Source: Verrucomicrobiaceae bacterium (GTDB lineage Bacteria; Verrucomicrobiota; Verrucomicrobiia; Verrucomicrobiales; Verrucomicrobiaceae). Taken from it: a stretch of 64,000 nt of DNA. Location of the stretch: contig JAEUHN010000017.1 of NCBI GenBank assembly GCA_016795365.1, positions 248,001-312,000 on the forward strand. Direction: 5' to 3'. This document shows positions 1 through 64,000 of the stretch, one piece after another (within the stretch, counting starts at the first letter, position 1; each line of letters begins with the position of its first letter). The position numbers and the translations under genes are program-made. Below the pieces are notes generated by a model. The model did not search any database and had not been told where the DNA came from. It saw nothing but the letters and a program-made list of their open reading frames with translations.

Positions 1-647
1 GCAATCGCTGCGTGCAGGTCTGCCCCACCGGGATTGATATTCGCAATGGCCTCCAGTTGGAGTGTATTGGATGTGCCGCGTGCGTGGATGCTTGTGGTGA
101 CATCATGAAGAAGCTGGGCCGCAAACCTGGCCTGATCCGCTATGATTCGTATGTGGGCCTGGGGGGCGGAAAGACGAAGTTCATCCGCCCGCGCATCATT
201 CTTTACTCCATGTTGCTCGCCGTTGGAGCCACCGCTTTTGCCTTCGCTGCCACGCACATTTCTCCGATGTATGGCGTAGTTCTGCGGATGCCTGGCAGCA
301 CTTACTTCGAGGCGTCCGGAGAGCTGAAAAATCAGTTCCTCGTCAGGCTCATCAACAAGCGCAACGAGCCACGCAGCTTCCGCTTTGCTCTGGAAGGCGA
401 TGTTCCCGCGGGGCTGAAAGCCAGCGGCACGGAAACCAGCCTGACCATCCCTGGCCAGAAAGAAGAAGTCCGTCCTCTCGTCCTCTCGATGCCTGCTGAC
501 AAATATGCCAAGCCTTACAAGATGGTGATCCGCATCACCGATGAAGTCAGTGGTGCAACGATGACCACACGCCCTCTTGAATTCGTTGGTCCTAACCCGA
601 AGCTTAAAGACAATGGATACCTCGACGCCAAACAATACCTGCGGTAG
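1..647 (+). CDS. ccoG: CcoG/FixG cytochrome c oxidase accessory protein, C-terminal part
   Basis: The 5' end lies outside the window and the open frame enters at base 3. CcoG is a membrane iron-sulfur protein of cbb3-type cytochrome oxidase assembly and is thought to reduce copper for the oxidase. The visible part starts inside the ferredoxin module, with cysteines in CVQVCPTGIDIR and CIGCAACVDAC that match the two 4Fe-4S clusters. A membrane segment follows (around IILYSMLLAVGATAF), then an Ig-like C-terminal domain typical of the FixG family. The end overlaps the next gene by 35 bases, which indicates translational coupling. A ccoI gene downstream supports the assignment. Confidence 0.9.
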   Translation, partial: NRCVQVCPTGIDIRNGLQLECIGCAACVDACGDIMKKLGRKPGLIRYDSYVGLGGGKTKFIRPRIILYSMLLAVGATAFAFAATHISPMYGVVLRMPGSTYFEASGELKNQFLVRLINKRNEPRSFRFALEGDVPAGLKASGTETSLTIPGQKEEVRPLVLSMPADKYAKPYKMVIRITDEVSGATMTTRPLEFVGPNPKLKDNGYLDAKQYLR

Positions 648-831
648 CGATTGCTGCTGTGAATCACCTCAGGGAGCATCCGTGAAGAAACCGGGCTTCA
701 TCGGCAAGCGTCCCTGGCTCTTCGTCATTTTTGCCTTCGGAGTGATGTTCAGCGCCTGGGGCGTCATGATCTTCATGGCAGTCAAGCATCAGCCTGAGGC
801 CATCCCGCTGGCCAAGCCCCTCGTGGAGTAG
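613..831 (+). CDS. Small FixH-like single-pass membrane protein
   Basis: This 72-residue protein starts at ATG 613, inside the end of ccoG. A TTG 36 bases earlier keeps the same frame but is a poorer start. It has a short cysteine-rich N-terminus (CGSDCCC), a Lys/Pro stretch, one membrane helix (WLFVIFAFGVMFSAWGVMIF) and a short tail. Its place between ccoG and a TauE/SafE gene, and the PW-plus-helix pattern, resemble the N-terminal anchor of FixH/CcoH. FixH is usually about twice this length, so the periplasmic domain is missing. The family call is an inference; the gene itself is well supported by position and coupling. Confidence 0.6.
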   Translation: MDTSTPNNTCGSDCCCESPQGASVKKPGFIGKRPWLFVIFAFGVMFSAWGVMIFMAVKHQPEAIPLAKPLVE

Positions 832-836
832 TCCTC

Positions 837-1520
837 ATGCAACCCATCGACACCAGTGCAGCCGCTTTCGTCGCCGGTTTGGTGACCAGTCTTCACTGCG
901 TCGGGATGTGCGGACCGCTGGCCTGCTCATGGGCCGTAGCGAAAGGGACGAACTCCACTTTCCTGCGTGACACCGCATTGTATCATGGGGCGCGATTGTT
1001 TGCCTATGGCATCGTCGGCGCGGTGGCTGGCACATTGGGCACCATGCCCAAGGAATGGCTTCAGCATCGGGGCATCGCGATGTTCCCCTGGTTCCTGGTG
1101 ATTGCTTTCGTTCTCGTGGGGATCGGGGCTGACGTGTGGCTGCCTAAGCCTGCTTTCCTCACTCGCCCTATGGCAAAGCTGCGCATGAAGGCGATGCAAT
1201 TCGGCAGTGCGGCGAGGGCTTCCGCGCTCGGTTTTGCCACACCCCTGCTTCCTTGCGGACCTCTTTACATGATGTTTGGGCTCGCGCTGGCCAATGGCTC
1301 GGCAGCGAAGGGCACGGAGTTCAGCGTCTCCTTTGGTCTGGGCACGTTGCCACTCCTTGCGCTGGCTCAGACGCAACTGCATCGCATCGGCATCAAGCTC
1401 TCGCCAGTGACCCTGAAACGCGTGCAACGAGGTCTCGCGCTCGCGGCGGCGGTGGTCATGGCCTGGCGCTTGCGTGGCACTTTGACAGGCGAAGAGCCAT
1501 CGTGCTGCCATTCGTCCTGA
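837..1520 (+). CDS. TauE/SafE-type (COG2836) membrane protein of the cbb3 maturation cluster
   Basis: This 227-residue polytopic membrane protein has about six hydrophobic segments. It begins with GLVTSLHCVGMCGPLA, the HCxGMCG signature of the DsbD/UreH-like membrane family usually annotated as sulfite exporter TauE/SafE. In many proteobacteria a member of this family sits in the ccoGHIS cluster. A role in copper or thiol handling during oxidase assembly is therefore more likely than sulfite export. The C-terminus ends in a cysteine pair followed by histidine (SCCHSS), a plausible metal-binding tail. It starts 5 bases after the FixH-like gene and belongs to the same operon. Confidence 0.8.
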   Translation: MQPIDTSAAAFVAGLVTSLHCVGMCGPLACSWAVAKGTNSTFLRDTALYHGARLFAYGIVGAVAGTLGTMPKEWLQHRGIAMFPWFLVIAFVLVGIGADVWLPKPAFLTRPMAKLRMKAMQFGSAARASALGFATPLLPCGPLYMMFGLALANGSAAKGTEFSVSFGLGTLPLLALAQTQLHRIGIKLSPVTLKRVQRGLALAAAVVMAWRLRGTLTGEEPSCCHSS

Positions 1521-1590
1521 GCCACGGCCACTGCGGAAGTCGTTCGTGTTAGTTGCATTTGGTTGGCACTCTGGCTCGTTGTCCATCTCC

Positions 1591-3192
1591 ATGAGATTGC
1601 TTCGCTCCACACTTCTCCTGATCACCACGCTGATGGTTTGTTCCCAAGCGTGGTCGGCCTCACCGAACATCATTTTCATCTTCTCGGACGATCATGCGCA
1701 GCATGCGATCTCCAGCTACGGATCGAAGGTGAACCAGACGCCGAACATCGACCGGCTAGCAAAAGAAGGGGCCCGGTTTACCAATTCCTTTGTCACCAAC
1801 TCCATCTGCACACCGAGCCGGGCCACTCTGCTCACCGGGCAGTATTCGCACCTCAATGGCGTGCCTGTGTTCAATAGCTTTGACGGATCTCGTGACAACG
1901 TAGCCAAGCGACTTCAGGCCGCCGGGTATCACACGGGGATGATTGGGAAGTGGCACCTTGGTTCTGATCCCACGGGCTTCGATCGTTGGATAGTGCTGCC
2001 GGGGCAGGGGGGCTACTGGAATCCCGTCTTCCTGGTGCCTGGGCGCAAAGTCAGCATCCAAGGGCACTGCACCGAGATCACGACTCAACTTGGCATTGAG
2101 TGGCTCAAGACACGTCCCAAAGACAAGCCCTTCTTCCTCATGCTTCATCAGAAGGCTCCGCATCGTGCCTGGGAGCCCGATGAGAAGAACAAAGCGTTGT
2201 TCAAGGACAAGGTCATCCCCGAGCCCGAGACTTTGTGGGATGATTATGCCACACGACCCGCAGCCTTGCCCGTCAATGAGCAGACCGTGGCGCGCGATCT
2301 CACGCGTCGCGACCTGAAGCTCGAGCCACCCTCGAACCTCAAAGGCAAAGACATCCAGCAATGGTTCAATGCCAAGCCCATGGAACTCATGGTGGATGGA
2401 CAGAATCTGTCAGGCAAGGAGCTCGTTCGCTGGAAGTATCAGCGCTACATGCGCGACTACCTCGCATGCGTGCAGGGCGTGGATGACAGTGTGGGCCAGG
2501 TGCTCGACTATCTTGATGAGTCCGGGCTCGCCCAGAACACCATTGTCATCTACTCGGCCGACAATGGCTGGTATCTGGGCGACCTCGGCCTCTACGACAA
2601 GCGCTTCATGTATGAGCCTGGCCTGCGTGTGCCGCTGCTCGCGCGAGGCCCCGGCATCAAGGCCGCCAGCACGCCTGAGCAGTTCGTGGCGAATATCGAC
2701 CTTGCTCCAACTTTCCTCGATCTCGCTGGGCAACCCATCCCCGCCACGATGCAGGGCCGGTCCCTTGCTCCCTTGTTGCGTGGAGAATCGCCAACTGACT
2801 GGCGCAAGGCCATCTACTACCGCTATTACCACGATCCCGGCCATCACAACACTGCCGCCCATTACGGGGTGCGCACCTCGACACACAAGCTGATCCACTA
2901 TTGGAAGAAGGATGCGTATGAATTGTTCGACCTCACCAAGGATCCCACCGAGCAACACAACCTGCTGTTTGATGCCGAGGAGGCGAAAAAGCCGGAGGTC
3001 GCGACGCTTTTTGCCGGGTTGAAGGATGAGATCGGTCGCCTCCAGAAAGAATACCGAGATGACGGCCAGTTTGCCGACCCAGCCACCTGGCCGTCGACCA
3101 GCGCCGACGGACCTTTCGATGACAAGCCACTGGTCGGTGTCCGCACCGTCGCTGACGCTATCAAGGCGACATCGTCCGGCGCGAAGGAGTAA
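1591..3192 (+). CDS. Secreted sulfatase (S1 family, formylglycine type)
   Basis: This 533-residue arylsulfatase-like enzyme would hydrolyse sulfate esters, probably on polysaccharides, outside the cytoplasm. ATG 1591 opens a clean signal peptide ending near SQAWSA; an upstream in-frame GTG at 1546 would bury that signal, so the later start is chosen. Metal-binding D33-D34 lie in FSDDHAQH. The canonical formylglycine motif C73-T-P-S-R77 is present, followed by ATLLTG. The frame continues through an ADNGWYLGDLG segment and a KRFMYEPGLRVPLL segment typical of the family. The gene separates the TauE/SafE gene from ccoI. The substrate cannot be read from sequence. Confidence 0.93.
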   Translation: MRLLRSTLLLITTLMVCSQAWSASPNIIFIFSDDHAQHAISSYGSKVNQTPNIDRLAKEGARFTNSFVTNSICTPSRATLLTGQYSHLNGVPVFNSFDGSRDNVAKRLQAAGYHTGMIGKWHLGSDPTGFDRWIVLPGQGGYWNPVFLVPGRKVSIQGHCTEITTQLGIEWLKTRPKDKPFFLMLHQKAPHRAWEPDEKNKALFKDKVIPEPETLWDDYATRPAALPVNEQTVARDLTRRDLKLEPPSNLKGKDIQQWFNAKPMELMVDGQNLSGKELVRWKYQRYMRDYLACVQGVDDSVGQVLDYLDESGLAQNTIVIYSADNGWYLGDLGLYDKRFMYEPGLRVPLLARGPGIKAASTPEQFVANIDLAPTFLDLAGQPIPATMQGRSLAPLLRGESPTDWRKAIYYRYYHDPGHHNTAAHYGVRTSTHKLIHYWKKDAYELFDLTKDPTEQHNLLFDAEEAKKPEVATLFAGLKDEIGRLQKEYRDDGQFADPATWPSTSADGPFDDKPLVGVRTVADAIKATSSGAKE

Positions 3193-3370
3193 CTTGCCGG
3201 GACCTTCGGTTCTGTTTTCGAGTTCCGTTTCTTTTTCGTCGAACGACGAAGGCCGCCGACGATACGGCACGTCAGTGGCTTTGCCCGCGCGAAGTCACCG
3301 GCAAATCCAGCCCTGCGAATCACAAGTCCAGGCAAGCGCCCGGGCAATTCCTCGGTATTGGTCAAGAAAG

Positions 3371-5743
3371 ATGGACTCTCTCACCCAATGCAAGCACTGC
3401 GGCACGCCCGTGCCCGCGGCGCGCACCGATGGCTTCTGCTGCGCGGGCTGCGCGTATGTGTTCGAGATGCTGCACGAGCAGGGCTTCGAGCATTTCTACG
3501 ATCTGAAGTCGTCGCAGAACCTCCAGCCCGTCTCGCCTCAGGCGCTGCGCGAACAGGACTACGGCTGGCTGGAGACGATGGTCGCGGCCAAGGAATGTGG
3601 CGAGAGCTGCACCACGGCGGAACTGACGCTTTCAGTGCAAGGGCTCTCCTGCCTCGGCTGCATCTGGTTGATCGAGCGTCTGTTCACGCGGCTCGGCGGC
3701 TCGCGAGTGATGGTGGACATCACGCGCGGCGAACTCACGATGAGCTGGTCGCCGGGGCAATTCCCTGTGCTCGCCTTTGCGCGTGAGCTGCAGCAGTTCG
3801 GCTACCTGCTCGGCCCGCAGCGCAGCGATCCAATCAAGGACACGAACCTGGAGCGTCGCGCGGGTGTCTGCGGTGCCTTCGCGATGAACGCGATGGCGTT
3901 CTCACTGCCGGCCTACTTCGGGATGCCGCGTGACTTCATGTTCGCGAAGTGGTTCGACATGGTCGCCGCTGCCTCGGCCACGCTGGCGCTGTTCGTTGGC
4001 GGTTCGTATTTCGCCGAGCGCTCGTGGCGCAGCCTGCGCGCGGGCGTGCTGCACATCGACACACCGATCACGCTGGGCATCGTCGCTGCGTATCTCGGCT
4101 CCATCGCAGGCTGGCTCACGGGTGTCGAGGGGCTGAAATACTTCGACTTCGTCGCGATGTTCATCTTCCTCATGCTCGGCGGACGCTGGGTGCAGCAGGC
4201 CGCTGTGGCGCGCAACCGTCGCAAGCTGCTGCGCGATCCATCCATCGCAGAGAGTGTCGTCGTTGATGGCAAGGACGTGCGTGTGAACGACTTGAAGCTC
4301 GGTGATCGCTTCGAGGTCAAGCCCGGGCAGGCGATCCCGGTCGCAGCCGAGCTGGCCGATGCGAATGCGTCGGTGAGCCTCGAATGGATCAATGGTGAAA
4401 GCGAAGCGCAGCAGCGCAGTGCGGGGCAGCTGCTGCCCTCGGGCGCGCTCAATATCAGCACGCGAGCACTCGAAGCCGTGGCGCTCGAAACGTGGGAGCA
4501 ATCGACGCTGCGCAAGCTGCTCGAAGCCCGTCGTCCGGCTGAGCAGCGCGACATGCGGCTGGAGAAGTTGCTGCGCGTTTACCTCATCACCGTGGTGGTC
4601 GTGGGCATCGTCGGTGCCATCGCGTGGTGGTGGACCACCGGCGATTGGGGCAAGGCGATGCAGGTCATGATCTCCGTCTTTGTCGTCTCGTGTCCATGCG
4701 CGCTCGGCGTTGCGGCTCCGTTTGCCGACGACATCGCGGCCTCGCGTGCTGAGAAGCTAGGCGTCTTCGTGCGCTCCATCGGCTTGTGGAAGAAGCTGAC
4801 GCGCGTGCGGAAGATCATCTTCGACAAGACCGGCACGCTCACGCTGGAGAATCCCGTGCTGACCAATCCCGAGCAACTCGGTGCGCTCGATGACAACGCC
4901 CGCGCAGCCTTGCGCCACCTCGTCAGTGGCAACCTGCATCCCGTGAGCCGCAGTCTCTTTGATACGATGGGACCAGGCAAAGATGCGTTCGCGGATCGCG
5001 AGGTGAACGAGGTGCCCGGCATGGGTCTCAGCTTCACCGACAGCAATGACCACATCTGGAGTCTGGGCCGACATCCGCAAGCCGTGAGCGATTCCGTCTT
5101 CCTCCGCGATGGTGCGACACTCGCAGGCTTCAACTTCCGTGATCAACTTCGCGGTGAATCCATCAGCGAGGTGCAAGCGCTTCAACGCCGACGCATCGAC
5201 GCCTTCATTCTCAGCGGCGACCGCGAACCCAAGGTGGCTGAGACCGCTGCGCAGCTCTCGCTGCCGCGCGATCACTGGCAGCACAGCCTCACGCCCGAGC
5301 AGAAAGCCGAATGGGTCGCGGCGCACGACGCGCAGAACACGCTCTACATCGGCGACGGCGCGAACGACAGCCTCGCCTTCGACGCCGCGCACTGCGCGGG
5401 CAGTCCGGTCACAGGTCGCAGCTTCCTGGAGCACAAGGCGGACTTCTACTTCCTCGGCCACAGCATGAGATTCGCCACCGGCCTGCTCGACATCGCGGCG
5501 CAACATCGTCGAGCCGTGCATCGCGTGTTCGGCTTCGCGCTGAGCTATAACATCGCCACCGTCGTCGCTGGCCTGATGGGACACCTCAGCCCGCTCGCGG
5601 CTGCGGTGCTGATGCCGTCGTCCTCGGTGGTCACGCTCTCGCTCGTGGCATTCACGTTTCGGCAGCAAGCAAGCAGGCGCGCGGCGTCGGCCCGGGCCGC
5701 CATTCATCGCGACTTCACGCACGTTTCACCAAGCGAGGCTTGA
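3371..5743 (+). CDS. ccoI: Copper-translocating P-type ATPase CcoI/FixI
   Basis: This 790-residue P1B ATPase is predicted to export copper to the periplasm for cbb3 oxidase assembly. The start is ATG 3371, preceded by AAGAAAG; the frame is open for 115 more codons upstream but overlaps the sulfatase and has no family resemblance there. In order it shows an N-terminal Cys-rich metal-binding domain (CKHCGTPVP, CCAGC), an HMA-like domain with GLSCLGC, membrane helices, the ion-path motif C441-P-C443, phosphorylation site D485-KTGT, an HP motif (GNLHPVSRS) and hinge GDGAND starting at residue 661. The actuator loop reads INGES rather than the usual TGES. FixI normally sits beside FixG/FixH, as here. 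Confidence 0.93.
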   Translation: MDSLTQCKHCGTPVPAARTDGFCCAGCAYVFEMLHEQGFEHFYDLKSSQNLQPVSPQALREQDYGWLETMVAAKECGESCTTAELTLSVQGLSCLGCIWLIERLFTRLGGSRVMVDITRGELTMSWSPGQFPVLAFARELQQFGYLLGPQRSDPIKDTNLERRAGVCGAFAMNAMAFSLPAYFGMPRDFMFAKWFDMVAAASATLALFVGGSYFAERSWRSLRAGVLHIDTPITLGIVAAYLGSIAGWLTGVEGLKYFDFVAMFIFLMLGGRWVQQAAVARNRRKLLRDPSIAESVVVDGKDVRVNDLKLGDRFEVKPGQAIPVAAELADANASVSLEWINGESEAQQRSAGQLLPSGALNISTRALEAVALETWEQSTLRKLLEARRPAEQRDMRLEKLLRVYLITVVVVGIVGAIAWWWTTGDWGKAMQVMISVFVVSCPCALGVAAPFADDIAASRAEKLGVFVRSIGLWKKLTRVRKIIFDKTGTLTLENPVLTNPEQLGALDDNARAALRHLVSGNLHPVSRSLFDTMGPGKDAFADREVNEVPGMGLSFTDSNDHIWSLGRHPQAVSDSVFLRDGATLAGFNFRDQLRGESISEVQALQRRRIDAFILSGDREPKVAETAAQLSLPRDHWQHSLTPEQKAEWVAAHDAQNTLYIGDGANDSLAFDAAHCAGSPVTGRSFLEHKADFYFLGHSMRFATGLLDIAAQHRRAVHRVFGFALSYNIATVVAGLMGHLSPLAAAVLMPSSSVVTLSLVAFTFRQQASRRAASARAAIHRDFTHVSPSEA

Positions 5744-5776
5744 TCAACGCGGCAGTCCAGCGGACTCATCGCGCCC

Positions 5777-6181
5777 ATGCTTGACTACCTTGCTTTTCGT
5801 TTTCCCGCGCTCGCTCGTTTGATGAGCCGACCGCAGTTCTGGTGGTTCGCCGTCGCTGTGTGGTTCAGTGTGTTGTTTGCTGCATCGGCCCAGGCTGGCG
5901 TCTTGCCGCCGATGTTCTTTACTTGGCAGGACAAGGTGGAGCACGCCACCTACTTCTGCGCCGGGGGGCTGTGCTTCTACTTCGCGCTGCGGCTGATGTT
6001 TCCGAAGATGCCTGTCGCTCGCGCGATGCTCCTCACCAGCGCCTTCTGCTCGATCATGGGCATGACCGACGAGTTCCATCAATCCTTCGTCCCTGGCCGC
6101 AGCGGCAACGATCTTGGTGACTGGATCGCCGACACCGTTGGAGGCATCATCGCCGCGCTCATCGGTCGCAAGATCAAGTAG
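5777..6181 (+). CDS. VanZ-like family membrane protein
   Basis: This 134-residue membrane protein has about four hydrophobic helices. The C-terminal half carries DEFHQSFVPGRSGNDLGDW, the hallmark of the VanZ-like family, followed by a last helix (IADTVGGIIAALIG). VanZ gives low-level teicoplanin resistance in enterococci, but most bacterial homologues have no known function. It starts 33 bases after ccoI and lies 45 bases before the dehydrogenase gene, so it could be transcribed with either neighbour. Confidence 0.85.
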   Translation: MLDYLAFRFPALARLMSRPQFWWFAVAVWFSVLFAASAQAGVLPPMFFTWQDKVEHATYFCAGGLCFYFALRLMFPKMPVARAMLLTSAFCSIMGMTDEFHQSFVPGRSGNDLGDWIADTVGGIIAALIGRKIK

Positions 6182-6226
6182 CCACCTCCAGTTCGTCATT
6201 CGGCATTCCTTCATTCGTCATTTTCC

Positions 6227-7153
6227 ATGCTCCTCCTTCTCGCTCCTCTTCCCGACTTCCTCACTGGCCCGCTGCGCGAGCGCTACACGGTGCACGACTA
6301 CTTCCACGCTGAGGACAAGGTGAAGCTCATCAGCGAAGTCGGCGCGAGCATCCGTGCGATCGTGATGGCTGGAGGCACGGTGCTTCAGCCTGCGATGCTG
6401 GATCAGTTGCCCGCGCTGGAAATCGTCAGCGTGAACGGTGTCGGCTACGATGGCGCACCGCTCGATTACCTGCGCGGTCGCGGCATCCGGCTCACGAACA
6501 CACCCGACGTGCTCACCGACGACGTCGCCGACATCGCGGTAGCGTTGGTGCTGATGACCAGCCGCCGACTCACCCAAGCCAATCGCCTGCTGCACGCCGA
6601 CCGCTGGAACGAAGGTGCGAGCACGCTCACGACCAAGGTCGGAGGCAAGCGCGCGGGCATCGTCGGTCTGGGTCGCATCGGCAAAGGCATCGCGCAGCGC
6701 CTGGAGGCCTTCGGCATGACCATCGGCTACACTGGTCGCAACGCCCAGCCGGTGCCGTATGCGTTTCATACAAGCGTGACCGAACTCGCCGCGTGGTCCG
6801 ACTTCCTCATCGTCGCTTGCCCCGGTGGCCCAGGCACCAAGCACCTCATCAATGCCGACGTGCTCCGCGCCCTCGGTGCCAACGGCACGCTCATCAACAT
6901 CGCTCGCGGCAGCATCGTCGATGAAGCCGCGCTGATCACCGCGTTGCGCGATGGCGTCATCAAATGCGCTGGCCTCGATGTCTTCGAGAACGAACCACAT
7001 GTGCCTGCGGAACTCCGCGCGATGGAGCACGTCACACTGCTGCCTCATATCGGCAGTGCCACACGCGAGACTCGCGGCGAGATGGCTCGCCTCGTCCTGG
7101 AAAACCTGGCCGCGCACTTCGCCGGGCAGCAGCTGGTGACGCCAGTGATTTGA
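6227..7153 (+). CDS. D-isomer-specific 2-hydroxyacid dehydrogenase
   Basis: This 308-residue NAD(P)-dependent oxidoreductase interconverts a 2-hydroxyacid and a 2-ketoacid. The nucleotide-binding motif is GIVGLGRIGKGIAQRL. The family's downstream elements are also present: NIARGSIVDEAAL, the region around GLDVFENEPHVP with its catalytic glutamate, and LLPHIGSATRETR containing the catalytic histidine. At about 310 residues it matches glyoxylate/hydroxypyruvate reductases and is shorter than ACT-containing SerA enzymes. It is followed after 44 bases by thrH, so a role in hydroxypyruvate or phosphoserine-linked metabolism is possible. The substrate is not certain. Confidence 0.9.
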   Translation: MLLLLAPLPDFLTGPLRERYTVHDYFHAEDKVKLISEVGASIRAIVMAGGTVLQPAMLDQLPALEIVSVNGVGYDGAPLDYLRGRGIRLTNTPDVLTDDVADIAVALVLMTSRRLTQANRLLHADRWNEGASTLTTKVGGKRAGIVGLGRIGKGIAQRLEAFGMTIGYTGRNAQPVPYAFHTSVTELAAWSDFLIVACPGGPGTKHLINADVLRALGANGTLINIARGSIVDEAALITALRDGVIKCAGLDVFENEPHVPAELRAMEHVTLLPHIGSATRETRGEMARLVLENLAAHFAGQQLVTPVI

Positions 7154-7197
7154 CGCGCTGGACATTTTGATCGCAGCGTGCCAAGGAAAAGCACCCC

Positions 7198-7806
7198 ATG
7201 AAGCAGCAAACCATCGTCACCCTCGACCTCGAAGGCGTTCTCGTGCCGGAAATCTGGATCGCGTTCGCCGAGAAGACCGGCATTCCCGAACTCCGCCGCA
7301 CCACGCGTGACGAGCCAGACTACGATGTGCTCATGAAGGGCCGCTTGGCGATCCTCGATCAGCATGGACTGAAGCTTCCCGACATCCAGGAGGTCATCGG
7401 CACGCTCAGCCCGCTCGACGGCGCGAAGGCTTTCCTCGACGAGGTGCGCTCGATCACGCAACTCATCATCCTGAGCGACACCTTTGAAGAGTTCGCGCAG
7501 CCGCTCATGCGTCAGCTCGGTTGGCCCACGATTTTTTGCCACAAACTGGAAGTCAGCCCCGAGGGTCGCATCGTGGACTACAAGCTGCGCCAGCCGAACC
7601 AGAAGCAGAAGTCCGTCGAGGCGTTCCGCGCGCTGAACTACAAGGTGATCGCCGCTGGGGATTCGTTCAACGACACCACCATGCTTGGTGCCGCGAACAA
7701 GGGTTTCTTCTTCCACGCGCCGGATGCGATCAAGGCGCAGTTCCCGCAGTTCAAGCCCTTCGACGTTTACGGCGACCTACTCGCCGCGATCAAAGCGGAG
7801 TTGTAA
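7198..7806 (+). CDS. thrH: ThrH phosphoserine phosphatase / homoserine phosphotransferase
   Basis: This 202-residue HAD-superfamily enzyme closely matches Pseudomonas ThrH (about 205 residues) in length and motifs. The nucleophile loop is LDLEGVLVPEIW (D10, E12), motif II is in IILSDTFEEF, and motif IV is AAGDSFNDTTMLG. ThrH dephosphorylates phosphoserine and can transfer the phosphate to homoserine, linking serine and threonine synthesis. The adjacent 2-hydroxyacid dehydrogenase would be a sensible metabolic partner. No frameshift or missing motif is visible. Confidence 0.92.
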   Translation: MKQQTIVTLDLEGVLVPEIWIAFAEKTGIPELRRTTRDEPDYDVLMKGRLAILDQHGLKLPDIQEVIGTLSPLDGAKAFLDEVRSITQLIILSDTFEEFAQPLMRQLGWPTIFCHKLEVSPEGRIVDYKLRQPNQKQKSVEAFRALNYKVIAAGDSFNDTTMLGAANKGFFFHAPDAIKAQFPQFKPFDVYGDLLAAIKAEL

Positions 7807-7835
7807 ACCGCACAGGCATCGCGCACCATCGCGCC

Positions 7836-8192
7836 ATGTCTGACAAGCGTTTCTCCGTTGCCCAGCTCGACGCCATCACACCCGTGCCCTGCCCTTGCGG
7901 CCAGGCCCGCCGCGCCTTTCACGACGTGCCCGGCAACACACTGGCCACCGTCCATCTCACCGAGATCTCCGCCGACAGCCGCGCGCACTACCACCAGCGC
8001 ATGACTGAGATCTACATCGTGCTCGAAGGCGAAGGCTACCTCGAAGCCGATGGCGAGCGCATCCCGCTCAAGCCCATGACCAGCGTCATGATCCGCCCCG
8101 GCTGCGTCCATCGCGCCGTGGGCCATCTCAAAATCATCAACGTCCCCATGCCGCCGTTTGATCCGACGGATGAGTTTGAGGTCGAGCATTGA
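7836..8192 (+). CDS. Small cupin-domain protein
   Basis: This 118-residue single cupin barrel starts at ATG 7836; longer in-frame starts run back into thrH and lack similarity. The two cupin motifs are visible: HYHQRMTEIYIVLEGEG (His and Glu metal ligands) and PLKPMTSVMIRPGCVHRAVG (final His ligand). Proteins of this kind include mannose-6-phosphate-isomerase-like sugar isomerases, oxygenases and plain ligand binders, so no reaction can be assigned. It starts 29 bases after thrH. Confidence 0.85.
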   Translation: MSDKRFSVAQLDAITPVPCPCGQARRAFHDVPGNTLATVHLTEISADSRAHYHQRMTEIYIVLEGEGYLEADGERIPLKPMTSVMIRPGCVHRAVGHLKIINVPMPPFDPTDEFEVEH

Positions 8193-8240
8193 CTCCGCCT
8201 CAATTCATCGAGTCCCTTCAACTCAGCCAGTTACCAAGCC

Positions 8241-8555
8241 ATGACCGAAATCTTCTCGAGCCTTGATTCCACGGAAGTTCAAATGCGACGGGCGTTGCTG
8301 GAAGGAGAGGGGATTGAGACCTTCATCCGCAATGAAAACCTTTCGCAGCTTACCAATGTTCTCGCTGCTCCATTTCAGGCAGCGCTGTGTGTGATGAACG
8401 ACGAGGATCTTGATCGAGCGAGAGAGTTGCTCCGTTCGTTTCGGACCAGCGGTGATCGTTCCGACTGGATCTGTCCAAAGTGCAAAGAATCCGTTCCCGG
8501 CACGTTCGATTCATGTTGGAACTGCCAGACCGCAAACCCTGAATCCGTCGCATGA
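8241..8555 (+). CDS. DUF2007-type protein with C-terminal zinc ribbon
   Basis: This is a 104-residue soluble protein. The first 65 residues resemble the DUF2007 (putative signal-transducing) domain: a compact fold starting TEIFSSLDSTEVQMRRALLE and ending with DEDLDRARELLRSF. A zinc ribbon follows with two CxxC pairs, ICPKCKESVP and SCWNCQ. The stop overlaps the ATG of the redoxin gene in an ATGA arrangement, so the two are translationally coupled. No molecular function is known for this pairing. Confidence 0.8.
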   Translation: MTEIFSSLDSTEVQMRRALLEGEGIETFIRNENLSQLTNVLAAPFQAALCVMNDEDLDRARELLRSFRTSGDRSDWICPKCKESVPGTFDSCWNCQTANPESVA

Positions 8556-9715
8556 AAACTCTGCTCTCGCTCCTCATTGGCTGCCTTGCTCTGGTGGCTC
8601 AGGCTGAAGATGTCACGCCCCTCGCCATCGGCTCGCCAGCTCCCGACTTCAACTTGCCGGGCATCGACGGCAACCAGCACACGCTTGCGGATTACAAGAA
8701 GACGGAGGTGCTGATGGTCATCTTCCTCAGCAATCACTGCCCGGCCTCGCATGGGTGTGAGCCGCGTCTGTTGAAGTTGTTCGCCGACTACAAAGGCAAG
8801 GGACTGGATGTGGTAGCGATCAATCCAAACAACCCCATCGGCCTGCGCCCGGATGAACTTGGCTACTCGAAATACAACGACAGCTTCGACGAGATGAAGC
8901 TCTACGCGAAGGACGCGAAGTTTACCTTCGACTACCTTTACGATGGCGAGACGCAGGCGACGGCGAAAGCTTACGGTTGCCTCGCGACGCCGCACGTCTT
9001 CATCTTCGACAAGGAGCGCAAGCTTCGCTACCAGGGCCGCTTCGACGACTCGCGCTACAAGGACGAGAGCACCGTCACGTCGCCGGATGCGCGCAACGCG
9101 GTCGAGGCGCTGCTCGCTGGCAAGGAAGTGCCCGTGAAGGAAACGAAGCCCTACGGCTGCTCGACCAAGTGGCTGACCAAGAAGGACCTCGTGAAGGCAG
9201 ACAACGAGAAGTGGGCGAAGGCCGATGTGATTGTGGAGACCATTGATGCCGCTGCCGTGGCCGCCCTGCGCAAGAACGACACGAAGAAGGTCCGCATGTT
9301 CAACGTGTGGGCCACGTGGTGTGGGCCATGCGTGGAGGAGTTCCCCGAACTGGTGAAGACCTCGCGCAAGTTTGGTCTGCGCGACTTTGAATTCATCAGC
9401 ATCAGTCTCGATGATCCTGCTGATTTGAAGACGGTGAAGAAGTTCCTCGATCAGAATGGCAACGTTTTGCCCAGCAAGCTGAAGCCATCGCTGAAGGAAG
9501 AAGGTCGCAACACCAATTGCTATGTCTTCAAAGGCGCGAACAACGATGAGCTGATCAAGGCGCTCGATCCGGAGTGGAAGGGGCCGATCCCGTTCACGCT
9601 CGTCGTCGCTCCCGGCGGTAAGGTGGTGTATCGGGTGAATGAAGAGGTCGATGGTGAAAAACTGCGCCAGACCATTCTGGACTACATGGGGGATTCGTAT
9701 GTGCCTGAGAACTAG
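8552..9715 (+). CDS. Secreted double-domain redoxin/thioredoxin-like protein
   Basis: This 387-residue protein has a signal peptide (LLSLLIGCLALVAQA) and two thioredoxin-fold domains. The first (about residues 30-190) is an AhpC/TSA-type redoxin with C63 and C69 in NHCPASHGCEPR. The second (about 235-387) is TlpA/ResA-like with the active site W256-C-G-P-C260. TlpA-like domains reduce disulfides in envelope proteins, including cytochrome c and copper-site maturation. It is coupled to the upstream DUF2007 gene and overlaps the downstream TPR gene by 17 bases, which makes a tight three-gene operon. Confidence 0.9.
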   Translation: MKTLLSLLIGCLALVAQAEDVTPLAIGSPAPDFNLPGIDGNQHTLADYKKTEVLMVIFLSNHCPASHGCEPRLLKLFADYKGKGLDVVAINPNNPIGLRPDELGYSKYNDSFDEMKLYAKDAKFTFDYLYDGETQATAKAYGCLATPHVFIFDKERKLRYQGRFDDSRYKDESTVTSPDARNAVEALLAGKEVPVKETKPYGCSTKWLTKKDLVKADNEKWAKADVIVETIDAAAVAALRKNDTKKVRMFNVWATWCGPCVEEFPELVKTSRKFGLRDFEFISISLDDPADLKTVKKFLDQNGNVLPSKLKPSLKEEGRNTNCYVFKGANNDELIKALDPEWKGPIPFTLVVAPGGKVVYRVNEEVDGEKLRQTILDYMGDSYVPEN

Positions 9716-10325
9716 CCTTTTCGTCGCCGCGTGCATCAGTATGCAAGCTATCGCGCAGTCGCCGCGCGAGCTGATGCAGCAAGGTCAGCAGCTCTTCTTT
9801 GAAGCGAAGATCGCGGAGTCCATCGCGGCCTTCGACAAGCTGATCGAACTCCAGCCGGAGGCGAAGCCGCATCTGTGGCAGCGCGGTCTGGCGCTCTACT
9901 ACGCGGACAAGTTCAAGGAAGGTCGCGAGCAATTCGAGACGCATCAAACGGTGAACACCGCAGACGTGGAGAACGCGGCATGGCACTTCCTCTGCGTTGC
10001 GAGACTGGAAGGCATCGAAGGCGCACGGAAGAACTTCATTCCCATCGAAGGCGACTCGCGCGTGCCAATGAAGGAGGTGCATCAGCTCTTTGCGGGCAAA
10101 GGCTCGGTTGAGGCGGTGATGAAGGCTGCGGAAGCGGGCGATGAGTCTGAGCGACGCAACCAGCTCTGCTACGCGCACCTTTACCTGGGGCTCTACTTCG
10201 AGGCGATGAAGGACGACGCCAAGGCCAGGGAACACATGCTCAAGTCGGCCAAGGATTTCAGCATGGGGCACTACATGGGCGAAACCGCACGCGTGCATCT
10301 GAAGGTGCGCGGGTGGGACAAGTGA
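9699..10325 (+). CDS. Secreted TPR protein
   Basis: This 208-residue protein starts at ATG 9699, inside the 3' end of the redoxin gene. It has a signal peptide ending near MQAIAQ and then TPR-like helices: SPRELMQQGQQLFFEAKIAE, then LWQRGLALYYADKFKEGREQ, then a late pair around HLYLGLYFEAMKDDAKARE. The layout resembles NlpI-like lipoproteins, but no lipobox is present. TPR proteins act as scaffolds; coupling to a periplasmic redoxin suggests it presents or gathers substrates. That role is an inference. Confidence 0.85.
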   Translation: MCLRTSLFVAACISMQAIAQSPRELMQQGQQLFFEAKIAESIAAFDKLIELQPEAKPHLWQRGLALYYADKFKEGREQFETHQTVNTADVENAAWHFLCVARLEGIEGARKNFIPIEGDSRVPMKEVHQLFAGKGSVEAVMKAAEAGDESERRNQLCYAHLYLGLYFEAMKDDAKAREHMLKSAKDFSMGHYMGETARVHLKVRGWDK

Positions 10326-10331
10326 TTCGCG

Positions 10332-10760
10332 TTACTTCTTCGCTGCCTTCCAGGCGGGCCAGCCGCCTTTGAGCACCCAGACGTTCATGATGGCAAGGTT
10401 CTCGGTCAGATACTTGCGCATCTTGTGGCTGGCATGACAGGCGAGGCCATCGCAGTAGATGACGATGGGCTTCTTGTTGTCCTGCAGCTTGTCGAGGTGC
10501 TCCAACAGGAGGTTGTCGAGTTCCTGTTCGTTGATGAGGATGGCACCGGGGACGTGTTCCTGCTCGAACTGCTGCCTGATGCGGGCGTCGATCCAGAACA
10601 CGTTGCCTTGCCAGCGCTTCTCGATCTCCGCCATCGAGACCTCGTCATCATTGAGCTTCTCATCCACCAGGAACCATGCTGGAGCGCGAGGATGATAAAG
10701 GTGCGTGGCTACCGCTGCTGTCAGCGTCAGAGCCACAATGATGAGCGTGCCTTTGATCAC
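10332..10760 (-). CDS. Membrane-anchored or exported rhodanese-like protein
   Basis: This 142-residue protein starts at GTG 10760, only 6 bases after the DUF1573 stop. An N-terminal hydrophobic segment (TLIIVALTLTAAVATHLY) anchors or exports it. The rhodanese domain includes WIDARIRQQFEQEHVPGAI and the active-site loop YC103DGLAC108HASHKM, ending with LKGGWPAW. Rhodaneses carry sulfane sulfur on the active Cys. This one has a second Cys five residues on, as in redox-sensitive CX4C forms. It is convergent with the TPR gene. Confidence 0.85.
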   Translation of the reverse strand: MIKGTLIIVALTLTAAVATHLYHPRAPAWFLVDEKLNDDEVSMAEIEKRWQGNVFWIDARIRQQFEQEHVPGAILINEQELDNLLLEHLDKLQDNKKPIVIYCDGLACHASHKMRKYLTENLAIMNVWVLKGGWPAWKAAKK

Positions 10761-10766
10761 GGGGTT

Positions 10767-11516
10767 TTACTTGGCTTCAGGCTTGGCCTCGGGTGCTTTG
10801 GCGGGAACACCGGCGGGCCGGGCGATCACCTCGCCGGCCGTTGGCTCGGCAGCACGGCTCTCAGGCTGGCGAACAATGCCGAAGAACGCGAGCTGGCGCT
10901 GATACTTGGGGATCTTGCTGTCCGTCTCGAGCTTGAGTGCGCCGATGGTGATGTCCGTCGTGGTCTTCGGCGTGAGTGTGATGGCATACTCACGGCCGGG
11001 TTTCACTTCTTTGAAGGAGAACTCCACGTTCTCCCGGGTGGAGGAGACGTTGACCAGCTTGATGGGATCTTCACCCACCATTTTGACGGTGACGGTCTTG
11101 GGCTCGGGCTTCTCATTGAGCCACCACTGAACCATCTTGGGTTCCACCTCAATCGCGACAGGAATGTTGACGATGAAGGGGATCACCCACTCCTGCTGTT
11201 GTGGGTCGTCGGTAGTGACGTGGATGGTCTTTTCCTGTTCGCCAGTGAAGGATCCCACCTTGAACTCAGCCGTGCCGGTGCCCTTCTCGCCAGGTTGATA
11301 AACGGGCTTGTCCAGCGTGGCGCTCAGGCATGAGCAGGCGCTTTCGAGGTGCAGGATGCGGACGGGTTTGTTGCCATCGTTCTTGAAGGTGAAAGTGACT
11401 GAAGCCGTTTCATCTTCGGGCTTGGGTCTTACATCGACGTGATCAACATCCAGACGCAAGGCGGCGCTGGTGATCAACGGAAGCAGGGTCATCGCGAGGG
11501 AAAGTGACAGTTTCAT
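10767..11516 (-). CDS. DUF1573 secreted protein
   Basis: This 249-residue protein starts at ATG 11516, giving a signal peptide ending near LITSAALR; the frame runs further upstream but through the terminator of the next gene. The DUF1573 domain shows as VTFTFKNDGNKPVRI followed by an SACSCLSA cysteine pair, typical of this Ig-like (ASH/MSP-type) family. A second beta-rich region follows, and then a Pro/Ala/Lys-rich tail of about 35 residues. DUF1573 proteins are abundant in Verrucomicrobia and Bacteroidetes, but their function is unknown. It forms an operon with the rhodanese gene downstream. Confidence 0.85.
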   Translation of the reverse strand: MKLSLSLAMTLLPLITSAALRLDVDHVDVRPKPEDETASVTFTFKNDGNKPVRILHLESACSCLSATLDKPVYQPGEKGTGTAEFKVGSFTGEQEKTIHVTTDDPQQQEWVIPFIVNIPVAIEVEPKMVQWWLNEKPEPKTVTVKMVGEDPIKLVNVSSTRENVEFSFKEVKPGREYAITLTPKTTTDITIGALKLETDSKIPKYQRQLAFFGIVRQPESRAAEPTAGEVIARPAGVPAKAPEAKPEAK

Positions 11517-11565
11517 CAACGAAAAGCTACGGGCATTGCGCGAGTCTGCCAAGCGGACAAAACAA

Positions 11566-11596
11566 AGCCGCACCCCACGCATGGCGGGGTGCGGCT
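11566..11596 (-). terminator. Rho-independent terminator of the lsrF-like gene
   Basis: A perfect 11-base inverted repeat (AGCCGCACCCC at 11566-11576 and GGGGTGCGGCT at 11586-11596) encloses a 9-base loop. Read on the minus strand it is followed by TTGTTTTG. It lies 20 bases past the stop codon of the minus-strand thiolase gene, which is the expected position. Confidence 0.85.
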
Positions 11597-11616
11597 GAAT
11601 CGTTCGTGCGATGGTA

Positions 11617-12603
11617 TTACTTCTTCGCAGCGCGGGCGGCGCGACGCTTGTCGGCAGCCTTGAGGTCGTTATACAGCTCGAACGCCTTGTTGGCGTTCAG
11701 GCCGCCGTGCACGACGCCTTCCACGGCCTGCATCATCGCCACCGGAGCATCGCTCTGGAAGATGTTGCGGCCCATGTCCACGCCACTCGCGCCTTGCTTG
11801 ATGGCGTTGGCGCACATCTTGAGGGCGTCGAGTTCAGGCAGCTTCTTGCCACCGGCGATCACGATCGGCACAGGGCAGCAGCTGGTCACGGTATCGAATT
11901 CCTTCTCGGTGTAGTAGCACTTCACCACGTTCGCGCCGAGTTCCGCCATGATGCGGGTGGCGAGGCGGAAATACTGCGGCGTGCGTGCCATCGCGCGGCC
12001 CACGGCGGTCACGCCCATGACGGCGATGCCGTAGCGGCTGGCGGCGTCCACGAGGTCGGTCATGTTCTTCAGCGACTGGCGCTCATAGGCGCTGCCAATG
12101 AAGACCTGCACGGCGAGCACGGAGGCGTTGAGGCGGATCGCTTCTTCGATCGTCAGCGCGGTGCTCTCGTTGGAGAGAGGCTCAAAGCCAGGGCGGGAGA
12201 GCTTGATCTTCTTGCCTTCCACTTCGCCTTCCCACTCTTCCATCGGGCTGATCATCGAGGTGCCGCCGGAAGCGCGCAGAGCGATCGCCTTGGTGGTGGA
12301 AGCAGGAATCACGGAGCGCTGAATGCCGCGAGTGAGCATCAGGCAGTCCGCATACGGAGCGAGGGGAAGGATGGTCTGGTCCACACGCTCAAGGCCAGTC
12401 GTGGGGCCCTGGAAGTAGCCGTGGTCGAAGGCGAGCATCACAGTGCGGCCGTCCTTCGGATTGAAGACCTTGCTCAGGCGGTTCTTGAGACCCCAGTCAT
12501 ACTGATGGCAGCCCTTCAAGAAGAAGCCGGGGGCTTCCTGGGGGACGTCGGTGAAGAACTCTTTCTCTTTCTTGTCAGCAGCGCTGGTTTGGATGTCGGC
12601 CAT
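11617..12603 (-). CDS. lsrF: LsrF-like class I aldolase/thiolase (DeoC/FbaB/LsrF family)
   Basis: This 328-residue TIM-barrel enzyme starts at ATG 12603; the frame is open for 55 codons upstream but that stretch lacks family features. Landmarks are [42 protein letters not shown] and [20 protein letters not shown], the last being close to LsrF. LsrF cleaves the phosphorylated autoinducer-2 product 3-hydroxy-2,4-pentanedione-5-phosphate with CoA. No other lsr gene is nearby and the protein is longer than E. coli LsrF (about 291), so the true substrate may differ. A class I fructose-bisphosphate aldolase of the same superfamily is the main alternative. Confidence 0.8.
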
Positions 12604-12733
12604 AATGTGTGGGTGTCTTGGTTCGGATTGGGAATGGAAAGGCGCGCATTCTGCCACGCTGAGGCAGGGCGTCAAAGGGTTATGCCGCGCCGCCTGTGGC
12701 GCATCGGACACGGCATCGGGGCTCCCGAAAACA

Positions 12734-12765
12734 CGAATGCCCGAGACCAGGGTCCCAGGCATTCG
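12734..12765 (-). terminator. Candidate terminator after the YHS-like gene
   Basis: A perfect 8-base stem (CGAATGCC at 12734-12741 and GGCATTCG at 12758-12765) lies 27 bases past the minus-strand stop at 12793. On the minus strand it is followed by TGTTTTCG. The loop of 16 bases can extend the stem partly. The T-run is weak, so this is a moderate call. Confidence 0.5.
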
Positions 12766-12792
12766 CATTCGTCGTTGGAGCAGTCGGTGCGA

Positions 12793-13020
12793 CTACTTCT
12801 GATATTCCTTCTTGGTCACCTTGTAGGAGGCCGGGCTTTTCTCGAACTTGTCGAGGCAATCCATGCAACAGAATGCGACGGGGCCCTCTTTGGTTTTGAT
12901 TCGGTAGATCGGACGAGCGGCTTTGCCATCGACCGGGCATTTGTCATTGATAGGCCAGTCAGCAAATGCAGTGGAGATGCAGACGGTGCCAAAGGCGAGT
13001 GCTGTGAGAAGCGTCTTCAT
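12793..13020 (-). CDS. Small secreted YHS-like metal-binding protein
   Basis: This 75-residue protein has a signal peptide (MKTLLTALAFGTVCISTAFA). The mature part has the pattern NDKCPVDGKAA, then a short strand-rich stretch, then VAFCCMDCLDKFEKSPASY. This CPV...FCCxxC...F...P..Y layout is that of the YHS domain, a short Cys-rich module often found with copper or other heavy-metal proteins. Metal binding is inferred from the cysteines; the partner is not known. Confidence 0.75.
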   Translation of the reverse strand: MKTLLTALAFGTVCISTAFADWPINDKCPVDGKAARPIYRIKTKEGPVAFCCMDCLDKFEKSPASYKVTKKEYQK

Positions 13021-13179
13021 AATAGAGTAGGTAGGGTGGATGTGCTGATGGTCAGCAGTGCCCCCTGAAAACTCTCTGAGTCTGGGAGTTCTTTGGAGAT
13101 GCCAACCGGTGCCGAGTGGAACGCAAGATCAGCGTAATCCATGTCCCTGATGGCTGGGGTGTGGATTGGCAGAGCCGGG

Positions 13180-14340
13180 CTACGGCCGCCTCTGAAGGCG
13201 ACGCAGCATGTTTTCACTCACGCGGGGATCGACGCGCCCGAGGATCCAGCGTGCGAGCTTTTGGGCGACGAGTTCCCACCACGACACATCCCACACACTC
13301 TCGGGAGTCACCATGGCAGAGAGTGAGACGTCATGATCGAACTGCTGTCGCGCCCGGCTCGCCAGTTCGGGATCGACCACGCGGATCATGATCTCGAAGT
13401 TAATGCGCAGGCTTCGCGGGTCGAGGTTCGAAGATCCGACATAGACCACATCATCAATGACCAGCAACTTGGCGTGCAGGATCTGCGGCTGGTATTCGAA
13501 GACTTCGATGCCTGCTCGGAGCAGCTTTGAATACATCGCCTGCGTGGCGCGCTGCATCAGTTTCACATCACTCTTGCCTCCAAGCATCAGCCTCATGCGA
13601 GCGCCACGCCCCACGGCATCGGTGAACTGCTTCAAGAAGCCGCCCGTGGGCAGGAAGTAGGCGCTCGTTACGGCGATGTCCTTGGCCTGCCTGAGATCAC
13701 TGCGGACGGCATCACGGAGCGGACTGTCTCCATAACCGGGGTGAATGAAGAGCGGGCGGATGGCCGGGTTCCTGCAGCCGCGTTTCCGAGTCTGTTGCTT
13801 CTTGCGCTTGAGCACCCGCCATTGCTTCTGATCTGCGGACTCGAATTGCTGATCAAACTCCGCCTCCAGCTCCACCGCCACCGGGCCGTCGATGCGCAGG
13901 CCGCCGTCTCGCCAGCCACGTGTGACCCCGTCGCCATGATAGTCCTCCGCAATGTTGCAGCCGCCGACGAAAGCCGTTTCGCTATCGATGACGAGCAACT
14001 TGCGGTGATCGCGAAAGGCCCAGGACCCGAGGCTGGGTTCGTTAAACCATTTCATTGCCGCTTGAGGCAGAGCGCCGAGTTGATCGAAATAGTCGTCGCT
14101 CAAGTCCATGCCGCCCAGGGCATCAACGAGCAGCCAGACCTGCACTCCACGTTGAGCGGCTTCGATGAGCGCAGCCCGGAATCGGCGACCGATGTCCTCG
14201 TCCGTGTAGATGTAGGTCTCCATCCGCACCGTGCGTTTCGCCTGCGCGATGGCAGCCAGCTTGGCTTCCAGCAAGGCGTGGCCGGTGCTGTGCCATTCGA
14301 AGCGATGGGTGGCAGACGCGATGATGGTGGAGTCATCCAT
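13180..14340 (-). CDS. Phospholipase D / cardiolipin synthase family protein
   Basis: This 386-residue enzyme has two HKD motifs. The first is FRDHRKLLVIDSETAFVGG (H-K-D spacing intact) and the second is ILHAKLLVIDDVVYVGSSN. Start ATG 14340 (MDDSTIIA) is chosen because upstream sequence in this frame runs into the CPBP gene read in another frame. There is no clear N-terminal membrane helix, so it resembles ClsB more than ClsA. It would form cardiolipin or a related phospholipid at the membrane. It lies 38 bases downstream of the CPBP gene on the same strand. Confidence 0.88.
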   Translation of the reverse strand: MDDSTIIASATHRFEWHSTGHALLEAKLAAIAQAKRTVRMETYIYTDEDIGRRFRAALIEAAQRGVQVWLLVDALGGMDLSDDYFDQLGALPQAAMKWFNEPSLGSWAFRDHRKLLVIDSETAFVGGCNIAEDYHGDGVTRGWRDGGLRIDGPVAVELEAEFDQQFESADQKQWRVLKRKKQQTRKRGCRNPAIRPLFIHPGYGDSPLRDAVRSDLRQAKDIAVTSAYFLPTGGFLKQFTDAVGRGARMRLMLGGKSDVKLMQRATQAMYSKLLRAGIEVFEYQPQILHAKLLVIDDVVYVGSSNLDPRSLRINFEIMIRVVDPELASRARQQFDHDVSLSAMVTPESVWDVSWWELVAQKLARWILGRVDPRVSENMLRRLQRRP

Positions 14341-14378
14341 GCCGCTAGGTTTAGTCGAGTCATGCCGAGGGGCAAGCC

Positions 14379-15176
14379 TCACCAAAAGCCCCACTGCTTC
14401 GTCTGCATCACATACAGACCGAGCAGCAAGTTGCCCACGGCGTGCATGAAGACGCAGGCACCAAGGCTCTTCGTTTTCACTGCCACGAAATACACAAGCG
14501 ATCCCCAGACCAACGCGCCGAGGTAGTCGGAAGGATGATGAATCAACGTCACCGCGATGGTAACGATGCCGAACGCCTTCCACGTGTGCTGCCCAAAAGG
14601 CACCGTGCGGAAGTCGCGATCTCCGGCCTGCACGTAGCGCACAAGGAAGCTGCGCCAGAAGAGTTCCTCCACGAAGGGCACGATGACGACCATGCGGAAG
14701 AACCTCGCCAGCACGGTGGCCCACCAGGCGAGTGGATGGGTCACTACGAAGAACAATCGCGAGCTTTCCGAGTCATGAAGCAGTGTGGTCGCTGAGCCGG
14801 CCTCGAAGATGCTCGGATCAAAGCCTTCATCGCGCTTCACGACACCGAGCCACTCGCACCACGACGGCAAGTCTTCGCGATACAGCATCGCAGGCAGCAC
14901 CCAGACGGCGATGCCCACAGCAGCGAGTCCGGCCGCAAGTGGCAGCCCGCGCCACGGAGTGAGCGTGTAGTGCTTCCTGAAGAACAGCAGCACCGCGCCC
15001 ACGATCACGCATTGCACGGGATACACCCAGTGCTCCGGCGCGCGTTGATACCAGGGCAGGGCGGAGTTCTCCACGAGGAAGAACTTCACGCTCTCCGTCA
15101 GCAGCATGAACAGCACCAGCGGCGCGATGTGGGCCACCGCTGGTGACTGGGTCCAGTGCTGACGCTGGGAAGGCAT
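14379..15176 (-). CDS. CPBP-family (CAAX protease-related) membrane protein
   Basis: This 265-residue protein has about seven hydrophobic segments. The CPBP signature is present: EELFWRSFLVRY (EExxxR motif), then TLIHHPSDYLGAL with histidines, and a final FMHAVGNLLLG segment. Members are intramembrane metalloproteases related to Rce1; in bacteria some give bacteriocin immunity, but most are uncharacterised. The ATG at 15176 overlaps the aminotransferase stop (TGATG), so the two are coupled; a GTG one codon earlier is equally possible. Confidence 0.85.
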   Translation of the reverse strand: MPSQRQHWTQSPAVAHIAPLVLFMLLTESVKFFLVENSALPWYQRAPEHWVYPVQCVIVGAVLLFFRKHYTLTPWRGLPLAAGLAAVGIAVWVLPAMLYREDLPSWCEWLGVVKRDEGFDPSIFEAGSATTLLHDSESSRLFFVVTHPLAWWATVLARFFRMVVIVPFVEELFWRSFLVRYVQAGDRDFRTVPFGQHTWKAFGIVTIAVTLIHHPSDYLGALVWGSLVYFVAVKTKSLGACVFMHAVGNLLLGLYVMQTKQWGFW

Positions 15177-16366
15177 CACCGGGCGGCTTGTTTCGCCGCG
15201 CGCACTTCGTTCACGAACTCCTCCATGAGGTCCATGGCCTTGTCGATCAGCTCCGGCGCGGTCGCGTAGCAGCAGCGCACATAGCCTTCACCAATGGAGC
15301 CGAACGGAGGTCCGGGCACGACGGCGACGCTCTTCTTCTCCAGCAGCTTGATCGCGAACTCCTTGCTCGTGAGTCCGGTGCTGCGGATGTCGGGGAAGAC
15401 GTAGAACGCACCGCCGGGATTGAAGCACGGCAGGCCCATCGCGTTGAGGCGACGCACGATGGTGTTGCGGCGCTGCTCGTAGCTGAGGCGCATCTCTTCA
15501 AAGGCACTGCGGCCCAGCTTGAGCGCTTCGAGCGCGGCCACCTGGCTCATGATCGGCGCGCAGAGCATGCAGTATTGATGGATCTTCATCATCGCCTCGC
15601 GCAGCGGCGAAGGAGCGCAAGCATAGCCCATGCGCCAGCCGGTCATCGCGAAGGCCTTGCTGAAGCCGTGCAGCAGGATGGTGCGTTCTTTCATGCCAGG
15701 GAAGCTGGCGATGCTGGTGTGCACGCGATCGTCGTAGAGCAGCTCGCTGTAGATCTCGTCCGTGATGACGATGAGGTCGTGCTTGATGGCGAGCGCCGCG
15801 ATCTTCTCCAGTTCCTCGACTGGCTCGATGCCACCGGTCGGGTTCGTGGGGAAGTTCAGCATGATGATCTTCGTCTTCGGCGTGATCGCCTTCTCGATGT
15901 CAGAGGCCAGCACGGCAAAATCATGCGCAGGGCTGGCATTGACCGCCACGGGCACACCGAAGGCCATCTGGATGCTCGGGTTGTAGCTCACGTAGCAGGG
16001 CTCGTGGTAGATCACTTCATCGCCCGGATTGATCAGCGCACGCAGCGCGAGGTCGAGTGCTTCACTGACGCCGACGGTGACGAGGATCTCGCTCTTCGCA
16101 TCGTAGCTGACCTTGAAGAAGTCCTCGACGTAACGCGCGATCTCCACGCGCAAAGATTCGAGACCGAGGTTCGAAGTGTAGCTCGTCTGGCCTTTCTCGA
16201 TGGAGCGGATGGCGGCCTCGCGAATGGCCCATGGGGTTGGCTTGTCAGGTTCACCGACACCGAGCGAGATGACATCGCTGCGTCCGATCACGAGTTCAAA
16301 GAAGTCGCGAATGCCTGAGCGGGGAAGGTCGCGGATGTGGCCCGCGATTTTGCTTTCGTAGTTCAT
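15176..16366 (-). CDS. PLP-dependent class I/II aminotransferase
   Basis: This 396-residue fold-type I aminotransferase shows a substrate-binding region (SLGVGEPDKPTPWAIREAA), the cofactor segment NFPTNPTGGIEPVEE, ITDEIYSELLYDD (Asp and Tyr cofactor contacts), the Schiff-base lysine in HGFSKAFAMTGWRMGY, and the carboxylate-binding arginine near GYVRCCYAT. Length and motifs match aspartate/aromatic or alanine-type aminotransferases; the amino donor cannot be told. It lies 12 bases downstream of an Lrp-family regulator, which probably controls it. Confidence 0.93.
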   Translation of the reverse strand: MNYESKIAGHIRDLPRSGIRDFFELVIGRSDVISLGVGEPDKPTPWAIREAAIRSIEKGQTSYTSNLGLESLRVEIARYVEDFFKVSYDAKSEILVTVGVSEALDLALRALINPGDEVIYHEPCYVSYNPSIQMAFGVPVAVNASPAHDFAVLASDIEKAITPKTKIIMLNFPTNPTGGIEPVEELEKIAALAIKHDLIVITDEIYSELLYDDRVHTSIASFPGMKERTILLHGFSKAFAMTGWRMGYACAPSPLREAMMKIHQYCMLCAPIMSQVAALEALKLGRSAFEEMRLSYEQRRNTIVRRLNAMGLPCFNPGGAFYVFPDIRSTGLTSKEFAIKLLEKKSVAVVPGPPFGSIGEGYVRCCYATAPELIDKAMDLMEEFVNEVRAAKQAAR

Positions 16367-16378
16367 GGCAAAGGTGGG

Positions 16379-16858
16379 TTAAGGAGCCACGGGCAGGCGT
16401 TCTTCCTGCTCGCCATGATCGACGATGAATCCAGCCTGCTTGTAGGTCTTCAGCTGGAACAGCGTCCCGGTGGAAAGCACGCCGCGCAGCGTGCTGAGCT
16501 TTTCGCTCACGAAGGTGGCCACGTCGTAGAGATCGTTGCCATGCACCGCGACGGCGAGGTCGTAATCGCCGGACATGAGGAAGCAATCACGCACCTGCGG
16601 ATACTGAGAGATGCGGCGCGCGAGGCGATCAAAACCACCGCCCATGTCGGGGCTGATCTTCACTTCGATCAAGGCGGTGACGCCACGGTTCTCCACCTTC
16701 GTGCGGTCCACGACCGCCTGATACCCGAGGATGACTCCGGCGGCCTCGGCGGCGGCGATGCGTGCAGAGACGTCGTTCGCTGTCGTGCCGAGGGCATTCG
16801 CCAAGTCTTCAGCCGAGCGGCTGGAGTTGGCCTGGAGTAGTTCGAGTAGTTTGTCCAT
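16379..16858 (-). CDS. Lrp/AsnC-family transcriptional regulator
   Basis: This 159-residue protein has an N-terminal winged-helix region (residues 1-50, with RSAEDLANALGTTANDVSAR as the helix-turn-helix) and a C-terminal RAM/Lrp ligand domain (VTALIEVKISPDMGGGFDRL, then CFLMSGDYDLAVAVHGND). Lrp-family proteins respond to amino acids and often regulate neighbouring amino-acid genes. It heads the run aminotransferase, CPBP protease, cardiolipin synthase. A cluster of palindromes lies directly upstream of its start. Confidence 0.9.
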   Translation of the reverse strand: MDKLLELLQANSSRSAEDLANALGTTANDVSARIAAAEAAGVILGYQAVVDRTKVENRGVTALIEVKISPDMGGGFDRLARRISQYPQVRDCFLMSGDYDLAVAVHGNDLYDVATFVSEKLSTLRGVLSTGTLFQLKTYKQAGFIVDHGEQEERLPVAP

Positions 16859-16862
16859 AACG

Positions 16863-16918
16863 AGCGCGCAGTTTAGTCGATAACTGCGCGCTGAGAAGTG
16901 AGATTTGAATCTCTCAGC
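16863..16918. promoter_or_regulatory. Nested palindromes upstream of the Lrp-type regulator
   Basis: Three inverted repeats are packed into 56 bases. A perfect 11-base pair AGCGCGCAGTT/AACTGCGCGCT lies at 16863-16873 and 16882-16892. GCTGAGA/TCTCAGC lies at 16890-16896 and 16912-16918. GAGATT/AATCTC lies at 16900-16905 and 16908-16913. They sit 5 bases upstream of the regulator start and just after the lipocalin stop on the same strand. They could be an autoregulatory operator or a read-through terminator of the lipocalin gene; no strong T-run supports the second idea. Confidence 0.55.
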
Positions 16919-16933
16919 AACGCTCGCGCTCCG

Positions 16934-17473
16934 TCATGGCAGGCGTTGAGGCACCTTTTGGAGAAGGGTGGAATCATAACCCTGCGCCTCCATCCGCTGA
17001 AGGATGCCCTGGTAGGTGGCTTCATCGAGCACCGGCTTGCGGCTTAGCACCCAGGCGAGTTTGCGCGAGGGGTAGCCGATCACGCTCCATTGGTAGTCCT
17101 TGTCGAGATCGATGATGAGGTAGGGCACTCGGAACGGCCAGAGGAACTGCACGCGCCACTCCGCATTGGTCTCCTTGTTGTGCACCCACGCCACACCATT
17201 CCATTGCTCCATGGGGGCATCGAGGCTGCCGCGGCGGAACCTGTAGATGTTGTCCATCCGCCCATCAGGGCGCAGAGCATAGTGATCCAGCGAGCCCACT
17301 TTGCCGTTCTCCAGCGAATACGGGATGTTGGCGAAGACATACCAGTCGCCCAGGTGGCGGTTGAGATCGACGTGATCGACGGTCTTGAGCGGGGGTTGTT
17401 TCATGGTGGTCGAACAGGAGGCAAAATGCACCAATCCGAGACTGAGCACGACGGCTCGAAGCGAGGAGTTCAT
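16934..17473 (-). CDS. blc: Outer-membrane lipocalin (Blc-type lipoprotein)
   Basis: This 179-residue lipoprotein starts at ATG 17473, which gives a signal peptide with lipobox FASC. The lipocalin signature is VDLNRHLGDWYVFANIPYSL. Later it has WRVQFLWPFRVPYLIIDLD and an IGYPSRKLAWVLSRKP strand pair, both typical of Blc. Blc binds lysophospholipids and fatty acids and is thought to maintain the outer membrane. The frame upstream of 17473 lacks a better start. Confidence 0.9.
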   Translation of the reverse strand: MNSSLRAVVLSLGLVHFASCSTTMKQPPLKTVDHVDLNRHLGDWYVFANIPYSLENGKVGSLDHYALRPDGRMDNIYRFRRGSLDAPMEQWNGVAWVHNKETNAEWRVQFLWPFRVPYLIIDLDKDYQWSVIGYPSRKLAWVLSRKPVLDEATYQGILQRMEAQGYDSTLLQKVPQRLP

Positions 17474-17557
17474 GACTGGTAAACGCTTCGCAAAGAATGT
17501 CGGAAGCAACCATCGTAGGCTTGTCAGTTGGATGCGTCTCTGAGTATAACAGCAGAC

Positions 17558-20500
17558 ATGCGCTTAATCCGATGCTTGCTCTCGTCCTGGGTAGTCTTCT
17601 CTCTACTCCATGCCGAACCCACTGACAAGACGCTGCGCTACCATCAACTGCTGCTCAAGAAGCCTCAGCCTGGCACGGTGCTGGATCGCTTCGTGGACGC
17701 TTGGTTGGAGAATGACTCGCCTGCGTCCCTGACGGCCTTCCTCAAGGCAAGGGCGGAAAGCCCGACCGCGACGCCGAGCGACCATCTGCTGCTCGCGCTT
17801 CACCTTGTCCAGGAGGCCACCGATGACGCCGCAGCGCTCGCAGCTTTTGAAAAAGCGACCGCTGCTGCTCCGGACAATGCTATCGCGTGGCAGCAAAAGG
17901 CCCGACTGGAATCGCGGTTACTCGATTTTCCTCGTGCGCTGGCCTCGCTCGAAGCAGCCTTGGCGCAGCATCCAGAACCAAAGCTGGCGCTCGACCTGGC
18001 CAAGCTGCGCGGGCGCACGTTGCTTCGACTGGGCCGAACGAAAGACGCCCTCGACGCGTGGTCCACTTTGCTCAAGGAGCATCCCGATGACGAGGATCTG
18101 GCGGACGAACTTGTCGATCTCCAGGTGGAGGAAGGGCTGGAAGCCGAGGCTGTCATGCAGCTCACGGCCTTGATCGGCACGACGAAGGACCCCTACAATC
18201 AAGCCGTCCGCCGCCTCCGACTGGGAGACATTCAGCTTCGGCTTGCCAAGAAGCTGGAAGCTCTCGCAGCCTATGGCGAGGCGTTGGCGCAATCGGCAGC
18301 TGGTTCATGGATTGAGAGCGAGGCGCTGGCCCGTGTGGACTCCAGCTTTCGGCGTGAAGACAATCTGAAGGGACTCGCCGAGCATCTGGGCACGCTGGTG
18401 AAAGCCAATCCGCAGCGTCTCGGCGTGCTGAAGGCGCGGGCGCAAGTGCTCGCCGATGCGGGGGAAAAGGACGCGGCTCTCACCCTTTATCAGGACATCC
18501 TGCAGCGCAGCCCCGGTCAGCGCGACCTGCGTGAAAGCTACCTCGATCTGCTCGAAAAACTGGAGCGCTACGCCGATGCGATCGCACAGACAAAGGTGCT
18601 CATCGAGCAGAGCAAGACGGATAAGGAACTGCAGCTGCGCCTTGCCACCCTGCACCACAAGGCGGCAGACAAAGCTGTGTCTGCCGTAGCGCTCGATGCC
18701 TTCCTGGCCATGCCGGGGGTGGATGAGTTCGACCATCTTCGGGTCGCCAACATGCTCGATAACTGGAAGCGGGCCGATGAGGCGAAGCTGCGCTTTGCCG
18801 CAGCGATTGCTGCGTATCCGAAGAGCTTCGAAGTGCGCGATGCTCATGCGCAGTTCCTGCACCGCAGTGGTGACAAGGTGGCGGCGATTCAGGTCTGGTC
18901 CGAACTGGCCAAGGGCGTTGGCAGAGATGAGTTGCTCGCTGTTGCGATGGCGCTGATCGCGCGTGGCGAGCACAAGACGGCTTTCGACTTGTTGAGCGTT
19001 CGAGTGGCGGAGTTCGGCCACGAACCCCAGTTCCTGGCTCCTCTTTGCCAGGCAGCCCTGGCTGCGAAGCAGGCCAAGGTGGCGATCCCCTGGGCTATGT
19101 CGCGTGTCCGGCTTTCGGATGAATCGACAGGCCGGGCCGACGCCCTCAAGCAAGCCGAAACCATTCTTCGCGATGCCGACGCCATCGCTCCTACCATCCA
19201 GGATCTCAAGGCTCTGCCTAAACCTACGGTCAGCGATCAGTGCCTGCTCAGTGCGCTGCTGGAATCTCAAGGCGACCTGCAAGGTGCGGAGGCGGCGCTG
19301 CAATCGGCGGGCTCCAATTCCGAGGCGGCCACGAATGCTCTGCAATCCCAGTTGATCCGGCTTTATCAGGGACGGCAAGAATATGCCAACGCTGCGGAGG
19401 TGCTCGCCAAGGTGCTCACCACGCCTGAGGGCCGGACGTCGCAGAATGCCCAACGCCGTGTGGACATGCTGAACCGAGACGGCGATTCCGAAGCGGCGAT
19501 CAAGGCGGTCGAACTCTGGAAACAGCTGGCACCGAGTTCGTCGCAGCCCTTTTTGGCGGAGTCGAAGTTCTTGCGCACACTCGGCAAGTCCGAGGAGGCG
19601 CTGACGCTCCTGCGTGGTGCGGCGCGGAAATTCGAGGACGATGAATCCGTCGCCTCCGCGCTGGCCGATACCTACGCAGAAGCGGGCCAGTATGCGCCGT
19701 GCGAGCGCATTTATCTGAAGCTGTATGAACAGGCCGAGGACGAGACGGGCAAGCTGCGAGCCGTGAAGCTGCTCGCTGATGCAGCGCTCAGCCGGGGCGA
19801 GACCGAGGGGCTCATTGCACGATTCCGCGAGCGCCAGCAGACCAACCGAGCCGACCCGGTGCTGTGGCTTGCGATCGCGACCATCCTGGACGTGGCACGC
19901 AAGGACACCGAACAACTGACCGCACTCATCGAGGCTGCACGATTGAAGCCCACGGATGTGCAGCTCGCCCATCAGATCGCCCGGCTGCAGGAGGAGCAGG
20001 GCCAGGCCGCGCAGGCACGGCAGACGCTGGAGCGCATCGCGGGGACGGACACCACCACACGCTCCCGAATGCTGCTCGCTCTCCTGGCGCTGCGCAATGG
20101 TGACGCAGCGAAGGGCTACGAAGCTCTGGCGCAGCTCGCTGGTGGCTTGACCATGGATGCGCGCGATGCCGAGATCATCGCGGATACGATGGCAGCGAAT
20201 GGCGACTGGGATCGTGTGGTCAGCTTGCTGCAGCCATTGGTGGTCAAACATCCCGACGACTATCGCCTTGGCTACCAGCTGGCCGTTGCTCTTGAGGAGA
20301 CCAACGCCACGGAAGCAGCCCTGCGGGAGTTTTCACGCATCGTTCTCATCAAGGCGGAGCTTCCAGGATTTCCCAAGTCCAAGCCAGCCGGTCCCACCTG
20401 GTGGCAGCATGCGTTCAAGTCTTATCCTCCGGAGGCGTTGGAATGCATGAGGCTCGGCAATGAGCTTTATGGGGCCTACAGTTATCGGCGGCAGCGCTCC

Positions 20501-23500
20501 ACTTCGCAGATGGCCAAGGGCGGTTTCCTGGCCCTTCCCAGCAGCGTGGAGGATGGCCATTCCTGCTCGCTCGCCCACCTGTATCGCCTGGCGACAGACA
20601 TGCCGGACCCTGAGCGGGAAAAGCTGGGACAGTCGCTGCGCACGGCGGGCATCGGTGCGTGGCCTGCCATTGCCTACGGCACGCAACAGCAGGAATGGGG
20701 CGGGGTCGAGATTCCCTCGGCAGTGCTGGATCGCTGGCCGAATGAGCTGGTGCTGAATGCCCTGTGGACCGGTGAGAATGATGGTTCCGACGAGAACATG
20801 AAGCGGTTCCAACGGTGCTTCGATGTCCTGAAAGCTGACTACCCCGGCCTCGCGATCGACAAGGCCTTTGCAGCTCTGGCGCTCAACCCTGAGGGTGCTC
20901 GCCCCCTGATCGAGCAGTCCATGCAGATGATTGGCAGGGTCAAGAATGTGGGCACCGTCAGCGTGTGGCAGCTGGCCCGGTGCCTGGGAGGCTCTCAGAA
21001 TATCGAGCGCGATGACAGCACTCAGGTGGCGATGGCCGATGATCTCGCCGCCAAGGGGCTGAAGATGTTCCGTCAAATCCATGCTCAGCTGCCTGTCGAT
21101 AACGAGATGCGTGCCTACGCAGCCACCTACCTCACCCACGCTTTGGCCAAGAAGGGGTTGTGGGCTGACTTGATCGAGTTCTTCGAGACGGAGTTGGCGA
21201 GATACCTGGCCAGCCCGGCAGGCATGAAGATTTCAAAGGCTTGCTTCAGCAGCTACCAGGGTTCGCGAGGGCAGCCGATGATGATGTTTCCTGCGCCCGG
21301 CCATTTCCCACCGCACATCACTTCGCTACTGGCTTTCCCTGATCCGTTCAATCCCGACAGCTACGGTCCGATGAAGCAACGAACCGAAGCGAACGGGCTG
21401 CTCGATCTGGTGGATCAGATCAAAGATCCCCATCTGCGCGTGTTCATGGCGTGGTGGGGAGGCGATGGCAAGCGGGCGGAAGCGCTGGCGGATGCCCTCA
21501 TCGCTAAGGCTGATGTGACGGCAGCCGATTATGTGCTCGCAGCGGGGCTTGCCTCTCGCATGGAGCACTCTGATCGTGCGCTGAGCCTCCTGGCGAAAGG
21601 CGCCAGTCTCCCCATGCAGAGTGATGAACGGCGGTATCTGGACACCGGTTTCCTGGCTCTCGTGACAGAGATACCCAAGGTGCCAGAGACGGAACTGGAG
21701 CCTGCGCGCCAGGCATTGCGCCGCCTTCGCGCCAGCCGGTCGCCCCATATCGACCAGTTGCCCGACTTGATGATCAAACTGGCGATGAAAGAGGAAGCCG
21801 ATCGACTGTCCAAGCAGCTCTCAGCGGCACCTTCGACGACCATTACTCGCTACAACTACAGCAGTTCATCCCAGCAGGACAGCGACAAGCGTATCGCCAA
21901 CCACGTCTCAAGAGGGAACCTTGATGCCGCAGCCCGTGAGCTGCTTACTCAGGCGGGCAACATGATGAGCAACTACCTGGGCGGCAATCTCAGCTACCCG
22001 ATCAGCTCCGGAGCTTCGTTGGCGAGGAAACACAGCGCAGTCGCGAAGCATGCGCTGGCGAATCTGGAGAAGGCTGCCGCGTCTGGCAGCAAGCGGCTCG
22101 AGCTGGCTATCTGGGCGGACATTTTTGGCGAGAAAGAAAAAGCGCGTGAGCAGTTTGCCAAGGTGATCGAGCAGCAACCCAGGAACGCCACTGCCCGCGC
22201 CCGGCTGATAGCTCTGACGCTGGTCAAGGATCAGGAAGCCGGCGCGGCCCTGTTCGAGCAGGTGCCAATGGAACTTGTGGGCAATGTCCTCAGCGGTGGA
22301 CTCCTCGAAGCGTGTTTGCAGCTCGACATCACCATCGAGCAGCGATGTGCTCTGCTCGCGGCGGCCAATCGCCAGCTAGACAAGCTGGTCGCTGGCAAGG
22401 CAAAGCTGCCGAGGCAGGCAGTGAGTGGATTCGAGGTGTTGTCTGGACTCGCTCGTTATCCTGCGGAGAGGAACTCCCGCCAGATCAAAGAGTATCTCAA
22501 TGAGCGTGAGCCCGGCAGGGACTCCAAGGCCGATCCGAAGCTCGTGAAACTACGCCGCGACACGCATGATGCGCTTTGCCGTGCGATGCTGAGTTTCCCA
22601 GCGCTGGCTGATCAGGCATTCGCTTCGCTCACCTGCACGCAGGATGAAGCCTGGCTGCTGAAGACTGCCCATGAGGTGCTGGAAAGTCCGCCCGCTACGG
22701 AGCCGGGAGTGCCCGGTGTGGGGATCAACCGCTGGGGAGGGGACTCCCAGGGTTACCTGCGGCGATGGCTGCCAGGACCGGCCGAGTTTTTGATCGCCCA
22801 TGCCGCCACACACGAGAAGGCAGACGCCATCGAGAAGGAACTTCTGCCACTCGCTGAAAAGCATCTGCGCCCGAATGAACTGCGCGGAGTGCGTGCGTAT
22901 GCGGCTCTGTGGACGTGCCAGGAACAAGATTTCCCGAAGGCGTTGCGTGATTGGGCGCGAGCGAAGGGCGACTCGAACAATTACTACTGGTCGTGCAGTG
23001 CGGAGGCATGCGTTCCAGTGGATGTTTGGGCGCAGCGCAAGCTCGTCATTTCGCTGGATGAGGCTGTGGCAGAGGCTGCGAGAATGCAGACGAATTGGTC
23101 CACTCCTTCCCAACTCGTTCGCTACATGCAGTTGCGCTATCAATCCGATCCCGCGCTGGCCCTCGTCGGCATGGAGACCATTGCCACCCGCATGATCGGC
23201 AGCGGCGATGCGCGTGCACGACGGGTGAAGACGTTCATGGATTCACGCTACGGTCCGTCGGGCTCCAGTGATCAAGCCATGGGAGTGCTGCTGGAGGCCG
23301 TGGAGGCGATGGCGCGCCTGACGCAGACGGTGGGGCTCGCCTTCGAAGCTTCCGCCAAGCTGGGCTTTGCTTCTGATCAGCGCTGGATGGACAATCTGAG
23401 CGATTACGTGGACGAGGATGCACTGCACAGCGACGCCACGGCGTTCGTGAGTTTGCTGCGTGCGAGATCGTGCCTGAAAGAAGCGAAGGACTTCGATCCC

Positions 23501-26323
23501 CAGCATTCGGATCGGAATCGCTCCACCCTGGGCACGCTGTTCAACATTGACGAGGACAAGTCGGCCTTCCGTGAGGAATTGATCGCTCTGCTTGGCAAGG
23601 AGCCTGTCGCTACGTTTGGCGTGGAGCTGTGCATCGCTCTTGCCGCGCCTTCGAAGGATCGGGCGGCGGCCGTGACGAACTGGATCAAAAAGCGTTCGAC
23701 GGACTTTGCATCGGTCCCCGAGGCACGACGGATGGGGTTGGGCAATCTCTTGCGCTGGGCCGTCCCGGGGCTCAAATCGCCAGGCACCATGGACCCCGCC
23801 GTCACCAAGCCGCTTGAGCCCATCATCGGCAGCCTGATCAAGGAACAGGTGGCGAACACGGATAAGATGCTGGCCGCGAAGTCCTTCGATGACCTTCGGC
23901 TCAGTCGTGCGGTGAGTGACCATGAGTTAAAGAGTGATCTGCCCGGCATGTTGGTGGAACTCGCGCGCACGGACAAAGCCAAGGCCAAGGCTTTGTTCGA
24001 CAAGGTCCTCACGCTGGCCGAGGCGAAACAGGCCAAGGAGGGACTCTACGGCAATGATTACAGAGGCGGATGGACAGTGCGCAGCGCGGTGATGCATTCC
24101 TTGCTCGAAGATCAGAAGAGCATGGAAGCCGTCGGCTTCGGTTGCCGGATGTTCGCGGAAGACACCTCGGGCAAGTTGATCGCCAGCCTTGAAACCCCGC
24201 AGAAGAACACTGGAGCCGCCTTGCATGAGTTCTTCCGCAACAACGGCGGCCAGGGCAATCTAGGGCGTGGTCTGATGGCCATGTTCGAGCGACTGGAGCA
24301 GCAGCTTGACGATGTCTCACCCGTCGCGTTGATCTATTCGCTCCACGAGTTCAGCGGACGTCTGGGCACCAGCCAGTGGATTCCTGCGATTCGCTGGTGC
24401 GCGCAGAAGCAGCATCCTTATGCCGCAGAGTTGGATGCCGTGCTTCGCTTGCATCTGACGACGCACCAGGACACTCGCAAGAACGCGGGGATGCTGAAGG
24501 CTTTGGATGAACTCGGTGGCGTGGCACCGATGTGGCAGCACTACCGGAGCATCGTTCTCAACGACAAGCTCACACCTCAGCTCCGTCTCGGCATCGCCAC
24601 ACGAGTGCTCCGGGATCGCTGGCATGATGCGGATGCGGATCTAGTGCGCACCGCAGCAGGACTGATCGCGCAGGAAAACAAGGCCTTCCACGCCTGCCTG
24701 GGCACTCAGCAGATGCGCTACATCCTCCGCTCCTTCGTTCGTCTGCCGAAGGATGATGCCTGGCAAGCGATGCTCAAGGACTTGTGGGAGACCTGGCTGG
24801 TGCGCAATTCTCGCAATGGTGAGAGCAGTCGTTTCGGACGCACCTACCATCCTGATGACGAAAACATCCAGGGCATGATGCTTGCCGCTGCGGCCGGAGG
24901 CAAGACGGAGTGGTGCGAGAAGCTGGTCAACGAATGCGCCTCGTCCTTGGACAATGAGCCCTCGGCGATCATCACCTTGATCGAGGGCGGGCAGGTCGCG
25001 CTCGCGGCGAAACTGCTCGAACGGTGGGCCTTGGGCATGATTTACGATGCGAATGAAGGCCAGATGTGGAATTCGCAGCTCGATCAAAACATGCCGGCTT
25101 TCGTGGCCGCGTGCAGCAAGCCGGAGTGGGGCATGTTTGGCGAGATTCTGCTCAACAACCGCCTCAAAGATCCCGGCACACCCGATGCAGGAACGAAGTC
25201 ACGCAAGGATCGTTTCCTCGCCCTTGTGCCGAAGTTCAAGGCCACCACGTTTACCGACGCCGCTCTTCGTCAGCGCTGCTTGGAGTTCTTCGCGCAGATC
25301 AATGAACTCGCCGAACCATTGGCTGCGGACTACGCCGAGGCTTTGAATACGCTCGATATCGAGAAGGCGATGGCAATGGGCACTTGGGAAAGCTTTCTCT
25401 ACACCGGACCGGCGAGCGCGGCACTGGCCAACGAGTTGTGGAAAGGCAATGCGCAGCCTGCGCTCGATCTGCTGCCAAAGGCCGTGGCGGCGGTGAAAGG
25501 TGATCCGAGCGAGAACTACAATCCCTGGTGGACCGTGGGCTACATCTTTGGTGCCCCGATCTTCGACACGAACTGGCGCTGGGAGCAGGGGCACACCTTC
25601 GACACCTCGGCGCTGGTGAAGTTCTACGAGGCGATGGCTGTGCAGATGCCGCAGCCGCCGAACCATACCGGCGTGCAGAGTGCTCACATGGTGGGACGCG
25701 CTGTATCTTTGCTCATGGCCGTCCGCGCTGTGCAGGGCGACATGGCACCCTTCGAGGCGTGGCGGAAGTCATTGACCGAGGAGCAGCGGAAGACCATCCA
25801 GCGCTCGTTCAAAGCGCGGCACAACCTGCTTCAGGAATGCGCCAGCTACTTCGGCAAGGCGAAGACGAAGTTCTCCGTCGAGCAGCGTGCCAAGGCGATG
25901 GCGCTGATTCTCAAGGACCCGTGGGTCGGCCCGCTGTTTCCTGATGCTGGTGCGAACATCCCCAACATCAGCGGTGTGCTCGTGAACCAGTCCAAGGCCT
26001 TCACGCCTGCGGAGTATGGACGCGTGGCCATCCAACTGGCGGAGGTGCTGCCGCGCAAGGGCAAGACCGCTGGTGAGGCGGCCGATGTGCTGGTGCAGCA
26101 AGGCAAGCTGGCGGATGCTCTGCCGCTCTTCGACCTCGCAGCCAAGCAGGGGCTTCCCGATGTGAACGTGCAGGCCGCGTTCGTGTTCCGCAAAGTGGAG
26201 ACCCTCGAACGGATGAACAAGAAGGATGAAGCGAAGGCGGCGCTCGGTGCTGTCGTGAAGGACAAGCTGGGGGTGAACAACAAGAAGACGCTGGAGTCGA
26301 TGCTGAAGCGGCTTGGTTCGTGA
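17558..26323 (+). CDS. Giant secreted TPR-repeat protein (2921 residues)
   Basis: This single uninterrupted gene starts at ATG 17558 with a signal peptide (LLSSWVVFSLLHA); a TTG 30 bases earlier would spoil it. The first ~900 residues are tetratricopeptide-like helical repeats, for example AAALAAFEKATAAAPDNAIA, RALASLEAALAQHPEPKLA and DAALTLYQDILQRSPGQRDL. The rest stays alpha-helical with degenerate repeats, ending in TPR-like helices near GKLADALPLFDLAAKQGLPD. No catalytic motif, membrane anchor, lipobox or sorting signal was seen. TPR solenoids bind other proteins, so this would be an enormous envelope or surface scaffold. The composition looks like its neighbours, with no sign of recent transfer. 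It is monocistronic, ending 9 bases before a convergent gene. Confidence 0.92.
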   Translation: MRLIRCLLSSWVVFSLLHAEPTDKTLRYHQLLLKKPQPGTVLDRFVDAWLENDSPASLTAFLKARAESPTATPSDHLLLALHLVQEATDDAAALAAFEKATAAAPDNAIAWQQKARLESRLLDFPRALASLEAALAQHPEPKLALDLAKLRGRTLLRLGRTKDALDAWSTLLKEHPDDEDLADELVDLQVEEGLEAEAVMQLTALIGTTKDPYNQAVRRLRLGDIQLRLAKKLEALAAYGEALAQSAAGSWIESEALARVDSSFRREDNLKGLAEHLGTLVKANPQRLGVLKARAQVLADAGEKDAALTLYQDILQRSPGQRDLRESYLDLLEKLERYADAIAQTKVLIEQSKTDKELQLRLATLHHKAADKAVSAVALDAFLAMPGVDEFDHLRVANMLDNWKRADEAKLRFAAAIAAYPKSFEVRDAHAQFLHRSGDKVAAIQVWSELAKGVGRDELLAVAMALIARGEHKTAFDLLSVRVAEFGHEPQFLAPLCQAALAAKQAKVAIPWAMSRVRLSDESTGRADALKQAETILRDADAIAPTIQDLKALPKPTVSDQCLLSALLESQGDLQGAEAALQSAGSNSEAATNALQSQLIRLYQGRQEYANAAEVLAKVLTTPEGRTSQNAQRRVDMLNRDGDSEAAIKAVELWKQLAPSSSQPFLAESKFLRTLGKSEEALTLLRGAARKFEDDESVASALADTYAEAGQYAPCERIYLKLYEQAEDETGKLRAVKLLADAALSRGETEGLIARFRERQQTNRADPVLWLAIATILDVARKDTEQLTALIEAARLKPTDVQLAHQIARLQEEQGQAAQARQTLERIAGTDTTTRSRMLLALLALRNGDAAKGYEALAQLAGGLTMDARDAEIIADTMAANGDWDRVVSLLQPLVVKHPDDYRLGYQLAVALEETNATEAALREFSRIVLIKAELPGFPKSKPAGPTWWQHAFKSYPPEALECMRLGNELYGAYSYRRQRSTSQMAKGGFLALPSSVEDGHSCSLAHLYRLATDMPDPEREKLGQSLRTAGIGAWPAIAYGTQQQEWGGVEIPSAVLDRWPNELVLNALWTGENDGSDENMKRFQRCFDVLKADYPGLAIDKAFAALALNPEGARPLIEQSMQMIGRVKNVGTVSVWQLARCLGGSQNIERDDSTQVAMADDLAAKGLKMFRQIHAQLPVDNEMRAYAATYLTHALAKKGLWADLIEFFETELARYLASPAGMKISKACFSSYQGSRGQPMMMFPAPGHFPPHITSLLAFPDPFNPDSYGPMKQRTEANGLLDLVDQIKDPHLRVFMAWWGGDGKRAEALADALIAKADVTAADYVLAAGLASRMEHSDRALSLLAKGASLPMQSDERRYLDTGFLALVTEIPKVPETELEPARQALRRLRASRSPHIDQLPDLMIKLAMKEEADRLSKQLSAAPSTTITRYNYSSSSQQDSDKRIANHVSRGNLDAAARELLTQAGNMMSNYLGGNLSYPISSGASLARKHSAVAKHALANLEKAAASGSKRLELAIWADIFGEKEKAREQFAKVIEQQPRNATARARLIALTLVKDQEAGAALFEQVPMELVGNVLSGGLLEACLQLDITIEQRCALLAAANRQLDKLVAGKAKLPRQAVSGFEVLSGLARYPAERNSRQIKEYLNEREPGRDSKADPKLVKLRRDTHDALCRAMLSFPALADQAFASLTCTQDEAWLLKTAHEVLESPPATEPGVPGVGINRWGGDSQGYLRRWLPGPAEFLIAHAATHEKADAIEKELLPLAEKHLRPNELRGVRAYAALWTCQEQDFPKALRDWARAKGDSNNYYWSCSAEACVPVDVWAQRKLVISLDEAVAEAARMQTNWSTPSQLVRYMQLRYQSDPALALVGMETIATRMIGSGDARARRVKTFMDSRYGPSGSSDQAMGVLLEAVEAMARLTQTVGLAFEASAKLGFASDQRWMDNLSDYVDEDALHSDATAFVSLLRARSCLKEAKDFDPQHSDRNRSTLGTLFNIDEDKSAFREELIALLGKEPVATFGVELCIALAAPSKDRAAAVTNWIKKRSTDFASVPEARRMGLGNLLRWAVPGLKSPGTMDPAVTKPLEPIIGSLIKEQVANTDKMLAAKSFDDLRLSRAVSDHELKSDLPGMLVELARTDKAKAKALFDKVLTLAEAKQAKEGLYGNDYRGGWTVRSAVMHSLLEDQKSMEAVGFGCRMFAEDTSGKLIASLETPQKNTGAALHEFFRNNGGQGNLGRGLMAMFERLEQQLDDVSPVALIYSLHEFSGRLGTSQWIPAIRWCAQKQHPYAAELDAVLRLHLTTHQDTRKNAGMLKALDELGGVAPMWQHYRSIVLNDKLTPQLRLGIATRVLRDRWHDADADLVRTAAGLIAQENKAFHACLGTQQMRYILRSFVRLPKDDAWQAMLKDLWETWLVRNSRNGESSRFGRTYHPDDENIQGMMLAAAAGGKTEWCEKLVNECASSLDNEPSAIITLIEGGQVALAAKLLERWALGMIYDANEGQMWNSQLDQNMPAFVAACSKPEWGMFGEILLNNRLKDPGTPDAGTKSRKDRFLALVPKFKATTFTDAALRQRCLEFFAQINELAEPLAADYAEALNTLDIEKAMAMGTWESFLYTGPASAALANELWKGNAQPALDLLPKAVAAVKGDPSENYNPWWTVGYIFGAPIFDTNWRWEQGHTFDTSALVKFYEAMAVQMPQPPNHTGVQSAHMVGRAVSLLMAVRAVQGDMAPFEAWRKSLTEEQRKTIQRSFKARHNLLQECASYFGKAKTKFSVEQRAKAMALILKDPWVGPLFPDAGANIPNISGVLVNQSKAFTPAEYGRVAIQLAEVLPRKGKTAGEAADVLVQQGKLADALPLFDLAAKQGLPDVNVQAAFVFRKVETLERMNKKDEAKAALGAVVKDKLGVNNKKTLESMLKRLGS

Positions 26324-26332
26324 AGTCCCGTG

Positions 26333-27223
26333 CTACGGCTTCAGCGCGGCGACGATCGCTTCGACGTTGTGCTTCAGCATCGCTTCGAAGGTATGGGCTT
26401 CAGGCGATGTGCCATCGGCCACGAGGTCTTTGCCAAGCTTCACTCCTGTTTCACGGACGATCTCCTTGAGAATCTTGGGATTGGCCTGGTCCTCGGCGAA
26501 GGCGGCGCGGATGTTGTTCTCACGGATCATCTGCACAGCCTGGGCCACGTATTGAGCGGAGGCTTCGTCCTCACGGCCAAGACCCAGGATGGGGATGCTC
26601 TTGAAGCCGAACTCTTTGCAGAAATAGCTGAACGCGGCATGGCCGGTGACCAGCTTGCGATCACTGCGCGAGATCAACGAAATCTGCTGCTGCGCCCAGG
26701 CTTTGAGGGCAGCGAGCTTTGACCGAGCAGCATCCGCATTGGCCTTGTAAGCGTCCTTGCCTGCGGGGTCGATCTTGATGAACTCATCGGCGATCACCTT
26801 GGCAGCGCGCTGCATGTTCTCTGCGCTGTGCCACCAGTGCGGATCAATGCCACCCGCGGAATGAGCCGGGCAGCACATGAACAACTCGGAGCCCGGCTGG
26901 ATCTTGATTGAGGGGATGGTCCTGCCGACTTCCACCACGGGAACGGTTCCGACGCTGTCGCGCAGATTGTCCAGGTAGCTTTCCAGGTGTTTGCCGGAAG
27001 CGAGGATCAACACGGAGCCTTTCATGGCTTGGAGGTCGCGGGCCGTGGGCTCGAAGTGATGAATGTCACCACCAGGCTTGAGCATATCGACGACTTCCAC
27101 ACGTTGACCGCCGACCTGACGAGCCAAGTCTCCGATCAAGGGGTGCAGCGCTGCGACCTTGAAGGTCTGGGCATGGCTCAAGGTGGCGACGAAGAGAGAA
27201 AGTGCAGTCAGGAAGGTCTTCAT
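26333..27223 (-). CDS. znuA: Zinc/manganese ABC transporter substrate-binding protein (ZnuA-like)
   Basis: This 296-residue periplasmic metal-binding protein of cluster A-I starts at ATG 27223, with a signal peptide ending at LSHAQ. Likely metal ligands are H55-H56 (GGDIHHFEPT), His in GIDPHWWHS, His in VTGHAAFSYFCKEFGF, and Asp/Glu in AFAEDQANP. It lacks a long His-rich loop but has CCPAHS in that position. The downstream partner permease and ATPase genes are not in the window. It follows a zinc-type outer-membrane protein gene by 16 bases on the same strand, which favours zinc over manganese. Confidence 0.85.
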   Translation of the reverse strand: MKTFLTALSLFVATLSHAQTFKVAALHPLIGDLARQVGGQRVEVVDMLKPGGDIHHFEPTARDLQAMKGSVLILASGKHLESYLDNLRDSVGTVPVVEVGRTIPSIKIQPGSELFMCCPAHSAGGIDPHWWHSAENMQRAAKVIADEFIKIDPAGKDAYKANADAARSKLAALKAWAQQQISLISRSDRKLVTGHAAFSYFCKEFGFKSIPILGLGREDEASAQYVAQAVQMIRENNIRAAFAEDQANPKILKEIVRETGVKLGKDLVADGTSPEAHTFEAMLKHNVEAIVAALKP

Positions 27224-27239
27224 GGCGTTGGATGGATGA

Positions 27240-28478
27240 TTAACGAACTTCGCCACCGCCCCAGTTGAAGCCGAACTGGCCCCACACACTGTGAGCATCG
27301 CCGAAGTCGTTGCTGTGATCATAGTTGTATTGCACGCGGAACATGATGGTCCGGGCGCTGTTGAGGTAATACGTCACACCAGGGCTGATTCGATAGCGTT
27401 CATCAAGTCCCGCACTACGAATGCCAGAGACATACTCGCCACGGAGCCCGACTTCCAGGTTGTTCGCCCAGCCGTAGCGGATGTCTGAGTAGATGCCGAA
27501 CTCGTCGAACGAGCCCGTGTGCGGAGCTTCTTCATGCTCCTCGCCTTCCTCGTGCTCCTCCTCTTCCTCGCCAGGCAGGTGGCCGCTGATCCCTTTGAAA
27601 TTCCGAATCATGGCCTCTGTGCGCCAGCGGAACCAACTGCCACCTTTTTCGTAGCCATTCTCGCGCCACTGGTATTCGAAGTGCGCACCATAGACCTGCG
27701 TGGTCTTGCCCCACACATTGTCGCCCCAGGCTCCTGAAAGTCCGGCACGCATCTGGTGAAAGTCGTCGTGATCGAACTGGTTCGTCCAGTTGGCTGCGAC
27801 AATCAGATCGCTAAAGCTCGCTCCTTCTGCTTCGAACTCGTGCTCTTCTTCCTCGGCTCCATGACTGTGCTCCTCCAACTCTGGAGCCTCGCCCACGCTG
27901 GCTGACAAGACCGACGTCCATGACGTAGGCAAGGTCCAGGTGACCTCACCTCCGATCGTGCGCAGACCATCGTCACCGAGGAATCGTCCGCTGACGAGGT
28001 ATTGATCCGCCCAGTCAAAGCCATGGGGGTGGTAGGTATTGTGCAGGCCGAAACGGTTGTAGTAGCGTCCGCCACGAACCTCGAGGCCGCCCGGAAGGTC
28101 CTTGAGCTTGCCGAACCATTCTTCGAATTCGCCCGCCCAGTCGTCGTTGAAGTCGATCTTCGCCGCGTAAGTGCCAAAAGCCTCGAAGTGCTTCCCCAGC
28201 CTCGCCGAGGTGCCGAACTCGATGTTCTGCACCGTGATGCCTTCGCGATCAGGGTCGTGATGCCCCACAGTGAGGGATGCTGGATCGACGCTGGAATCTC
28301 CGATCGCCGAGTGAAAGTGAAGGTGAGGGAAAAGCACTCCGCCCAGCCCCACACCATCGCCGGTGAGCCAGTTCGGCGACTCTGCAGGAGCCGGAGACGA
28401 GACCGGAGGTGAGCCAGCGAGCAAGCAAAGTGGAAGCACGCTGAGCAGGGCGGTGAGGAGAGGGCGAGAAGCGGGCAT
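27240..28478 (-). CDS. Outer-membrane beta-barrel protein with His/Glu-rich loops, probably zinc uptake
   Basis: This 412-residue secreted protein starts at ATG 28478 with a signal peptide ending near LAGSPP. The body has alternating aromatic strands (GGRYYNRFGLHNTYHPHGF, VYGAHFEYQWRENGYEKGG) and ends with strands finishing FGFNWGGG, as in barrel porins. Two loops are crowded with His and acidic residues: EEHSHGAEEEEHEFEAEG and EEEEEHEEGEEHEE. Such loops are expected to capture zinc. It is first in an operon with the ZnuA-like gene and sits behind a candidate Zur site. The exact transport mechanism is not shown by sequence. Confidence 0.75.
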   Translation of the reverse strand: MPASRPLLTALLSVLPLCLLAGSPPVSSPAPAESPNWLTGDGVGLGGVLFPHLHFHSAIGDSSVDPASLTVGHHDPDREGITVQNIEFGTSARLGKHFEAFGTYAAKIDFNDDWAGEFEEWFGKLKDLPGGLEVRGGRYYNRFGLHNTYHPHGFDWADQYLVSGRFLGDDGLRTIGGEVTWTLPTSWTSVLSASVGEAPELEEHSHGAEEEEHEFEAEGASFSDLIVAANWTNQFDHDDFHQMRAGLSGAWGDNVWGKTTQVYGAHFEYQWRENGYEKGGSWFRWRTEAMIRNFKGISGHLPGEEEEEHEEGEEHEEAPHTGSFDEFGIYSDIRYGWANNLEVGLRGEYVSGIRSAGLDERYRISPGVTYYLNSARTIMFRVQYNYDHSNDFGDAHSVWGQFGFNWGGGEVR

Positions 28479-28486
28479 GCAGAATT

Positions 28487-28507
28487 AAATGCAACTAAAT
28501 TGCACTT
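28487..28507 (-). promoter_or_regulatory. Candidate Zur/Fur-family operator
   Basis: An inverted repeat has arms AAATGCAA (28487-28494) and TTGCACTT (28500-28507), with 7 of 8 bases complementary, separated by CTAAA. It lies 8 bases upstream of the start codon of the outer-membrane gene in the zinc operon. A 21-base A/T-flanked dyad with TGCAA/TTGCA cores has the size expected for a Fur-family dimer site. Assignment to Zur rests on the gene content. Confidence 0.55.
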
Positions 28508-28577
28508 GGTCAAGCCCGGGAATGTTCGCTTCGCGTTCACGCATTTCCTGCTGCGCGTCGCCATCCCGACGAAATGC

Positions 28578-28605
28578 TTGCGCCGAAATTCCCGAATGCT
28601 ACACA
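28578..28605 (+). promoter_or_regulatory. Candidate promoter of tRNA-Pro
   Basis: A -35-like TTGCGC (28578-28583) and -10-like TACACA (28600-28605) are separated by 16 bases. Transcription would begin near 28612 and give a leader of about 36 bases before the tRNA. It is a moderate match to the sigma-70 consensus. Confidence 0.35.
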
Positions 28606-28647
28606 TCGCGCACCGATGGACGTCAGCAGTTCGCTGTCGCCTTTTTT

Positions 28648-28713
<66 letters not shown>

Positions 28714-28724
<11 letters not shown>

Positions 28725-28766
28725 ATCACTTTTATTATGGATGATTGGTCGGTGACTTTCGGGCTG
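28714..28766. repeat. Inverted partial copy of the tRNA-Pro 3' end
   Basis: The tRNA end plus four bases (CCGACCAATCA, 28718-28728) is repeated perfectly in inverted form at 28742-28752. Beyond it, CGGGCTG at 28760-28766 is the inverse of the acceptor strand CAGCCCG at 28714-28720. The inverted copy therefore differs from the original by about ten inserted bases. It may act as a hairpin after the tRNA or mark a past rearrangement at this site. Confidence 0.55.
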
Positions 28767-28875
28767 CCAGGAACATCTACGAGTTCGGTTGAGGCGGCAT
28801 TTTTTGGCGCTGAACCACCACTGATGATCCAACCCAGGGTGCGTGATCGGATCATCGAAGGGCCGTGTTTTGACT

Positions 28876-29826
28876 TCAGACGGCACCACTGGAGGGCAGG
28901 TGAGCAAGTGTGGTCTTCTTCGGCCACACCAGGGAGGCCACCACGGAGCTGGCGAGGATCAAGACGATGACGCCGAGCGAGAGGTGGGTATCGATTTTCC
29001 ACTCGGTGTGCCCGAGCAGCATCTTCACGCCGACAAAGGTGAGCACCACACCCAGTCCGAGCTTGAGGTAGTGGAACTTGTCCATCACGCCAGCCAGGGC
29101 GAAGTAGAGAGAACGCAGGCCAAGGATGGCGAAGACGTTCGACGTATAGACGATGAACGGATCCTTGGTGACGGCAAAGATGGCGGGGATCGAATCGACG
29201 GCGAAGATCACGTCCGAAATCTCCACAAGCAGCAGCACGATGAAGAGCGGTGTGGCGTGGCGGATGCCGTTCTGACGGACGAAGAATTTGTCCTCACGGT
29301 AGTCGCTCGTGACGGGCATGAGCCGCTTGAACCAGCGCACCACGGGATTGGCCTCGGGATGGAACTCTTCCTCTTTTTTGAAGATCATCTTTAGTCCCGT
29401 GATGATGAGGAAGGCGCCGAAGAGGTAGATCACCCAGATGAACTTGGTGATCAATGCCGCGCCGACGGCGATCATGACGGCTCGCATCACCAGGGCACCA
29501 AGAATGCCCCAGAAAAGCACCTTGTGCTGATACTTGGCGGGCACAGAGAAGTAGCTGAAGAGCAACGCAAAGACGAAGACGTTGTCCACGCTCAGGGACT
29601 TCTCGATCACATAGCCAGTGAGGAACTGGATGCCTTTCTCGCTGCCGCCATAGTGCCACACGCCGAGATTGAAAAGCATCGCCAGCGTGATCCAGACGAT
29701 AGTCCAGGCGATCGATTCCTTGAAGGTGACGGCGTGTGCCTTGCGATGAAACACACCCAGATCAAGGGCGAGCATGAGAAGCACGAAGAGATTGAATCCG
29801 ATCCAGAGCCAGAGGTTATCAGTCAT
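28876..29826 (-). CDS. TerC/Alx-family membrane protein
   Basis: This 316-residue protein has about nine hydrophobic helices. TerC-family landmarks are [19 protein letters not shown] (Asn-Asp acidic helix), [20 protein letters not shown] and [14 protein letters not shown]. Family members include E. coli Alx and TerC, linked to manganese export and tellurite tolerance. No yybP-ykoY riboswitch precedes it, because the gap to the upstream M50 gene is only 15 bases and the two are probably co-transcribed. The substrate is likely a divalent metal, by family. Confidence 0.92.
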
Positions 29827-29841
29827 GTGTTAAGGGAGGTG

Positions 29842-30981
29842 TTAGGCGTGTTTGAGGTGGGGTTTGAGGGCAAAGCGGAGCGACAGGTTCGTGTAACCGG
29901 GATTTAAAGCGCCAGCACTGCGGAGTAGATGCAGTTCATGGATGTTCTCGGCGGTCAGGATGCCCGTGAGCCTTCCTTTGTGGAGCACGGCGATGGGGAA
30001 AGTGCCTTCCGTCCGAGCATCGGTAAGTGCAACATCCAGGAGTTCGCCTTCCTCAAAAGCGTCGAAGGACGTTCGCATGACGTCCACCACGAGAGTGTCA
30101 GGATCGTGCTCGCGAATCGCGGCAAAGACATCCTCGCTCGTGAGCATACCGATCGCACGTCCGTCGTGATTGATGACTGGGAAGTCCTGCTGCGAGGTCG
30201 CGAGGATGAGGCGTGATACATCTCCCAGCGTGCTGTGGGAAGACACGCTGGCGAAATCGGTCACCATGGCCTCCCGGACGGTGACGCCGTGGAAGGCCGA
30301 CTTCATCGATGACGCATTGGCCTCCTGGCTCGCACCCATCCAGACGAAGAACGCGATCACCAGCAGCATGGGATTGCCGAACAGACCGGCGATGCCAAAA
30401 ACGGCCGCCATGCCCTTGCCGATCGTCGCTGCAATCCGGGTGGCGCGTGCGTGATCGAGTTTCATGGCCAGCAGGGCGCGAAGAACGCGCCCGCCGTCCA
30501 TCGGGAAGGCAGGCAGCATATTGAAGGCGACCAGGCCTAGATTCACAGCGAGCAGACGTTCAGCCAGATTGCCATGGACGGGACCTATCTGGGACAGGGG
30601 CTCCCAGGTGCCGGTCAATGTGAGCCACAAGGCGAGGCCGAGAGCGATCACCACATTGACCGCCGGACCCGCCAGGGCTACCCAAAGTTCCTGGGAGGGC
30701 TTGTCCGGCATGCGTTCGAGGCTGGCCACACCGCCGAAGGGCAGAAGAATGATGTCGCGAGTGCCTATGCCGAACTTTCTGGCCATCAGCGCATGGCCAT
30801 ACTCATGAAGCAGCACACAACCGAACAAGAGGATGAAGAAAACCATGCCGCCGAGAGCATCGGCCAGGTTCTGCCCTGCCATCCAGTGCGATGCGCCGAT
30901 GAAGGCGAGCAGGACCAGGAAGGTGAGGTGGATGTAAACGTCGATGCCGAGGAACCGGCCCAGTTTGAATGACCATTTCAT
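29842..30981 (-). CDS. M50 site-2-type metalloprotease with CBS domains
   Basis: This 379-residue intramembrane protease has six or so hydrophobic segments. The zinc site is H59-E-Y-G-H63 in LLHEYGHALMARKFG, and the third ligand D162 is in NMLPAFPMDGGRVLRA. The C-terminal ~150 residues form a CBS-domain pair (VREAMVTDFASVSSHSTLGD, VVDVMRTSFDAFEEGEL). This matches the SpoIVFB-like subgroup, in which CBS domains may sense adenine nucleotides. The cleaved substrate is unknown. It heads a two-gene operon with terC. Confidence 0.92.
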   Translation of the reverse strand: MKWSFKLGRFLGIDVYIHLTFLVLLAFIGASHWMAGQNLADALGGMVFFILLFGCVLLHEYGHALMARKFGIGTRDIILLPFGGVASLERMPDKPSQELWVALAGPAVNVVIALGLALWLTLTGTWEPLSQIGPVHGNLAERLLAVNLGLVAFNMLPAFPMDGGRVLRALLAMKLDHARATRIAATIGKGMAAVFGIAGLFGNPMLLVIAFFVWMGASQEANASSMKSAFHGVTVREAMVTDFASVSSHSTLGDVSRLILATSQQDFPVINHDGRAIGMLTSEDVFAAIREHDPDTLVVDVMRTSFDAFEEGELLDVALTDARTEGTFPIAVLHKGRLTGILTAENIHELHLLRSAGALNPGYTNLSLRFALKPHLKHA

Positions 30982-31070
30982 AACGCCCGGATGCTAGGTC
31001 CTGGCGTGGATCGAGATAGTCGAATTGAGCGAATAAACTCTTCGAAATAGCCGAAGTAATGGCGCTCGAG

Positions 31071-31568
31071 TCACGGTGTCTTGAGAACTGGTGAAGAGGA
31101 GGCTTCGATCTTCTTCTGCAATTCCAGGACAAAGTCGCGATCAGCGCTGGAGAGCTTCTCGAGGGGCACTTCGTGAGGCACCTTGGACGCCAGGAGCCGG
31201 ACTTTGCCGGCCTTGATCACGGTGGGCTTGCCTTGAATCGGAGGCGGAGCAGGGGAAGGCTGGGTCGCATCTTTGCGGGTCTCGGTCACGGTTTCCTCGA
31301 AGGCGATGAGTGATGCCAGGAGAGGGCGTCCATCGGTGCTCGTCCACTGCCGGACCGGCGACAACGAGAGGTAGGTGACAGTGCGAATGATGGTATCGGA
31401 TGGCTTGGGCTGGGCGAGGCCAACGGTTGCTCCACCTCCTCCGCCAACGGCGCTGCTGGAACTCGAGGTGCTGGTGCCAACGCCACGGGTCTTGAACTTC
31501 GTTGGCGTGGTGGGCACGACTTGGGCCTGGGCGGTGGCCACGATCAGGCAAAGGATCAACCATTTCAT
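31071..31568 (-). CDS. Small secreted protein with SHD1-like C-terminus
   Basis: This 165-residue protein starts at ATG 31568 with a signal peptide ending at ATAQAQ. A Ser/Gly-rich linker follows (TSTSSSSSAVGGGGGATVG), then a strand-rich middle. The C-terminal stretch VPLEKLSSADRDFVLELQKK resembles the end of the SHD1 domain, common in planctomycete and verrucomicrobial secreted proteins. It is divergent from the heparinase-like gene, which begins with a similar domain. The function is unknown. Confidence 0.75.
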   Translation of the reverse strand: MKWLILCLIVATAQAQVVPTTPTKFKTRGVGTSTSSSSSAVGGGGGATVGLAQPKPSDTIIRTVTYLSLSPVRQWTSTDGRPLLASLIAFEETVTETRKDATQPSPAPPPIQGKPTVIKAGKVRLLASKVPHEVPLEKLSSADRDFVLELQKKIEASSSPVLKTP

Positions 31569-31713
31569 GGGGCCATCGTAGCGGAGGGCTTCATGCCGGT
31601 GCAAGCCTGTTCCAAGGCCACACCACGCACATACTTCGCACTTGACCCGACGAATGGAAACTGGTGCTGTAAGGACCGCCCTTTTCGGCGCGTGAATGAA
31701 GCCCCTTTCCGCC

Positions 31714-34116
31714 ATGAACCGTCTCTTGATCCCCACATTGTTGTTGAGCTTGCTGTTGTCCGTAACGCAGGCTCAAGAAGTTCGTCAATGGACGGACAAG
31801 GCAACCGGCAAGCAGATCGAAGCCAGCATGGTCAGTGCCGATCCAAAGGCCCGCACGGTGACCATTCAGCGCAAGGACGGTCAGAGTTTCACCTTGCCGG
31901 TGGATCGCTTGGTGGACGCCGATCTGGCCTATATCAAAGCGAGTCTCAGCGCTCCGGCACCTGCGGCACCTGCGGCACCTGCGGCTCCGGGGGCTCCACC
32001 CGCCGCCACACCTGCGCCTACGGCACCCAAGACCACCGCAGCTCCGGCGGGCAAGCCAGCGGCACCGGTCGGTGCCCCCGCTCCACCCCGTCCAGCGGTC
32101 GTGGTCACTCCGGCCAAGAAGTTCAAGTATCCGGCTGGGGGTGCCATTCTGGGTGCGGTCAAGAAGGTGCGTCCTCGCATGATTTACACCGCCGAGGGCT
32201 TTGCCGCGATGAAGGCACGTTCGGCTTCCGATCCCTTCTCGCAGAAGCTCCTGGCCAGCATGAAAGCGACAGGGGAGAAATTGCTGGAGCTTCCCGAGTT
32301 GGTCCAGGTGCGTGGTGAGGCGGCGCGAGCGGGTTCAGATCCCAGTTCTAAGATGCTCTTCCACATGCCGTTGCTCGCTGTGCTCAATTACTGCGAGGGC
32401 GATCCGCGTTGGAAAGATTATGCGGCCCGCGAAATGGTTTCGGTCGCGTCCTTCACCAACTGGCATCCCGAGGAGCCTGAGATCTGCGCCCAGTTCCTGT
32501 GGTCGATGTCCTGGGGCTACGATTGGTTCCACGACGCCATGAATGAAGAGCAGCGCAAGAAGGTGCGGGCTGCGATTCGTGAGCTGGGCATTGACGCCCT
32601 TGCCGCTCATCTCAAGGGCGAACCGCTTCCACCGACCACCAAGCGGCCCGAGCCTGGCGTGACGGCCACGCCAGACAAGAATCCTCCCAAGGGCAAGGCC
32701 AAGAAGGCGGACGATGACGATGGTCCCGTGAGCACGGAAGAGATGCTGATGAGTGGTGCGCTGCTTCACGCGGCCATCGCGCTCGCAGACGACGAGCCCA
32801 ATACGGCGGGTCCTGCCGCGACGCTGGGTGCCAAGTTTTTCGGCCGTGGCATCAAAGGGTTCGCTCCTGATGGCATCTGGCATGAGGGCCTCTTCTCGGG
32901 TGACAAGGTCCTCGACATGGTGGCCAGTCTGATTATGACGCTGCGCTCGTCATCTGGGGCGGACTTTGGCCTCAGCACTGTGGAAGGGCTTCCGCAAGCC
33001 GGTGTGGCACGCATGCACCTGACTTCGACGAATCGCCGCGACATCTTCAACTTTGGTGACAGCGAGCGCTCCGATCTTAGCCGCAACTGGGTCACTAGCT
33101 TCCTTGCCTCGCTGTATGGCAATCCGGGCGTGCCGGCCGCGGTCGCCCCAGGGCCGCAGAGTCCAGACGGCACGTTCATGGGCATGGCCGGGCTGATGCT
33201 TTATCACAACCCGCACATTGCGGGCTATGGGACGGCGGATACGCTGGACGCTGGATTTGCTGGAGCCCAGGTGGCGACGCTGCGCAGTTCGTGGACAGAT
33301 CCGAAAGGCTACTTCGTGGCCCTCAAGGGCGGCGACAATTCCAAGGATGGTGCCCAGCTCGACCTCGGCACCTTTGTGCTGGATGCGGGCGGTGTCCGCT
33401 GGGGGATCGAACTGGGTGCCGAGGGTGACCGCGCGCCTGGCATGTCCATTGCAGCCACGGCGAAGAAGTTCGAGCTGTATCGCGAGAACACCTTTGGCCA
33501 AAACACCTGGAGATTTAAAGGTGCAGGTGCTGATGATGACGACAAGGGCAAGGCAAAGGGCAATGCTCCGAAAGGCAAGGCACCTGTGATCACGGTGCCG
33601 CCCGGGAATCAGCCCCATGACGCGACGGCCGAGATCATTGGATTCTCGAGCACTCCGGATAAAGGTATGGCTCTGGTGGACTTGTCGAAGGCCTATTCCC
33701 GCTATGCCAAGCCTCTGACGCGTGGTGTGATGATGGTGCGCGGTCCCAAGCCCTTTGTGATCATGCAGGATGAGTTGAAGGTGAAAGGCTCGTCGGAGCC
33801 CGCATGGATCATGCACACCCGGGCTGAAGTGAGCACCAATGGAAACAAGGCTGTGCTCAAGAGTGGCGGGCAAACGCTCACGGTCACGGTGCTCTCGCCA
33901 GCGGGAGCTTCCATCTTCAGTGAGGCTCTCAGCGACGATGACAAATCTCTGAAGACCTCCGAGCAGGTCGGCAGTTTCAAAGGCATCAGCATCCTGAAGA
34001 TTCCTCTGACCGATCCCAAGGGTGATCACACGGTGACTGTCAGCTTCTCGTTGGGCGAAGAGCCTCCCGCCGCTGCGGTGGTTCCCCTCGCTCAATGGAT
34101 TCCCAAGAAGAAGTAG
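31714..34116 (+). CDS. SHD1-heparinase II/III-like secreted protein
   Basis: This is an 800-residue protein. ATG 31714 gives the tighter signal peptide (LLLSLLLSVTQAQ); an ATG at 31696 is possible. The N-terminal SHD1 domain includes VRQWTDKATGKQIEA and LPVDRLVDADLAYIKAS. A linker of Ala/Pro repeats (residues about 80-125) follows. The central region is an alpha-toroid typical of alginate/heparin lyases (LNYCEGDPRWKDYAAREM, FLWSMSWGYDWFHDAM). The C-terminal beta region (VATLRSSWTDPKGYFVALKG, GAQLDLGTFVLDAGGVRWG) fits heparinase II/III-like folds. It probably degrades or binds an acidic polysaccharide; an Asp-rich insertion (KKADDDDGPV) interrupts the toroid. Confidence 0.8.
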   Translation: MNRLLIPTLLLSLLLSVTQAQEVRQWTDKATGKQIEASMVSADPKARTVTIQRKDGQSFTLPVDRLVDADLAYIKASLSAPAPAAPAAPAAPGAPPAATPAPTAPKTTAAPAGKPAAPVGAPAPPRPAVVVTPAKKFKYPAGGAILGAVKKVRPRMIYTAEGFAAMKARSASDPFSQKLLASMKATGEKLLELPELVQVRGEAARAGSDPSSKMLFHMPLLAVLNYCEGDPRWKDYAAREMVSVASFTNWHPEEPEICAQFLWSMSWGYDWFHDAMNEEQRKKVRAAIRELGIDALAAHLKGEPLPPTTKRPEPGVTATPDKNPPKGKAKKADDDDGPVSTEEMLMSGALLHAAIALADDEPNTAGPAATLGAKFFGRGIKGFAPDGIWHEGLFSGDKVLDMVASLIMTLRSSSGADFGLSTVEGLPQAGVARMHLTSTNRRDIFNFGDSERSDLSRNWVTSFLASLYGNPGVPAAVAPGPQSPDGTFMGMAGLMLYHNPHIAGYGTADTLDAGFAGAQVATLRSSWTDPKGYFVALKGGDNSKDGAQLDLGTFVLDAGGVRWGIELGAEGDRAPGMSIAATAKKFELYRENTFGQNTWRFKGAGADDDDKGKAKGNAPKGKAPVITVPPGNQPHDATAEIIGFSSTPDKGMALVDLSKAYSRYAKPLTRGVMMVRGPKPFVIMQDELKVKGSSEPAWIMHTRAEVSTNGNKAVLKSGGQTLTVTVLSPAGASIFSEALSDDDKSLKTSEQVGSFKGISILKIPLTDPKGDHTVTVSFSLGEEPPAAAVVPLAQWIPKKK

Positions 34117-34230
34117 CGTGTGCCAGCTGGGGCTGATGGTGGCAGGACGAGTGTCTGGAACTCTGTCCGCCCTGAATCGGCGGCAGCGTTGGTGAGCGGT
34201 CGGGTGACGATCGTTCGCTGAAAGTGCGGC

Positions 34231-35412
34231 TTAGAGCGAGATCTTCATCGCACTCGCTGCCTTGTGCGCCTTCGCACGAGCTTCATTCACATCAGCCCCA
34301 CGTGCGAGCGTCACTGCCATCCGACGCTGGCCGCTGACGTTGGGCTTGCCAAACAAGCGCAACTGCGAATCTGGCTGTGCCAGCACCTCGGCCAGATTGC
34401 CGAACTGAACCTCACTCGATTCACCCTCCACCAGCACTGCACACGAGGCCGACGGTCCATGCTGATGAATGTTCGGAATCGGCAGCCCCAGGATCGCTCG
34501 AACATGCAGCGCGAACTCGGACAGGTCCTGTGAGATCAAGGTGACGAGCCCGGTGTCATGCGGACGTGGCGAGACTTCACTGAAAATGACGTCATCGCCT
34601 TTCACAAACATTTCCACACCGAACAAGCCGCGGCCACCCAACGCCTCGGTGATTGAGCCAGCCATGTGCTCGGCAGCGGCGATTGCCTTGTTGCTCATTG
34701 GATGCGGCTGCCAGGACTCACGGTAGTCGCCCTTGATCTGTGTGTGCCCCACGGGCGCACAGAAGGAAGTGCCGCCCGCGTGGCGGACCGTGAGCATCGT
34801 GATCTCGTAATCGAAATCGACGAAGCCCTCGACGATCACCTTGCCCTTGCCGGCACGTCCGCCTTCCTGCGCATACTGCCACGCCTTGGCCATGTCGGCC
34901 TCGCTTTTCACCACGCTCTGCCCTTTGCCGCTGCTCGACATGATGGGCTTGATCACGCAGGGGAAACCAATCTCTAGCACTGCCGCATTGTATTCATCCA
35001 CAGTGCTTGCGAATTTGTAGGCTGAGGTCCTGAGACTGAGTTGTTCGGCGGCGAGACGACGAATGCCCTCGCGGTTCATCGTCAGCTTCGCCGCGCGTGC
35101 GGTAGGGATCACAGTGAAGCCTTCGCTTTCCAGTTCAACGAGCGTGTCTGTCGCAATCGCTTCAATCTCCGGCACGATGAAGTTCGGCTTTTCCTTCTCG
35201 ATCAGGTCACGCAGCGCCTGCCCGTCCAGCATGGAGATGACGTAGTGTCGGTGCGCCACCTGCATTGCAGGTGCATTCTCGTAGCGGTCCACCGCGATGA
35301 CTTCCACACCGAGGCGCTGGAGTTCGATGACCACTTCCTTGCCCAGCTCACCAGAGCCGAGCAGCATGACTTTCGTGGCCGAGGGTGAAAGAGGGGTGCC
35401 GATCTTGGACAT
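34231..35412 (-). CDS. purT: Formate-dependent GAR transformylase PurT
   Basis: This 393-residue ATP-grasp enzyme makes formyl-GAR from formate, ATP and GAR in purine synthesis. ATG 35412 gives the expected length (E. coli 392); the frame upstream is open but unlike the family. Landmarks are [51 protein letters not shown], and [20 protein letters not shown] followed by [14 protein letters not shown]. No defect is visible. Confidence 0.96.
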
Positions 35413-35613
35413 GCAGCGAGTTAGCTGCGCTCTTCCGCCTTTGCAATGGGCGAAGCTACGCTTGCGATAGGGAAGCCTGTGCCGATGGCTGCGCAGGTCG
35501 ATCTGGGCACGCATAGAAGGCTGTAGGGACCGAAAAGATGGCAAACGGTGTCACAAGGTTACGGCATTTCCGTTATACCACGGCGACTCTTCAAAACTCT
35601 CGGTTCGACCACC

Positions 35614-38600
35614 ATGAAATTCGCACTGTCAATTCTTGCTGCCTTCGTCGGCTTGTCCCTGTTTCCCGGACAGGCCAGTGCCCAGAGCTTCTGGGCGTCG
35701 CGAAACCTCACAGACAACGGCACCAACTCGAATTTCGTGAACGGCAATTACCGTAGCTGTGGTGGTCTGTTGTTTTTTGCTGGCGGCTCGAGCACCTACA
35801 CCTACAACAACGAGGCCTGGGTGAGCAATGGCACCTTCGCAGGCACCTTTCCGCTGGCGTCACGAAACGTCGGCAGCCCCATTGCCTACAGCCCCGCCGA
35901 GTTTACCAAGGTGGGCAATCTTGTCTTCTTTGCTGCGACGGATGCCGTTCACGGGAGGGAGCTTTGGAAGTGTGATCTCACCACATTCGCCACGAGTCTG
36001 GTGAAGGACATACGTGCTACCTCCGCCTCCTCTTCGCCGCACAGCTTGGCGGAGTGCAATGGGAAGCTGCTTTTCATCTGCGATGCTGACAACAGCACCA
36101 TCTATGGTGATGAACTCTGGGTGAGCGATGGCACGGATGCGGGCACTGTGCTCCTCAAAGACATCATCCCAGGGAAGTCTGACTCAGGCGTCACTGGAGC
36201 GATTACCACCGTTGCCGGAATCGCGTATTTCGATGCGAATGCATTCAGTGGATCAGGCTCCGTTCCATGGCGGAGCGATGGAACGGCCGATGGGACCTAT
36301 CAACTCGTGAACCCCGGCACGTCTTCGAGTTATCCAGGAGCATTTACCCGCTACAACGGTGCGACCTATTTCTTCATGAGGACAGCCAACAGTGGGGGTG
36401 ACTACTCACTCTGGCGCAGCACCGAGACCTCGGCTGAACTGGTGAAAGAGAAAGTCGCTGACCGCCTGCCCGACGTGGTGGTGATCGCCAATAACCTGAT
36501 GTTCTTTCGCGGCTATGACAGTGCGAATGGAGAGGAAGTCTGGAAGTCTGATGGCACCACGAATGGCACGGTGCGGGTGACTGATGTGGGCCCCGGCACT
36601 GCCTACGGACTCGATGGCTACTACGGCAAGCCTTCCGAGATCGTCGCCATGGGCAACTACGTCTATTTCGTTGGCAATGATGGGTCCACGGGCAAACAGC
36701 TTTATCGCACGAATGGCACGACGACCAACCGGGTGGCGCTCATCTCCAACGTCACCACGAGTTCCAAGCCTGATCCGACTGGGTTGATTGTTTTCAACAA
36801 CACCCTGTTCTTTCGCATGGTCAGGGACGGCTATGGGCTGGAGTGGTTCACCTCCGATGGCACAAGCGTGAGTGCTGCTCCCGCGATTGATCTGTGGCCA
36901 GGCACTTCGAGTGGCATCGATACCTATCTCTACGTCTATTCAGGTGAGCAGATCGTGATCGGCAACAGTCTGTTTTTTGTGGGTCGTGATCCATCGGTGC
37001 GGCAGGAGCTGTGGCGCATCGGTCCTCCCCTCACGATCACCAGTCAGCCGCAATCGCGAATCCTGGGCACGGGATCGAACGTCACGTTCAGCGTGGCAGC
37101 CACCAGCGGCACGGCCCTCAGCTACTTGTGGAAAAAGAATGGAGTGGCAATCGGTGGTGCCACTGCCGCCTCTTACTCCATCAATAACCTGACACTTGCC
37201 CATGTGGGGAACTATGAAGCTCAGCTCGAGAGCGAAGATGGGACCGCAGGCTCTGCAGTCGCGAGGCTTGCCGTGGTGGATCGCACGGTCGTTCCCGCAT
37301 CGGTCGCTGCCGGCGGCACCATCACACTGAAGGTGACAGCGGCTGCGCCTAGCGGGGCTACGCTGAGCTATCAGTGGAAGCGTGGCACGACCGATCTGGC
37401 CAACGGTCCAACTCCAAGCACCGGCTTGGTGTCGGGAGCGCAGGGACCCACCCTCACGATTACCAAGGCGAGTGCCAATGAAGTCGGCACATACATCTGC
37501 ACTGTCAGTATTGGCCCAGGGCTCTCGCTGGAGACCCTGCCGGCTGCTGTGTCTGTGGTGTCGCCCCCAACGGTCGCGACCGAGCCCCTTTCACGTCTCG
37601 TGGCGGAAGGCACTCCTGTCACCTTCACCACGGCGGCCACGAACGCCACGGGAGTGAGCTACAAGTGGTTCTTCAACAACGTCGCCATCGCGGGTGCCAC
37701 CTCGGCTAGCTACTCGATCGCCAGTCCCCTGATCACGAACGGCGGATCGTATCGCTGCGAATTGCGAAACGCGGCAGGATTTGTTTACACGCAGTATGCT
37801 TATCTCAGTGTCGTCCGATTCACGACGGCTACGCTCACGGTGGCGGACGCCAGCACTTTGAAGATGAATGTGACTGTCGGAGCGGCTCCTGCGGCTGGTG
37901 TCACGTATTTGTGGCGTCTCGGAGGTGTCGCAGTTTCCAATGGAGTTCAGCCGAGTGGAGCCAGTATCTCTGGTGCCACGACGAACGCCATCACCATTGC
38001 CAATATCATGTCTGCGCAGGCCGGTGCGTGGACCTGCCAGATCACGGCCAGCGCCCTGACTTTGACTCCCACGATCGGCAACATCATGGTGAAGTATCGT
38101 CCTGTGGTCGCCAAGTCATCGGCTCCAGCGGCCCTCGTGAGCGGCCCCTTCACGTGGCAGCTCACCGCTTCGAATTCGCCGACTTTGTTCACGGTGTCCG
38201 GCCTGCCCTCGGGATTGAAATACACTCCAGCGACTGGCTTGATCTCCGGCACTCCGCTGGTGGCGGGCGCGTTCACTATTCGGGCTGCTGCTGCCAATGA
38301 TGCGGGCACGGGGCCGGCGGAGAGCCTGTCGCTGCCGATTTCTACCCTCGATAACTCACGGACGGGCACCTGGACGGTCAGTATTCCACGCCATCGGGCG
38401 CTCAATGGTTACCTGGGTGGGCTTGCCACCTTCGTGGTGAGCAATGCTGGCACTTACACTGGTAGCGTGGCCAATGGCGTGGCACCCGTGGCCGTGTCGG
38501 GACGTGTGACTGCGCCCGTGGGCGGCAATCCGACGATCTTGCAGCGAATCGTGCGTCCGGGCTTGCTCGATCTTTGGCTGAATATCACGCTGAATCCCAC

Positions 38601-39486
38601 GAATGGTTCGCTCGTGGGCACGCTGTCGGATGGCACAGACACGGCCAATGTGAGTGGTGGAAAACTGGCATTCGGAGCGGCGAATCTCGCTTCGAGCTAT
38701 TCAGGTCTCTACAACACGACGGCCGACATTCGATCCGTGTATTCCGCTGACACGTTCCCCCAGGGCAGGGGTTATGTTCAACTCAATGTCTCAGCCCTCG
38801 GCGCTGTGAGCGGAGCGGGCAGGGCGGGGGATGGCACGGCCTACAGTGTTTCATCGGCTATGTGGGCGGACGCCCGGTTCCCTGTTTACGTGCAGATGTA
38901 TGCTGGGCGCGGCAGCATGTCAGGCATTGCGCAGGTGTCATTGGGAGGCACGGCAGCGACGTCGGATGATCGCATCTCGTCCACGTTCTCTTGGTTTAAG
39001 ATGCCTTCGTTGTTGGCGACGGAGCGGCTTTACGCAGCCGGCTTCGATATTCCGGATGTCTCCTGGGTCGGGTCGCGATGGACTGCCACCACGCGCGGAC
39101 AGTTGCCTGCCGGATGGACGATCAAGACGAGCAACGGGAGGATCGCCATCGCACGTGGCAGCACAGAGACCGCCGCGCAGAGTTCGTCACTGACGCAGAA
39201 CTTCACCCTCGCGACGACCGGCGCTGGAACTTTCGACAGCCTTGCCAACGTGTGCTTCATCACGTGCAGCGCAAACCTCGCCACAGGCCTGTGCACCGGC
39301 TCCTTCCGGCTGACCGATCCCGCGACGCCTCCTTACGTTCGCACGGCCTCTTACTATGCCCTCATGATTCCGCACCTGGGCAACACGGCCTACGGTTGGT
39401 TCACCTTACCCAAGTTGCCGCAAAGTGGCGAAACGCTCACTACCTCTCCGGTCCTGGCGGGGCGTGTGGACGTCATCGCGCAGTGA
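35614..39486 (+). CDS. Large secreted protein: ELW/DGT propeller plus Ig-like domains
   Basis: This 1290-residue protein starts at ATG 35614, with a signal peptide ending at GQASAQ. Residues ~80-470 hold at least six repeats of the ELWxSDGTxxGTxxxxDI type, for example ELWVSDGTDAGTVLLKDI and EVWKSDGTTNGTVRVTD, likely a beta-propeller. Residues ~475-880 are I-set/Ig-like domains (QPQSRILGTGSNVTFSVAA, VAEGTPVTFTTAATNATG), then a He_PIG-type unit (LPSGLKYTPATGLISGTP). The last ~370 residues are beta-rich Gly/Ser repeats. No PEP-CTERM or autotransporter barrel was seen. It is probably an adhesive or surface protein. Confidence 0.88.
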   Translation: MKFALSILAAFVGLSLFPGQASAQSFWASRNLTDNGTNSNFVNGNYRSCGGLLFFAGGSSTYTYNNEAWVSNGTFAGTFPLASRNVGSPIAYSPAEFTKVGNLVFFAATDAVHGRELWKCDLTTFATSLVKDIRATSASSSPHSLAECNGKLLFICDADNSTIYGDELWVSDGTDAGTVLLKDIIPGKSDSGVTGAITTVAGIAYFDANAFSGSGSVPWRSDGTADGTYQLVNPGTSSSYPGAFTRYNGATYFFMRTANSGGDYSLWRSTETSAELVKEKVADRLPDVVVIANNLMFFRGYDSANGEEVWKSDGTTNGTVRVTDVGPGTAYGLDGYYGKPSEIVAMGNYVYFVGNDGSTGKQLYRTNGTTTNRVALISNVTTSSKPDPTGLIVFNNTLFFRMVRDGYGLEWFTSDGTSVSAAPAIDLWPGTSSGIDTYLYVYSGEQIVIGNSLFFVGRDPSVRQELWRIGPPLTITSQPQSRILGTGSNVTFSVAATSGTALSYLWKKNGVAIGGATAASYSINNLTLAHVGNYEAQLESEDGTAGSAVARLAVVDRTVVPASVAAGGTITLKVTAAAPSGATLSYQWKRGTTDLANGPTPSTGLVSGAQGPTLTITKASANEVGTYICTVSIGPGLSLETLPAAVSVVSPPTVATEPLSRLVAEGTPVTFTTAATNATGVSYKWFFNNVAIAGATSASYSIASPLITNGGSYRCELRNAAGFVYTQYAYLSVVRFTTATLTVADASTLKMNVTVGAAPAAGVTYLWRLGGVAVSNGVQPSGASISGATTNAITIANIMSAQAGAWTCQITASALTLTPTIGNIMVKYRPVVAKSSAPAALVSGPFTWQLTASNSPTLFTVSGLPSGLKYTPATGLISGTPLVAGAFTIRAAAANDAGTGPAESLSLPISTLDNSRTGTWTVSIPRHRALNGYLGGLATFVVSNAGTYTGSVANGVAPVAVSGRVTAPVGGNPTILQRIVRPGLLDLWLNITLNPTNGSLVGTLSDGTDTANVSGGKLAFGAANLASSYSGLYNTTADIRSVYSADTFPQGRGYVQLNVSALGAVSGAGRAGDGTAYSVSSAMWADARFPVYVQMYAGRGSMSGIAQVSLGGTAATSDDRISSTFSWFKMPSLLATERLYAAGFDIPDVSWVGSRWTATTRGQLPAGWTIKTSNGRIAIARGSTETAAQSSSLTQNFTLATTGAGTFDSLANVCFITCSANLATGLCTGSFRLTDPATPPYVRTASYYALMIPHLGNTAYGWFTLPKLPQSGETLTTSPVLAGRVDVIAQ

Positions 39487-39535
39487 TGAGGTGCCTCGCT
39501 CACCGAAGGCTCCAGCCAAGTCATCTCCCGGACCT

Positions 39536-39551
39536 GGAGAAGTGCTTCTCC
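39536..39551. terminator. Weak hairpin between convergent genes
   Basis: GGAGAA and TTCTCC form a 6-base stem (39536-39541, 39546-39551) with a 4-base loop. It lies between the stop of the large Ig protein and the end of the convergent sigma-factor gene. No T-run follows on either strand, so a terminator role is uncertain. Confidence 0.3.
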
Positions 39552-39608
39552 ATCATTCGCTGACTCAAAGAGAAACATGTCCAGTGAACGGACCACGATG
39601 GTTCTCGA

Positions 39609-40361
39609 TCATGTAGCACGTTCCGCATGATGACGAAGCATCCGCCACAGCTCGCTGATTTCCTCGGCGGTGATGCCGGGATTGGCCAGCGCGGCTTCTT
39701 CAGCAAAAAACCTCTCTGCCTGTGCTCTCAGCGTGCGATTGAAAAACGCCTTCAGCCGCACAGCTGTCGTGCCATGCTTGCTGGCCATCTGTTCCTGCGT
39801 GAGCGCTGGAGCCTCTGGCCATCTAGGCGCCAGCACCAGGGGCAGCAGATCACTCACAAGGGACTCGTTGCTGGTTCCGAGGTAGCGTGCTCGAAGCCGC
39901 ATCTCGGCGGATCTCCAGAGTGACAGTGCGAGGGCCAGGTCCTGAGCAGAGTCTTCGGTGAGATGCCACACATGGGCGATGTGATGGCAGCGCTCCGCGA
40001 AGTCGGTGTCGAACGACACAAACTCATGCTGCCCTCCGCGCTTTCGAGTTCCAGCCTTGGCGCGCTCATTGAGGTCCAGATTCTTGAAGCAGGTCATTAA
40101 CCACGAACTCAGTCGTGAGCCCCGTTCCGGATCAAACTTCGCCAGCAAGTCATCGCGAACCACTTCGACAAAGAAATCTTGGACCCGGTCCTGTGCATCA
40201 TCCACCGACAGCCCCCGCATTCGCGCGAACCCATAGATCGCCGGATAGTAGAGGGTGCAAAACTTGGCCAGGGAGAGCTGGCGTTCGCTTGCATCACCTT
40301 GCTGGATGCACTGGATCAGTGTGTGTGATGTGATGGGGAACAAGCGCGCTGACTCAGTCAT
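39609..40361 (-). CDS. ECF-type RNA polymerase sigma factor
   Basis: This 250-residue protein starts at ATG 40361 (an alternative lies 22 codons upstream). Sigma region 2 is seen in LYYPAIYGFARMRGLSVDDA followed by QDRVQDFFVEVV, and SRLSSWLMTCFKNLDLNERA covers 2.4. The C-terminal LTQEQMASKHGTTAVRLKAF is a region-4-like helix-turn-helix. It diverges from a transmembrane Ser/Thr kinase gene 207 bases away, a pairing known from planctomycete and verrucomicrobial ECF groups. The kinase may control it; no anti-sigma factor is present. Confidence 0.85.
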   Translation of the reverse strand: MTESARLFPITSHTLIQCIQQGDASERQLSLAKFCTLYYPAIYGFARMRGLSVDDAQDRVQDFFVEVVRDDLLAKFDPERGSRLSSWLMTCFKNLDLNERAKAGTRKRGGQHEFVSFDTDFAERCHHIAHVWHLTEDSAQDLALALSLWRSAEMRLRARYLGTSNESLVSDLLPLVLAPRWPEAPALTQEQMASKHGTTAVRLKAFFNRTLRAQAERFFAEEAALANPGITAEEISELWRMLRHHAERAT

Positions 40362-40568
40362 GACCTGTGCTTCTGTCAAAGGTGCGATTCGTCGGCGTGC
40401 AGGAACGCGATGCGATGATGCAAGCATAAGTAGAAATGCCGTCGCCTACCGGATCGGTGTTCGGTGGTGACAGACAAAATCGAAGTGTGCGTGTCGCGAC
40501 AACAAGCACCCAGGTTTCATCGTTGATCAGGACGCCATCTCCATTCATCTCATCGCCCACTCTTTTCG

Positions 40569-43500
40569 ATGCCGCCTCCCTCATCGACATCTCCTGCTCC
40601 CTCCTGGCTCACTGACCTTGGCTGGTCCGATCGGTTCGAACTACTCGAACGCATCGGCTCCGGCGGCATGGGGCAGGTCTGGCGGGCGCGCGAACGCGGC
40701 ACGGACCGCATCGTCGCGCTCAAGACCCTCGATCCCAGCAAGTCTGGCGACGATCATCTGCTCGCCCGGCTGGACATCGAGGCCGCCACCTTGATCAAGC
40801 TGCGCGACGCTGGCCAGCACGAGCACATCGTGCCCATCATCGACTTCAAGGTGAGCGACGCGCACGCCTGCCTTGTGATGGAGTTCATCCCAGGCCTCAA
40901 CCTGCGCAAGTGGTGCGACACCCATCAGCTCAGCCTCACGAAGCGAGTCGAACTCATCACCCAAGTCGCCCGCGCCACCGGCTGGTTCCACGCACTCGAC
41001 GTCATTCATCGCGATCTGAAGCCCGCGAACATCCTCGTCAGCGCCGTTACGCATCAGCCTGTGATCGTCGATTTCAGCATCGCCAAGATCAACGACACGC
41101 TGCCGCTCACTCTCACCAACGAAGCCCTCGGCACAGCTCCCTACATGGCCCCCGAGCAGCTCGACCGCACCCGCGGCGACATCACTCCCGCGACGGATGT
41201 GTATGCCCTCGGCGTCACTTTGTATGAACTGCTCACCCACATCCTGCCACATCCCGGCGAGTTGCCGCAGATCATCCAGCGGCATCAGAACGAAGTGGCC
41301 CCTGCCCGCCCTTCGCTCATCAACAAAGACGTGCCGCGCGACCTGGAGAGCATCTGCCTCAAAGCCCTTTCCCATCGCCCGATCGATCGTTACGCCAGCG
41401 GCACCGAGCTGGCGGATGATCTGGATCACTTCCTTGCCGGAGAACCTGTCACCGCACGACCGCTCTCCACAATGGCACACCTCGTTCGTCAGGCGCAGCG
41501 AAAGCCCGCGCTCACCATCGCGCTGGCTGCATGCCTGCTTCTGGCACTGCTGGCCGGCTGGGGCATTTTGCGCGCGGGGAATGAGCGTCACCAGCGGGAG
41601 ATTGAGGCACGCCTTACCGCCGCCTACCGGCAGGAGGGTTGGACGCGCAGCAGCCTTCAGGCGGCAGAGGCGGAGATCGCGCTCCTGGCTGTCGATGATC
41701 CTGCGTTGGCAGCCCGGCACTCGACTCTGCTGTGTGCAGATGTGGCGGGAGACTTTGAGAACACGTTGCGCCGTGGCGACTTCAAATCATCACAGCTCGA
41801 ATGGCTGCGCGATGCGGCCTTGCCCTGGCTGCGCAGTCAAAAACATCCACAGGCAGCGGCGTTCGATCAACTGCTCGCCGAGCGCCTCGGGCGCTGGGAG
41901 ACACGTGCCCAGATCGCCGCGCCCTTCGACGATCTCCAGGGCCTGTTCCCACGCTCCAGGTTGCAGGTGCGAGACGGGTTGCTTCATACCCGGACTGAAA
42001 CAGGGCTTGCTGCGGACTTGGAGGGCGATGCCCCACAGATCCGCGTGCTGGATGATGCCCGCAGCCCCATCGAGGTATCCATGACCTTCCAGGCAGATGC
42101 CGCCAAGTTTAGGCGGCTGCGTGTTAGCCACCAGTGCCAGTCCCTCCGGCTCGATGTTTATCTTTTCAAGCTGGCACATGCTCCGAGTGCCGTGCGAGCA
42201 CTACTCCCGGATCTATCCAACCTCGATCCAAAAGGCTATGTGCTATTCAGCAGCCGTGACCGCTCCCGAACCTTTGATCAGGCCACATATATCCCTGACA
42301 GCAGCGTGCTAATCCGGGGCTGCACACTTACCACACGCATCGAGGACCGGCGGCTCACGGTCGATCTCGACGGACGTTGGTCCACGAGCATCGAAGATTT
42401 GTTTGCCTTCACATCGGCGGCTGGCAGCAACTCGATGGACCTCTATTGGCCTCCTAGCCTCGGCTTGCGCCAGATGATCGTGCGCACTCGGTCGGCGGGG
42501 GGCGCTGGCCCCATGGAGCAGGCGGATGTGCTCTTTTCCCAGGATGCCTTCCGCGATGCCCAGCGCCTCTACGAGAGCCTGCTCAGCGATCCCGCCTTGA
42601 GTGCCGAGGCCAGCTACAAGCTCGCCCGCTGCCTGGGAAAACAGGGGGATAGCGCCGCAGCCCACTCCCTGTGGGAAAAGATCAGCCAGGGCTCCCCCAG
42701 TGCCTGGCAGCAGCTCAGCACCTATCCGCTCTGGCTTACGGCGGCGAGGACTGGCGGCCCGACCGCTGCCAGGCCCTATCTGGCAAGATTGCCGCAGCGC
42801 GAAGACATTGCCCCTCAGCTCAAGGCCACTATCTCCAGCAAAGATCAAAGTGTCATCCTCAAGGCCTATCGAAGTGTTGGCCATGGCCTCAATGCCCTCC
42901 GACGTGATGTAACGGCACTGAATGAAGCCGCGAAGGCCTTTGCCATCATGGCCATCAGCAGCCCGGAGACAGCTGTGTCTCTGGCTCTGCCTCTGCACTT
43001 TGGCGGACTCGACGACCTGAGCCGTCGAATGCTCAATGACGGTCTGAAGTCTCCGGGCATCTGGACCAAGGATAAAACCTGCCAAGATGTCGCTGGAGTC
43101 GCCTTGGAGCACTGGACACGCATCAGCCGCAGCGAAAAGACGGCAGACCTACGCAGGGCGTTGGCAGGGTGGTCTGAGGCCTATCCCCAAAATCCAACCT
43201 ATCGTGCCATCGCCCAGCAAGAGGACGGCCGTGTGCTGGCCCGAACTGGAAAGCTATCCCAGGCTCTCAATGTTGCCCAGGAGGCTCATGGTAACTCCAA
43301 AGCTGACGCACGTATCCTCACCGCAGGCTGGCTGCTGGAAGGCATGATCCGTCAGGAATTGGGTCAGCCCGCCGAAGCTCAGATCGCCTGGCAGCAAGCC
43401 ACACAGACTGACGTTGATGCCGAGGGCCGCAGCGCCCTGCACCTCACGGACCTCATCCTCTTGCACACGGCCGCCCGCACCTGGACGCGCGAGACCTGCA

Positions 43501-43997
43501 CCCAGGTCATCACAGAGATCATGGGCAGGGGAAAGACGAGCAGCACCGCCAATACCGCCCGCAGCCTTTTCATCTCCCAGTTCATGATCGGTGACGAATT
43601 CATCCGCAGCCTCAACGGCATCGCCGAGAGGCCTCAAGGCCACCAGTTCCTCAAGAATGCCATCTTTCGCCGCATCACCGCGCGTGAAGCGGTCACCCAC
43701 ATCTATCGGTTGATCATGAGCAGCTACTTCGTCAGCACCGCCTTCACCCAGCCCACCGCCGAGCAGGCTGCCCGCGTGGACCAACTCACCGAGCACCTCA
43801 CCGAAGCCATCGCCACCCTCCCCGAAGGCGAGGCCAGCCTGCACCTCTACTTCCAGACCTGGGCCACTGTCCCTGCCGCGCTCGACCCCGCGATGTTCCA
43901 GCCAGATCCGCGCTTCGCCACTCTCAATGCAGAACTGAAATGGCTGCTCGCCCAGCGCTACACGCACCTGGGCAAGTCCTTCATAGCGGACCAATAA
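40569..43997 (+). CDS. Transmembrane Ser/Thr protein kinase with TPR-like sensor region
   Basis: This 1142-residue protein has an N-terminal Hanks-type kinase domain (residues 22-290): glycine loop IGSGGMGQVWRA, lysine K52, catalytic loop H147-R-D-L-K-P-A-N, and APYMAPEQ. The metal-binding motif is D168-F-S instead of DFG. One membrane helix lies at about 314-336. The ~800 residues beyond are predicted extracytoplasmic, first a strand-rich part and then TPR-like helices (AQRLYESLLSDPALSAEASY, AAHSLWEKISQGSPSAWQQL). It is probably a sensor kinase working with the divergent ECF sigma factor. Confidence 0.9.
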   Translation: MPPPSSTSPAPSWLTDLGWSDRFELLERIGSGGMGQVWRARERGTDRIVALKTLDPSKSGDDHLLARLDIEAATLIKLRDAGQHEHIVPIIDFKVSDAHACLVMEFIPGLNLRKWCDTHQLSLTKRVELITQVARATGWFHALDVIHRDLKPANILVSAVTHQPVIVDFSIAKINDTLPLTLTNEALGTAPYMAPEQLDRTRGDITPATDVYALGVTLYELLTHILPHPGELPQIIQRHQNEVAPARPSLINKDVPRDLESICLKALSHRPIDRYASGTELADDLDHFLAGEPVTARPLSTMAHLVRQAQRKPALTIALAACLLLALLAGWGILRAGNERHQREIEARLTAAYRQEGWTRSSLQAAEAEIALLAVDDPALAARHSTLLCADVAGDFENTLRRGDFKSSQLEWLRDAALPWLRSQKHPQAAAFDQLLAERLGRWETRAQIAAPFDDLQGLFPRSRLQVRDGLLHTRTETGLAADLEGDAPQIRVLDDARSPIEVSMTFQADAAKFRRLRVSHQCQSLRLDVYLFKLAHAPSAVRALLPDLSNLDPKGYVLFSSRDRSRTFDQATYIPDSSVLIRGCTLTTRIEDRRLTVDLDGRWSTSIEDLFAFTSAAGSNSMDLYWPPSLGLRQMIVRTRSAGGAGPMEQADVLFSQDAFRDAQRLYESLLSDPALSAEASYKLARCLGKQGDSAAAHSLWEKISQGSPSAWQQLSTYPLWLTAARTGGPTAARPYLARLPQREDIAPQLKATISSKDQSVILKAYRSVGHGLNALRRDVTALNEAAKAFAIMAISSPETAVSLALPLHFGGLDDLSRRMLNDGLKSPGIWTKDKTCQDVAGVALEHWTRISRSEKTADLRRALAGWSEAYPQNPTYRAIAQQEDGRVLARTGKLSQALNVAQEAHGNSKADARILTAGWLLEGMIRQELGQPAEAQIAWQQATQTDVDAEGRSALHLTDLILLHTAARTWTRETCTQVITEIMGRGKTSSTANTARSLFISQFMIGDEFIRSLNGIAERPQGHQFLKNAIFRRITAREAVTHIYRLIMSSYFVSTAFTQPTAEQAARVDQLTEHLTEAIATLPEGEASLHLYFQTWATVPAALDPAMFQPDPRFATLNAELKWLLAQRYTHLGKSFIADQ

Positions 43998-44160
43998 TTG
44001 GAGAACCGATCCGGCTTGCAGAACTATTTTCGCTGCGACTGTTATCGCTGGACATTGAGACTTTGGCCCAAGAGCTGTCGCGCGTGAAAAAACTAAAATT
44101 CGCGTGTCACCGCGAATCTCTATTCCGGTAAGCGGTTGTGTCTTGGCACCCCAATCAAAC

Positions 44161-44808
44161 GTGAGACACTCCCCACTGACCATACTCGCCACGCTTGCAG
44201 CGCTTTTGCTCGTCGGATGCGCGAGCATTCCGCCTCGCCCACTCACTGTCGAGGAGCAACACTTGGTTGGTATTTGGATGGTTAATCAATGGGCAAAAGG
44301 GATTGGGCGCATGCGCGGGGTATATCAGTTCCTACCGAACCGTAGCCTCATTATGCTGGTCCACTCCGGCAGAGGCATGTCACAGACAAGCGTGCAATGG
44401 GAGGCGATAGATGGGCAGCTCCATGTTACAGGCTTTGGCAAGCCTGATGCCTGGCAAGCCTATCGTTTCAGCGAAGATGGCAATACTCTTTACGTCCGCA
44501 ACGATAGCGGCCAGGAAGACACATGGCAGCGCTATTCGCACAATCCCTACCATCCCTTACAGCAGGCGTATGCCCAAATACCGGATCACGGTTGGGGGCG
44601 GGCGGGTGTCTCCGGCCTTGCTGATTTGATGCATGGCGCAATGACTGCGGATGTAGCCATTCACAGACAACGGGCCGCTCTGGGCGATGCTGACTCCCTT
44701 CGCTGGCTCGAAGAGAACGAAGACAGAATACACGCCATGGGAAGCAGCTTAGACCAAAGTCACGAAGACGCTTTGGCACGCGAACGGGGGCGATTCCCCA
44801 TTGATTAA
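44161..44808 (+). CDS. Hypothetical lipoprotein, island gene 1
   Basis: This 215-residue protein starts at GTG 44161, which places a lipoprotein signal (LATLAALLLVGCASIPP) at the very N-terminus; a GTG at 44104 would add 19 residues before it. The body contains VEEQHLVGIWMVNQWAKG and YQFLPNRSLIMLV, a pattern like small lipocalin/META-type beta domains, followed by a helical C-terminal part. No family was recognised. It opens a run of seven same-strand unknown genes. Confidence 0.7.
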   Translation: MRHSPLTILATLAALLLVGCASIPPRPLTVEEQHLVGIWMVNQWAKGIGRMRGVYQFLPNRSLIMLVHSGRGMSQTSVQWEAIDGQLHVTGFGKPDAWQAYRFSEDGNTLYVRNDSGQEDTWQRYSHNPYHPLQQAYAQIPDHGWGRAGVSGLADLMHGAMTADVAIHRQRAALGDADSLRWLEENEDRIHAMGSSLDQSHEDALARERGRFPID

Positions 44809-44841
44809 CAAACTGCCACCGCACTTTCACCCTCATATTCT

Positions 44842-45984
44842 ATGAAACATAACTCATATCTGATCTCGATTCTGCTGCTAACAATCGGGTTAAGCAGTTG
44901 CTACGAAAACGCACCCGACGGACGTCGCGCGCCACCAGCGGAGTGGAGTGGCGTGTGGATTCAAACGGTGACCAATCCCGAACCAGGTAGCGCCAGCTAC
45001 TCTCAACTTGAACCAGTGAATGACCGGATTGCCCGACTAAACACCGTAAGTTGGAATTCAACGCCAGGAAAAGAGACCTATTCGACCTCAGAGGCAGAGG
45101 TATCCGTTTGCGAAATTGACGGGCAGACGGTTTGGTGCCAACGCGCAGTTGGACCAGGGACTGGCGATCACATAGGGCTATATACCTTTGCGATTGCTTG
45201 GAAACACAATATCCAACTGGTTTTGCTCCCTGCACTGCTACCAGAAGCTATAAAGAAAAACGCTAGCCCGGACGAATTACGGGGTGCGCTCGCCGAGTTC
45301 ATACGCAAGCAAAGAGCAGCAGCCTCGAAAGACACAACAGCCTTTGCAAGCAGTGCTGGCTTCTCGTCATATGCGCCGGCTATATCGTCAAAACTTCCTG
45401 CCCCACCTGAGGGGTTGATTGATAAAGCGCGTCTGAGATCGGCTCAGACCTCTCAACTTCCAACCCAAGAGGCAGCAAATGAACTTTTGAGGAAACCCGG
45501 GAAGACGGGCATTAAAGAAATCGATGATCTTGGTAAGCCAGCCGAGCCCAACTCGCCTCGCCCTGCGAAGGGCATCATGGGCGACCTGTTTGCTCCTCAG
45601 GCGAAACCGACTATTAAGGCTTGGCGTGATGCCACTGCCGATGGTGGTTTGCGCTTCTGGCAGGGCGCAATGCGCTCCGGAGACGACATGACAGCGGCAT
45701 TGGCTCTGGTAGCTGGGTCTGAGTTAGTTGGTTATCAAATGCAAGCCATCAAAATCACGCTCCAAAACACCGCGAAAACGCCTGCGGCAGTCAGTGCTTC
45801 ACAACTCCGGGTTAGCAGTGGGGAGGGTGGCCAGAGCTATACGCTAATTGTGCTGGGCTGGATGGTCGGAGCGACACCATCCTTCAATAATTCCATTCAG
45901 GTAAATGCTCAGTCAGAGGTTGAAGTGTTCGGCTACTTCACAGCGCCCAAAGGATTCCAGGGCACTAAGCTCTCTATCGACTGA
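44842..45984 (+). CDS. Hypothetical lipoprotein, island gene 2
   Basis: This 380-residue protein has a lipobox at residue 20 (LLLTIGLSSC). An N-terminal beta region (EWSGVWIQTVTNPEPGSASY) is followed by a helical middle (DELRGALAEFIRKQRAAAS), a Pro-rich linker, and a C-terminal beta domain (GYQMQAIKITLQNTAKTPAA, VEVFGYFTAPKGF) that looks like an FxLYD or Ig-type fold. The codons and base composition look more A/T-rich than in flanking genes. No family was recognised. Confidence 0.7.
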   Translation: MKHNSYLISILLLTIGLSSCYENAPDGRRAPPAEWSGVWIQTVTNPEPGSASYSQLEPVNDRIARLNTVSWNSTPGKETYSTSEAEVSVCEIDGQTVWCQRAVGPGTGDHIGLYTFAIAWKHNIQLVLLPALLPEAIKKNASPDELRGALAEFIRKQRAAASKDTTAFASSAGFSSYAPAISSKLPAPPEGLIDKARLRSAQTSQLPTQEAANELLRKPGKTGIKEIDDLGKPAEPNSPRPAKGIMGDLFAPQAKPTIKAWRDATADGGLRFWQGAMRSGDDMTAALALVAGSELVGYQMQAIKITLQNTAKTPAAVSASQLRVSSGEGGQSYTLIVLGWMVGATPSFNNSIQVNAQSEVEVFGYFTAPKGFQGTKLSID

Positions 45985-46002
45985 TCCAGCCAGCACGCTT
46001 CC

Positions 46003-46464
46003 ATGAAAACTAGCACAACCATCATGTTGGCCGAAACAAAGAACTTGGGTCCGATTGGATTACCCGAACTGCTCATGTTCGGCCTCGGGGCTTTGTTACT
46101 GTGCGGGCTGATCGCCGCTTTTGTCTTATATCTGCTTACACTTCAAAAGGCGCTAAAAGAGTGTCATCCAGACAGCCAGGAAATGGCACCATGGGTCATC
46201 TGGCTGAATCTCATTCCGATAGTCTCGAATGTCACCGTTTTCATCACGACTATCTTGCTGGCAAACTCATTGAAGAACGAATTCGTGAGACGTGGACTGA
46301 AGGTCGATCAGGGGTTTGGGCGCGGGCTTGGAATAGCCACTGGAGTTTCGGCTTTGCTGTCTGTGCTTCCCATCTTGCTGCCTATCTTCCTAGTGTTTTG
46401 GATTCTACACTGGTCTGCCATCAAGCGGGTGCTTGTGGTTTTGAAGTCATCACCAACGGCGTGA
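46003..46464 (+). CDS. Hypothetical three-helix membrane protein, island gene 3
   Basis: This 153-residue protein has three strong hydrophobic helices (LLMFGLGALLLCGLIAAFVL, WVIWLNLIPIVSNVTVFITT, GVSALLSVLPILLPIFLVFW). The short loop between the first two carries KALKECHPDSQEMAPW, which is reminiscent of DUF4328-like proteins, but the match is loose. It starts 18 bases after island gene 2. The function is unknown. Confidence 0.7.
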   Translation: MKTSTTIMLAETKNLGPIGLPELLMFGLGALLLCGLIAAFVLYLLTLQKALKECHPDSQEMAPWVIWLNLIPIVSNVTVFITTILLANSLKNEFVRRGLKVDQGFGRGLGIATGVSALLSVLPILLPIFLVFWILHWSAIKRVLVVLKSSPTA

Positions 46465-46495
46465 GGGAGAGTTAGGACGAGAGCTTCACTTGCCA

Positions 46496-47140
46496 ATGGA
46501 AAACCTGACCCAAAGCTATCAGAACGCCTTTGAGGAGGCACGTCGCGTCATCGCGAATGGGGGCACGCTTGAAGAAGCGGTTAACCGCTTGGTCGAGTTC
46601 GCTAGGAGTGAAGGGTGGACCGAGGAGAAAACGCGAGCATGTGCTGTCGAAGCTCAAAAAGTGCTCCCTTTCTTCATTAGCGCTCATCAACCGAGCGGCG
46701 CAGTCCGCAATCACTATGAAAAACTCGTTCACGAACTCATTAAGCTATGTGAGTCCAACGCCTCGGAATTAGCAATGAAGGAATTCGCTGAGCGGCAGGC
46801 GAATGAAGAATGTTGGTCTGAGTTGGAGAAGAGCGGCTACTTCGCCGCCTGGGAGCAAGTCCTTGTGAGTGTAAGGCGTGCGGTGCGGGAGAAACGGGTG
46901 GCCGCTCTTTCCCTGCGTCCGGCAAAAAAAGCAGAATTTGCATTCATGTCGTTTCTACTGACTGTGCCATTGCTTTTACTGCCTTTGCCTCCAGCAAACA
47001 TCGTTCTGTGGGGCATCGCCGGATGGCAACTCACCCTGAAATGGTGTCGGTTTGTAGCTACACGCAATGCTAAGGAGTTCGAAGACCTCTCGGATTCTGA
47101 CGTGTCTCAGCGTTGGGACAAACTCTGGCTAAAGTTCTAA
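46496..47140 (+). CDS. Hypothetical protein with C-terminal membrane hairpin, island gene 4
   Basis: This 214-residue protein starts at ATG 46496 (a TTG two codons earlier is weaker). About 145 charged, helical residues (QSYQNAFEEARRVIANGG, EKLVHELIKLCESNASELA) are followed by one or two hydrophobic segments (FMSFLLTVPLLLLPLPPANI, VLWGIAGWQL) and a charged tail. It has the look of a membrane-anchored cytoplasmic helical domain. No family was recognised. Confidence 0.65.
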   Translation: MENLTQSYQNAFEEARRVIANGGTLEEAVNRLVEFARSEGWTEEKTRACAVEAQKVLPFFISAHQPSGAVRNHYEKLVHELIKLCESNASELAMKEFAERQANEECWSELEKSGYFAAWEQVLVSVRRAVREKRVAALSLRPAKKAEFAFMSFLLTVPLLLLPLPPANIVLWGIAGWQLTLKWCRFVATRNAKEFEDLSDSDVSQRWDKLWLKF

Positions 47141-47151
47141 AGCAACTGCCA

Positions 47152-47403
47152 ATGGCAAAAGGTCAGCAACAACAAAGAGGCTGCATCGAACGGGTGTTTG
47201 AGGGCATTGGCTGCGTGGTCGGCCTCATCGGAGGGGCGGTTTACGGTTATTTCCAAGACCCCACCAGTCCCGTGATCAACGCCATCCTCTACGGCGGTGT
47301 TTTTGGAATCATGGGTGGAATCATTGGGCGGCTGGCTCCCACATTGATCATTGTCGGCGTCATTGCCTTCATCATTGCCATCATCAAAAAAATTCAGGGG
47401 TAA
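47152..47403 (+). CDS. Small glycine-zipper membrane protein, island gene 5
   Basis: This 83-residue protein starts at ATG 47152, 11 bases past island gene 4; a TTG at 47113 would overlap that gene. Two hydrophobic segments rich in spaced glycines (GCVVGLIGGAVYGYF, ILYGGVFGIMGGIIGRL) are followed by a third helix (TLIIVGVIAFIIAIIKKI). Glycine zippers favour close helix packing in membranes. The function is unknown. Confidence 0.65.
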   Translation: MAKGQQQQRGCIERVFEGIGCVVGLIGGAVYGYFQDPTSPVINAILYGGVFGIMGGIIGRLAPTLIIVGVIAFIIAIIKKIQG

Positions 47404-47426
47404 CGATCCCTTCACATTCAAGCCTT

Positions 47427-47894
47427 ATGACGACTGAAGAACACAGCAAAGAATTGGACCGCAGACATGCAGAACTCCACCACCTGAAAAAGCCTCGACT
47501 CCCAGAAATGGAACCTCGCGTCCCGAGCAAATCTTCATGGGCTGCCGCCCGCGAGGAGATAGAGGCACTCGAGCGAGAACAGGGCCGCCGATTGGCTCAG
47601 CAGGCCGAGAAATGGATCCGGGTCTTCGCGGTGTTCCATGGGGATGAAAGCTCCGAACGATGGACTGCTATCCAGGCGCTCGACAAGGCAGAAGCAGCAC
47701 TCTCCAAAGCAGGTATTCGCTATCAACGTCAGACCGAATCGAGAGACACCGAACGCCTCGTTCCAGATCCAGAACCACCGGGTGGATTCTGCATAGAACT
47801 GGGAAGCTCGACGACCTTGGCTCTTGAGGTCACTGCGGCGGATGAACAACGGGCACTGGAAGTGATTCGCGAGCAGAAGGAGGTTACTGCCTGA
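47427..47894 (+). CDS. Hypothetical soluble protein, island gene 6
   Basis: This 155-residue protein has a charged helical N-terminus (AAAREEIEALEREQGRRLAQ). The C-terminal half (DKAEAALSKAGIRYQRQT, then SSTTLALEVTAADEQRALEV) resembles a DUF2007-like fold, in which a short sequence between two helices is read by position in the family. That resemblance is weak. It starts 23 bases after island gene 5. Confidence 0.6.
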   Translation: MTTEEHSKELDRRHAELHHLKKPRLPEMEPRVPSKSSWAAAREEIEALEREQGRRLAQQAEKWIRVFAVFHGDESSERWTAIQALDKAEAALSKAGIRYQRQTESRDTERLVPDPEPPGGFCIELGSSTTLALEVTAADEQRALEVIREQKEVTA

Positions 47895-47896
47895 GT

Positions 47897-48184
47897 ATGT
47901 CTTCGTCAGTCAATCTCATCGCCATCGAATGGCGACAAGGCTCTTACAGAGTTCTGGGTGAAGTGCCGGTTTCGATCAGCTTCCACAAAGTCCGGGAGAC
48001 GGGACGGATGCATGAAGTGGATCGGAAGATGGCAGCAGACTACAGGGACGATATTGCCATCCTGGATAGATCTGATTTGCTAGCGTTCGCCGATGATCGA
48101 GCCGCCATGGAGGCATACCTGCCGTCCATCACAGCTCAGTTCTTTCTGCTTCATCGCTACGAGTGGGAGTCCGGGTTCGATTGA
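47897..48184 (+). CDS. Hypothetical soluble protein, island gene 7
   Basis: This 95-residue protein starts 2 bases after the stop of island gene 6, so translation is probably coupled. It reads as a small alpha/beta protein (VNLIAIEWRQGSYRVLGE, ending TAQFFLLHRYEWESGF). No known domain was recognised, and it has no signal or membrane segment. Confidence 0.6.
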   Translation: MSSSVNLIAIEWRQGSYRVLGEVPVSISFHKVRETGRMHEVDRKMAADYRDDIAILDRSDLLAFADDRAAMEAYLPSITAQFFLLHRYEWESGFD

Positions 48185-48391
48185 ATGGAATTCATAGCTG
48201 CCCTGGAGTCGCATAATTTGGCTATTGCCCTGGACGAAATAGACTCGCTTCTACTGGTGGAAACAGATCCATGCAGCAATACGTATCGCCGGTATGCGCT
48301 TGATGCATTTAGCCCTATTCGTCATTACCAACAGCGTCTTCGCCGCCGGACCCATCGCCATCGGCTCACGATTGGAGCCTCTGGTCGATAG
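48185..48391 (+). pseudogene. Possible truncated gene at the island's right edge
   Basis: A 68-codon frame begins with ATG directly after the previous stop (TGAATG). Its first ~40 residues look coding (EFIAALESHNLAIALDEIDS), but from about base 48294 it runs out of frame into the next gene and becomes Arg/His-rich. This is the appearance of a gene cut off by recombination. It may equally be a chance frame. Confidence 0.3.
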
Positions 48392-49844
48392 TGCCCTGAT
48401 CGACTCCTTCAGCGGCAAGGCGGAACTCTTGCTCCATCATCCGGTGGCACGGGAGACGGCGATCGTGCATGACGCGCCGTGGGAGGGATCGGGCACGGGG
48501 TATCACAGCGTGTTTAAGGACGGCGACCGCTACCGCATGTATTACAAGGCGTGGCATCTCGATGTGAAGCCGGGCGCGAAGGGCAAGGCCACGTTGAGCA
48601 CCAATGCGCACCCGCTTTACACCTGCTATGCGGAGAGCACGGATGGCATTCATTGGGTGAAGCCGAAGCTGGGCATCGTGGAGTTCCAGGGATCGAAGGA
48701 GAACAACATCGTGCTCGCCTCCGGTGAGTGGCAGGGAGTGAAGATCGACGCGGGTCACATCGCGCTGGCGAAGGACGAGAACCCGAACGCGACTGCGGAC
48801 GCAAAATACAAAGGCTTCGTGCTCAGCGGTGCAACGAAGGGCCTGCTCGCCTTCAAGTCGCCCGATGGCATTCATTGGTCGCCGATGAGTGACAAGCCGG
48901 TGATCACCGATGGGGCGTTTGACTCGCAAAACCTCGCCTTCTGGGACGGCGCGCGTGGTGAGTATCGCGCTTACTGGCGCTACTTCACCGGGGGCGTGAC
49001 CAACGACAAGGAGTGGAAACCGTCAGGCCATCGCGCCATCCGCACGGCCACGTCGAAGGACTTCATCCACTGGGAGAACCAGCGCGATCTGGCCTACACG
49101 GACTCACCTTCGGAGCAGCTCTACACGAACGTGGTGAAGCCGTATCCCGGTGCGCCGCACATCCTCATCGGCTTCCCCACGCGCTATGTCGAACGCACGG
49201 CGTGGAGCGAGTCGATGCGTGCGCTGCCGGAGCGCGAGCACCGTGAGATGCGTGCCAGCATCAACGCGCGCTACGGTCTCGCGATCACCGAGGGACTGCT
49301 CATGACGAGCCGCGATGGCAACACCTTCCATCGCTGGAATGAAGCCTTCCTTCGTCCCGGCCTAGAGCGTCAGGGCACCTGGCACTACGGGCAGCAATAC
49401 ATCGCGTGGCACATCGTGCCAACCAAGGCTGCGCTGGAGGGCGATCCGGATGAGTTCTCGCTGTATGCAGGCGAGAACTACTGGACGGGCACAAGCAGCG
49501 AACTGCGCCGCTACTCGATTCGTCGAGATGGTTTCGTGTCCGTTCACGCACCGATGAGCGGCGGCGAGTTCGTGACCAAGCCCGTCACCTTCAGCGGCAA
49601 GCATCTGGTGCTGAACTTCTCCACCTCCGCCGCTGGCAGTGTGCGTGTGGAGCTTCAGGACGCAGCGGGCAAAGCTGTGAGCGGATTCGCGCTCGACGAT
49701 TGCGAGGAGACCTTCGGCGACTCTCTGAAGCGCACGATCTACTGGAAAGGCGGCAGCGATGTCAGCGCACTCGCGGGCAAGCCGATTCGAGTGCGCTTCG
49801 CGATGAAGGACGCCGATGTCTTCTCGCTTCGGTTCGTTGAGTGA
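48294..49844 (+). CDS. Secreted glycoside-hydrolase-like (five-bladed propeller) protein
   Basis: This 516-residue protein has a signal peptide (LMHLALFVITNSVFAAG). Repeated motifs of the type seen in GH32/43-like propellers are present: SVFKDGDRYRMYYKAWH, YTCYAESTDGIHWVKPKLG, GLLAFKSPDGIHWSPMSD and TSKDFIHWEN. The C-terminal part is a beta-sandwich (LVLNFSTSAAGSVRVELQD). Proteins like this are common in Planctomycetes and Verrucomicrobia beside sulfatases, and most have no measured activity. The acidic catalytic residues cannot be assigned confidently. Confidence 0.75.
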   Translation: MRLMHLALFVITNSVFAAGPIAIGSRLEPLVDSALIDSFSGKAELLLHHPVARETAIVHDAPWEGSGTGYHSVFKDGDRYRMYYKAWHLDVKPGAKGKATLSTNAHPLYTCYAESTDGIHWVKPKLGIVEFQGSKENNIVLASGEWQGVKIDAGHIALAKDENPNATADAKYKGFVLSGATKGLLAFKSPDGIHWSPMSDKPVITDGAFDSQNLAFWDGARGEYRAYWRYFTGGVTNDKEWKPSGHRAIRTATSKDFIHWENQRDLAYTDSPSEQLYTNVVKPYPGAPHILIGFPTRYVERTAWSESMRALPEREHREMRASINARYGLAITEGLLMTSRDGNTFHRWNEAFLRPGLERQGTWHYGQQYIAWHIVPTKAALEGDPDEFSLYAGENYWTGTSSELRRYSIRRDGFVSVHAPMSGGEFVTKPVTFSGKHLVLNFSTSAAGSVRVELQDAAGKAVSGFALDDCEETFGDSLKRTIYWKGGSDVSALAGKPIRVRFAMKDADVFSLRFVE

Positions 49845-49850
49845 GCAGGC

Positions 49851-50516
49851 TCACTTGCCCAGTCCACCGGGCAGCGTCGGCATCTTCATTTCCTGGTAGC
49901 CTTCGGGCTCCACGAAGTCAGCATCGGCGACCGGCTCTTCCTTGGCCGACACCAGTTCGGTGGAACTCAGCTGACCCATCATGGTCATCTCGGACTTCAC
50001 GATCATACCAGGGAAGTCGTGGTAGCTCGGGAACATGGCGGACATCGGATTGCTCATCGACTTGGTGATGCGATCCATGGCCTGGCTCAGCTCTTCAAAC
50101 TTCGGAAAACTCTTCACCACGTAGAACTTGCCCGAGCCCATCTTGCTTTCCCAGGTGTAAACCTCGGTCTCCCACTCGCCGACCTTCACCTTCTCGCCCG
50201 TTGCTTTGGGCTTGGCCGGCGTGTCATTCCCACCTCCAAGAAATTTGTTCGCGAGCCCAGCGGCGGCCTTGATGGAGTCCGCGTTCATCTTCATCACCAT
50301 CTTCTGCTCGTGCATGAACATCTTTGAAGTGCCCTTGGAAACATCCATGAAAACGGTCATCTTCTGACCGATTTCATTGCGGATGTGATCGCCTTTGACC
50401 TTGATGGTCATCTGGCTGTCTTTGCCGAGAGCCTTGGTGTTTTGAATGATCACCCAGTCCGCGCGAAGCGACGGAGCGAGAGCGATGAGGGCAGCGATGG
50501 CGAGTGCGGTTTTCAT
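49851..50516 (-). CDS. DUF4412-type secreted protein
   Basis: This 221-residue protein has a signal peptide ending at LAPSLRAD. The body is beta-rich and Met/Lys-rich, with KGTSKMFMHEQKMVMKMNAD and YTWESKMGSGKFYVVKSFP, which suits the DUF4412 (LolA-like) fold. It lies convergent to the glycoside-hydrolase-like gene with only 6 bases between stops. LolA-like proteins carry lipids or lipoproteins, but function in this family is not established. Confidence 0.75.
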   Translation of the reverse strand: MKTALAIAALIALAPSLRADWVIIQNTKALGKDSQMTIKVKGDHIRNEIGQKMTVFMDVSKGTSKMFMHEQKMVMKMNADSIKAAAGLANKFLGGGNDTPAKPKATGEKVKVGEWETEVYTWESKMGSGKFYVVKSFPKFEELSQAMDRITKSMSNPMSAMFPSYHDFPGMIVKSEMTMMGQLSSTELVSAKEEPVADADFVEPEGYQEMKMPTLPGGLGK

Positions 50517-50538
50517 GGGATGATGGGGTGTAATGAAC

Positions 50539-51015
50539 TCAGCGGCGATGACGGTAAGTCCATGGGGGCGTGGGATTCATACCCGACCAGAGACCTAACT
50601 TCAAACTCCGCGCATAGGCCTCGGCGGCGTGCAGTCGCGGATCGCTGCTGTAATGCGTGTAGTGCCAGGCCATGCCGCGTTCCACCTGGGCGAGGTTGAT
50701 CCAAAAGGTGCCCAGATAAACCTGCGCGACCTTGCGACCGTAGTCGTCCGTCGTGCTGGCGACGACTTTCACCTCACGACCGAACGCCAACTCCGAGAGC
50801 GACTTCTTCGAGGTGGAGCCAAAGGCTTGCTTCGACTCCGGTGCGTCGATGCCTTCCAGTCGAATGCGCACTTGCTTCTGGCCGGAAGTCAGCACTGTGA
50901 GCGAGTCGCCATCACCGATGGCCACCACCTTACCCGTGAAAGTCTCTGCCATCGCCAGCGGCGCTATCATCGCGATGATGAAGCAGAGCAGAGGGAACTG
51001 GCGAGGGCGACGCAT
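50539..51015 (-). CDS. Secreted thermonuclease-family (SNase) nuclease
   Basis: This 158-residue protein starts at ATG 51015 with a signal peptide ending at PLAMAE. Staphylococcal-nuclease landmarks are VVAIGDGDSLTVL, VRIRLEGIDAPESKQAFG (catalytic Arg and Asp), ELAFGREVKV and TTDDYGRKVAQVYLG with the second catalytic Arg. The C-terminal LGLWSGMNPTPPWTYR is common in the family. It is expected to cut extracellular DNA or RNA with calcium. It starts 22 bases upstream of the DUF4412 gene on the same strand. Confidence 0.9.
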   Translation of the reverse strand: MRRPRQFPLLCFIIAMIAPLAMAETFTGKVVAIGDGDSLTVLTSGQKQVRIRLEGIDAPESKQAFGSTSKKSLSELAFGREVKVVASTTDDYGRKVAQVYLGTFWINLAQVERGMAWHYTHYSSDPRLHAAEAYARSLKLGLWSGMNPTPPWTYRHRR

Positions 51016-51117
51016 GAGCAAGTATAGGTCGCGAGGGCTGTCGGATTCAATCACCGAATCGTGACGAGTTGTGTTCGGTCTTGAGCCTGCGGCAAAGACA
51101 GCGTTAACATCCCGACC

Positions 51118-51990
51118 ATGCGCTGGCTCATCACGGCTCTCATCTTCTCAATCTCCATCGCTCGGGCAGAGCTTCCCTTCAGCACCGTCTTCAAAGGCGA
51201 AGACAAGTTCAACAAGCTCGTCGCTCTCGCCAAGCCGAAGGCACGCGACCTGAAGGCGCTGCCCATCGGCGATCGTGTCGTGTGGTTTGGTCAGGCGCTC
51301 GTGGGCACGCCTTACAAAGGCTTCACGCTGGAGATAGACGACCGCGTCGAGGCACCATCGGTGAACCTCGATGGACTCGATTGCTGGACCTTCTTCGAAG
51401 TGTCGCTCGCCTTCGCGCGCATGATGGACCTCGATCCTCCACGCTGGACACCGGCTCAGTTGCTCTACTTCATCGAAGTCGATCGCTACTGGAACGGCAA
51501 GTGCACAGGCTCGTATCTCTCCCGGCTGCATTACCTGGAAGACTGGGCGCGCGACAATGAACGACGCGGCTACGTGAAGGACCTGACGCGTCGCCTGGGT
51601 GCCATGAACGTCAGCAATGCCGCCACGGAGATGACCAACAATGCCAGCGGCTACCGCTACATGAAGAACAGCGCTGAGAACCGCGCAGGCATCGCCAAGT
51701 TGGAAGCCGGATTGCGTGGCCGGCCACTGCCAATGATTCCACTGCGCAACATCGCGTCGATCGAGTCGCAGCTTCGCAACGGCGACATCATCAGCATTGT
51801 CAGCCGCGATGGCAGCGCCTTCGGCACTTCGCATGTCGGGCTCATCCTGATCCAGAACGGCGTGCCGCACTTCATGCATGCCAGTGCACCGCGCAACTAC
51901 GGCAAGGTGGTCATCGACTCACGCCTCAGCGAATACGTCGCACGCTACAAGACGAATGCTGGCATCATGGTTGCGCGTCCGCTGAAGTAA
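51118..51990 (+). CDS. DUF1460-type secreted peptidoglycan amidase-like protein
   Basis: This 290-residue protein has a signal peptide ending near SIARAE. The DUF1460 family (NlpC/P60-like cysteine fold) shows as VNLDGLDCWTFFEVSLAFAR, with the probable catalytic Cys, and GTSHVGLILIQNGVPHFMHA with the catalytic His. Characterised relatives act on muropeptides. It diverges from the thermonuclease and is followed by a very small membrane gene. Confidence 0.85.
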   Translation: MRWLITALIFSISIARAELPFSTVFKGEDKFNKLVALAKPKARDLKALPIGDRVVWFGQALVGTPYKGFTLEIDDRVEAPSVNLDGLDCWTFFEVSLAFARMMDLDPPRWTPAQLLYFIEVDRYWNGKCTGSYLSRLHYLEDWARDNERRGYVKDLTRRLGAMNVSNAATEMTNNASGYRYMKNSAENRAGIAKLEAGLRGRPLPMIPLRNIASIESQLRNGDIISIVSRDGSAFGTSHVGLILIQNGVPHFMHASAPRNYGKVVIDSRLSEYVARYKTNAGIMVARPLK

Positions 51991-51999
51991 CTCCAGGCA

Positions 52000-52137
52000 A
52001 TGCGCTCCATCTTCACAGCGGCGGAGATTTACCTGATCATCGGCGTGATCTTGCTGCTCGCGATCGGTGCTGTGGTGAAGTCCTGCCGCGAAGTGAAAGC
52101 GCCGCCCGGTGTGATCGAGGCGACGCGGAGTGAGTAG
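52000..52137 (+). CDS. 45-residue single-pass membrane protein
   Basis: This short frame begins at ATG 52000, 9 bases after the DUF1460 stop, with CCAGG just upstream. It encodes one strong hydrophobic helix (IYLIIGVILLLAIGAVV) followed by KSCREVKAPPG and a polar end. Its size, position and composition are those of small membrane regulators, but no homologue is recalled. It is probably co-transcribed with the DUF1460 gene. Confidence 0.6.
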   Translation: MRSIFTAAEIYLIIGVILLLAIGAVVKSCREVKAPPGVIEATRSE

Positions 52138-52153
52138 CGTCACAGGTTGAACG

Positions 52154-53431
52154 TCACGGCGTCCACCACGCATCCAGCGCAGCGGTCATCGTTCTGACCA
52201 CATCGGCTTTGTCCGTCGCCAGATTCTTCTCCTCGAAGGGATCAGCGAGCACGTCGTAAAGCTCAGGCTTCGCCTCTTTCTCGGCAGCGCCGGGAACGAT
52301 GACCTTCATATTCCCTTGGAGCATCCAGCGCCAGCGCAGCGAAGTCGCGGGCTCGTCCATGTTCACGAAGTTGTGCGTGAAGCATTCACCCTGGATCACC
52401 TTTCGCGCAGCGACGGCGGCGTCATCGGTGAGATCAACTCCAGGCGTCTTCGGAGCAGCGATGCCTGCGAGCTTCAGCAGCGTAGGGAAGAAATCTAGCG
52501 AGATGACGGGCGTATCCGAAGTCTTTGGCGCGAGCTTGCCCGGCCAGCGCACCATGATCGGCGACCGCAGACCGCCATCGTATTGGCTTTGCTTCGACTT
52601 GTCGGCGTAGCGAGGTGCGTTGGGGTTCTGTATCCAGCCGTTGTCTGAGACATAAGTGATGATGGTGTTCTGCGTGAGGCCTTGCTCATCAAGGTGCTTC
52701 AAGAGGTCGCCGATGGTCTGATCGAACCACTCACACATCGCCCAGTAGCGCGCGACATGCGGACTGTCGGTGAGCTTGGAATACTTCTCGAACAACGCTG
52801 CGGGTGGCGTGTGCGGATCATGCGGCATCATCGGCGCATACCAGACGAAGAAGGGTTTGTCCGCCTTCTTGGATTCCGCGATGAAGTCATAGATCGGCTG
52901 CATGGTCTTGCGTCCAATGTCGAGCCCCTGGTCTCCGTGGCGCCCGCCTTTCGTCATGCCATGCGTGAAGCCACCGTGCTTGAAATCACCCAGCCACCAC
53001 TTGCCTGTTTGCAGAGTGTTGTAGCCGTTCTGCATCAGCAATCGAGGTAGCGTGGGCACGGCCTCGACGAACTGGATCATCTTCTCGCGTCCCTGCTTGA
53101 AGGCTGAACTTTGCTGAAAGCCCTTCGGCTTCATGCCAGCGGGGATCGGCGGGTCATTGCTCGTGATCTTGTGCTGATGCGGATACAGCCCCGTGATGAT
53201 GCTGGCGAGGCTGGGGCAGCACAGACTGCTGGGCACGTAGCCACGAGTAAAGGTGAGCGACTCCTTCGCAAGGCGGTCGATGTTTGGCGTTGCGATCTGC
53301 TTGTGCCCCATGAGGCCGTAGTCGGTCCACGCCTGATCGTCGGAGATGATCATGACAATGTTGGGCTTGTCGGCAGCGAAGGTTGCTAGCGCAAGGCTGG
53401 CCAGCAAGAGGGTGAGCGAGGTGCGGATCAT
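52154..53431 (-). CDS. Secreted sulfatase with non-canonical active-site motif
   Basis: This 425-residue S1-type sulfatase has a signal peptide ending at LATFAAD. Metal-site residues are in MIISDDQAW (D31, D32), and KQIATPNIDRLAKESLTFTR follows. The formylglycine region is C71-C72-P73-S74-L75, where the family consensus has Arg at the last position. Other core segments are intact (FVWYAPMMPHDPHTPP, TYVSDNGWIQNPN, LRSPIMVRWPGKL). A subgroup of marine and planctomycete sulfatases is known with Leu here, so activity is possible. It ends 16 bases from the end of the small membrane gene, convergently. Confidence 0.9.
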   Translation of the reverse strand: MIRTSLTLLLASLALATFAADKPNIVMIISDDQAWTDYGLMGHKQIATPNIDRLAKESLTFTRGYVPSSLCCPSLASIITGLYPHQHKITSNDPPIPAGMKPKGFQQSSAFKQGREKMIQFVEAVPTLPRLLMQNGYNTLQTGKWWLGDFKHGGFTHGMTKGGRHGDQGLDIGRKTMQPIYDFIAESKKADKPFFVWYAPMMPHDPHTPPAALFEKYSKLTDSPHVARYWAMCEWFDQTIGDLLKHLDEQGLTQNTIITYVSDNGWIQNPNAPRYADKSKQSQYDGGLRSPIMVRWPGKLAPKTSDTPVISLDFFPTLLKLAGIAAPKTPGVDLTDDAAVAARKVIQGECFTHNFVNMDEPATSLRWRWMLQGNMKVIVPGAAEKEAKPELYDVLADPFEEKNLATDKADVVRTMTAALDAWWTP

Positions 53432-53526
53432 GGGCTTGCTTGAACGTCAGCGAGCCCGGATTGCTTTCGCTTCATGGCATGACTTTTGGCTTGGATGCCG
53501 TGGCCCGATCCGATAGCCTCGCACAC

Positions 53527-53790
53527 ATGATCGAACTCGAAGTCTATGCCTGTGGCCTGCGCGATGGCGACAACGTTCTGCAATTGCAGAGCCAGATGGA
53601 TATGATGCCGCGCATCCGCTACAAGGTCGATGTGCGCCATGACCTCGTTTACTTCGAGATCGACAATCCCGCCGAGGTCACCCAGCGCAGCATCACGAAG
53701 ATGTTCGAGGCGATCGGGCTCGAAGCTCGCTTCGTCGGCCAGATACCTCCCGAGATCGAGCTGGGCAGTGATACGATCCGCCTCGTGTAG
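53527..53790 (+). CDS. Small HMA-like protein without metal cysteines
   Basis: This 87-residue protein starts at ATG 53527; the frame extends 29 codons further upstream without a credible start. The pattern MIELEVYACGLRDGDNVLQL, YKVDVRHDLVYFEIDNPAEV and SITKMFEAIGLEARFVG has the beta-alpha-beta-beta-alpha-beta spacing of HMA/ferredoxin-like folds. The CxxC is absent (only one Cys, near the start). It lies 18 bases before the MFS gene and probably shares its operon. Confidence 0.65.
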   Translation: MIELEVYACGLRDGDNVLQLQSQMDMMPRIRYKVDVRHDLVYFEIDNPAEVTQRSITKMFEAIGLEARFVGQIPPEIELGSDTIRLV

Positions 53791-53808
53791 CGTATAGATC
53801 GCCCCACC

Positions 53809-55071
53809 ATGCCCGCCACCCGCACCCGCTTCGGCGTCATCCTTTTCGCCGTCACCCTCGGCATCATCACTTACATCGACCGTGTTTGCATCAGCAAGGC
53901 AGCACCGCTGATCCAGGCGGACCTGCATTTCACGAAGGAGCAGATGGGTTACATCTTCAGCGCCTTCACGCTCGCGTATGCGTTGTTCGAGATTCCAGGA
54001 GGCTGGCTCGGCGACAAGATGGGGCCGCGTCGCGTGCTGATGCGCGTGGTGACGTGGTGGTCGATCTTCACAGCAGCGACAGGCTATGCGTGGAACTACA
54101 CAACCATGTTAGTGTGTCGCTTCCTCTTCGGTGCCGGTGAAGCCGGTGCCTTCCCGAACATCACGAAGATGTTCACCATCTGGCTGCCGCAAAAGGAGCG
54201 CGGCATGGCACAGGGCATCACCTGGCTGTGTGCGCGCTGGGGCGGTGCCTTCACTCCCCTGCTCGTGCTGTGGGTGTTGCAGTTCGTGAAGTGGCAGCAC
54301 GCGTTCGTGATCTTCGGAGCGCTCGGCATCATCTGGTCGGTCGTGTTTTATCTGTGGTTCCGAGACAACCCCAAGGATCATCCATCGGTCAACGCGGCCG
54401 AACTCGCACTGCTCGATGATGCCTCGAAGAACCTGGACAGCCACGCGACCATTCCCTGGGGCAAGTTCCTCTCCAGCCCGACCGTGCTGCTACTGTGGCT
54501 CTACTATTTCTGCATCAGCTACGTCTGGTATTTCTATGTGACGTGGTTGCCCACTTACATGACCGAGGCGCTGCATCTTGATCCGAATCAAAAGATGACC
54601 GCGATTCTCGGCGGACTGCCCTTGTTCCTCGGTGGCATCGGCTGCTTCGCCGGCGGCTGGCTGGCGAACAAGCTCACCGATCGCGCGGGCGGTCTGGGTC
54701 GCGCACGACGCTGGGTCGGTGTGCTCGGAATGTTGGGCGCGGGCGGTTTACTGGTGGCGTCTTCAATGCTCGGCAATCCCGTGCTCGCGATGATCGCGAT
54801 GGGCGTGTCCGGCTTCTTCAATGACCTCTCGATGCCGTGCTCGTGGGGCGCGTGCATGGATGTCGGCGGCAAGGCTGCGGGCTCGCTCTCCGGCAGCATG
54901 AACATGATGGGCAATCTCGGCGGCGCGCTCGGCCCCGTGGTCGCGCCGTATCTGCTGAACCATTTCGATCACAACTGGTCCGTGCCCCTGTGGGTCGCGG
55001 CAGGCACCTACCTTATCTCCGCCGCGTGCTGGTTGTTCATTGATCCCGTGACGCCGATTGAGGCGGACTAA
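53809..55071 (+). CDS. MFS transporter (ACS-like organic anion family)
   Basis: This 420-residue protein has about twelve hydrophobic helices. MFS signatures are GGWLGDKMGPRRVLMRVV in loop 2-3, VCRFLFGAGEAGAFPNITKM in helix 4, and YIDRVCISKAAPLIQADLHF at the start. The RFLFGAGEAG..P form is typical of the anion:cation symporter group (glucarate, galactonate, phthalate). It lies 8 bases before the DapA-like gene. The substrate is probably a sugar acid or other carboxylate, by family. Confidence 0.9.
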   Translation: MPATRTRFGVILFAVTLGIITYIDRVCISKAAPLIQADLHFTKEQMGYIFSAFTLAYALFEIPGGWLGDKMGPRRVLMRVVTWWSIFTAATGYAWNYTTMLVCRFLFGAGEAGAFPNITKMFTIWLPQKERGMAQGITWLCARWGGAFTPLLVLWVLQFVKWQHAFVIFGALGIIWSVVFYLWFRDNPKDHPSVNAAELALLDDASKNLDSHATIPWGKFLSSPTVLLLWLYYFCISYVWYFYVTWLPTYMTEALHLDPNQKMTAILGGLPLFLGGIGCFAGGWLANKLTDRAGGLGRARRWVGVLGMLGAGGLLVASSMLGNPVLAMIAMGVSGFFNDLSMPCSWGACMDVGGKAAGSLSGSMNMMGNLGGALGPVVAPYLLNHFDHNWSVPLWVAAGTYLISAACWLFIDPVTPIEAD

Positions 55072-55079
55072 TTCACACC

Positions 55080-55964
55080 ATGCTCCTCCCCGTTTTCCAA
55101 ACTCCCTTCCACGACGACGAAACGATCGACTACCCGACGCTCGAGCGCGAGCTGCACTGGCTCTTTGAGCAAGGCGCGGATGGCGTGGTGATGGCGATGG
55201 TGTCGGAGACTCTGCGGCTGGCCAGCGATGAACGCGACGAGCTGTGCAGCTTTGTTTGCCAGGCGGTGCAAGGGCATGGCTCGTCGGTGGTCAGCGTGGG
55301 TGCAGAGTCAGGCAAGGTCGCGGAGCGCCATGCGCAACACGCTGAGCAAAGCGGGGCAACCATGCTGATGGCGATTCCGCCGATCGCGGTCGCACTCGAT
55401 GAAAACGAGATCGCGAACTACTACCGTCGCATCGCCAGCGCGGTGTCGATCCCGCTGATCGTGCAGGACGCGAGCGGCTACGTGGGGCGGCCGATGAGCA
55501 TCGACTTGCAGGTGCGGTTGATGGAGGAGTTCGGTCCCGCGCGAGTGATGTTCAAGCCGGAGGCTCCACCGCTGGCGGAGCGACTGGCGGAATTGCGAGC
55601 CGTGTCGCAGAATCGGGCGCTGTGCTTTGAAGGCAGTGGTGGTGTGGCGCTGATGGAGACGTTTCCGCATGGGCTCGCGGGCACCATGCCGGGTGCGGAT
55701 TTGATTCGTGGGATCGTGCCGCTGTGGCGGGCACTCGCGCGTGGTGATCTCGCGACAGCGAAGCGCATTCACGAACCGCTGGCAAAGCTGATCGGACTGC
55801 AAACGACGCTCGACTCCTACCTCGCGGTCGAGAAGCATCTACTCGTCAGACAAGGCGTGTTCGAGAACACCGTCGTGCGCGGCCCCGTGGGCTATCGACT
55901 GACCGATGAAGTTCGTGCGCAGGCCGACCGTTGGTTTGATGAACTCATCGCCACCGTGTCATGA
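55080..55964 (+). CDS. Dihydrodipicolinate synthase/N-acetylneuraminate lyase family protein
   Basis: This 294-residue TIM-barrel lyase of the DapA family has the N-terminal pattern LLPVFQTPFHDDETIDYPTL and LEQGADGVVMAMVSETLRL. The Schiff-base lysine is in ARVMFKPEAPPL, and SVSIPLIVQDASGY replaces the usual YNxP segment. True DapA would have a more standard Tyr-Asn-x-Pro, so a catabolic aldolase or dehydratase is more likely. The stop overlaps the amidohydrolase ATG. Confidence 0.85.
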   Translation: MLLPVFQTPFHDDETIDYPTLERELHWLFEQGADGVVMAMVSETLRLASDERDELCSFVCQAVQGHGSSVVSVGAESGKVAERHAQHAEQSGATMLMAIPPIAVALDENEIANYYRRIASAVSIPLIVQDASGYVGRPMSIDLQVRLMEEFGPARVMFKPEAPPLAERLAELRAVSQNRALCFEGSGGVALMETFPHGLAGTMPGADLIRGIVPLWRALARGDLATAKRIHEPLAKLIGLQTTLDSYLAVEKHLLVRQGVFENTVVRGPVGYRLTDEVRAQADRWFDELIATVS

Positions 55965-56806
55965 TCATCGACGTTCACAGCCATGCCTGGGATTTCCCGA
56001 ACGGCTTCAATGCCGACTTCATGCAGCAGGCGCAGCGTGCACGAGCGGGCAAGCCCGTCGATCTCACCGTGAAGTATGCGGACTATGCCGCGAACGCGAA
56101 CGTGCCGGTGAAGACGATTGTTTTCGGCGGCAAGGCAAAGCTCAGCGGCCTGTGGGTGGATGATCGTTACGTCGCGAACTACGTGGCGCAGCAGCCGGAC
56201 AAGCTGATCGGCTTCCTCTCCGTCGATCCCACGCAGCCCGGCTGGTTGGAGGAGCTGGAGTTTGGTCACCAGACGCTAGGCCTGCGTGGCATTAAGCTAC
56301 TACCGATGTATGCGGGCTTCATGCCCGATGATCCGACGTTGGAACCGCTGTGGCTCTATGCTGAGAAGCATGGCCTGCCCGTGCTGCTGCACACCGGCAC
56401 CACCTTCATCGCGCAGGCACCGCTCGCCTGCACGCTGCCGCGCTTGATCGAGCCCGTGGCGGTGAAGCACCCCGGCGTGAAGATCATCCTCGCGCACCTC
56501 GGCCATCCGTATGAAGGCGAGTGCATCGCGGTGATCCGCAAGCACGCGAACGTCTATGCCGACATCAGCGCGCTGCACTATCGGCCCTTCCAGCTCTATC
56601 AATCGCTGATGCTCGTGCAGGAATACGGCGTGTGGCACAAGCTGCTCTTCGGCACGGACTATCCCTTCACCACCGTGGATGCCACGATCGAGGGACTCGG
56701 CGCGCTCAATGCCATGCTGCACGGCACTGCGTTGCCACGTCTCGATGAGGCGCAGATCGAGGCGATGATTCATCGCGACAGCTTGCAGCTGCTGGGACTG
56801 GAGTGA
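55961..56806 (+). CDS. Amidohydrolase-2 family protein
   Basis: This 281-residue TIM-barrel metal-dependent hydrolase starts at ATG 55961 and overlaps the DapA-like stop (ATGA). Metal-site features are the N-terminal MIIDVHSHAWDF (H6, H8), HTGTTFIAQAPLA, ILAHLGHPYEGECIAVI and LFGTDYPFTTVDATIEG (Asp). Relatives include decarboxylases and lactonases. With the upstream MFS and lyase genes it probably degrades one organic compound, whose identity is not apparent. Confidence 0.88.
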   Translation: MIIDVHSHAWDFPNGFNADFMQQAQRARAGKPVDLTVKYADYAANANVPVKTIVFGGKAKLSGLWVDDRYVANYVAQQPDKLIGFLSVDPTQPGWLEELEFGHQTLGLRGIKLLPMYAGFMPDDPTLEPLWLYAEKHGLPVLLHTGTTFIAQAPLACTLPRLIEPVAVKHPGVKIILAHLGHPYEGECIAVIRKHANVYADISALHYRPFQLYQSLMLVQEYGVWHKLLFGTDYPFTTVDATIEGLGALNAMLHGTALPRLDEAQIEAMIHRDSLQLLGLE

Positions 56807-57151
56807 GGGTCGAGGGTCGAAGGGCTAGGATAAGCCGCAGGACGGCGACTGTTGCGTAGCCCGGCCTTCCAAGGCCGGGTTGACTAGGGTGCGCGGAGTC
56901 TGCGTCGCAGAGCGACCCGCGAGAACGATCATGTTGCGCCCAACGCCCGCAGTCGGGTGTCGCGCTGCGACACGTTGCGCATGGCGGGTGCGTCCCCGGC
57001 CTTGAAAGGCCAGGCTACTTATCGAGCGCCGCTCTGCGGCTCCCTCGCCATCGACGTTGCTCGCCATCTCCTTCCAGTGGCCATCTAGCTCGCCGCGCCT
57101 CGAACAAACGATTGCCCTGGGGCATCGCGTTGCTTTCATCGGGGCGTCCGC
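56807..57151. other. Long intergenic gap holding a REP-like element
   Basis: This is the only gene-free stretch over 300 bases. It contains the paired hairpin element described separately, and no credible reading frame or RNA gene was found. A start for the lipid kinase follows at 57152. Confidence 0.7.
56856..57018. repeat. REPIN-like inverted-repeat element
   Basis: The left unit begins GTAGCCCGGCCTTCCAAGG (56856 on) and contains the perfect palindrome CCCGGCCTTCCAAGGCCGGG at 56860-56879. The right unit CCCCGGCCTTGAAAGGCC with GGCTAC at its end (56994-57018) is its near-perfect inverse. Between them, GTCGCAG..GCGAC at 56904-56916 is repeated inversely in GTCGC..CTGCGAC at 56959-56971. The overall plan of two inverted REP hairpins around a spacer fits a REPIN/BIME or a short MITE. 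Confidence 0.65.
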
Positions 57152-58045
57152 ATGGCCGAGCGCATTCCAGTGATCATGAACCCCGCGGCGCGCAGCACCA
57201 AGGCGGCGCGCATGAGGGCGTGCGTGGAGGCCCTGAGCCCGGCACCGGAGATGCACTTCACGCAGTATGCGGGACATGCGACGGAGATCGCCGAGGCGCT
57301 CGCGCGCGAAGGCCGCGAACTCGTCGTGGCCGCCGGAGGCGACGGCACCGTCAATGAAGTGCTGCAAGGCCTGTGCCGCGTGAACGCCACGCGCTCCGAT
57401 TTCGCCACTCACACCGCACTCGGCACGCTGCCTGCGGGCACGATGAATGTCTTCGCTTACGAGATCGGATTCCCGAGTCATCGTGACCTGATCAACCCGT
57501 GGCGCGTGATGACCAGCGGCGCGCGCCGCGACATTGATCTGTGGATGGCCAACGAGCATTACTTCGTCCAGCTCGCCGGCGTGGGCATGGACGCAGAGAT
57601 CGTGAAGGCGACGACGTGGCAGATGAAGAAGCGCTTCGGTCCCCTCGCCTACGCCATCGCGGCCGTGCAAGTGCTGCGCAGCCAGCTTCCCACTGTGACC
57701 ATCAAAGCTCCTGGCCGCGCAGATTCGCATGGCTGTCTGGCGCTCATCGGCAACGGTCGCAACTACGGCGGCCGCTTCCCTTTGTTCCGCGACGCGAAGC
57801 TCGACGATGGCAAGCTAGACGTGGTGATCGTGCGCGAGAGCTTCAATGCCTGGCATGGGCTGCAAGTGCTGCGTGGTGCGTTGCTCGATGGTTATCAATC
57901 GAGCGAAGACCTGGAGTATCTGCAGCTCGATCAATTCACTATCGAGTCCGCACCTCAGACCGCGCTACAGCTCGATGGCGAACTTGGTGGTGCTTTGCCC
58001 ATCGCGTTTCGGCACTCACCGTTCAGGCTGCGTGTGGCGGCTTAG
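57152..58045 (+). CDS. Diacylglycerol/sphingosine kinase-family lipid kinase
   Basis: This 297-residue protein has the DAGK catalytic motif VVAAGGDGTVNEVLQGLC, preceded by MNPAARSTKAARMRA and followed by GTLPAGTMNVFAYEIG. The C-terminal beta domain includes LIGNGRNYGGRFPLFRDAKL and DGKLDVVIVRE. Members phosphorylate diacylglycerol or related lipids with ATP (YegS/DgkB-like). It is convergent with the pseudouridine synthase, and the stops overlap by 4 bases. Confidence 0.92.
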   Translation: MAERIPVIMNPAARSTKAARMRACVEALSPAPEMHFTQYAGHATEIAEALAREGRELVVAAGGDGTVNEVLQGLCRVNATRSDFATHTALGTLPAGTMNVFAYEIGFPSHRDLINPWRVMTSGARRDIDLWMANEHYFVQLAGVGMDAEIVKATTWQMKKRFGPLAYAIAAVQVLRSQLPTVTIKAPGRADSHGCLALIGNGRNYGGRFPLFRDAKLDDGKLDVVIVRESFNAWHGLQVLRGALLDGYQSSEDLEYLQLDQFTIESAPQTALQLDGELGGALPIAFRHSPFRLRVAA

Positions 58046-59097
58046 CGGCCGGTTTTTCCGCTGCGAGAACGGCGCACGTTGCCTTTGTTACCCAAGGGCT
58101 TCTTGGATTTGTTGGTGTCAGTCCGTCTCTTAAACCCACCGGCGCCGGATGCCTTTGTTTTAGCAGGCTTTGCATAAGGGACCGCCTTTTCGGTGGCGGG
58201 CTTGGCAAGACGTGACTGGTCCATGACCTCCTTGGGGATGTATGGTTTTGGGTTGGACACTTTGGCGACAAACTTGCGACGAGGCTGCCGACTTCGTTGG
58301 GGCTTCTCGCGCTCAGCTTTCTCTGCTGGCTTCAGAGGCTTAAAGTGATCATCGTCATCATCGCGCTGAGTGATGGTGACGGCTTCGCGTGAGGACCGCG
58401 ATGATTTGCCTGTCTGGAGGAATCTCGCGATCTCGGCATCCGTGAGCTGCTTCCAGTTGCCTTTGCCGATGCCGTGGAGGCGGACGCCACCGATGCGAAT
58501 GCGGACGAGGCGCTCCACTTCGTTGCCGAGCTGGAAGAACATGATGCGAATCTGGCGCTTGAGCCCTTGCTTGAGCACCACATGCACGAGATAGGGATTC
58601 TCAAGCCAGGCGCGCTCGGCGCGAGCGAAGCCTTCCGGGGTCTCCATGCCTTCCACCAGCTTGAAGACGAAGTTTTGATCCACGGGTCGCTCGGTGCGGA
58701 CCTCGTATTCTTTCTCGACGCCTTCGCTGGGATGGGTCAGCCGCTGGGAGAGATCTCCGCGATTGGTGAGCAGGATCAGCCCTTCACTGTCCTGGTCCAG
58801 TCGTCCCACGTGATGCAGGTGCTGGAATTTGGCGGGCAGCAGGTCGTAGATCGTTGAGCGATCATGAGTGTCCGATCGTGTGCAGATGTAGCCGCGAGGC
58901 TTGTTCAGGACGATCACGACCTGATCGAGCTGTCGCAAGGGCTTGCCGTCCACGGTGACGGTATCGCCCTCCTGCACTTGCGTGCCGAGTTCGGTCACGC
59001 GCTTGTTATTGATCATCACCCTGCCATCCAGGATGATCTGCTCACAGCCACGCCGCGAGCCCATGCCGCATACAGAAAGGAAGCGGTTAAGTCGCAC
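58042..59097 (-). CDS. RluB/RsuA-family pseudouridine synthase with basic tail
   Basis: This 351-residue enzyme has an N-terminal S4 domain (RLNRFLSVCGMGSRRGCEQI) and a pseudouridine synthase domain with VGRL-D101-QDSEGLILLTNRG, plus LVHVVLKQGLKRQIRIMFF. It would modify 23S or 16S rRNA. Residues ~231-351 form an extra Lys/Arg/Pro-rich tail beyond the usual ~230-residue core, preceded by DDDDD, and likely bind RNA. It starts just upstream of the small basic protein gene on the same strand, 9 bases past that gene's stop. Confidence 0.9.
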   Translation of the reverse strand: MRLNRFLSVCGMGSRRGCEQIILDGRVMINNKRVTELGTQVQEGDTVTVDGKPLRQLDQVVIVLNKPRGYICTRSDTHDRSTIYDLLPAKFQHLHHVGRLDQDSEGLILLTNRGDLSQRLTHPSEGVEKEYEVRTERPVDQNFVFKLVEGMETPEGFARAERAWLENPYLVHVVLKQGLKRQIRIMFFQLGNEVERLVRIRIGGVRLHGIGKGNWKQLTDAEIARFLQTGKSSRSSREAVTITQRDDDDDHFKPLKPAEKAEREKPQRSRQPRRKFVAKVSNPKPYIPKEVMDQSRLAKPATEKAVPYAKPAKTKASGAGGFKRRTDTNKSKKPLGNKGNVRRSRSGKTGR

Positions 59098-59106
59098 GGC
59101 AGTGCG

Positions 59107-59259
59107 TTAGATGGGCTTGGTCTTGGGCAGGTTGGTCAGGAGTTGACCTTCCTTCCACTGTCCACGGGACTTGAGGAGCTTGATGCGCTCGCCGCGCTTG
59201 AGGACGGAACGCTTGCTGCCAACGGAACTGGCTGCGCGGAGGCTTTTGTGAAGGGACAT
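59107..59259 (-). CDS. PVC-superphylum small basic protein (TIGR04137-like)
   Basis: This 50-residue, Lys/Arg-rich protein starts at ATG 59259. Its pattern (MSLHKSLRAASSVGSKRSVL, then KRGERIKLLKSRGQWKEG and NLPKTK) fits the short basic family found only in Chlamydiae, Verrucomicrobia and Planctomycetes. Its likely role is ribosome or RNA related but is not established. It ends 9 bases before the pseudouridine synthase start, a suggestive RNA-linked pair. It is a strong taxonomic marker for this window. Confidence 0.85.
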   Translation of the reverse strand: MSLHKSLRAASSVGSKRSVLKRGERIKLLKSRGQWKEGQLLTNLPKTKPI

Positions 59260-59448
59260 GGCGTGGAGTGTAGGTTGAGTTACAGGGAAAAACGGGCCGG
59301 GAGAATACGGGACGAGTCTTTTTTGGCAAGGCCGAATTTGGTGCGCCGAAATCGTGTGGGCTCTGCGAGCCAGCAAGGCCTTGGGCCGTGAACTTTGCCC
59401 TTGCTGGAGAGGGGAGCGTGGCTGAAGCGGTGCGTCCCCAAGCCCTCT

Positions 59449-60120
59449 ATGTCTAAGATTTCCAAGCAGTCCACAGCTCCGTTCAACCCGTTCTTCGGGT
59501 GCGCCATCATGACGATCGTCGCGTGCATGGGCATCGGCGGCATCGTTTGGGTGGTGCATGTGGGTCGGACGATGGATCGGGAGATCGGCAAGTTCACCGT
59601 CGATCATCCGGTCAAGCCCGTGGCGGTGAAGCCCGATGCGGCGGGCGTGGAGTCTCTCAAGGGACGGCTTGCTGCTTTTGCGGAAGCGGCGAAGGCCGGG
59701 AAGCCAGCCACGATCCAACTTTCGGTGCCCGAACTAAACTCCGTGGCTGAATTGGCTCCTGACACCGGTTTTGGAAGCTTCGCCGACATCATGGCGGTGA
59801 AAGCCATCAAGGCTGCCGAGGGTGTGTTGGTTGCTGATGTTTGTCTGCCGCTGAACAAGAACCCTCTCGAAGGCGGCAAACGCTACGCCATTGGCGAGGC
59901 GACGTTTAAGGTGGAGCTGGTCAAGGAGGTGGGACCCGACATCAAGATCGCGACACTCACCATCCCTGGCAAAGAGGTGAACCCAGACTTCATGAGGTTG
60001 TTCAGCGGATTCCAGCTCTTGTCTCCTTACCACAAACTGGAGGCCTTGAAGCCCGTGATGCAGGGCGTGAAGGCAGTCAAGGTGACAGCCGATGGTGTAG
60101 AACTCTCCACACAGCCATGA
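59449..60120 (+). CDS. Hypothetical membrane-anchored protein
   Basis: This 223-residue protein starts at ATG 59449. A short cytoplasmic end (SKISKQSTAPFNPFFG) is followed by one helix (AIMTIVACMGIGGIVWVVHV) and an extracytoplasmic domain (LAAFAEAAKAGKPATIQLSV, GKRYAIGEATFKVELVKEVG). No family was recognised. The stop overlaps the NUDIX ATG (ATGA), so the two are coupled, though no functional link is obvious. Confidence 0.75.
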   Translation: MSKISKQSTAPFNPFFGCAIMTIVACMGIGGIVWVVHVGRTMDREIGKFTVDHPVKPVAVKPDAAGVESLKGRLAAFAEAAKAGKPATIQLSVPELNSVAELAPDTGFGSFADIMAVKAIKAAEGVLVADVCLPLNKNPLEGGKRYAIGEATFKVELVKEVGPDIKIATLTIPGKEVNPDFMRLFSGFQLLSPYHKLEALKPVMQGVKAVKVTADGVELSTQP

Positions 60121-60680
60121 GCGAATCAATCAATCCCTGGACCACGCTGAGCACCCGCGAGGTCTATGACAATAAGTGGATTCGCGTGCGGGAAGATCAG
60201 GTGATCAATCCCAGCGGTGGACGAGGCATTTACGGCGTGGTGGAATACAAAAACCGCGCTGTGGGAGTGGTGCCCGTTGATGACCAGGGTTTTACCTGGC
60301 TGGTGGGGCAGTATCGCTACACTCACCACCGCTACGAGTGGGAGATTCCGGAAGGGGGATGTCCTGAGGGCGAGGAATTGATGGATTGCGCGCGGCGTGA
60401 ACTGCTCGAAGAGACAGGTATCGTCGCCGAACGTTACGACCTGATCGCTGGCGACATCCAGCTCTCGAATTCCACCACCAATGAAGTGGCTTATTTGTAT
60501 GTCGCTCACGGCATCCGCCACGATCAGGCTTCGCCGGAAGAAACCGAGAAGCTGGAAGTGAAACGAGTGCCCTTGGATAAGGCGATTGAGATGGCGATGA
60601 ATGGTGAGATCCGCGACGGGATGTCGGTAATCGCTTTGCTCAAACTGGCAGCGATGAAGACTCAGGGCTTCATGCCATAG
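60117..60680 (+). CDS. NUDIX hydrolase, ADP-ribose pyrophosphatase type
   Basis: This 187-residue protein has the NUDIX box GGCPEGEELMDCARRELLEE followed by TGIV. An N-terminal STREVYDNKWIRVREDQVIN and VDDQGFTWLVGQYRYTHHRY match the NudF-like ADP-ribose pyrophosphatases. It would cleave ADP-ribose or another nucleoside diphosphate sugar. The last 19 bases overlap the end of the convergent hexapeptide gene. Confidence 0.92.
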   Translation: MSESINPWTTLSTREVYDNKWIRVREDQVINPSGGRGIYGVVEYKNRAVGVVPVDDQGFTWLVGQYRYTHHRYEWEIPEGGCPEGEELMDCARRELLEETGIVAERYDLIAGDIQLSNSTTNEVAYLYVAHGIRHDQASPEETEKLEVKRVPLDKAIEMAMNGEIRDGMSVIALLKLAAMKTQGFMP

Positions 60681-61222
60681 CCAAGCTCGCGATAGCGCCG
60701 GGAGACTTCCACATACTTCATCGCCAGCCGTGCATTGGCTCGTTGCTCATCCAGACTTAGCGAGCGGACGATTTTGGCTGGGGAGCCAATGACGAGGGAA
60801 CCTTCGGGCACTTTGGTTCCTTTGGTGACGAGGGCTCCGGCAGCAATGATGCTTCGTGCTCCGATCTCGGCGCCATCGAGAATGATCGCTCCCATGCCGA
60901 TGAGGACTTCATCATGGACGGTGCATGCGTGAACGACTGCACGGTGTCCAATGGTGACGCGCTGGCCGATGACGCAGGCGAAGTCGTCGCTGACGTGCAG
61001 CACGGAACCGTCCTGCACATTGCTTTGATCGCCGATGATGATGCGATTGATGTCCGCCCTGATCACACTGCCAAACCAGACGCTTGATTCAGCCCCAAGT
61101 TGTGCTGCGCCCAAAACGACGGCGCCTGGAAGAATGAGAGCGCTCGGATGCACGTCTGGTGCGGTTTCCGGGAGGTAGAAGGTGGGCAAAAGCCCATAAG
61201 AAGGGGATTCGGAGGGGTTCAT
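60662..61222 (-). CDS. Gamma-carbonic-anhydrase-like hexapeptide protein
   Basis: This 186-residue protein starts at ATG 61222. The left-handed beta-helix repeats are clear (SALILPGAVVLGAAQLGAES, VIRADINRIIIGDQSNVQDG, IGMGAIILDGAEIGARSIIA). Likely zinc histidines are in SVLHVSD, IGHRAVVHACTVHD. This is the YrdA/CaiE group; many members show weak or no carbonic anhydrase activity. It diverges from HU. Confidence 0.9.
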   Translation of the reverse strand: MNPSESPSYGLLPTFYLPETAPDVHPSALILPGAVVLGAAQLGAESSVWFGSVIRADINRIIIGDQSNVQDGSVLHVSDDFACVIGQRVTIGHRAVVHACTVHDEVLIGMGAIILDGAEIGARSIIAAGALVTKGTKVPEGSLVIGSPAKIVRSLSLDEQRANARLAMKYVEVSRRYRELGYGMKP

Positions 61223-61256
61223 GACGAAAAAAGCCTGTGAAATAGGGAGTTTGTGA

Positions 61257-61285
61257 TTGACCCGGAGAATGATTTTTCCATTAAT
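61257..61285 (+). promoter_or_regulatory. Sigma-70-type promoter for the HU gene
   Basis: TTGACC (61257-61262, five of six to consensus) and ATTAAT (61280-61285, four of six) have a 17-base spacing. Transcription would start near 61292 and give a 71-base leader before the HU ATG at 61363. The ATG itself lacks a Shine-Dalgarno sequence. Confidence 0.6.
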
Positions 61286-61362
61286 CGCGCCAATCCCGGC
61301 GGTCACCACCATGATTCGCCAGGGCTGCAAGACAACCGACAACACCAACTCCATCACACCAC

Positions 61363-61638
61363 ATGAATAAAGCTGAGCTGATCGAACTCGTTCAAAAAAC
61401 TCTTGGCGGCGAAACTTCAAAGCGCGCTGCTGGCGATGCTCTCGAAGCCGTCCTTGAGGCCATCACCAAAGGCATCAAGAAAGATGGCAATGTGCAACTC
61501 ATCGGCTTCGGCACTTTCAAGGTTGCCAAGCGCGCTGCTCGCACCGGCCGTAACCCCAAGACTGGCGAAGCTATGAAGATCAAGGCCTCCAAGACTGTGC
61601 GTCTGGTGCCTTCGTCCGCTCTGAAGGCCGCCATCTAA
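61363..61638 (+). CDS. HU-family nucleoid protein
   Basis: This 91-residue DNA-binding protein follows the HU pattern closely: MNKAELIELVQKTLGGETSK, VQLIGFGTFKVAKRAARTGR (body and start of the arm), NPKTGEAMKIKASKTVRLVP at the arm tip and return, and a short C-terminal helix (SSALKAAI). It binds and bends DNA as a dimer. It has its own promoter and terminator, so it is monocistronic. Confidence 0.96.
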   Translation: MNKAELIELVQKTLGGETSKRAAGDALEAVLEAITKGIKKDGNVQLIGFGTFKVAKRAARTGRNPKTGEAMKIKASKTVRLVPSSALKAAI

Positions 61639-61677
61639 GGCGTCCATTCGGAGTGCAGCGAAAGCTGTGCAACGAAT

Positions 61678-63000
61678 TCAATCCTCGTGTGTGCCTCGTG
61701 CAGACACGAGGATTTTTTTTGGCCCATGATTGGCCGCCCCGAGGATGCCGGCGGCTTTGTGAAGAGTCTCTACATACTCTTGCTCCGGCACCGAATCGGC
61801 GACGATGCCAGCCCCCGCGTGAAAGGTAATCACTTGATCTTGAAGAACGGCGGTGCGGATGACGATATTGAACTGGCTCTCTCCATTGAAGCCAAAATAG
61901 CCGATGGCTCCGGTGTAGAGGCCGCGGGGATGCTTCTCGAGTTCGGCAATGATCTCGAGAGCCCGCTTCTTCGGAGCACCGCTGATCGATCCGCCGGGGA
62001 AGCAGGCCTTGAAGGCGGAGGTGTGATCGACGTCGGGGCGGAGCGTTCCACGGACGGTGGACACAAGGTGGAAGACTTGGGCAAAGCTTTCCACGGAGGC
62101 AAGCTCGGGCACGTGCACGCTTCCAAATTCGCACACCTGGCCCAGATCGTTCCGCTCAAGGTCGGTGATCATGAGCAACTCGGCTTGCTCCTTGACCGAG
62201 GCGGCGAGAGCGCGGGCTGATGCCTGGTCTTGAGCTGCATTGGAGGGAAATCGGGGACGAGTGCCTTTGATGGGGCGGGTTTCAATTTGCCGCCCGCTCA
62301 TGCGCAGGAAGCACTCGGGCGACGACGAAAAAACGTCTGTGCCATCAAGGCTGAGGAATGCCGCAAAGGGGGCAGGGGAGGACTGCTGGAGACTGTGATA
62401 GAAGGCGAGAGGATCTGATCTCTCGGGCCACTGGGCTCGCCATGGGTGGGCAAGGTTGACTTGGTAGATGTCGCCCGCAGCGATGTAGGCCTGAGCGCTT
62501 TCGACGGCAGCGATAAAGACATCACGTTGCACTAGTGGCTCAAAGTGAAGCCGAGGAGCCGACGCGTGCTTTCGGGGGGCGCAATGAGTGCTCAATTGAC
62601 CCAACTCCATCCAGGTCTGTTTGGCGTGATCGAAAACCAGCACCTCGGGGTAAACGCCGAAACAGAACGAGCCATCGAATCCCACCCATCCAAACAAGCC
62701 GCCCGCAGGGGCGCCTTGAGGCCCAGGGATGGCGACGGAGTGGGCAGACACTTCGTTTGCGACGCGCTGCCAGTCGGTGGCAATGTTTCCGCGAATCACC
62801 TGGCGAGGAGCGGCCGTGACCATCGAGTGGCCTCCTTGTCGGGTGGAAGTGGCTGTTTCGAGCAAGACTAGACCGGGAAGATGGGAGAGTTCACAAGCCA
62901 GCTGAAACGGTGACCGTTCCGCAGGCATGGGTCTCCAGCCACAGGTTCTGGGGAAGGAGACAGGATTCACTTCAGCACAAGTCGGTTGCAGGATTGACAC
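61678..63000 (-). CDS. pabB: Aminodeoxychorismate synthase component I (PabB)
   Basis: This 440-residue chorismate-binding enzyme has P243-I-K-G-T (the PabB form; TrpE has PIAGT), MITDLERNDLGQVCEFGSVH, FPGGSISGAPKKRALEIIAE and GLYTGAIGYFGFNGE. It makes aminodeoxychorismate for folate, with the PabA amidotransferase expected elsewhere. The final ~14 residues are encoded within the HU terminator. No pabA or pabC is visible here. Confidence 0.93.
   Translation of the reverse strand: MSILQPTCAEVNPVSFPRTCGWRPMPAERSPFQLACELSHLPGLVLLETATSTRQGGHSMVTAAPRQVIRGNIATDWQRVANEVSAHSVAIPGPQGAPAGGLFGWVGFDGSFCFGVYPEVLVFDHAKQTWMELGQLSTHCAPRKHASAPRLHFEPLVQRDVFIAAVESAQAYIAAGDIYQVNLAHPWRAQWPERSDPLAFYHSLQQSSPAPFAAFLSLDGTDVFSSSPECFLRMSGRQIETRPIKGTRPRFPSNAAQDQASARALAASVKEQAELLMITDLERNDLGQVCEFGSVHVPELASVESFAQVFHLVSTVRGTLRPDVDHTSAFKACFPGGSISGAPKKRALEIIAELEKHPRGLYTGAIGYFGFNGESQFNIVIRTAVLQDQVITFHAGAGIVADSVPEQEYVETLHKAAGILGAANHGPKKILVSARGTHED
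61681..61720 (+). terminator. Terminator of the HU gene, inside the pabB end
   Basis: ATCCTCGTGT (61681-61690) and ACACGAGGAT (61704-61713) form a 10-base stem with a 13-base loop, followed by a run of eight T (61713-61720). It ends HU transcription from the left. It overlaps the last ~14 codons of the convergent pabB gene. Confidence 0.85.
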
Positions 63001-63020
63001 TAAAACGCGCGGACCCTACC

Positions 63021-64000
63021 ATGGGCCGCCGTCGCTTCAACGTTATGGCAGAAACTAAAGCCATTCTCGGAACAGAACGCAGCGCGGCCGCCTCGGTCGC
63101 GCTGGTCGTTTTGTGCGCCCTGGGGCTGGTCCAGCTGGGCACCTTGATTCAGTCTGGGTGGGCTCGTTTTCGTAGCGCACCAGAGGTCTCAAGGGCTGCC
63201 CCCGCAGCCGTGAAGGCAACGGTGGCAGCTGCGCCAGCTATTCCACCCGTTCAGCCAATTGCACAGGCTGCCGTGGTGCCCTCGACTTCATCGTCGGCTG
63301 CCGGTCTGCCGCCTTTGCCTGACATCTCAGCGGTAGCGAAATCGGGGCTTCCGCCGCTGCCATCGCTAGCAGCGGACGGTTTGCCGCCTTTGCCAGTTCT
63401 GCCGGGTCAGACGTCGGAACCCTCGACAGCTTCCGCTTCACTACCCGCGCCTCGTCCGTCGATGCCCCTGCAATCTCCGAAGCCCATAGCGACCAGTTCG
63501 CCACCTCCGTCGGCCAGCATCCCAAAGACGGGCAATGCGCAGGTGGATGAATTGATTGAGGTCGCGGCCCAATCGCGAGAGCTGAACGATGCGGAAGGTG
63601 CTTTGAAGGCTCTGGATCGTGCGGACTTGATCATGCCCGATCATCCGACCGTGCTCCGGGAGAAGGCTCTGACGCTGGGCAAGTTGGGCCAGGCAGGCAA
63701 GGCGAAAGAGCTGTGGGATCGCATCTCACGGCTGGGGCCGGGTGCCGGGGCCTCGATCGTGGAAGCGCGCACGTCTTTCAGTGATGGCGCCGGTTTGCCT
63801 CCAGCCACTCCTGCAGGGCCTCTAGACAATGCTTTCGCCTCTCTTTCCGGAGGTGCCGCTCAGCCACCCGCGGGGCCGCTGAGCCTGGGGGCTTGCGCTG
63901 TTCGGCCTGATCCTGCTGTGGCTCGCGGGCAGAAGATGATTCTCACCATGCCGGTGCGGTCCAGCCCTGGAGCACAGATCGGTGTGGATGATTGGAACCT
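63021..64000 (+). CDS. Proline-rich membrane protein with TPR segment, 3' end beyond window
   Basis: The frame is open from ATG 63021 to the window edge (326 codons); an ATG at 63045 is an alternative start. A hydrophobic helix (SVALVVLCALGLVQLGTLI) near residue 25 is followed by a Pro/Ala/Ser-rich stretch with three GLPPLP repeats, then a TPR-like pair (VAAQSRELNDAEGALKALDR, HPTVLREKALTLGKLGQAGK). The beginning of another domain follows (GQKMILTMPVRSSPGAQIGV). The visible part has no family match; it may be an envelope scaffold. Confidence 0.8.
   Translation, partial: MGRRRFNVMAETKAILGTERSAAASVALVVLCALGLVQLGTLIQSGWARFRSAPEVSRAAPAAVKATVAAAPAIPPVQPIAQAAVVPSTSSSAAGLPPLPDISAVAKSGLPPLPSLAADGLPPLPVLPGQTSEPSTASASLPAPRPSMPLQSPKPIATSSPPPSASIPKTGNAQVDELIEVAAQSRELNDAEGALKALDRADLIMPDHPTVLREKALTLGKLGQAGKAKELWDRISRLGPGAGASIVEARTSFSDGAGLPPATPAGPLDNAFASLSGGAAQPPAGPLSLGACAVRPDPAVARGQKMILTMPVRSSPGAQIGVDDWN

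Follow-up and report, generated by a model that had tools for sequence, protein, structure and literature searches.

By sequence criteria the gene for a 2921-residue protein found in the window (the whole stretch of DNA analysed, 64,000 nucleotides) belongs to a defined Verrucomicrobiota family of giant TPR proteins, about 2.5-3.9 kaa long and marked by a diagnostic 45-residue N-terminal cap. Giants of this family occur almost only in genomes hosting a particular MoxR-Bat operon, and their genetic link to it is strong. The giant is best regarded, with a probability of about 0.6, as an exported scaffold-type subunit of a variant MoxR-Bat system found in Verrucomicrobiota, in which MoxR and DUF58 would assemble the complex. 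No description of this pairing was found in the open-access literature. The protein had initially been presented as having no recognised function; a reading as a functionless one-off is not supported, as it is a member of a family tied to a MoxR/DUF58/BatA/VWA operon.

The giant gene and its product

In the window the reading frame is open from TTG 17528, and the ATG at 17558 is the likely start codon. The ORF is uninterrupted and spans 13.7% of the window (14% in the initial annotation). Its codon-position GC follows the same coding pattern as the neighbouring genes, in agreement with the neighbour-like base composition and intact frame already remarked upon. Selection had also been assumed, and comparison with the sister genome G001 bears this out: dN/dS is 0.125 overall and 0.05-0.16 in each segment, residues 931-1300 changing fastest and residues 2101-2500 slowest, so that the gene is under purifying selection. 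A pseudogene or an assembly artefact is ruled out by the low dN/dS and by an open frame in numerous genomes. A recent repeat expansion at the DNA level is similarly ruled out, as no tandem DNA repeats were found in the gene. A scan near its start revealed neither a sigma-70-type promoter consensus nor one for a terminator, and a tblastn search of plasmids with residues 1-1000 as query gave no match. Lipocalin, AsnC regulator and aminotransferase genes upstream and a ZnuA gene downstream flank the giant; neither these nor the TerC gene of the window are conserved beside distant orthologues, and they provide no clue. Small ORFs of weak coding-type composition are found between better-defined genes at 44104-48184 of the window.

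The features of the gene product are listed in Table 1.

Table 1. Position of the giant gene and of its segments in the window
Feature	Residues	Position	Strand	Evidence
Giant TPR/alpha-solenoid protein, probably exported	1-2921	17558..26323	+	intact ORF, full-length orthologues, dN/dS 0.125
Probable signal peptide	1-19	17558..17614	+	inspection by eye and hydropathy
N-terminal cap	24-67	17627..17758	+	family profile match, E 2.3e-21
TPR solenoid	~60-934	17735..20359	+	Pfam, NCBIfam and PDB-chain profile matches
All-helical remainder	935-2921	20360..26320	+	AlphaFold2 models and fold searches

The first 19 residues (MRLIRCLLSSWVVFSLLHA) resemble a signal peptide and probably act as such, and typical signal peptides are present in several orthologues. 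The hydropathy scan detected no further membrane segment beyond the N-terminus. Pfam families scoring above cut-off are all of the TPR type and are confined to about the first 930 residues: TPR_19 (49.1 bits, cut-off 25, six stretches), TPR_14 (47.1 bits, cut-off 23.5, five stretches) and TPR_17 (30.4 bits, cut-off 24.4). The giant hence reaches the Pfam gathering scores for tetratricopeptide repeat proteins. AlphaFold2 models of two overlapping segments, both of modest confidence, are wholly helical with zero strands (residues 901-2020, pLDDT 63, pTM 0.41; residues 1802-2921, pLDDT 69, pTM 0.44), and on these models disorder over most of the protein seems unlikely. Foldseek and VIA-align retrieved generic TPR and HEAT solenoids only. 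Alignments were of class level only, to HEAT-type solenoids for residues ~2177-2541 and to TPR-type ones for residues ~2780-2921, TM-scores being low and Z < 10, the range termed common arrangement by the tool. Altogether, the portrait first drawn of a secreted protein with TPRs in its first third, a helical remainder and no catalytic or anchoring domain fits these data, Pfam and NCBIfam matches being of the TPR type only.

A family of giants sharing an N-terminal cap

The cap lies just past the signal peptide, fits the consensus KAxRYxxxLxKRPxxGxxFDRFxxAWLE, and is common to all the 42 giants aligned. Members of the family are here defined by this cap following a signal peptide, in an ORF longer than about 2 kaa, as is the case for the window giant. 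Searches covered Verrucomicrobiota, namely 57 relatives and 387 genomes sampled across the phylum, and the contig scan yielded records of Verrucomicrobiota type, Prosthecobacter and other Verrucomicrobiaceae assemblies included. A profile built from 25 giants gave 25 strong matches in the relatives (E <= 5.2e-17), all located in ORFs of at least 2146 aa, with the exception of a 702-aa contig-end fragment in G001. In the phylum sample the profile identified giants and two short-ORF matches of uncertain status (G322:C47 and G385), and failed to detect the divergent giants in G199 and G313.

Full-length orthologues were identified among the 57 relatives. Their identity to the window giant is 31-34% in eight genomes further removed and 89-92% in G001, whose copy is divided between two contigs. 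Additional paralogues of 2.2-3.9 kaa were also found. Neither a lack of orthologues, nor disorder, nor frame decay, which had been put forward as grounds for doubting the annotation, was encountered, because full-length orthologues, all-helix models and an intact frame with low dN/dS are at hand.

The window genome, G000, hosts two members detected by the cap profile, the window giant and one on contig C6 (L041:6376-15207, minus strand, about 2.9 kaa). The latter is also unlinked to the operon, and adjoins genes for an iPGM-type phosphoglycerate mutase and an M20 peptidase. The profile leaves out the TPR protein at 9699 and the kinase tail of the window. Both had been taken for relatives of the giant, and proved to be generic TPRs, with best matches below Pfam cut-offs.

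The MoxR-Bat partner operon

In the loci of distant orthologues the giant gene adjoins a conserved set of five genes. These encode a coiled-coil membrane protein of ~510-570 aa without a Pfam family (denoted COIL), a MoxR ATPase (AAA_3), a DUF58 protein, a protein with a BatA N-terminal domain and a VWA domain, and another membrane protein with a VWA domain, which bears GATase1-like similarity (VWA2). The usual order, giant-COIL-MoxR-DUF58-BatA-VWA2, is found in several families of the phylum; in G422 the operon comes first and two giants follow it in tandem. A 4-base overlap of the giant with COIL or VWA2 is present in four loci and suggests translational coupling. MoxR, DUF58, BatA with VWA and the second VWA are all found both in the L033 locus and in the operon of the window genome (L069). 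Here MoxR shows the motifs GVPGLGKT and LADEINRA; both VWA proteins retain the DxSxS MIDAS motif. The operon MoxR scores 211.5 bits against AAA_3 versus 42.4 bits against bpMoxR (cut-off 27). Classical Bat operons further feature BatD and the small TPR proteins BatB, BatC and BatE; a Pfam search of the five genes gave no match to BatD, and COIL falls in no Pfam family. PADLOC gave no match for the giant, COIL, DUF58, BatA and VWA2 and only weak AAA matches for MoxR, and an anti-phage defence system was rejected on this basis.

COIL of the window genome (L069:12431-14086) comprises a Q-rich coiled coil in which Cys pairs recur, and three hydrophobic segments are present in a close homologue. 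COIL marks the operon just as reliably as the giant does.

Co-occurrence and linkage

Giants (E < 1e-100) and orthologous DUF58 genes (identity >= 53%) were surveyed in the 57 relatives, and are found in the identical set of 14 genomes. DUF58 proteins of some kind are present in every relative searched, several in most, the non-orthologous paralogues being at most 33% identical. Were the genomes independent, two sets of 14 would coincide exactly with a probability of 1.3e-13; they are not, and the figure serves as a guide only. More telling is the concordance within genera: presence of both genes varies within three of them, and is concordant in each (5/16 in g9, 1/4 in g4, 1/2 in g19). In the evenly drawn sample of 387 phylum genomes COIL and DUF58 are found in the same 17, all of which host a giant. 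Two further giants of this sample, in G095 and G180, adjoin a divergent operon. In G180 this includes VWA2, BatA, DUF58 (35%) and MoxR (55%), and lacks COIL; in G095 VWA2 and a partial neighbour were found within the stretch examined.

In 17 of 19 phylum genomes a giant and the operon are adjacent and co-directional, the exceptions being G322, too fragmented to tell, and G000, in which they are unlinked. Extra unlinked giants are present in many genomes.

The loci L113 and L114 represent a second subtype of giant-linked MoxR/Bat operon, of low identity; in L114 no COIL is found beside the giant.

The giant of the window genome lies apart from the operon

In G000 the window giant is located on contig C32, at least 176 kb from the contig ends, and an intact operon (COIL, MoxR, DUF58, BatA, VWA2) on contig C10, at least about 124 kb from either end. 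As both are far from contig ends, the separation is real and does not reflect an assembly break. In the sister G001 the giant is likewise found among unrelated genes. In a tree built on about the first 900 residues the window giant falls in a supported clade of nine (99/96), six of which are operon-linked. The giant on contig C6 groups with that of G022, probably operon-linked as well, since the G022 gene is split over two contigs that have the sequence MQPFW in common. Given these placements, descent of both G000 giants from operon-linked ancestors would be the most economical history.

A gene for a 132-aa protein of the 23S rRNA IVS type (PF05635) is inserted between COIL and MoxR in G000 and G001 (L069:11941-12339 and L070:1483-1881). 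Among the loci seen, this insertion is found in the window genus only.

Interpretation and alternatives

According to the preferred reading the giant would be exported by means of its signal peptide, with the periplasm as the probable destination, and would fold as a very long alpha-solenoid made of the cap, ~900 residues of TPRs and degenerate TPR/HEAT-like helical repeats. Its most likely role would be to scaffold, or offer a docking surface to, BatA and the GATase1-like/VWA protein, both of them membrane-anchored. For Bat systems a single complex uniting TPR and VWA components has been proposed (PMC3557215), and the BatA-type VWA domain of Borrelia BB0173 has been shown to face the periplasm (PMC5700661). 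The VWA domains of BatA and VWA2 probably do the same, and would encounter the giant there, provided that BatA shares the topology of BB0173. Cytosolic MoxR with DUF58 may then remodel or assemble the complex using ATP. Gene integrity, family membership, linkage, co-occurrence, domain content and purifying selection are shown here, whereas the periplasmic location, physical contact, scaffold role and ATP-driven assembly are inferred; linkage and co-occurrence in themselves establish neither contact nor mechanism. Counting against this reading are the location of the G000 giant outside the operon, the extra unlinked giants, the low confidence of the models and a signal peptide judged by eye and hydropathy. 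A phenotype should not be taken for granted, because growth and morphology were unchanged in bat mutants of Leptospira biflexa (PMC3557215).

The giant might instead be a client on which the MoxR-VWA machine acts: an exported protein with a structural or binding function, in need of the dedicated chaperone complex for folding, export or assembly. MoxR/VWA pairs such as NorQ/NorD and RavA/ViaA act on dedicated client complexes (PMC9976466, PMC3893208, PMC10585395). Several genomes feature two or three giants and one orthologous operon, as expected if one machine served several clients, and giants diverge faster (31-34% identity) than MoxR and DUF58 (64-86%). However, MoxR should be cytosolic and the giant exported, and gene order and co-occurrence fail to discriminate; the client role is possible, and on the unlikely side. 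Still less probable is that the unlinked giant of the window genome has acquired a different function, unconnected with the operon. Its position among unrelated genes in both G000 and G001 would suit such a change, yet both genomes retain giant and operon, and purifying selection acts to a similar degree throughout the protein.

LbcA (PA4667) is one of the PDB chains hit with the family profile (residues 638-830, E 3.5e-6), and the giant might, like LbcA, be a TPR adaptor for a periplasmic protease. The match is however one of generic TPRs, and CtpA-type proteases are absent from the conserved neighbours, which makes this role very improbable. A part in an exopolysaccharide or PEP-CTERM export system, as played by PrsT and BcsC, can practically be dismissed. 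PrsT (TIGR02917) is the top NCBIfam match of the giant at 72.9 bits, but its cut-off is 312.2 bits; BcsC reaches 16.9 bits versus 858, and no such gene is found among the conserved neighbours. The candidate was rejected on NCBIfam cut-offs and gene neighbourhood.

Returning to the scaffold-type subunit, a broader proposal, tentative and open to doubt, is that in Verrucomicrobiota the giant and the five-gene operon make up an envelope machine, hitherto undescribed and inherited separately, in which cytosolic MoxR would act through membrane VWA proteins on a solenoid large enough to span or line the periplasm, docked by its cap. MoxR-VWA/Bat operons are widespread in bacteria; the tie of one such operon to a single huge exported protein provides a concrete candidate partner or client. 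The cap offers a means to recognise and annotate the family. A giant TPR protein of Verrucomicrobiota thereby gains a testable context, namely a partner system in which to probe what it does.

Comparison with known systems

The operon resembles Bat (Bacteroides aerotolerance) operons, in which MoxR (AAA_3), DUF58, BatA N-terminal plus VWA, a second VWA and a TPR protein are found together (PMC5700661, PMC3557215). It differs from them in three respects: TPRs are supplied by a separate, exported partner of 2.5-3.9 kaa rather than by a small protein, a Pfam-orphan coiled-coil membrane protein is added, and the second VWA protein carries a GATase1-like domain. A MoxR and VWA pair accompanied by superstructure-forming repeat proteins is also typical of MoxR-vWA ternary conflict systems, the third component of which is VMAP, iSTAND, FtsH or a beta-propeller (PMC7159879). 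In contrast, the giant is probably exported, and neither FtsH nor beta-propeller domains were seen in the operon genes examined.

The modest-confidence models place the giant in the same fold class as the large eukaryotic alpha-solenoids Ctr9, Ski3, IFT139, CAND1 and importins, as well as the periplasmic scaffold of the Campylobacter flagellar motor, with TM-scores of 0.1-0.2 and 5-16% identity, values that support neither homology nor shared function. The RL3499-RL3502 operon of Rhizobium leguminosarum reportedly encodes MoxR, DUF58 and BatA-type membrane proteins, and its mutation is said, in work attributed to Vanderlinde in 2011, to affect cell morphology and envelope integrity. We know of no giant TPR protein associated with it.

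Separate exported TPR proteins of ~2.0-2.15 kaa are encoded by the window genome (L065:6438-12542, contig C22) and at the loci L060, L062, L063, L064 and L066. They were left out of the family, because they have no match to the cap profile and are found near SbcCD genes. In two genomes they adjoin genes encoding a ~195-aa probable lipoprotein and SbcCD-like proteins.

Follow-up and report, generated by a model that had tools for sequence, protein, structure and literature searches.

A candidate kinase-gated sigma factor cassette with seven genes of no recognised family in a Verrucomicrobiaceae bacterium

Orphan genes seldom come with a clue to their time of use, and seven such genes in a row, next to the genes of a sigma factor and a protein kinase, raise the question of what switches them on and where their products act. 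They were found in a window (the whole stretch of DNA that was analysed, 64,000 nucleotides) from a Verrucomicrobiaceae bacterium. The locus is read here, with a probability of roughly 55 %, as a kinase-gated ECF-like sigma cassette that varies between lineages and carries a private cis target operon, the exchangeable cargo of which would act at the envelope. The seven genes (g1–g7) are as follows.

44161..44808, + strand: g1, lipoprotein, 215 aa, GTG start at 44161; relatives: none found
44842..45984, + strand: g2, lipoprotein, 380 aa; C terminus weakly DUF4352-like (E 0.0034, below cut-off)
46003..46464, + strand: g3, membrane protein of the four-TM type (about four segments)
46490..47140, + strand: g4, soluble N terminus and C-terminal membrane hairpin; alternative start ATG 46496 possible
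47152..47403, + strand: g5, small, glycine-rich, two TM segments
47427..47894, + strand: g6, soluble, 155 aa
47897..48184, + strand: g7, soluble, 95 aa

All seven ORFs lie on one strand with gaps of 33, 18, 25, 11, 23 and 2 nt, in agreement with the same-direction genes and short gaps of the preliminary description. Its count of two lipoproteins, three membrane proteins and two soluble proteins was confirmed by lipoboxes identified by eye (LVGC in g1, LSSC in g2) and by the hydrophobic segments of g3, g4 and g5. That the genes are without a recognised family also held: g1–g7 reached no curated cut-off in Pfam or NCBIfam, PHROGs gave no match of weight, and PADLOC gave none at all. The weaker resemblances that had been proposed fared less well. 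DUF2007 was not matched by g6 in the Pfam search, and DUF4328 was reached only through relatives of g3 (19.7 and 19.3 bits against a Pfam cut-off of 27.2; E 7e-4, below cut-off) and not by g3 itself. These relatives (37–39 %, in three genomes of other families) make g3 the only one of the seven with clear relatives. Co-occurrence elsewhere, which had been put forward as a check on the unit, was not found; no genome tested with g1–g4, g6 and g7 held two of the seven genes. Weak matches of g4 in G240 (E 9e-4; 1 of 249 genomes) and of g6 in G267 (E 7e-4; 1 of 337, with internal stops) were treated as chance. PDB sequence searches gave no match for g2 or g6; g1 and g7 were modelled from single sequences (mean pLDDT 51 and 56), and these models, which had no PDB match at E ≤ 0.001, were set aside. 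A search for RNA families gave none.

The unit that looks acquired is larger than the 44161–48184 first delimited: it begins at 39,487 and takes in the sigma/kinase pair. A genome of the same genus (G001) is colinear with the window on both sides of 39,487–48,293 and has 60 bp between the two flanking genes where the block (about 8.8 kb) would stand; the sigma gene, the kinase gene and all of g1–g7 are missing from it.

39487..48293, strand not applicable: whole variable block, absent from same-genus genome G001
39609..40427, − strand: ECF-like sigma factor (sigma-70 region 2; PF04542, E 5.8e-8, above cut-off)
40569..43997, + strand: Ser/Thr protein kinase (PF00069, E 1.7e-38; HRDLKP motif)
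48185..48293, + strand: start of an eighth ORF with atypical codons, cut at the right junction, with an out-of-frame run into the next gene

Neither an integrase, a transposase, a flanking repeat nor a tRNA target was found among the genes of 39487–48293; the nearest tRNA lies at 28648, and no convincing target duplication was seen.

Within the block, foreign-looking codons are limited to the seven genes, and those of the sigma factor and the kinase are native. The codon adaptation index of g1–g7 fell at percentiles 0.02, 0.02, 0.00, 0.02, 0.04, 0.04 and 0.04 of 189 reference genes (the bottom 0–4 %), against 0.49 for the kinase and 0.16 for the sigma factor, and their GC content, 53.5 %, lies below the 59.6 % of the 450-kb contig (z −2.5), so that the A/T-richer codons noticed by eye were borne out. 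The region is the third-lowest separate GC spot on the contig and ranks 16 of 447 in tetranucleotide distance. By the criterion of a run with atypical composition, g1–g7 form a cluster of atypical genes. The abrupt ends that had been described were recovered in position, with composition change points at 43,973 (kinase stop) and 48,340 (synteny break), but not in magnitude, the shift being matched in 10 of 53 control windows (one of which contains the island).

The sigma and kinase genes are divergent neighbours, and the kinase stop is separated from g1, on the same strand, by 163 bp. The sigma2 domain was matched and no region-4 model was (Pfam, NCBIfam); TIGR02937 and TIGR02989 matched below cut-off. 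TIGR02989 (Rhodopirellula/Verrucomicrobium sigma-70) is the best named lineage-specific model (E 1.9e-6), but its score of 27.9 bits falls short of the cut-off (124.55), so that by this model the protein is a non-member. The nearest relatives of the sigma/kinase pair were found in another genus (G010), with 64.5 % identity for the sigma factor, and the genome from which the window comes has 30 matches to the sigma protein. The kinase has one TM segment near residue 316 and a long C-terminal part with TPR.

A membrane Ser/Thr (Hanks-type) kinase gene adjoining an ECF-like sigma gene is also the arrangement reported for ECF43 (EcfK/PknS of Xanthomonas citri, EcfP/PknT of Vibrio parahaemolyticus), in which the kinase is needed for sigma activity (PMC8103513, PMC13147305). 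Here, unlike ECF43, the genes are divergent, the candidate targets are envelope proteins without a family in the same variable block, and region 2.2 (DDAQDRVQDFF, by eye) has DAQD instead of the uncharged QTTA/STTA type that replaces DAED. Because acidic residues lost in ECF43-type factors are kept in this DAQD, the ECF43 phosphorylation mechanism is not transferable.

Sigma control of the island had been suggested from its position only; it gains support from a bipartite promoter-like motif.

40447..40472, − strand: promoter-like motif TGTCACC-N13-CCGGTA, 19 nt upstream of the sigma ATG
44105..44130, + strand: promoter-like motif TGTCACC-N13-CCGGTA, 30 nt upstream of the g1 GTG (44161)
44098..44117, strand not applicable: inverted repeat ATTCGCG-TGTCAC-CGCGAAT around the −35-like element (sequence, terminator-like scan)

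Exactly these two sites, both correctly oriented, were present in the 2.12 Mb of the genome scanned (about 4.6 Mb lay outside the scan). When the gap was shuffled 20,000 times, the fixed motif never appeared; it was picked from many possible dyads, and some shared 6+6 dyad, whatever its sequence, turned up in 158 of the 20,000 shuffled versions and in 63 of 5530 control pieces. A longer form gave 100 matches in a viral collection, which were taken as chance. For ECF41, TGTCACA-n16-CGTC is reported, with adjacent genes as the only detected targets (PMC3426412). The −35 word is near-identical here (the last base differs), and the motif likewise precedes the sigma gene and a neighbouring candidate target; unlike ECF41, the −10 word is CCGGTA, no large C-terminal extension domain was recognised in the sigma factor (Pfam, NCBIfam), a kinase is present, and the cargo is seven orphan genes and not a COE gene. 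In G010, TGTCAC-N15-NNGGTA occurs twice in a 19-kb locus and is absent from 177 kb of other loci; one site lies before the sigma gene and one, in the same orientation, about 16 nt past the kinase stop. The genes downstream there are unrelated to g1–g7 and encode a 286-aa protein and a CAAX-type intramembrane protease. The layout is supported by these two genomes only. Because the sigma gene and g1 are both preceded by this promoter-like motif, the switch (sigma factor and sensor kinase) probably turns the seven genes on.

In the mechanism proposed, the membrane kinase would sense an envelope condition through its large, probably periplasmic, C-terminal part and, by analogy with known kinase/sigma pairs, activate the divergently encoded sigma factor. 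The latter would recognise TGTCACC-N13-CCGGTA upstream of both its own gene and g1, amplify its own expression and transcribe g1–g7 as one operon. The products of g1–g7 may then function at the envelope, where a protective or remodelling complex is their likeliest role; this is the weakest step, and the membrane complex already proposed is suggested only by an operon-like run that combines two lipoproteins with three membrane proteins. The sigma/kinase pair would be long adapted to the host lineage, and g1–g7 would be younger, foreign-looking cargo behind the target promoter. The cassette reading is supported by the absence of the block at the colinear site in G001, by the two motif sites and their counterpart in G010, by atypical codons common to g1–g7 and not to the sigma factor or kinase, by the low GC content downstream of the kinase, and by kinase-linked ECFs and ECF41 as reported precedents (PMC8103513, PMC3426412); against it count the choice of the motif from many dyads, its basis in two genomes, the DAQD of the sigma factor, the unrelated cargo of G010 and the absence from g1–g7 of any family indicating function.

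That same absence, with almost no detectable relatives, the atypical codons and the truncated eighth ORF, would fit a plasmid- or phage-like ORFan remnant beside the sigma/kinase pair, its position and motif incidental and its genes perhaps transient and of no benefit to the cell. Clusters of atypical genes are reported to hold 39 % of ORFans in a survey of 119 genomes (Cortez et al. 2009, PMC2718499), and, like those described there, g1–g7 are short ORFans in a run of atypical composition at a lineage-variable place; unlike them, they come without an integrative-element gene and with a linked regulator that appears to control them. A remnant is rather unlikely given the shared motif, repeated in G010, and the seven intact ORFs. 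Plasmid tblastn gave no match for g1, g2, g3, g4, g6 or g7, phage DNA none for 43998–48293, and viral contigs no relatives of g1, g2, g4, g6 or the sigma protein, to which the outcomes of the PHROGs and PADLOC searches may be added; the one viral match of g7 (L056), which sits at the end of a contig and runs antisense to a phage gene, was dismissed as chance. Integron cassettes were rejected from gene spacing, gaps of 2–33 nt being too short for recombination sites. Acquisition, as first proposed, is supported by the empty site in G001 and by codon usage. A block ancestral in the genus and deleted in G001 is a possible but doubtful alternative: it would suit a flanking gene order kept in no outgroup (in L017–L034 the flanking genes lie away from the ortholog) and the native codons of sigma factor and kinase, but less so the foreign codon usage of g1–g7, kinase relatives in other neighbourhoods and a kinase C-terminal part matched in only 9 of 57 genomes, its own included.

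Read-through from the kinase gene into g1–g7 as one long operon without a promoter of its own would account for the shared strand and the 163-bp gap, and the region is no richer in sigma-70-type promoter-like matches than shuffled sequence; it is made improbable by the motif 30 nt upstream of g1 and by the sharp change in codons and GC where the kinase gene stops. Least likely by far is a defence or toxin/immunity cluster, to which small variable genes inside a variable block and a weak similarity of g6 to a putative antitoxin model (E 0.018, well short of its cut-off) might point; no gene matched PADLOC, nuclease, pore-former and immunity families are absent, and the make-up is one of lipoproteins and membrane proteins.

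On the cassette reading, a candidate promoter, a sigma factor and a sensor adjoin the orphan genes, which makes the envelope-system hypothesis directly testable; if other pairs also carry private cis targets, the DNA alone would suffice to predict their functions. Divergent sigma/kinase pairs of this type might even be portable switches in which a docking promoter follows the kinase gene, moving between sites and lineages and taking up unrelated, even newly arisen, gene sets, a speculative extension that we hold to be doubtful. An exact 7+7 dyad was found in 2 of 21 sigma/kinase pairs (this one and L114, where it is trivial, the sigma gene following the kinase gene so that the two regions overlap) against 0 of 420 mismatched combinations. 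A 6+6 dyad was found in 4 of 21 (this one, L114, L112 and xL042) against 11 of 420, and the other pairs lent no support to a recurrence of the sigma promoter behind the kinase as a general rule; G010 lacks an exact 6+6 dyad in this test because its two −10 words differ. A rule that sigma/kinase pairs carry AT-rich cargo was rejected: the GC content downstream of the window kinase is the lowest among 24 distinct kinase ORFs (fetched stretches).

Seven ORFs (g1 to g7) lie on one strand of the window (bases 248001-312000 of the 450 kb contig C32; genome 6.74 Mb, judged by gene content and relatives to be probably from Verrucomicrobiota, family Verrucomicrobiaceae), with intergenic gaps of 33, 18, 25, 11, 23 and 2 nt. 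Lipoboxes in two of them and the hydropathy of the others (three membrane proteins, two soluble) bear out the composition given in a preliminary description. None reached a curated cut-off in Pfam or NCBIfam, in keeping with its view that no recognised family is present; PHROGs and PADLOC searches gave no match of weight, and the literature search returned no paper on DUF4328, the weak likeness proposed for g3. An eighth ORF begins at 48185, directly behind g7. The features are:

39609-40427, minus, gene for an ECF-like sigma factor
40447-40472, minus, TGTCACC-N13-CCGGTA, 19 nt before the sigma ATG
40569-43997, plus, Ser/Thr protein kinase gene
44105-44130, plus, TGTCACC-N13-CCGGTA, 30 nt before the g1 start
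44161-48184, plus, g1 to g7

Relatives were sought in evenly sampled genomes of the phylum, the own genome being included in each count. Of 337 genomes, 4 held a match to g3 (the own and three others, these at 37-39% identity and with none of the other six genes nearby) and 2 a match to g6, the second carrying stops (E 7e-4); g4 matched in 2 of 249 (the second at E 9e-4), g1 and g7 in 1 of 249 each. Among 56 relatives g2, g4 and g7 had no match, nor did genome-collection scans with g2 and g4 yield any. In the genomes searched the complete set is known once, from its own genome, and the co-occurrence test fails because relatives are too few.

The GC content of the island is 53.5% versus 59.6% for the contig (z -2.5), its third-lowest separate 4 kb GC spot, and the tetranucleotide distance ranks 16th of 447. 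Measured against 189 reference genes, codon adaptation of g1 to g7 falls entirely in the bottom 0-4%, so that the A/T-rich codons noted by eye hold up on calculation; the kinase stands at the 49% and the sigma gene at the 16% percentile. A change-point fit placed the edges at 43,973 and 48,340, and these positions outweigh the size of the shift as evidence, because equally large shifts were seen in 10 of 53 control windows (the island lies in one of them). Around the sigma matches in the own genome 24 distinct kinase ORFs were counted (one, fetched twice, was counted once); AT-rich cargo as a rule for such pairs was rejected, since the window kinase alone is followed by 4 kb of the lowest GC (0.533; others 0.554-0.632, one measured across 885 bp only). 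AT content on the contig peaks just beyond the window (317-324 kb; L070 about 5250-11900), where genes named by eye resemble polysaccharide export and chain-length proteins.

Only one further genome of this genus was among the sets searched: G001, 87% complete. Its contig C65 aligns with window 29116-34110, 34240-39487 and 48339-52312 (identity 84-86%), and the last two pieces adjoin each other there: about 60 bp separate the stop of a long ELWxxDGT/Ig-like gene from the counterpart of the window gene starting at 48294. Because the flanking genes are so close, the sigma gene, the kinase and g1 to g7 are all absent from this site; the C-terminal part of the kinase, g2, g4 and g7 have no match anywhere in this 87% complete genome. 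The variable block (39487-48293), whose right junction cuts the eighth ORF, therefore exceeds the island first described: its seven atypical genes stand, but the sigma gene and kinase also lie inside. The block ends show neither integrase nor transposase, and no tRNA or convincing direct repeat. Acquisition, as earlier suggested, is favoured by the absence from G001 and by the atypical codons of g1 to g7, but synteny may fit gain here as well as loss in G001 and cannot separate the two, because flanking gene order is not kept beyond the genus. The seven genes could also be an ordinary ORFan cluster; according to PMC2718499, 39% of ORFans sit within clusters of atypical genes. The two genomes show a second small difference at window 34110-34240, where a gene resembling short-chain dehydrogenases (L035 5088-5894) is present in G001 (L035 5071-5913) and absent from the window. 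The kinase gene (42024-42039) and g4 (47005-47020) share 16 nt as an exact inverted match; roughly 0.01 such matches would be expected by chance in 9 kb.

The promoter-like motif was obtained by comparing the 141 bp sigma/kinase gap with the 163 bp kinase/g1 gap. Exactly two copies occur in the 2.12 Mb of the own genome examined (31%; a few stretches overlapping), likewise for the looser TGTCACC-N13-15-CGGTA; allowing GGGTA (TGTCACC-N13-GGGTA) adds one site, L156 6087-6111 (-), possibly a further sigma target. None of 20,000 dinucleotide shuffles of the gap produced the fixed motif; any common 6+6 dyad (spacer 12-19), the look-elsewhere test, arose in 158 of 20,000, and 63 of 5530 pieces of the contig used as controls also had one. 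In 2 of 21 sigma/kinase pairs, the window pair and L114 (trivially, its two regions overlapping), both regions have an exact 7+7 dyad in common; none of 420 mismatched combinations does. The -35-like TGTCAC before g1 forms a loop between the two arms of a perfect 7-bp inverted repeat (44098-44117), possibly an operator or the kinase transcript end. The sigma protein has 30 matches in the own genome, where sigma mostly lies upstream of the kinase on one strand; the window pair is divergent.

The nearest relatives, in another genus (G010; sigma 64.5% identical, kinase C-terminal part 33%), are likewise divergent and adjoin F1-ATPase-like genes (identified by eye); nothing of the window's neighbourhood is present around the pair. 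TGTCAC-N15-NNGGTA occurs twice in this 19 kb locus and nowhere in 177 kb of other loci or the own-genome sequence examined. One copy precedes the sigma gene; the other, about 16 nt past the kinase stop and in kinase direction, reads TGTCACC-N14-ACGGTAAGC and resembles the TGTCACC-N13-CCGGTAAGC before g1, the spacer being longer at both G010 sites and shorter at both window sites. The genes behind it differ from g1 to g7: one encodes a protein of 286 aa, the other a membrane protease of CAAX type (PF02517, E 8e-21). This layout is the strongest single support for a sigma factor that would control the genes behind the kinase. A further relative (G008) showed no clear site, its contig ending before the sigma gene. 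The earlier interpretation is partly supported. Its sigma control is better supported than could be known from the sequence alone, by the common motif before the sigma gene and g1 and by its repeated layout, and g1 to g7 may be regarded as an operon of orphan genes beside a candidate switch.

By analogy with the known pairs EcfK/PknS and EcfP/PknT, in which the kinase activates the sigma factor (PMC8103513, PMC13147305), the window kinase would activate its sigma factor; g1 to g7 might, tentatively, form an envelope protection or remodelling complex. ECF43 has a phosphothreonine motif, whereas the window sigma factor retains DAQD, so the ECF43 mechanism is not carried over. No account of a Verrucomicrobial sigma/kinase cassette with a post-kinase target promoter was found in the literature covered, subscription papers lying mostly outside the search. 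The cassette may work like ECF41, with adjacent-gene targets; PMC3426412 gives TGTCACA-n16-CGTC promoters before adjacent genes as the only targets detected for ECF41. Autoregulation is given for about 55% of ECFs with predictable regulons (PMC8103513).
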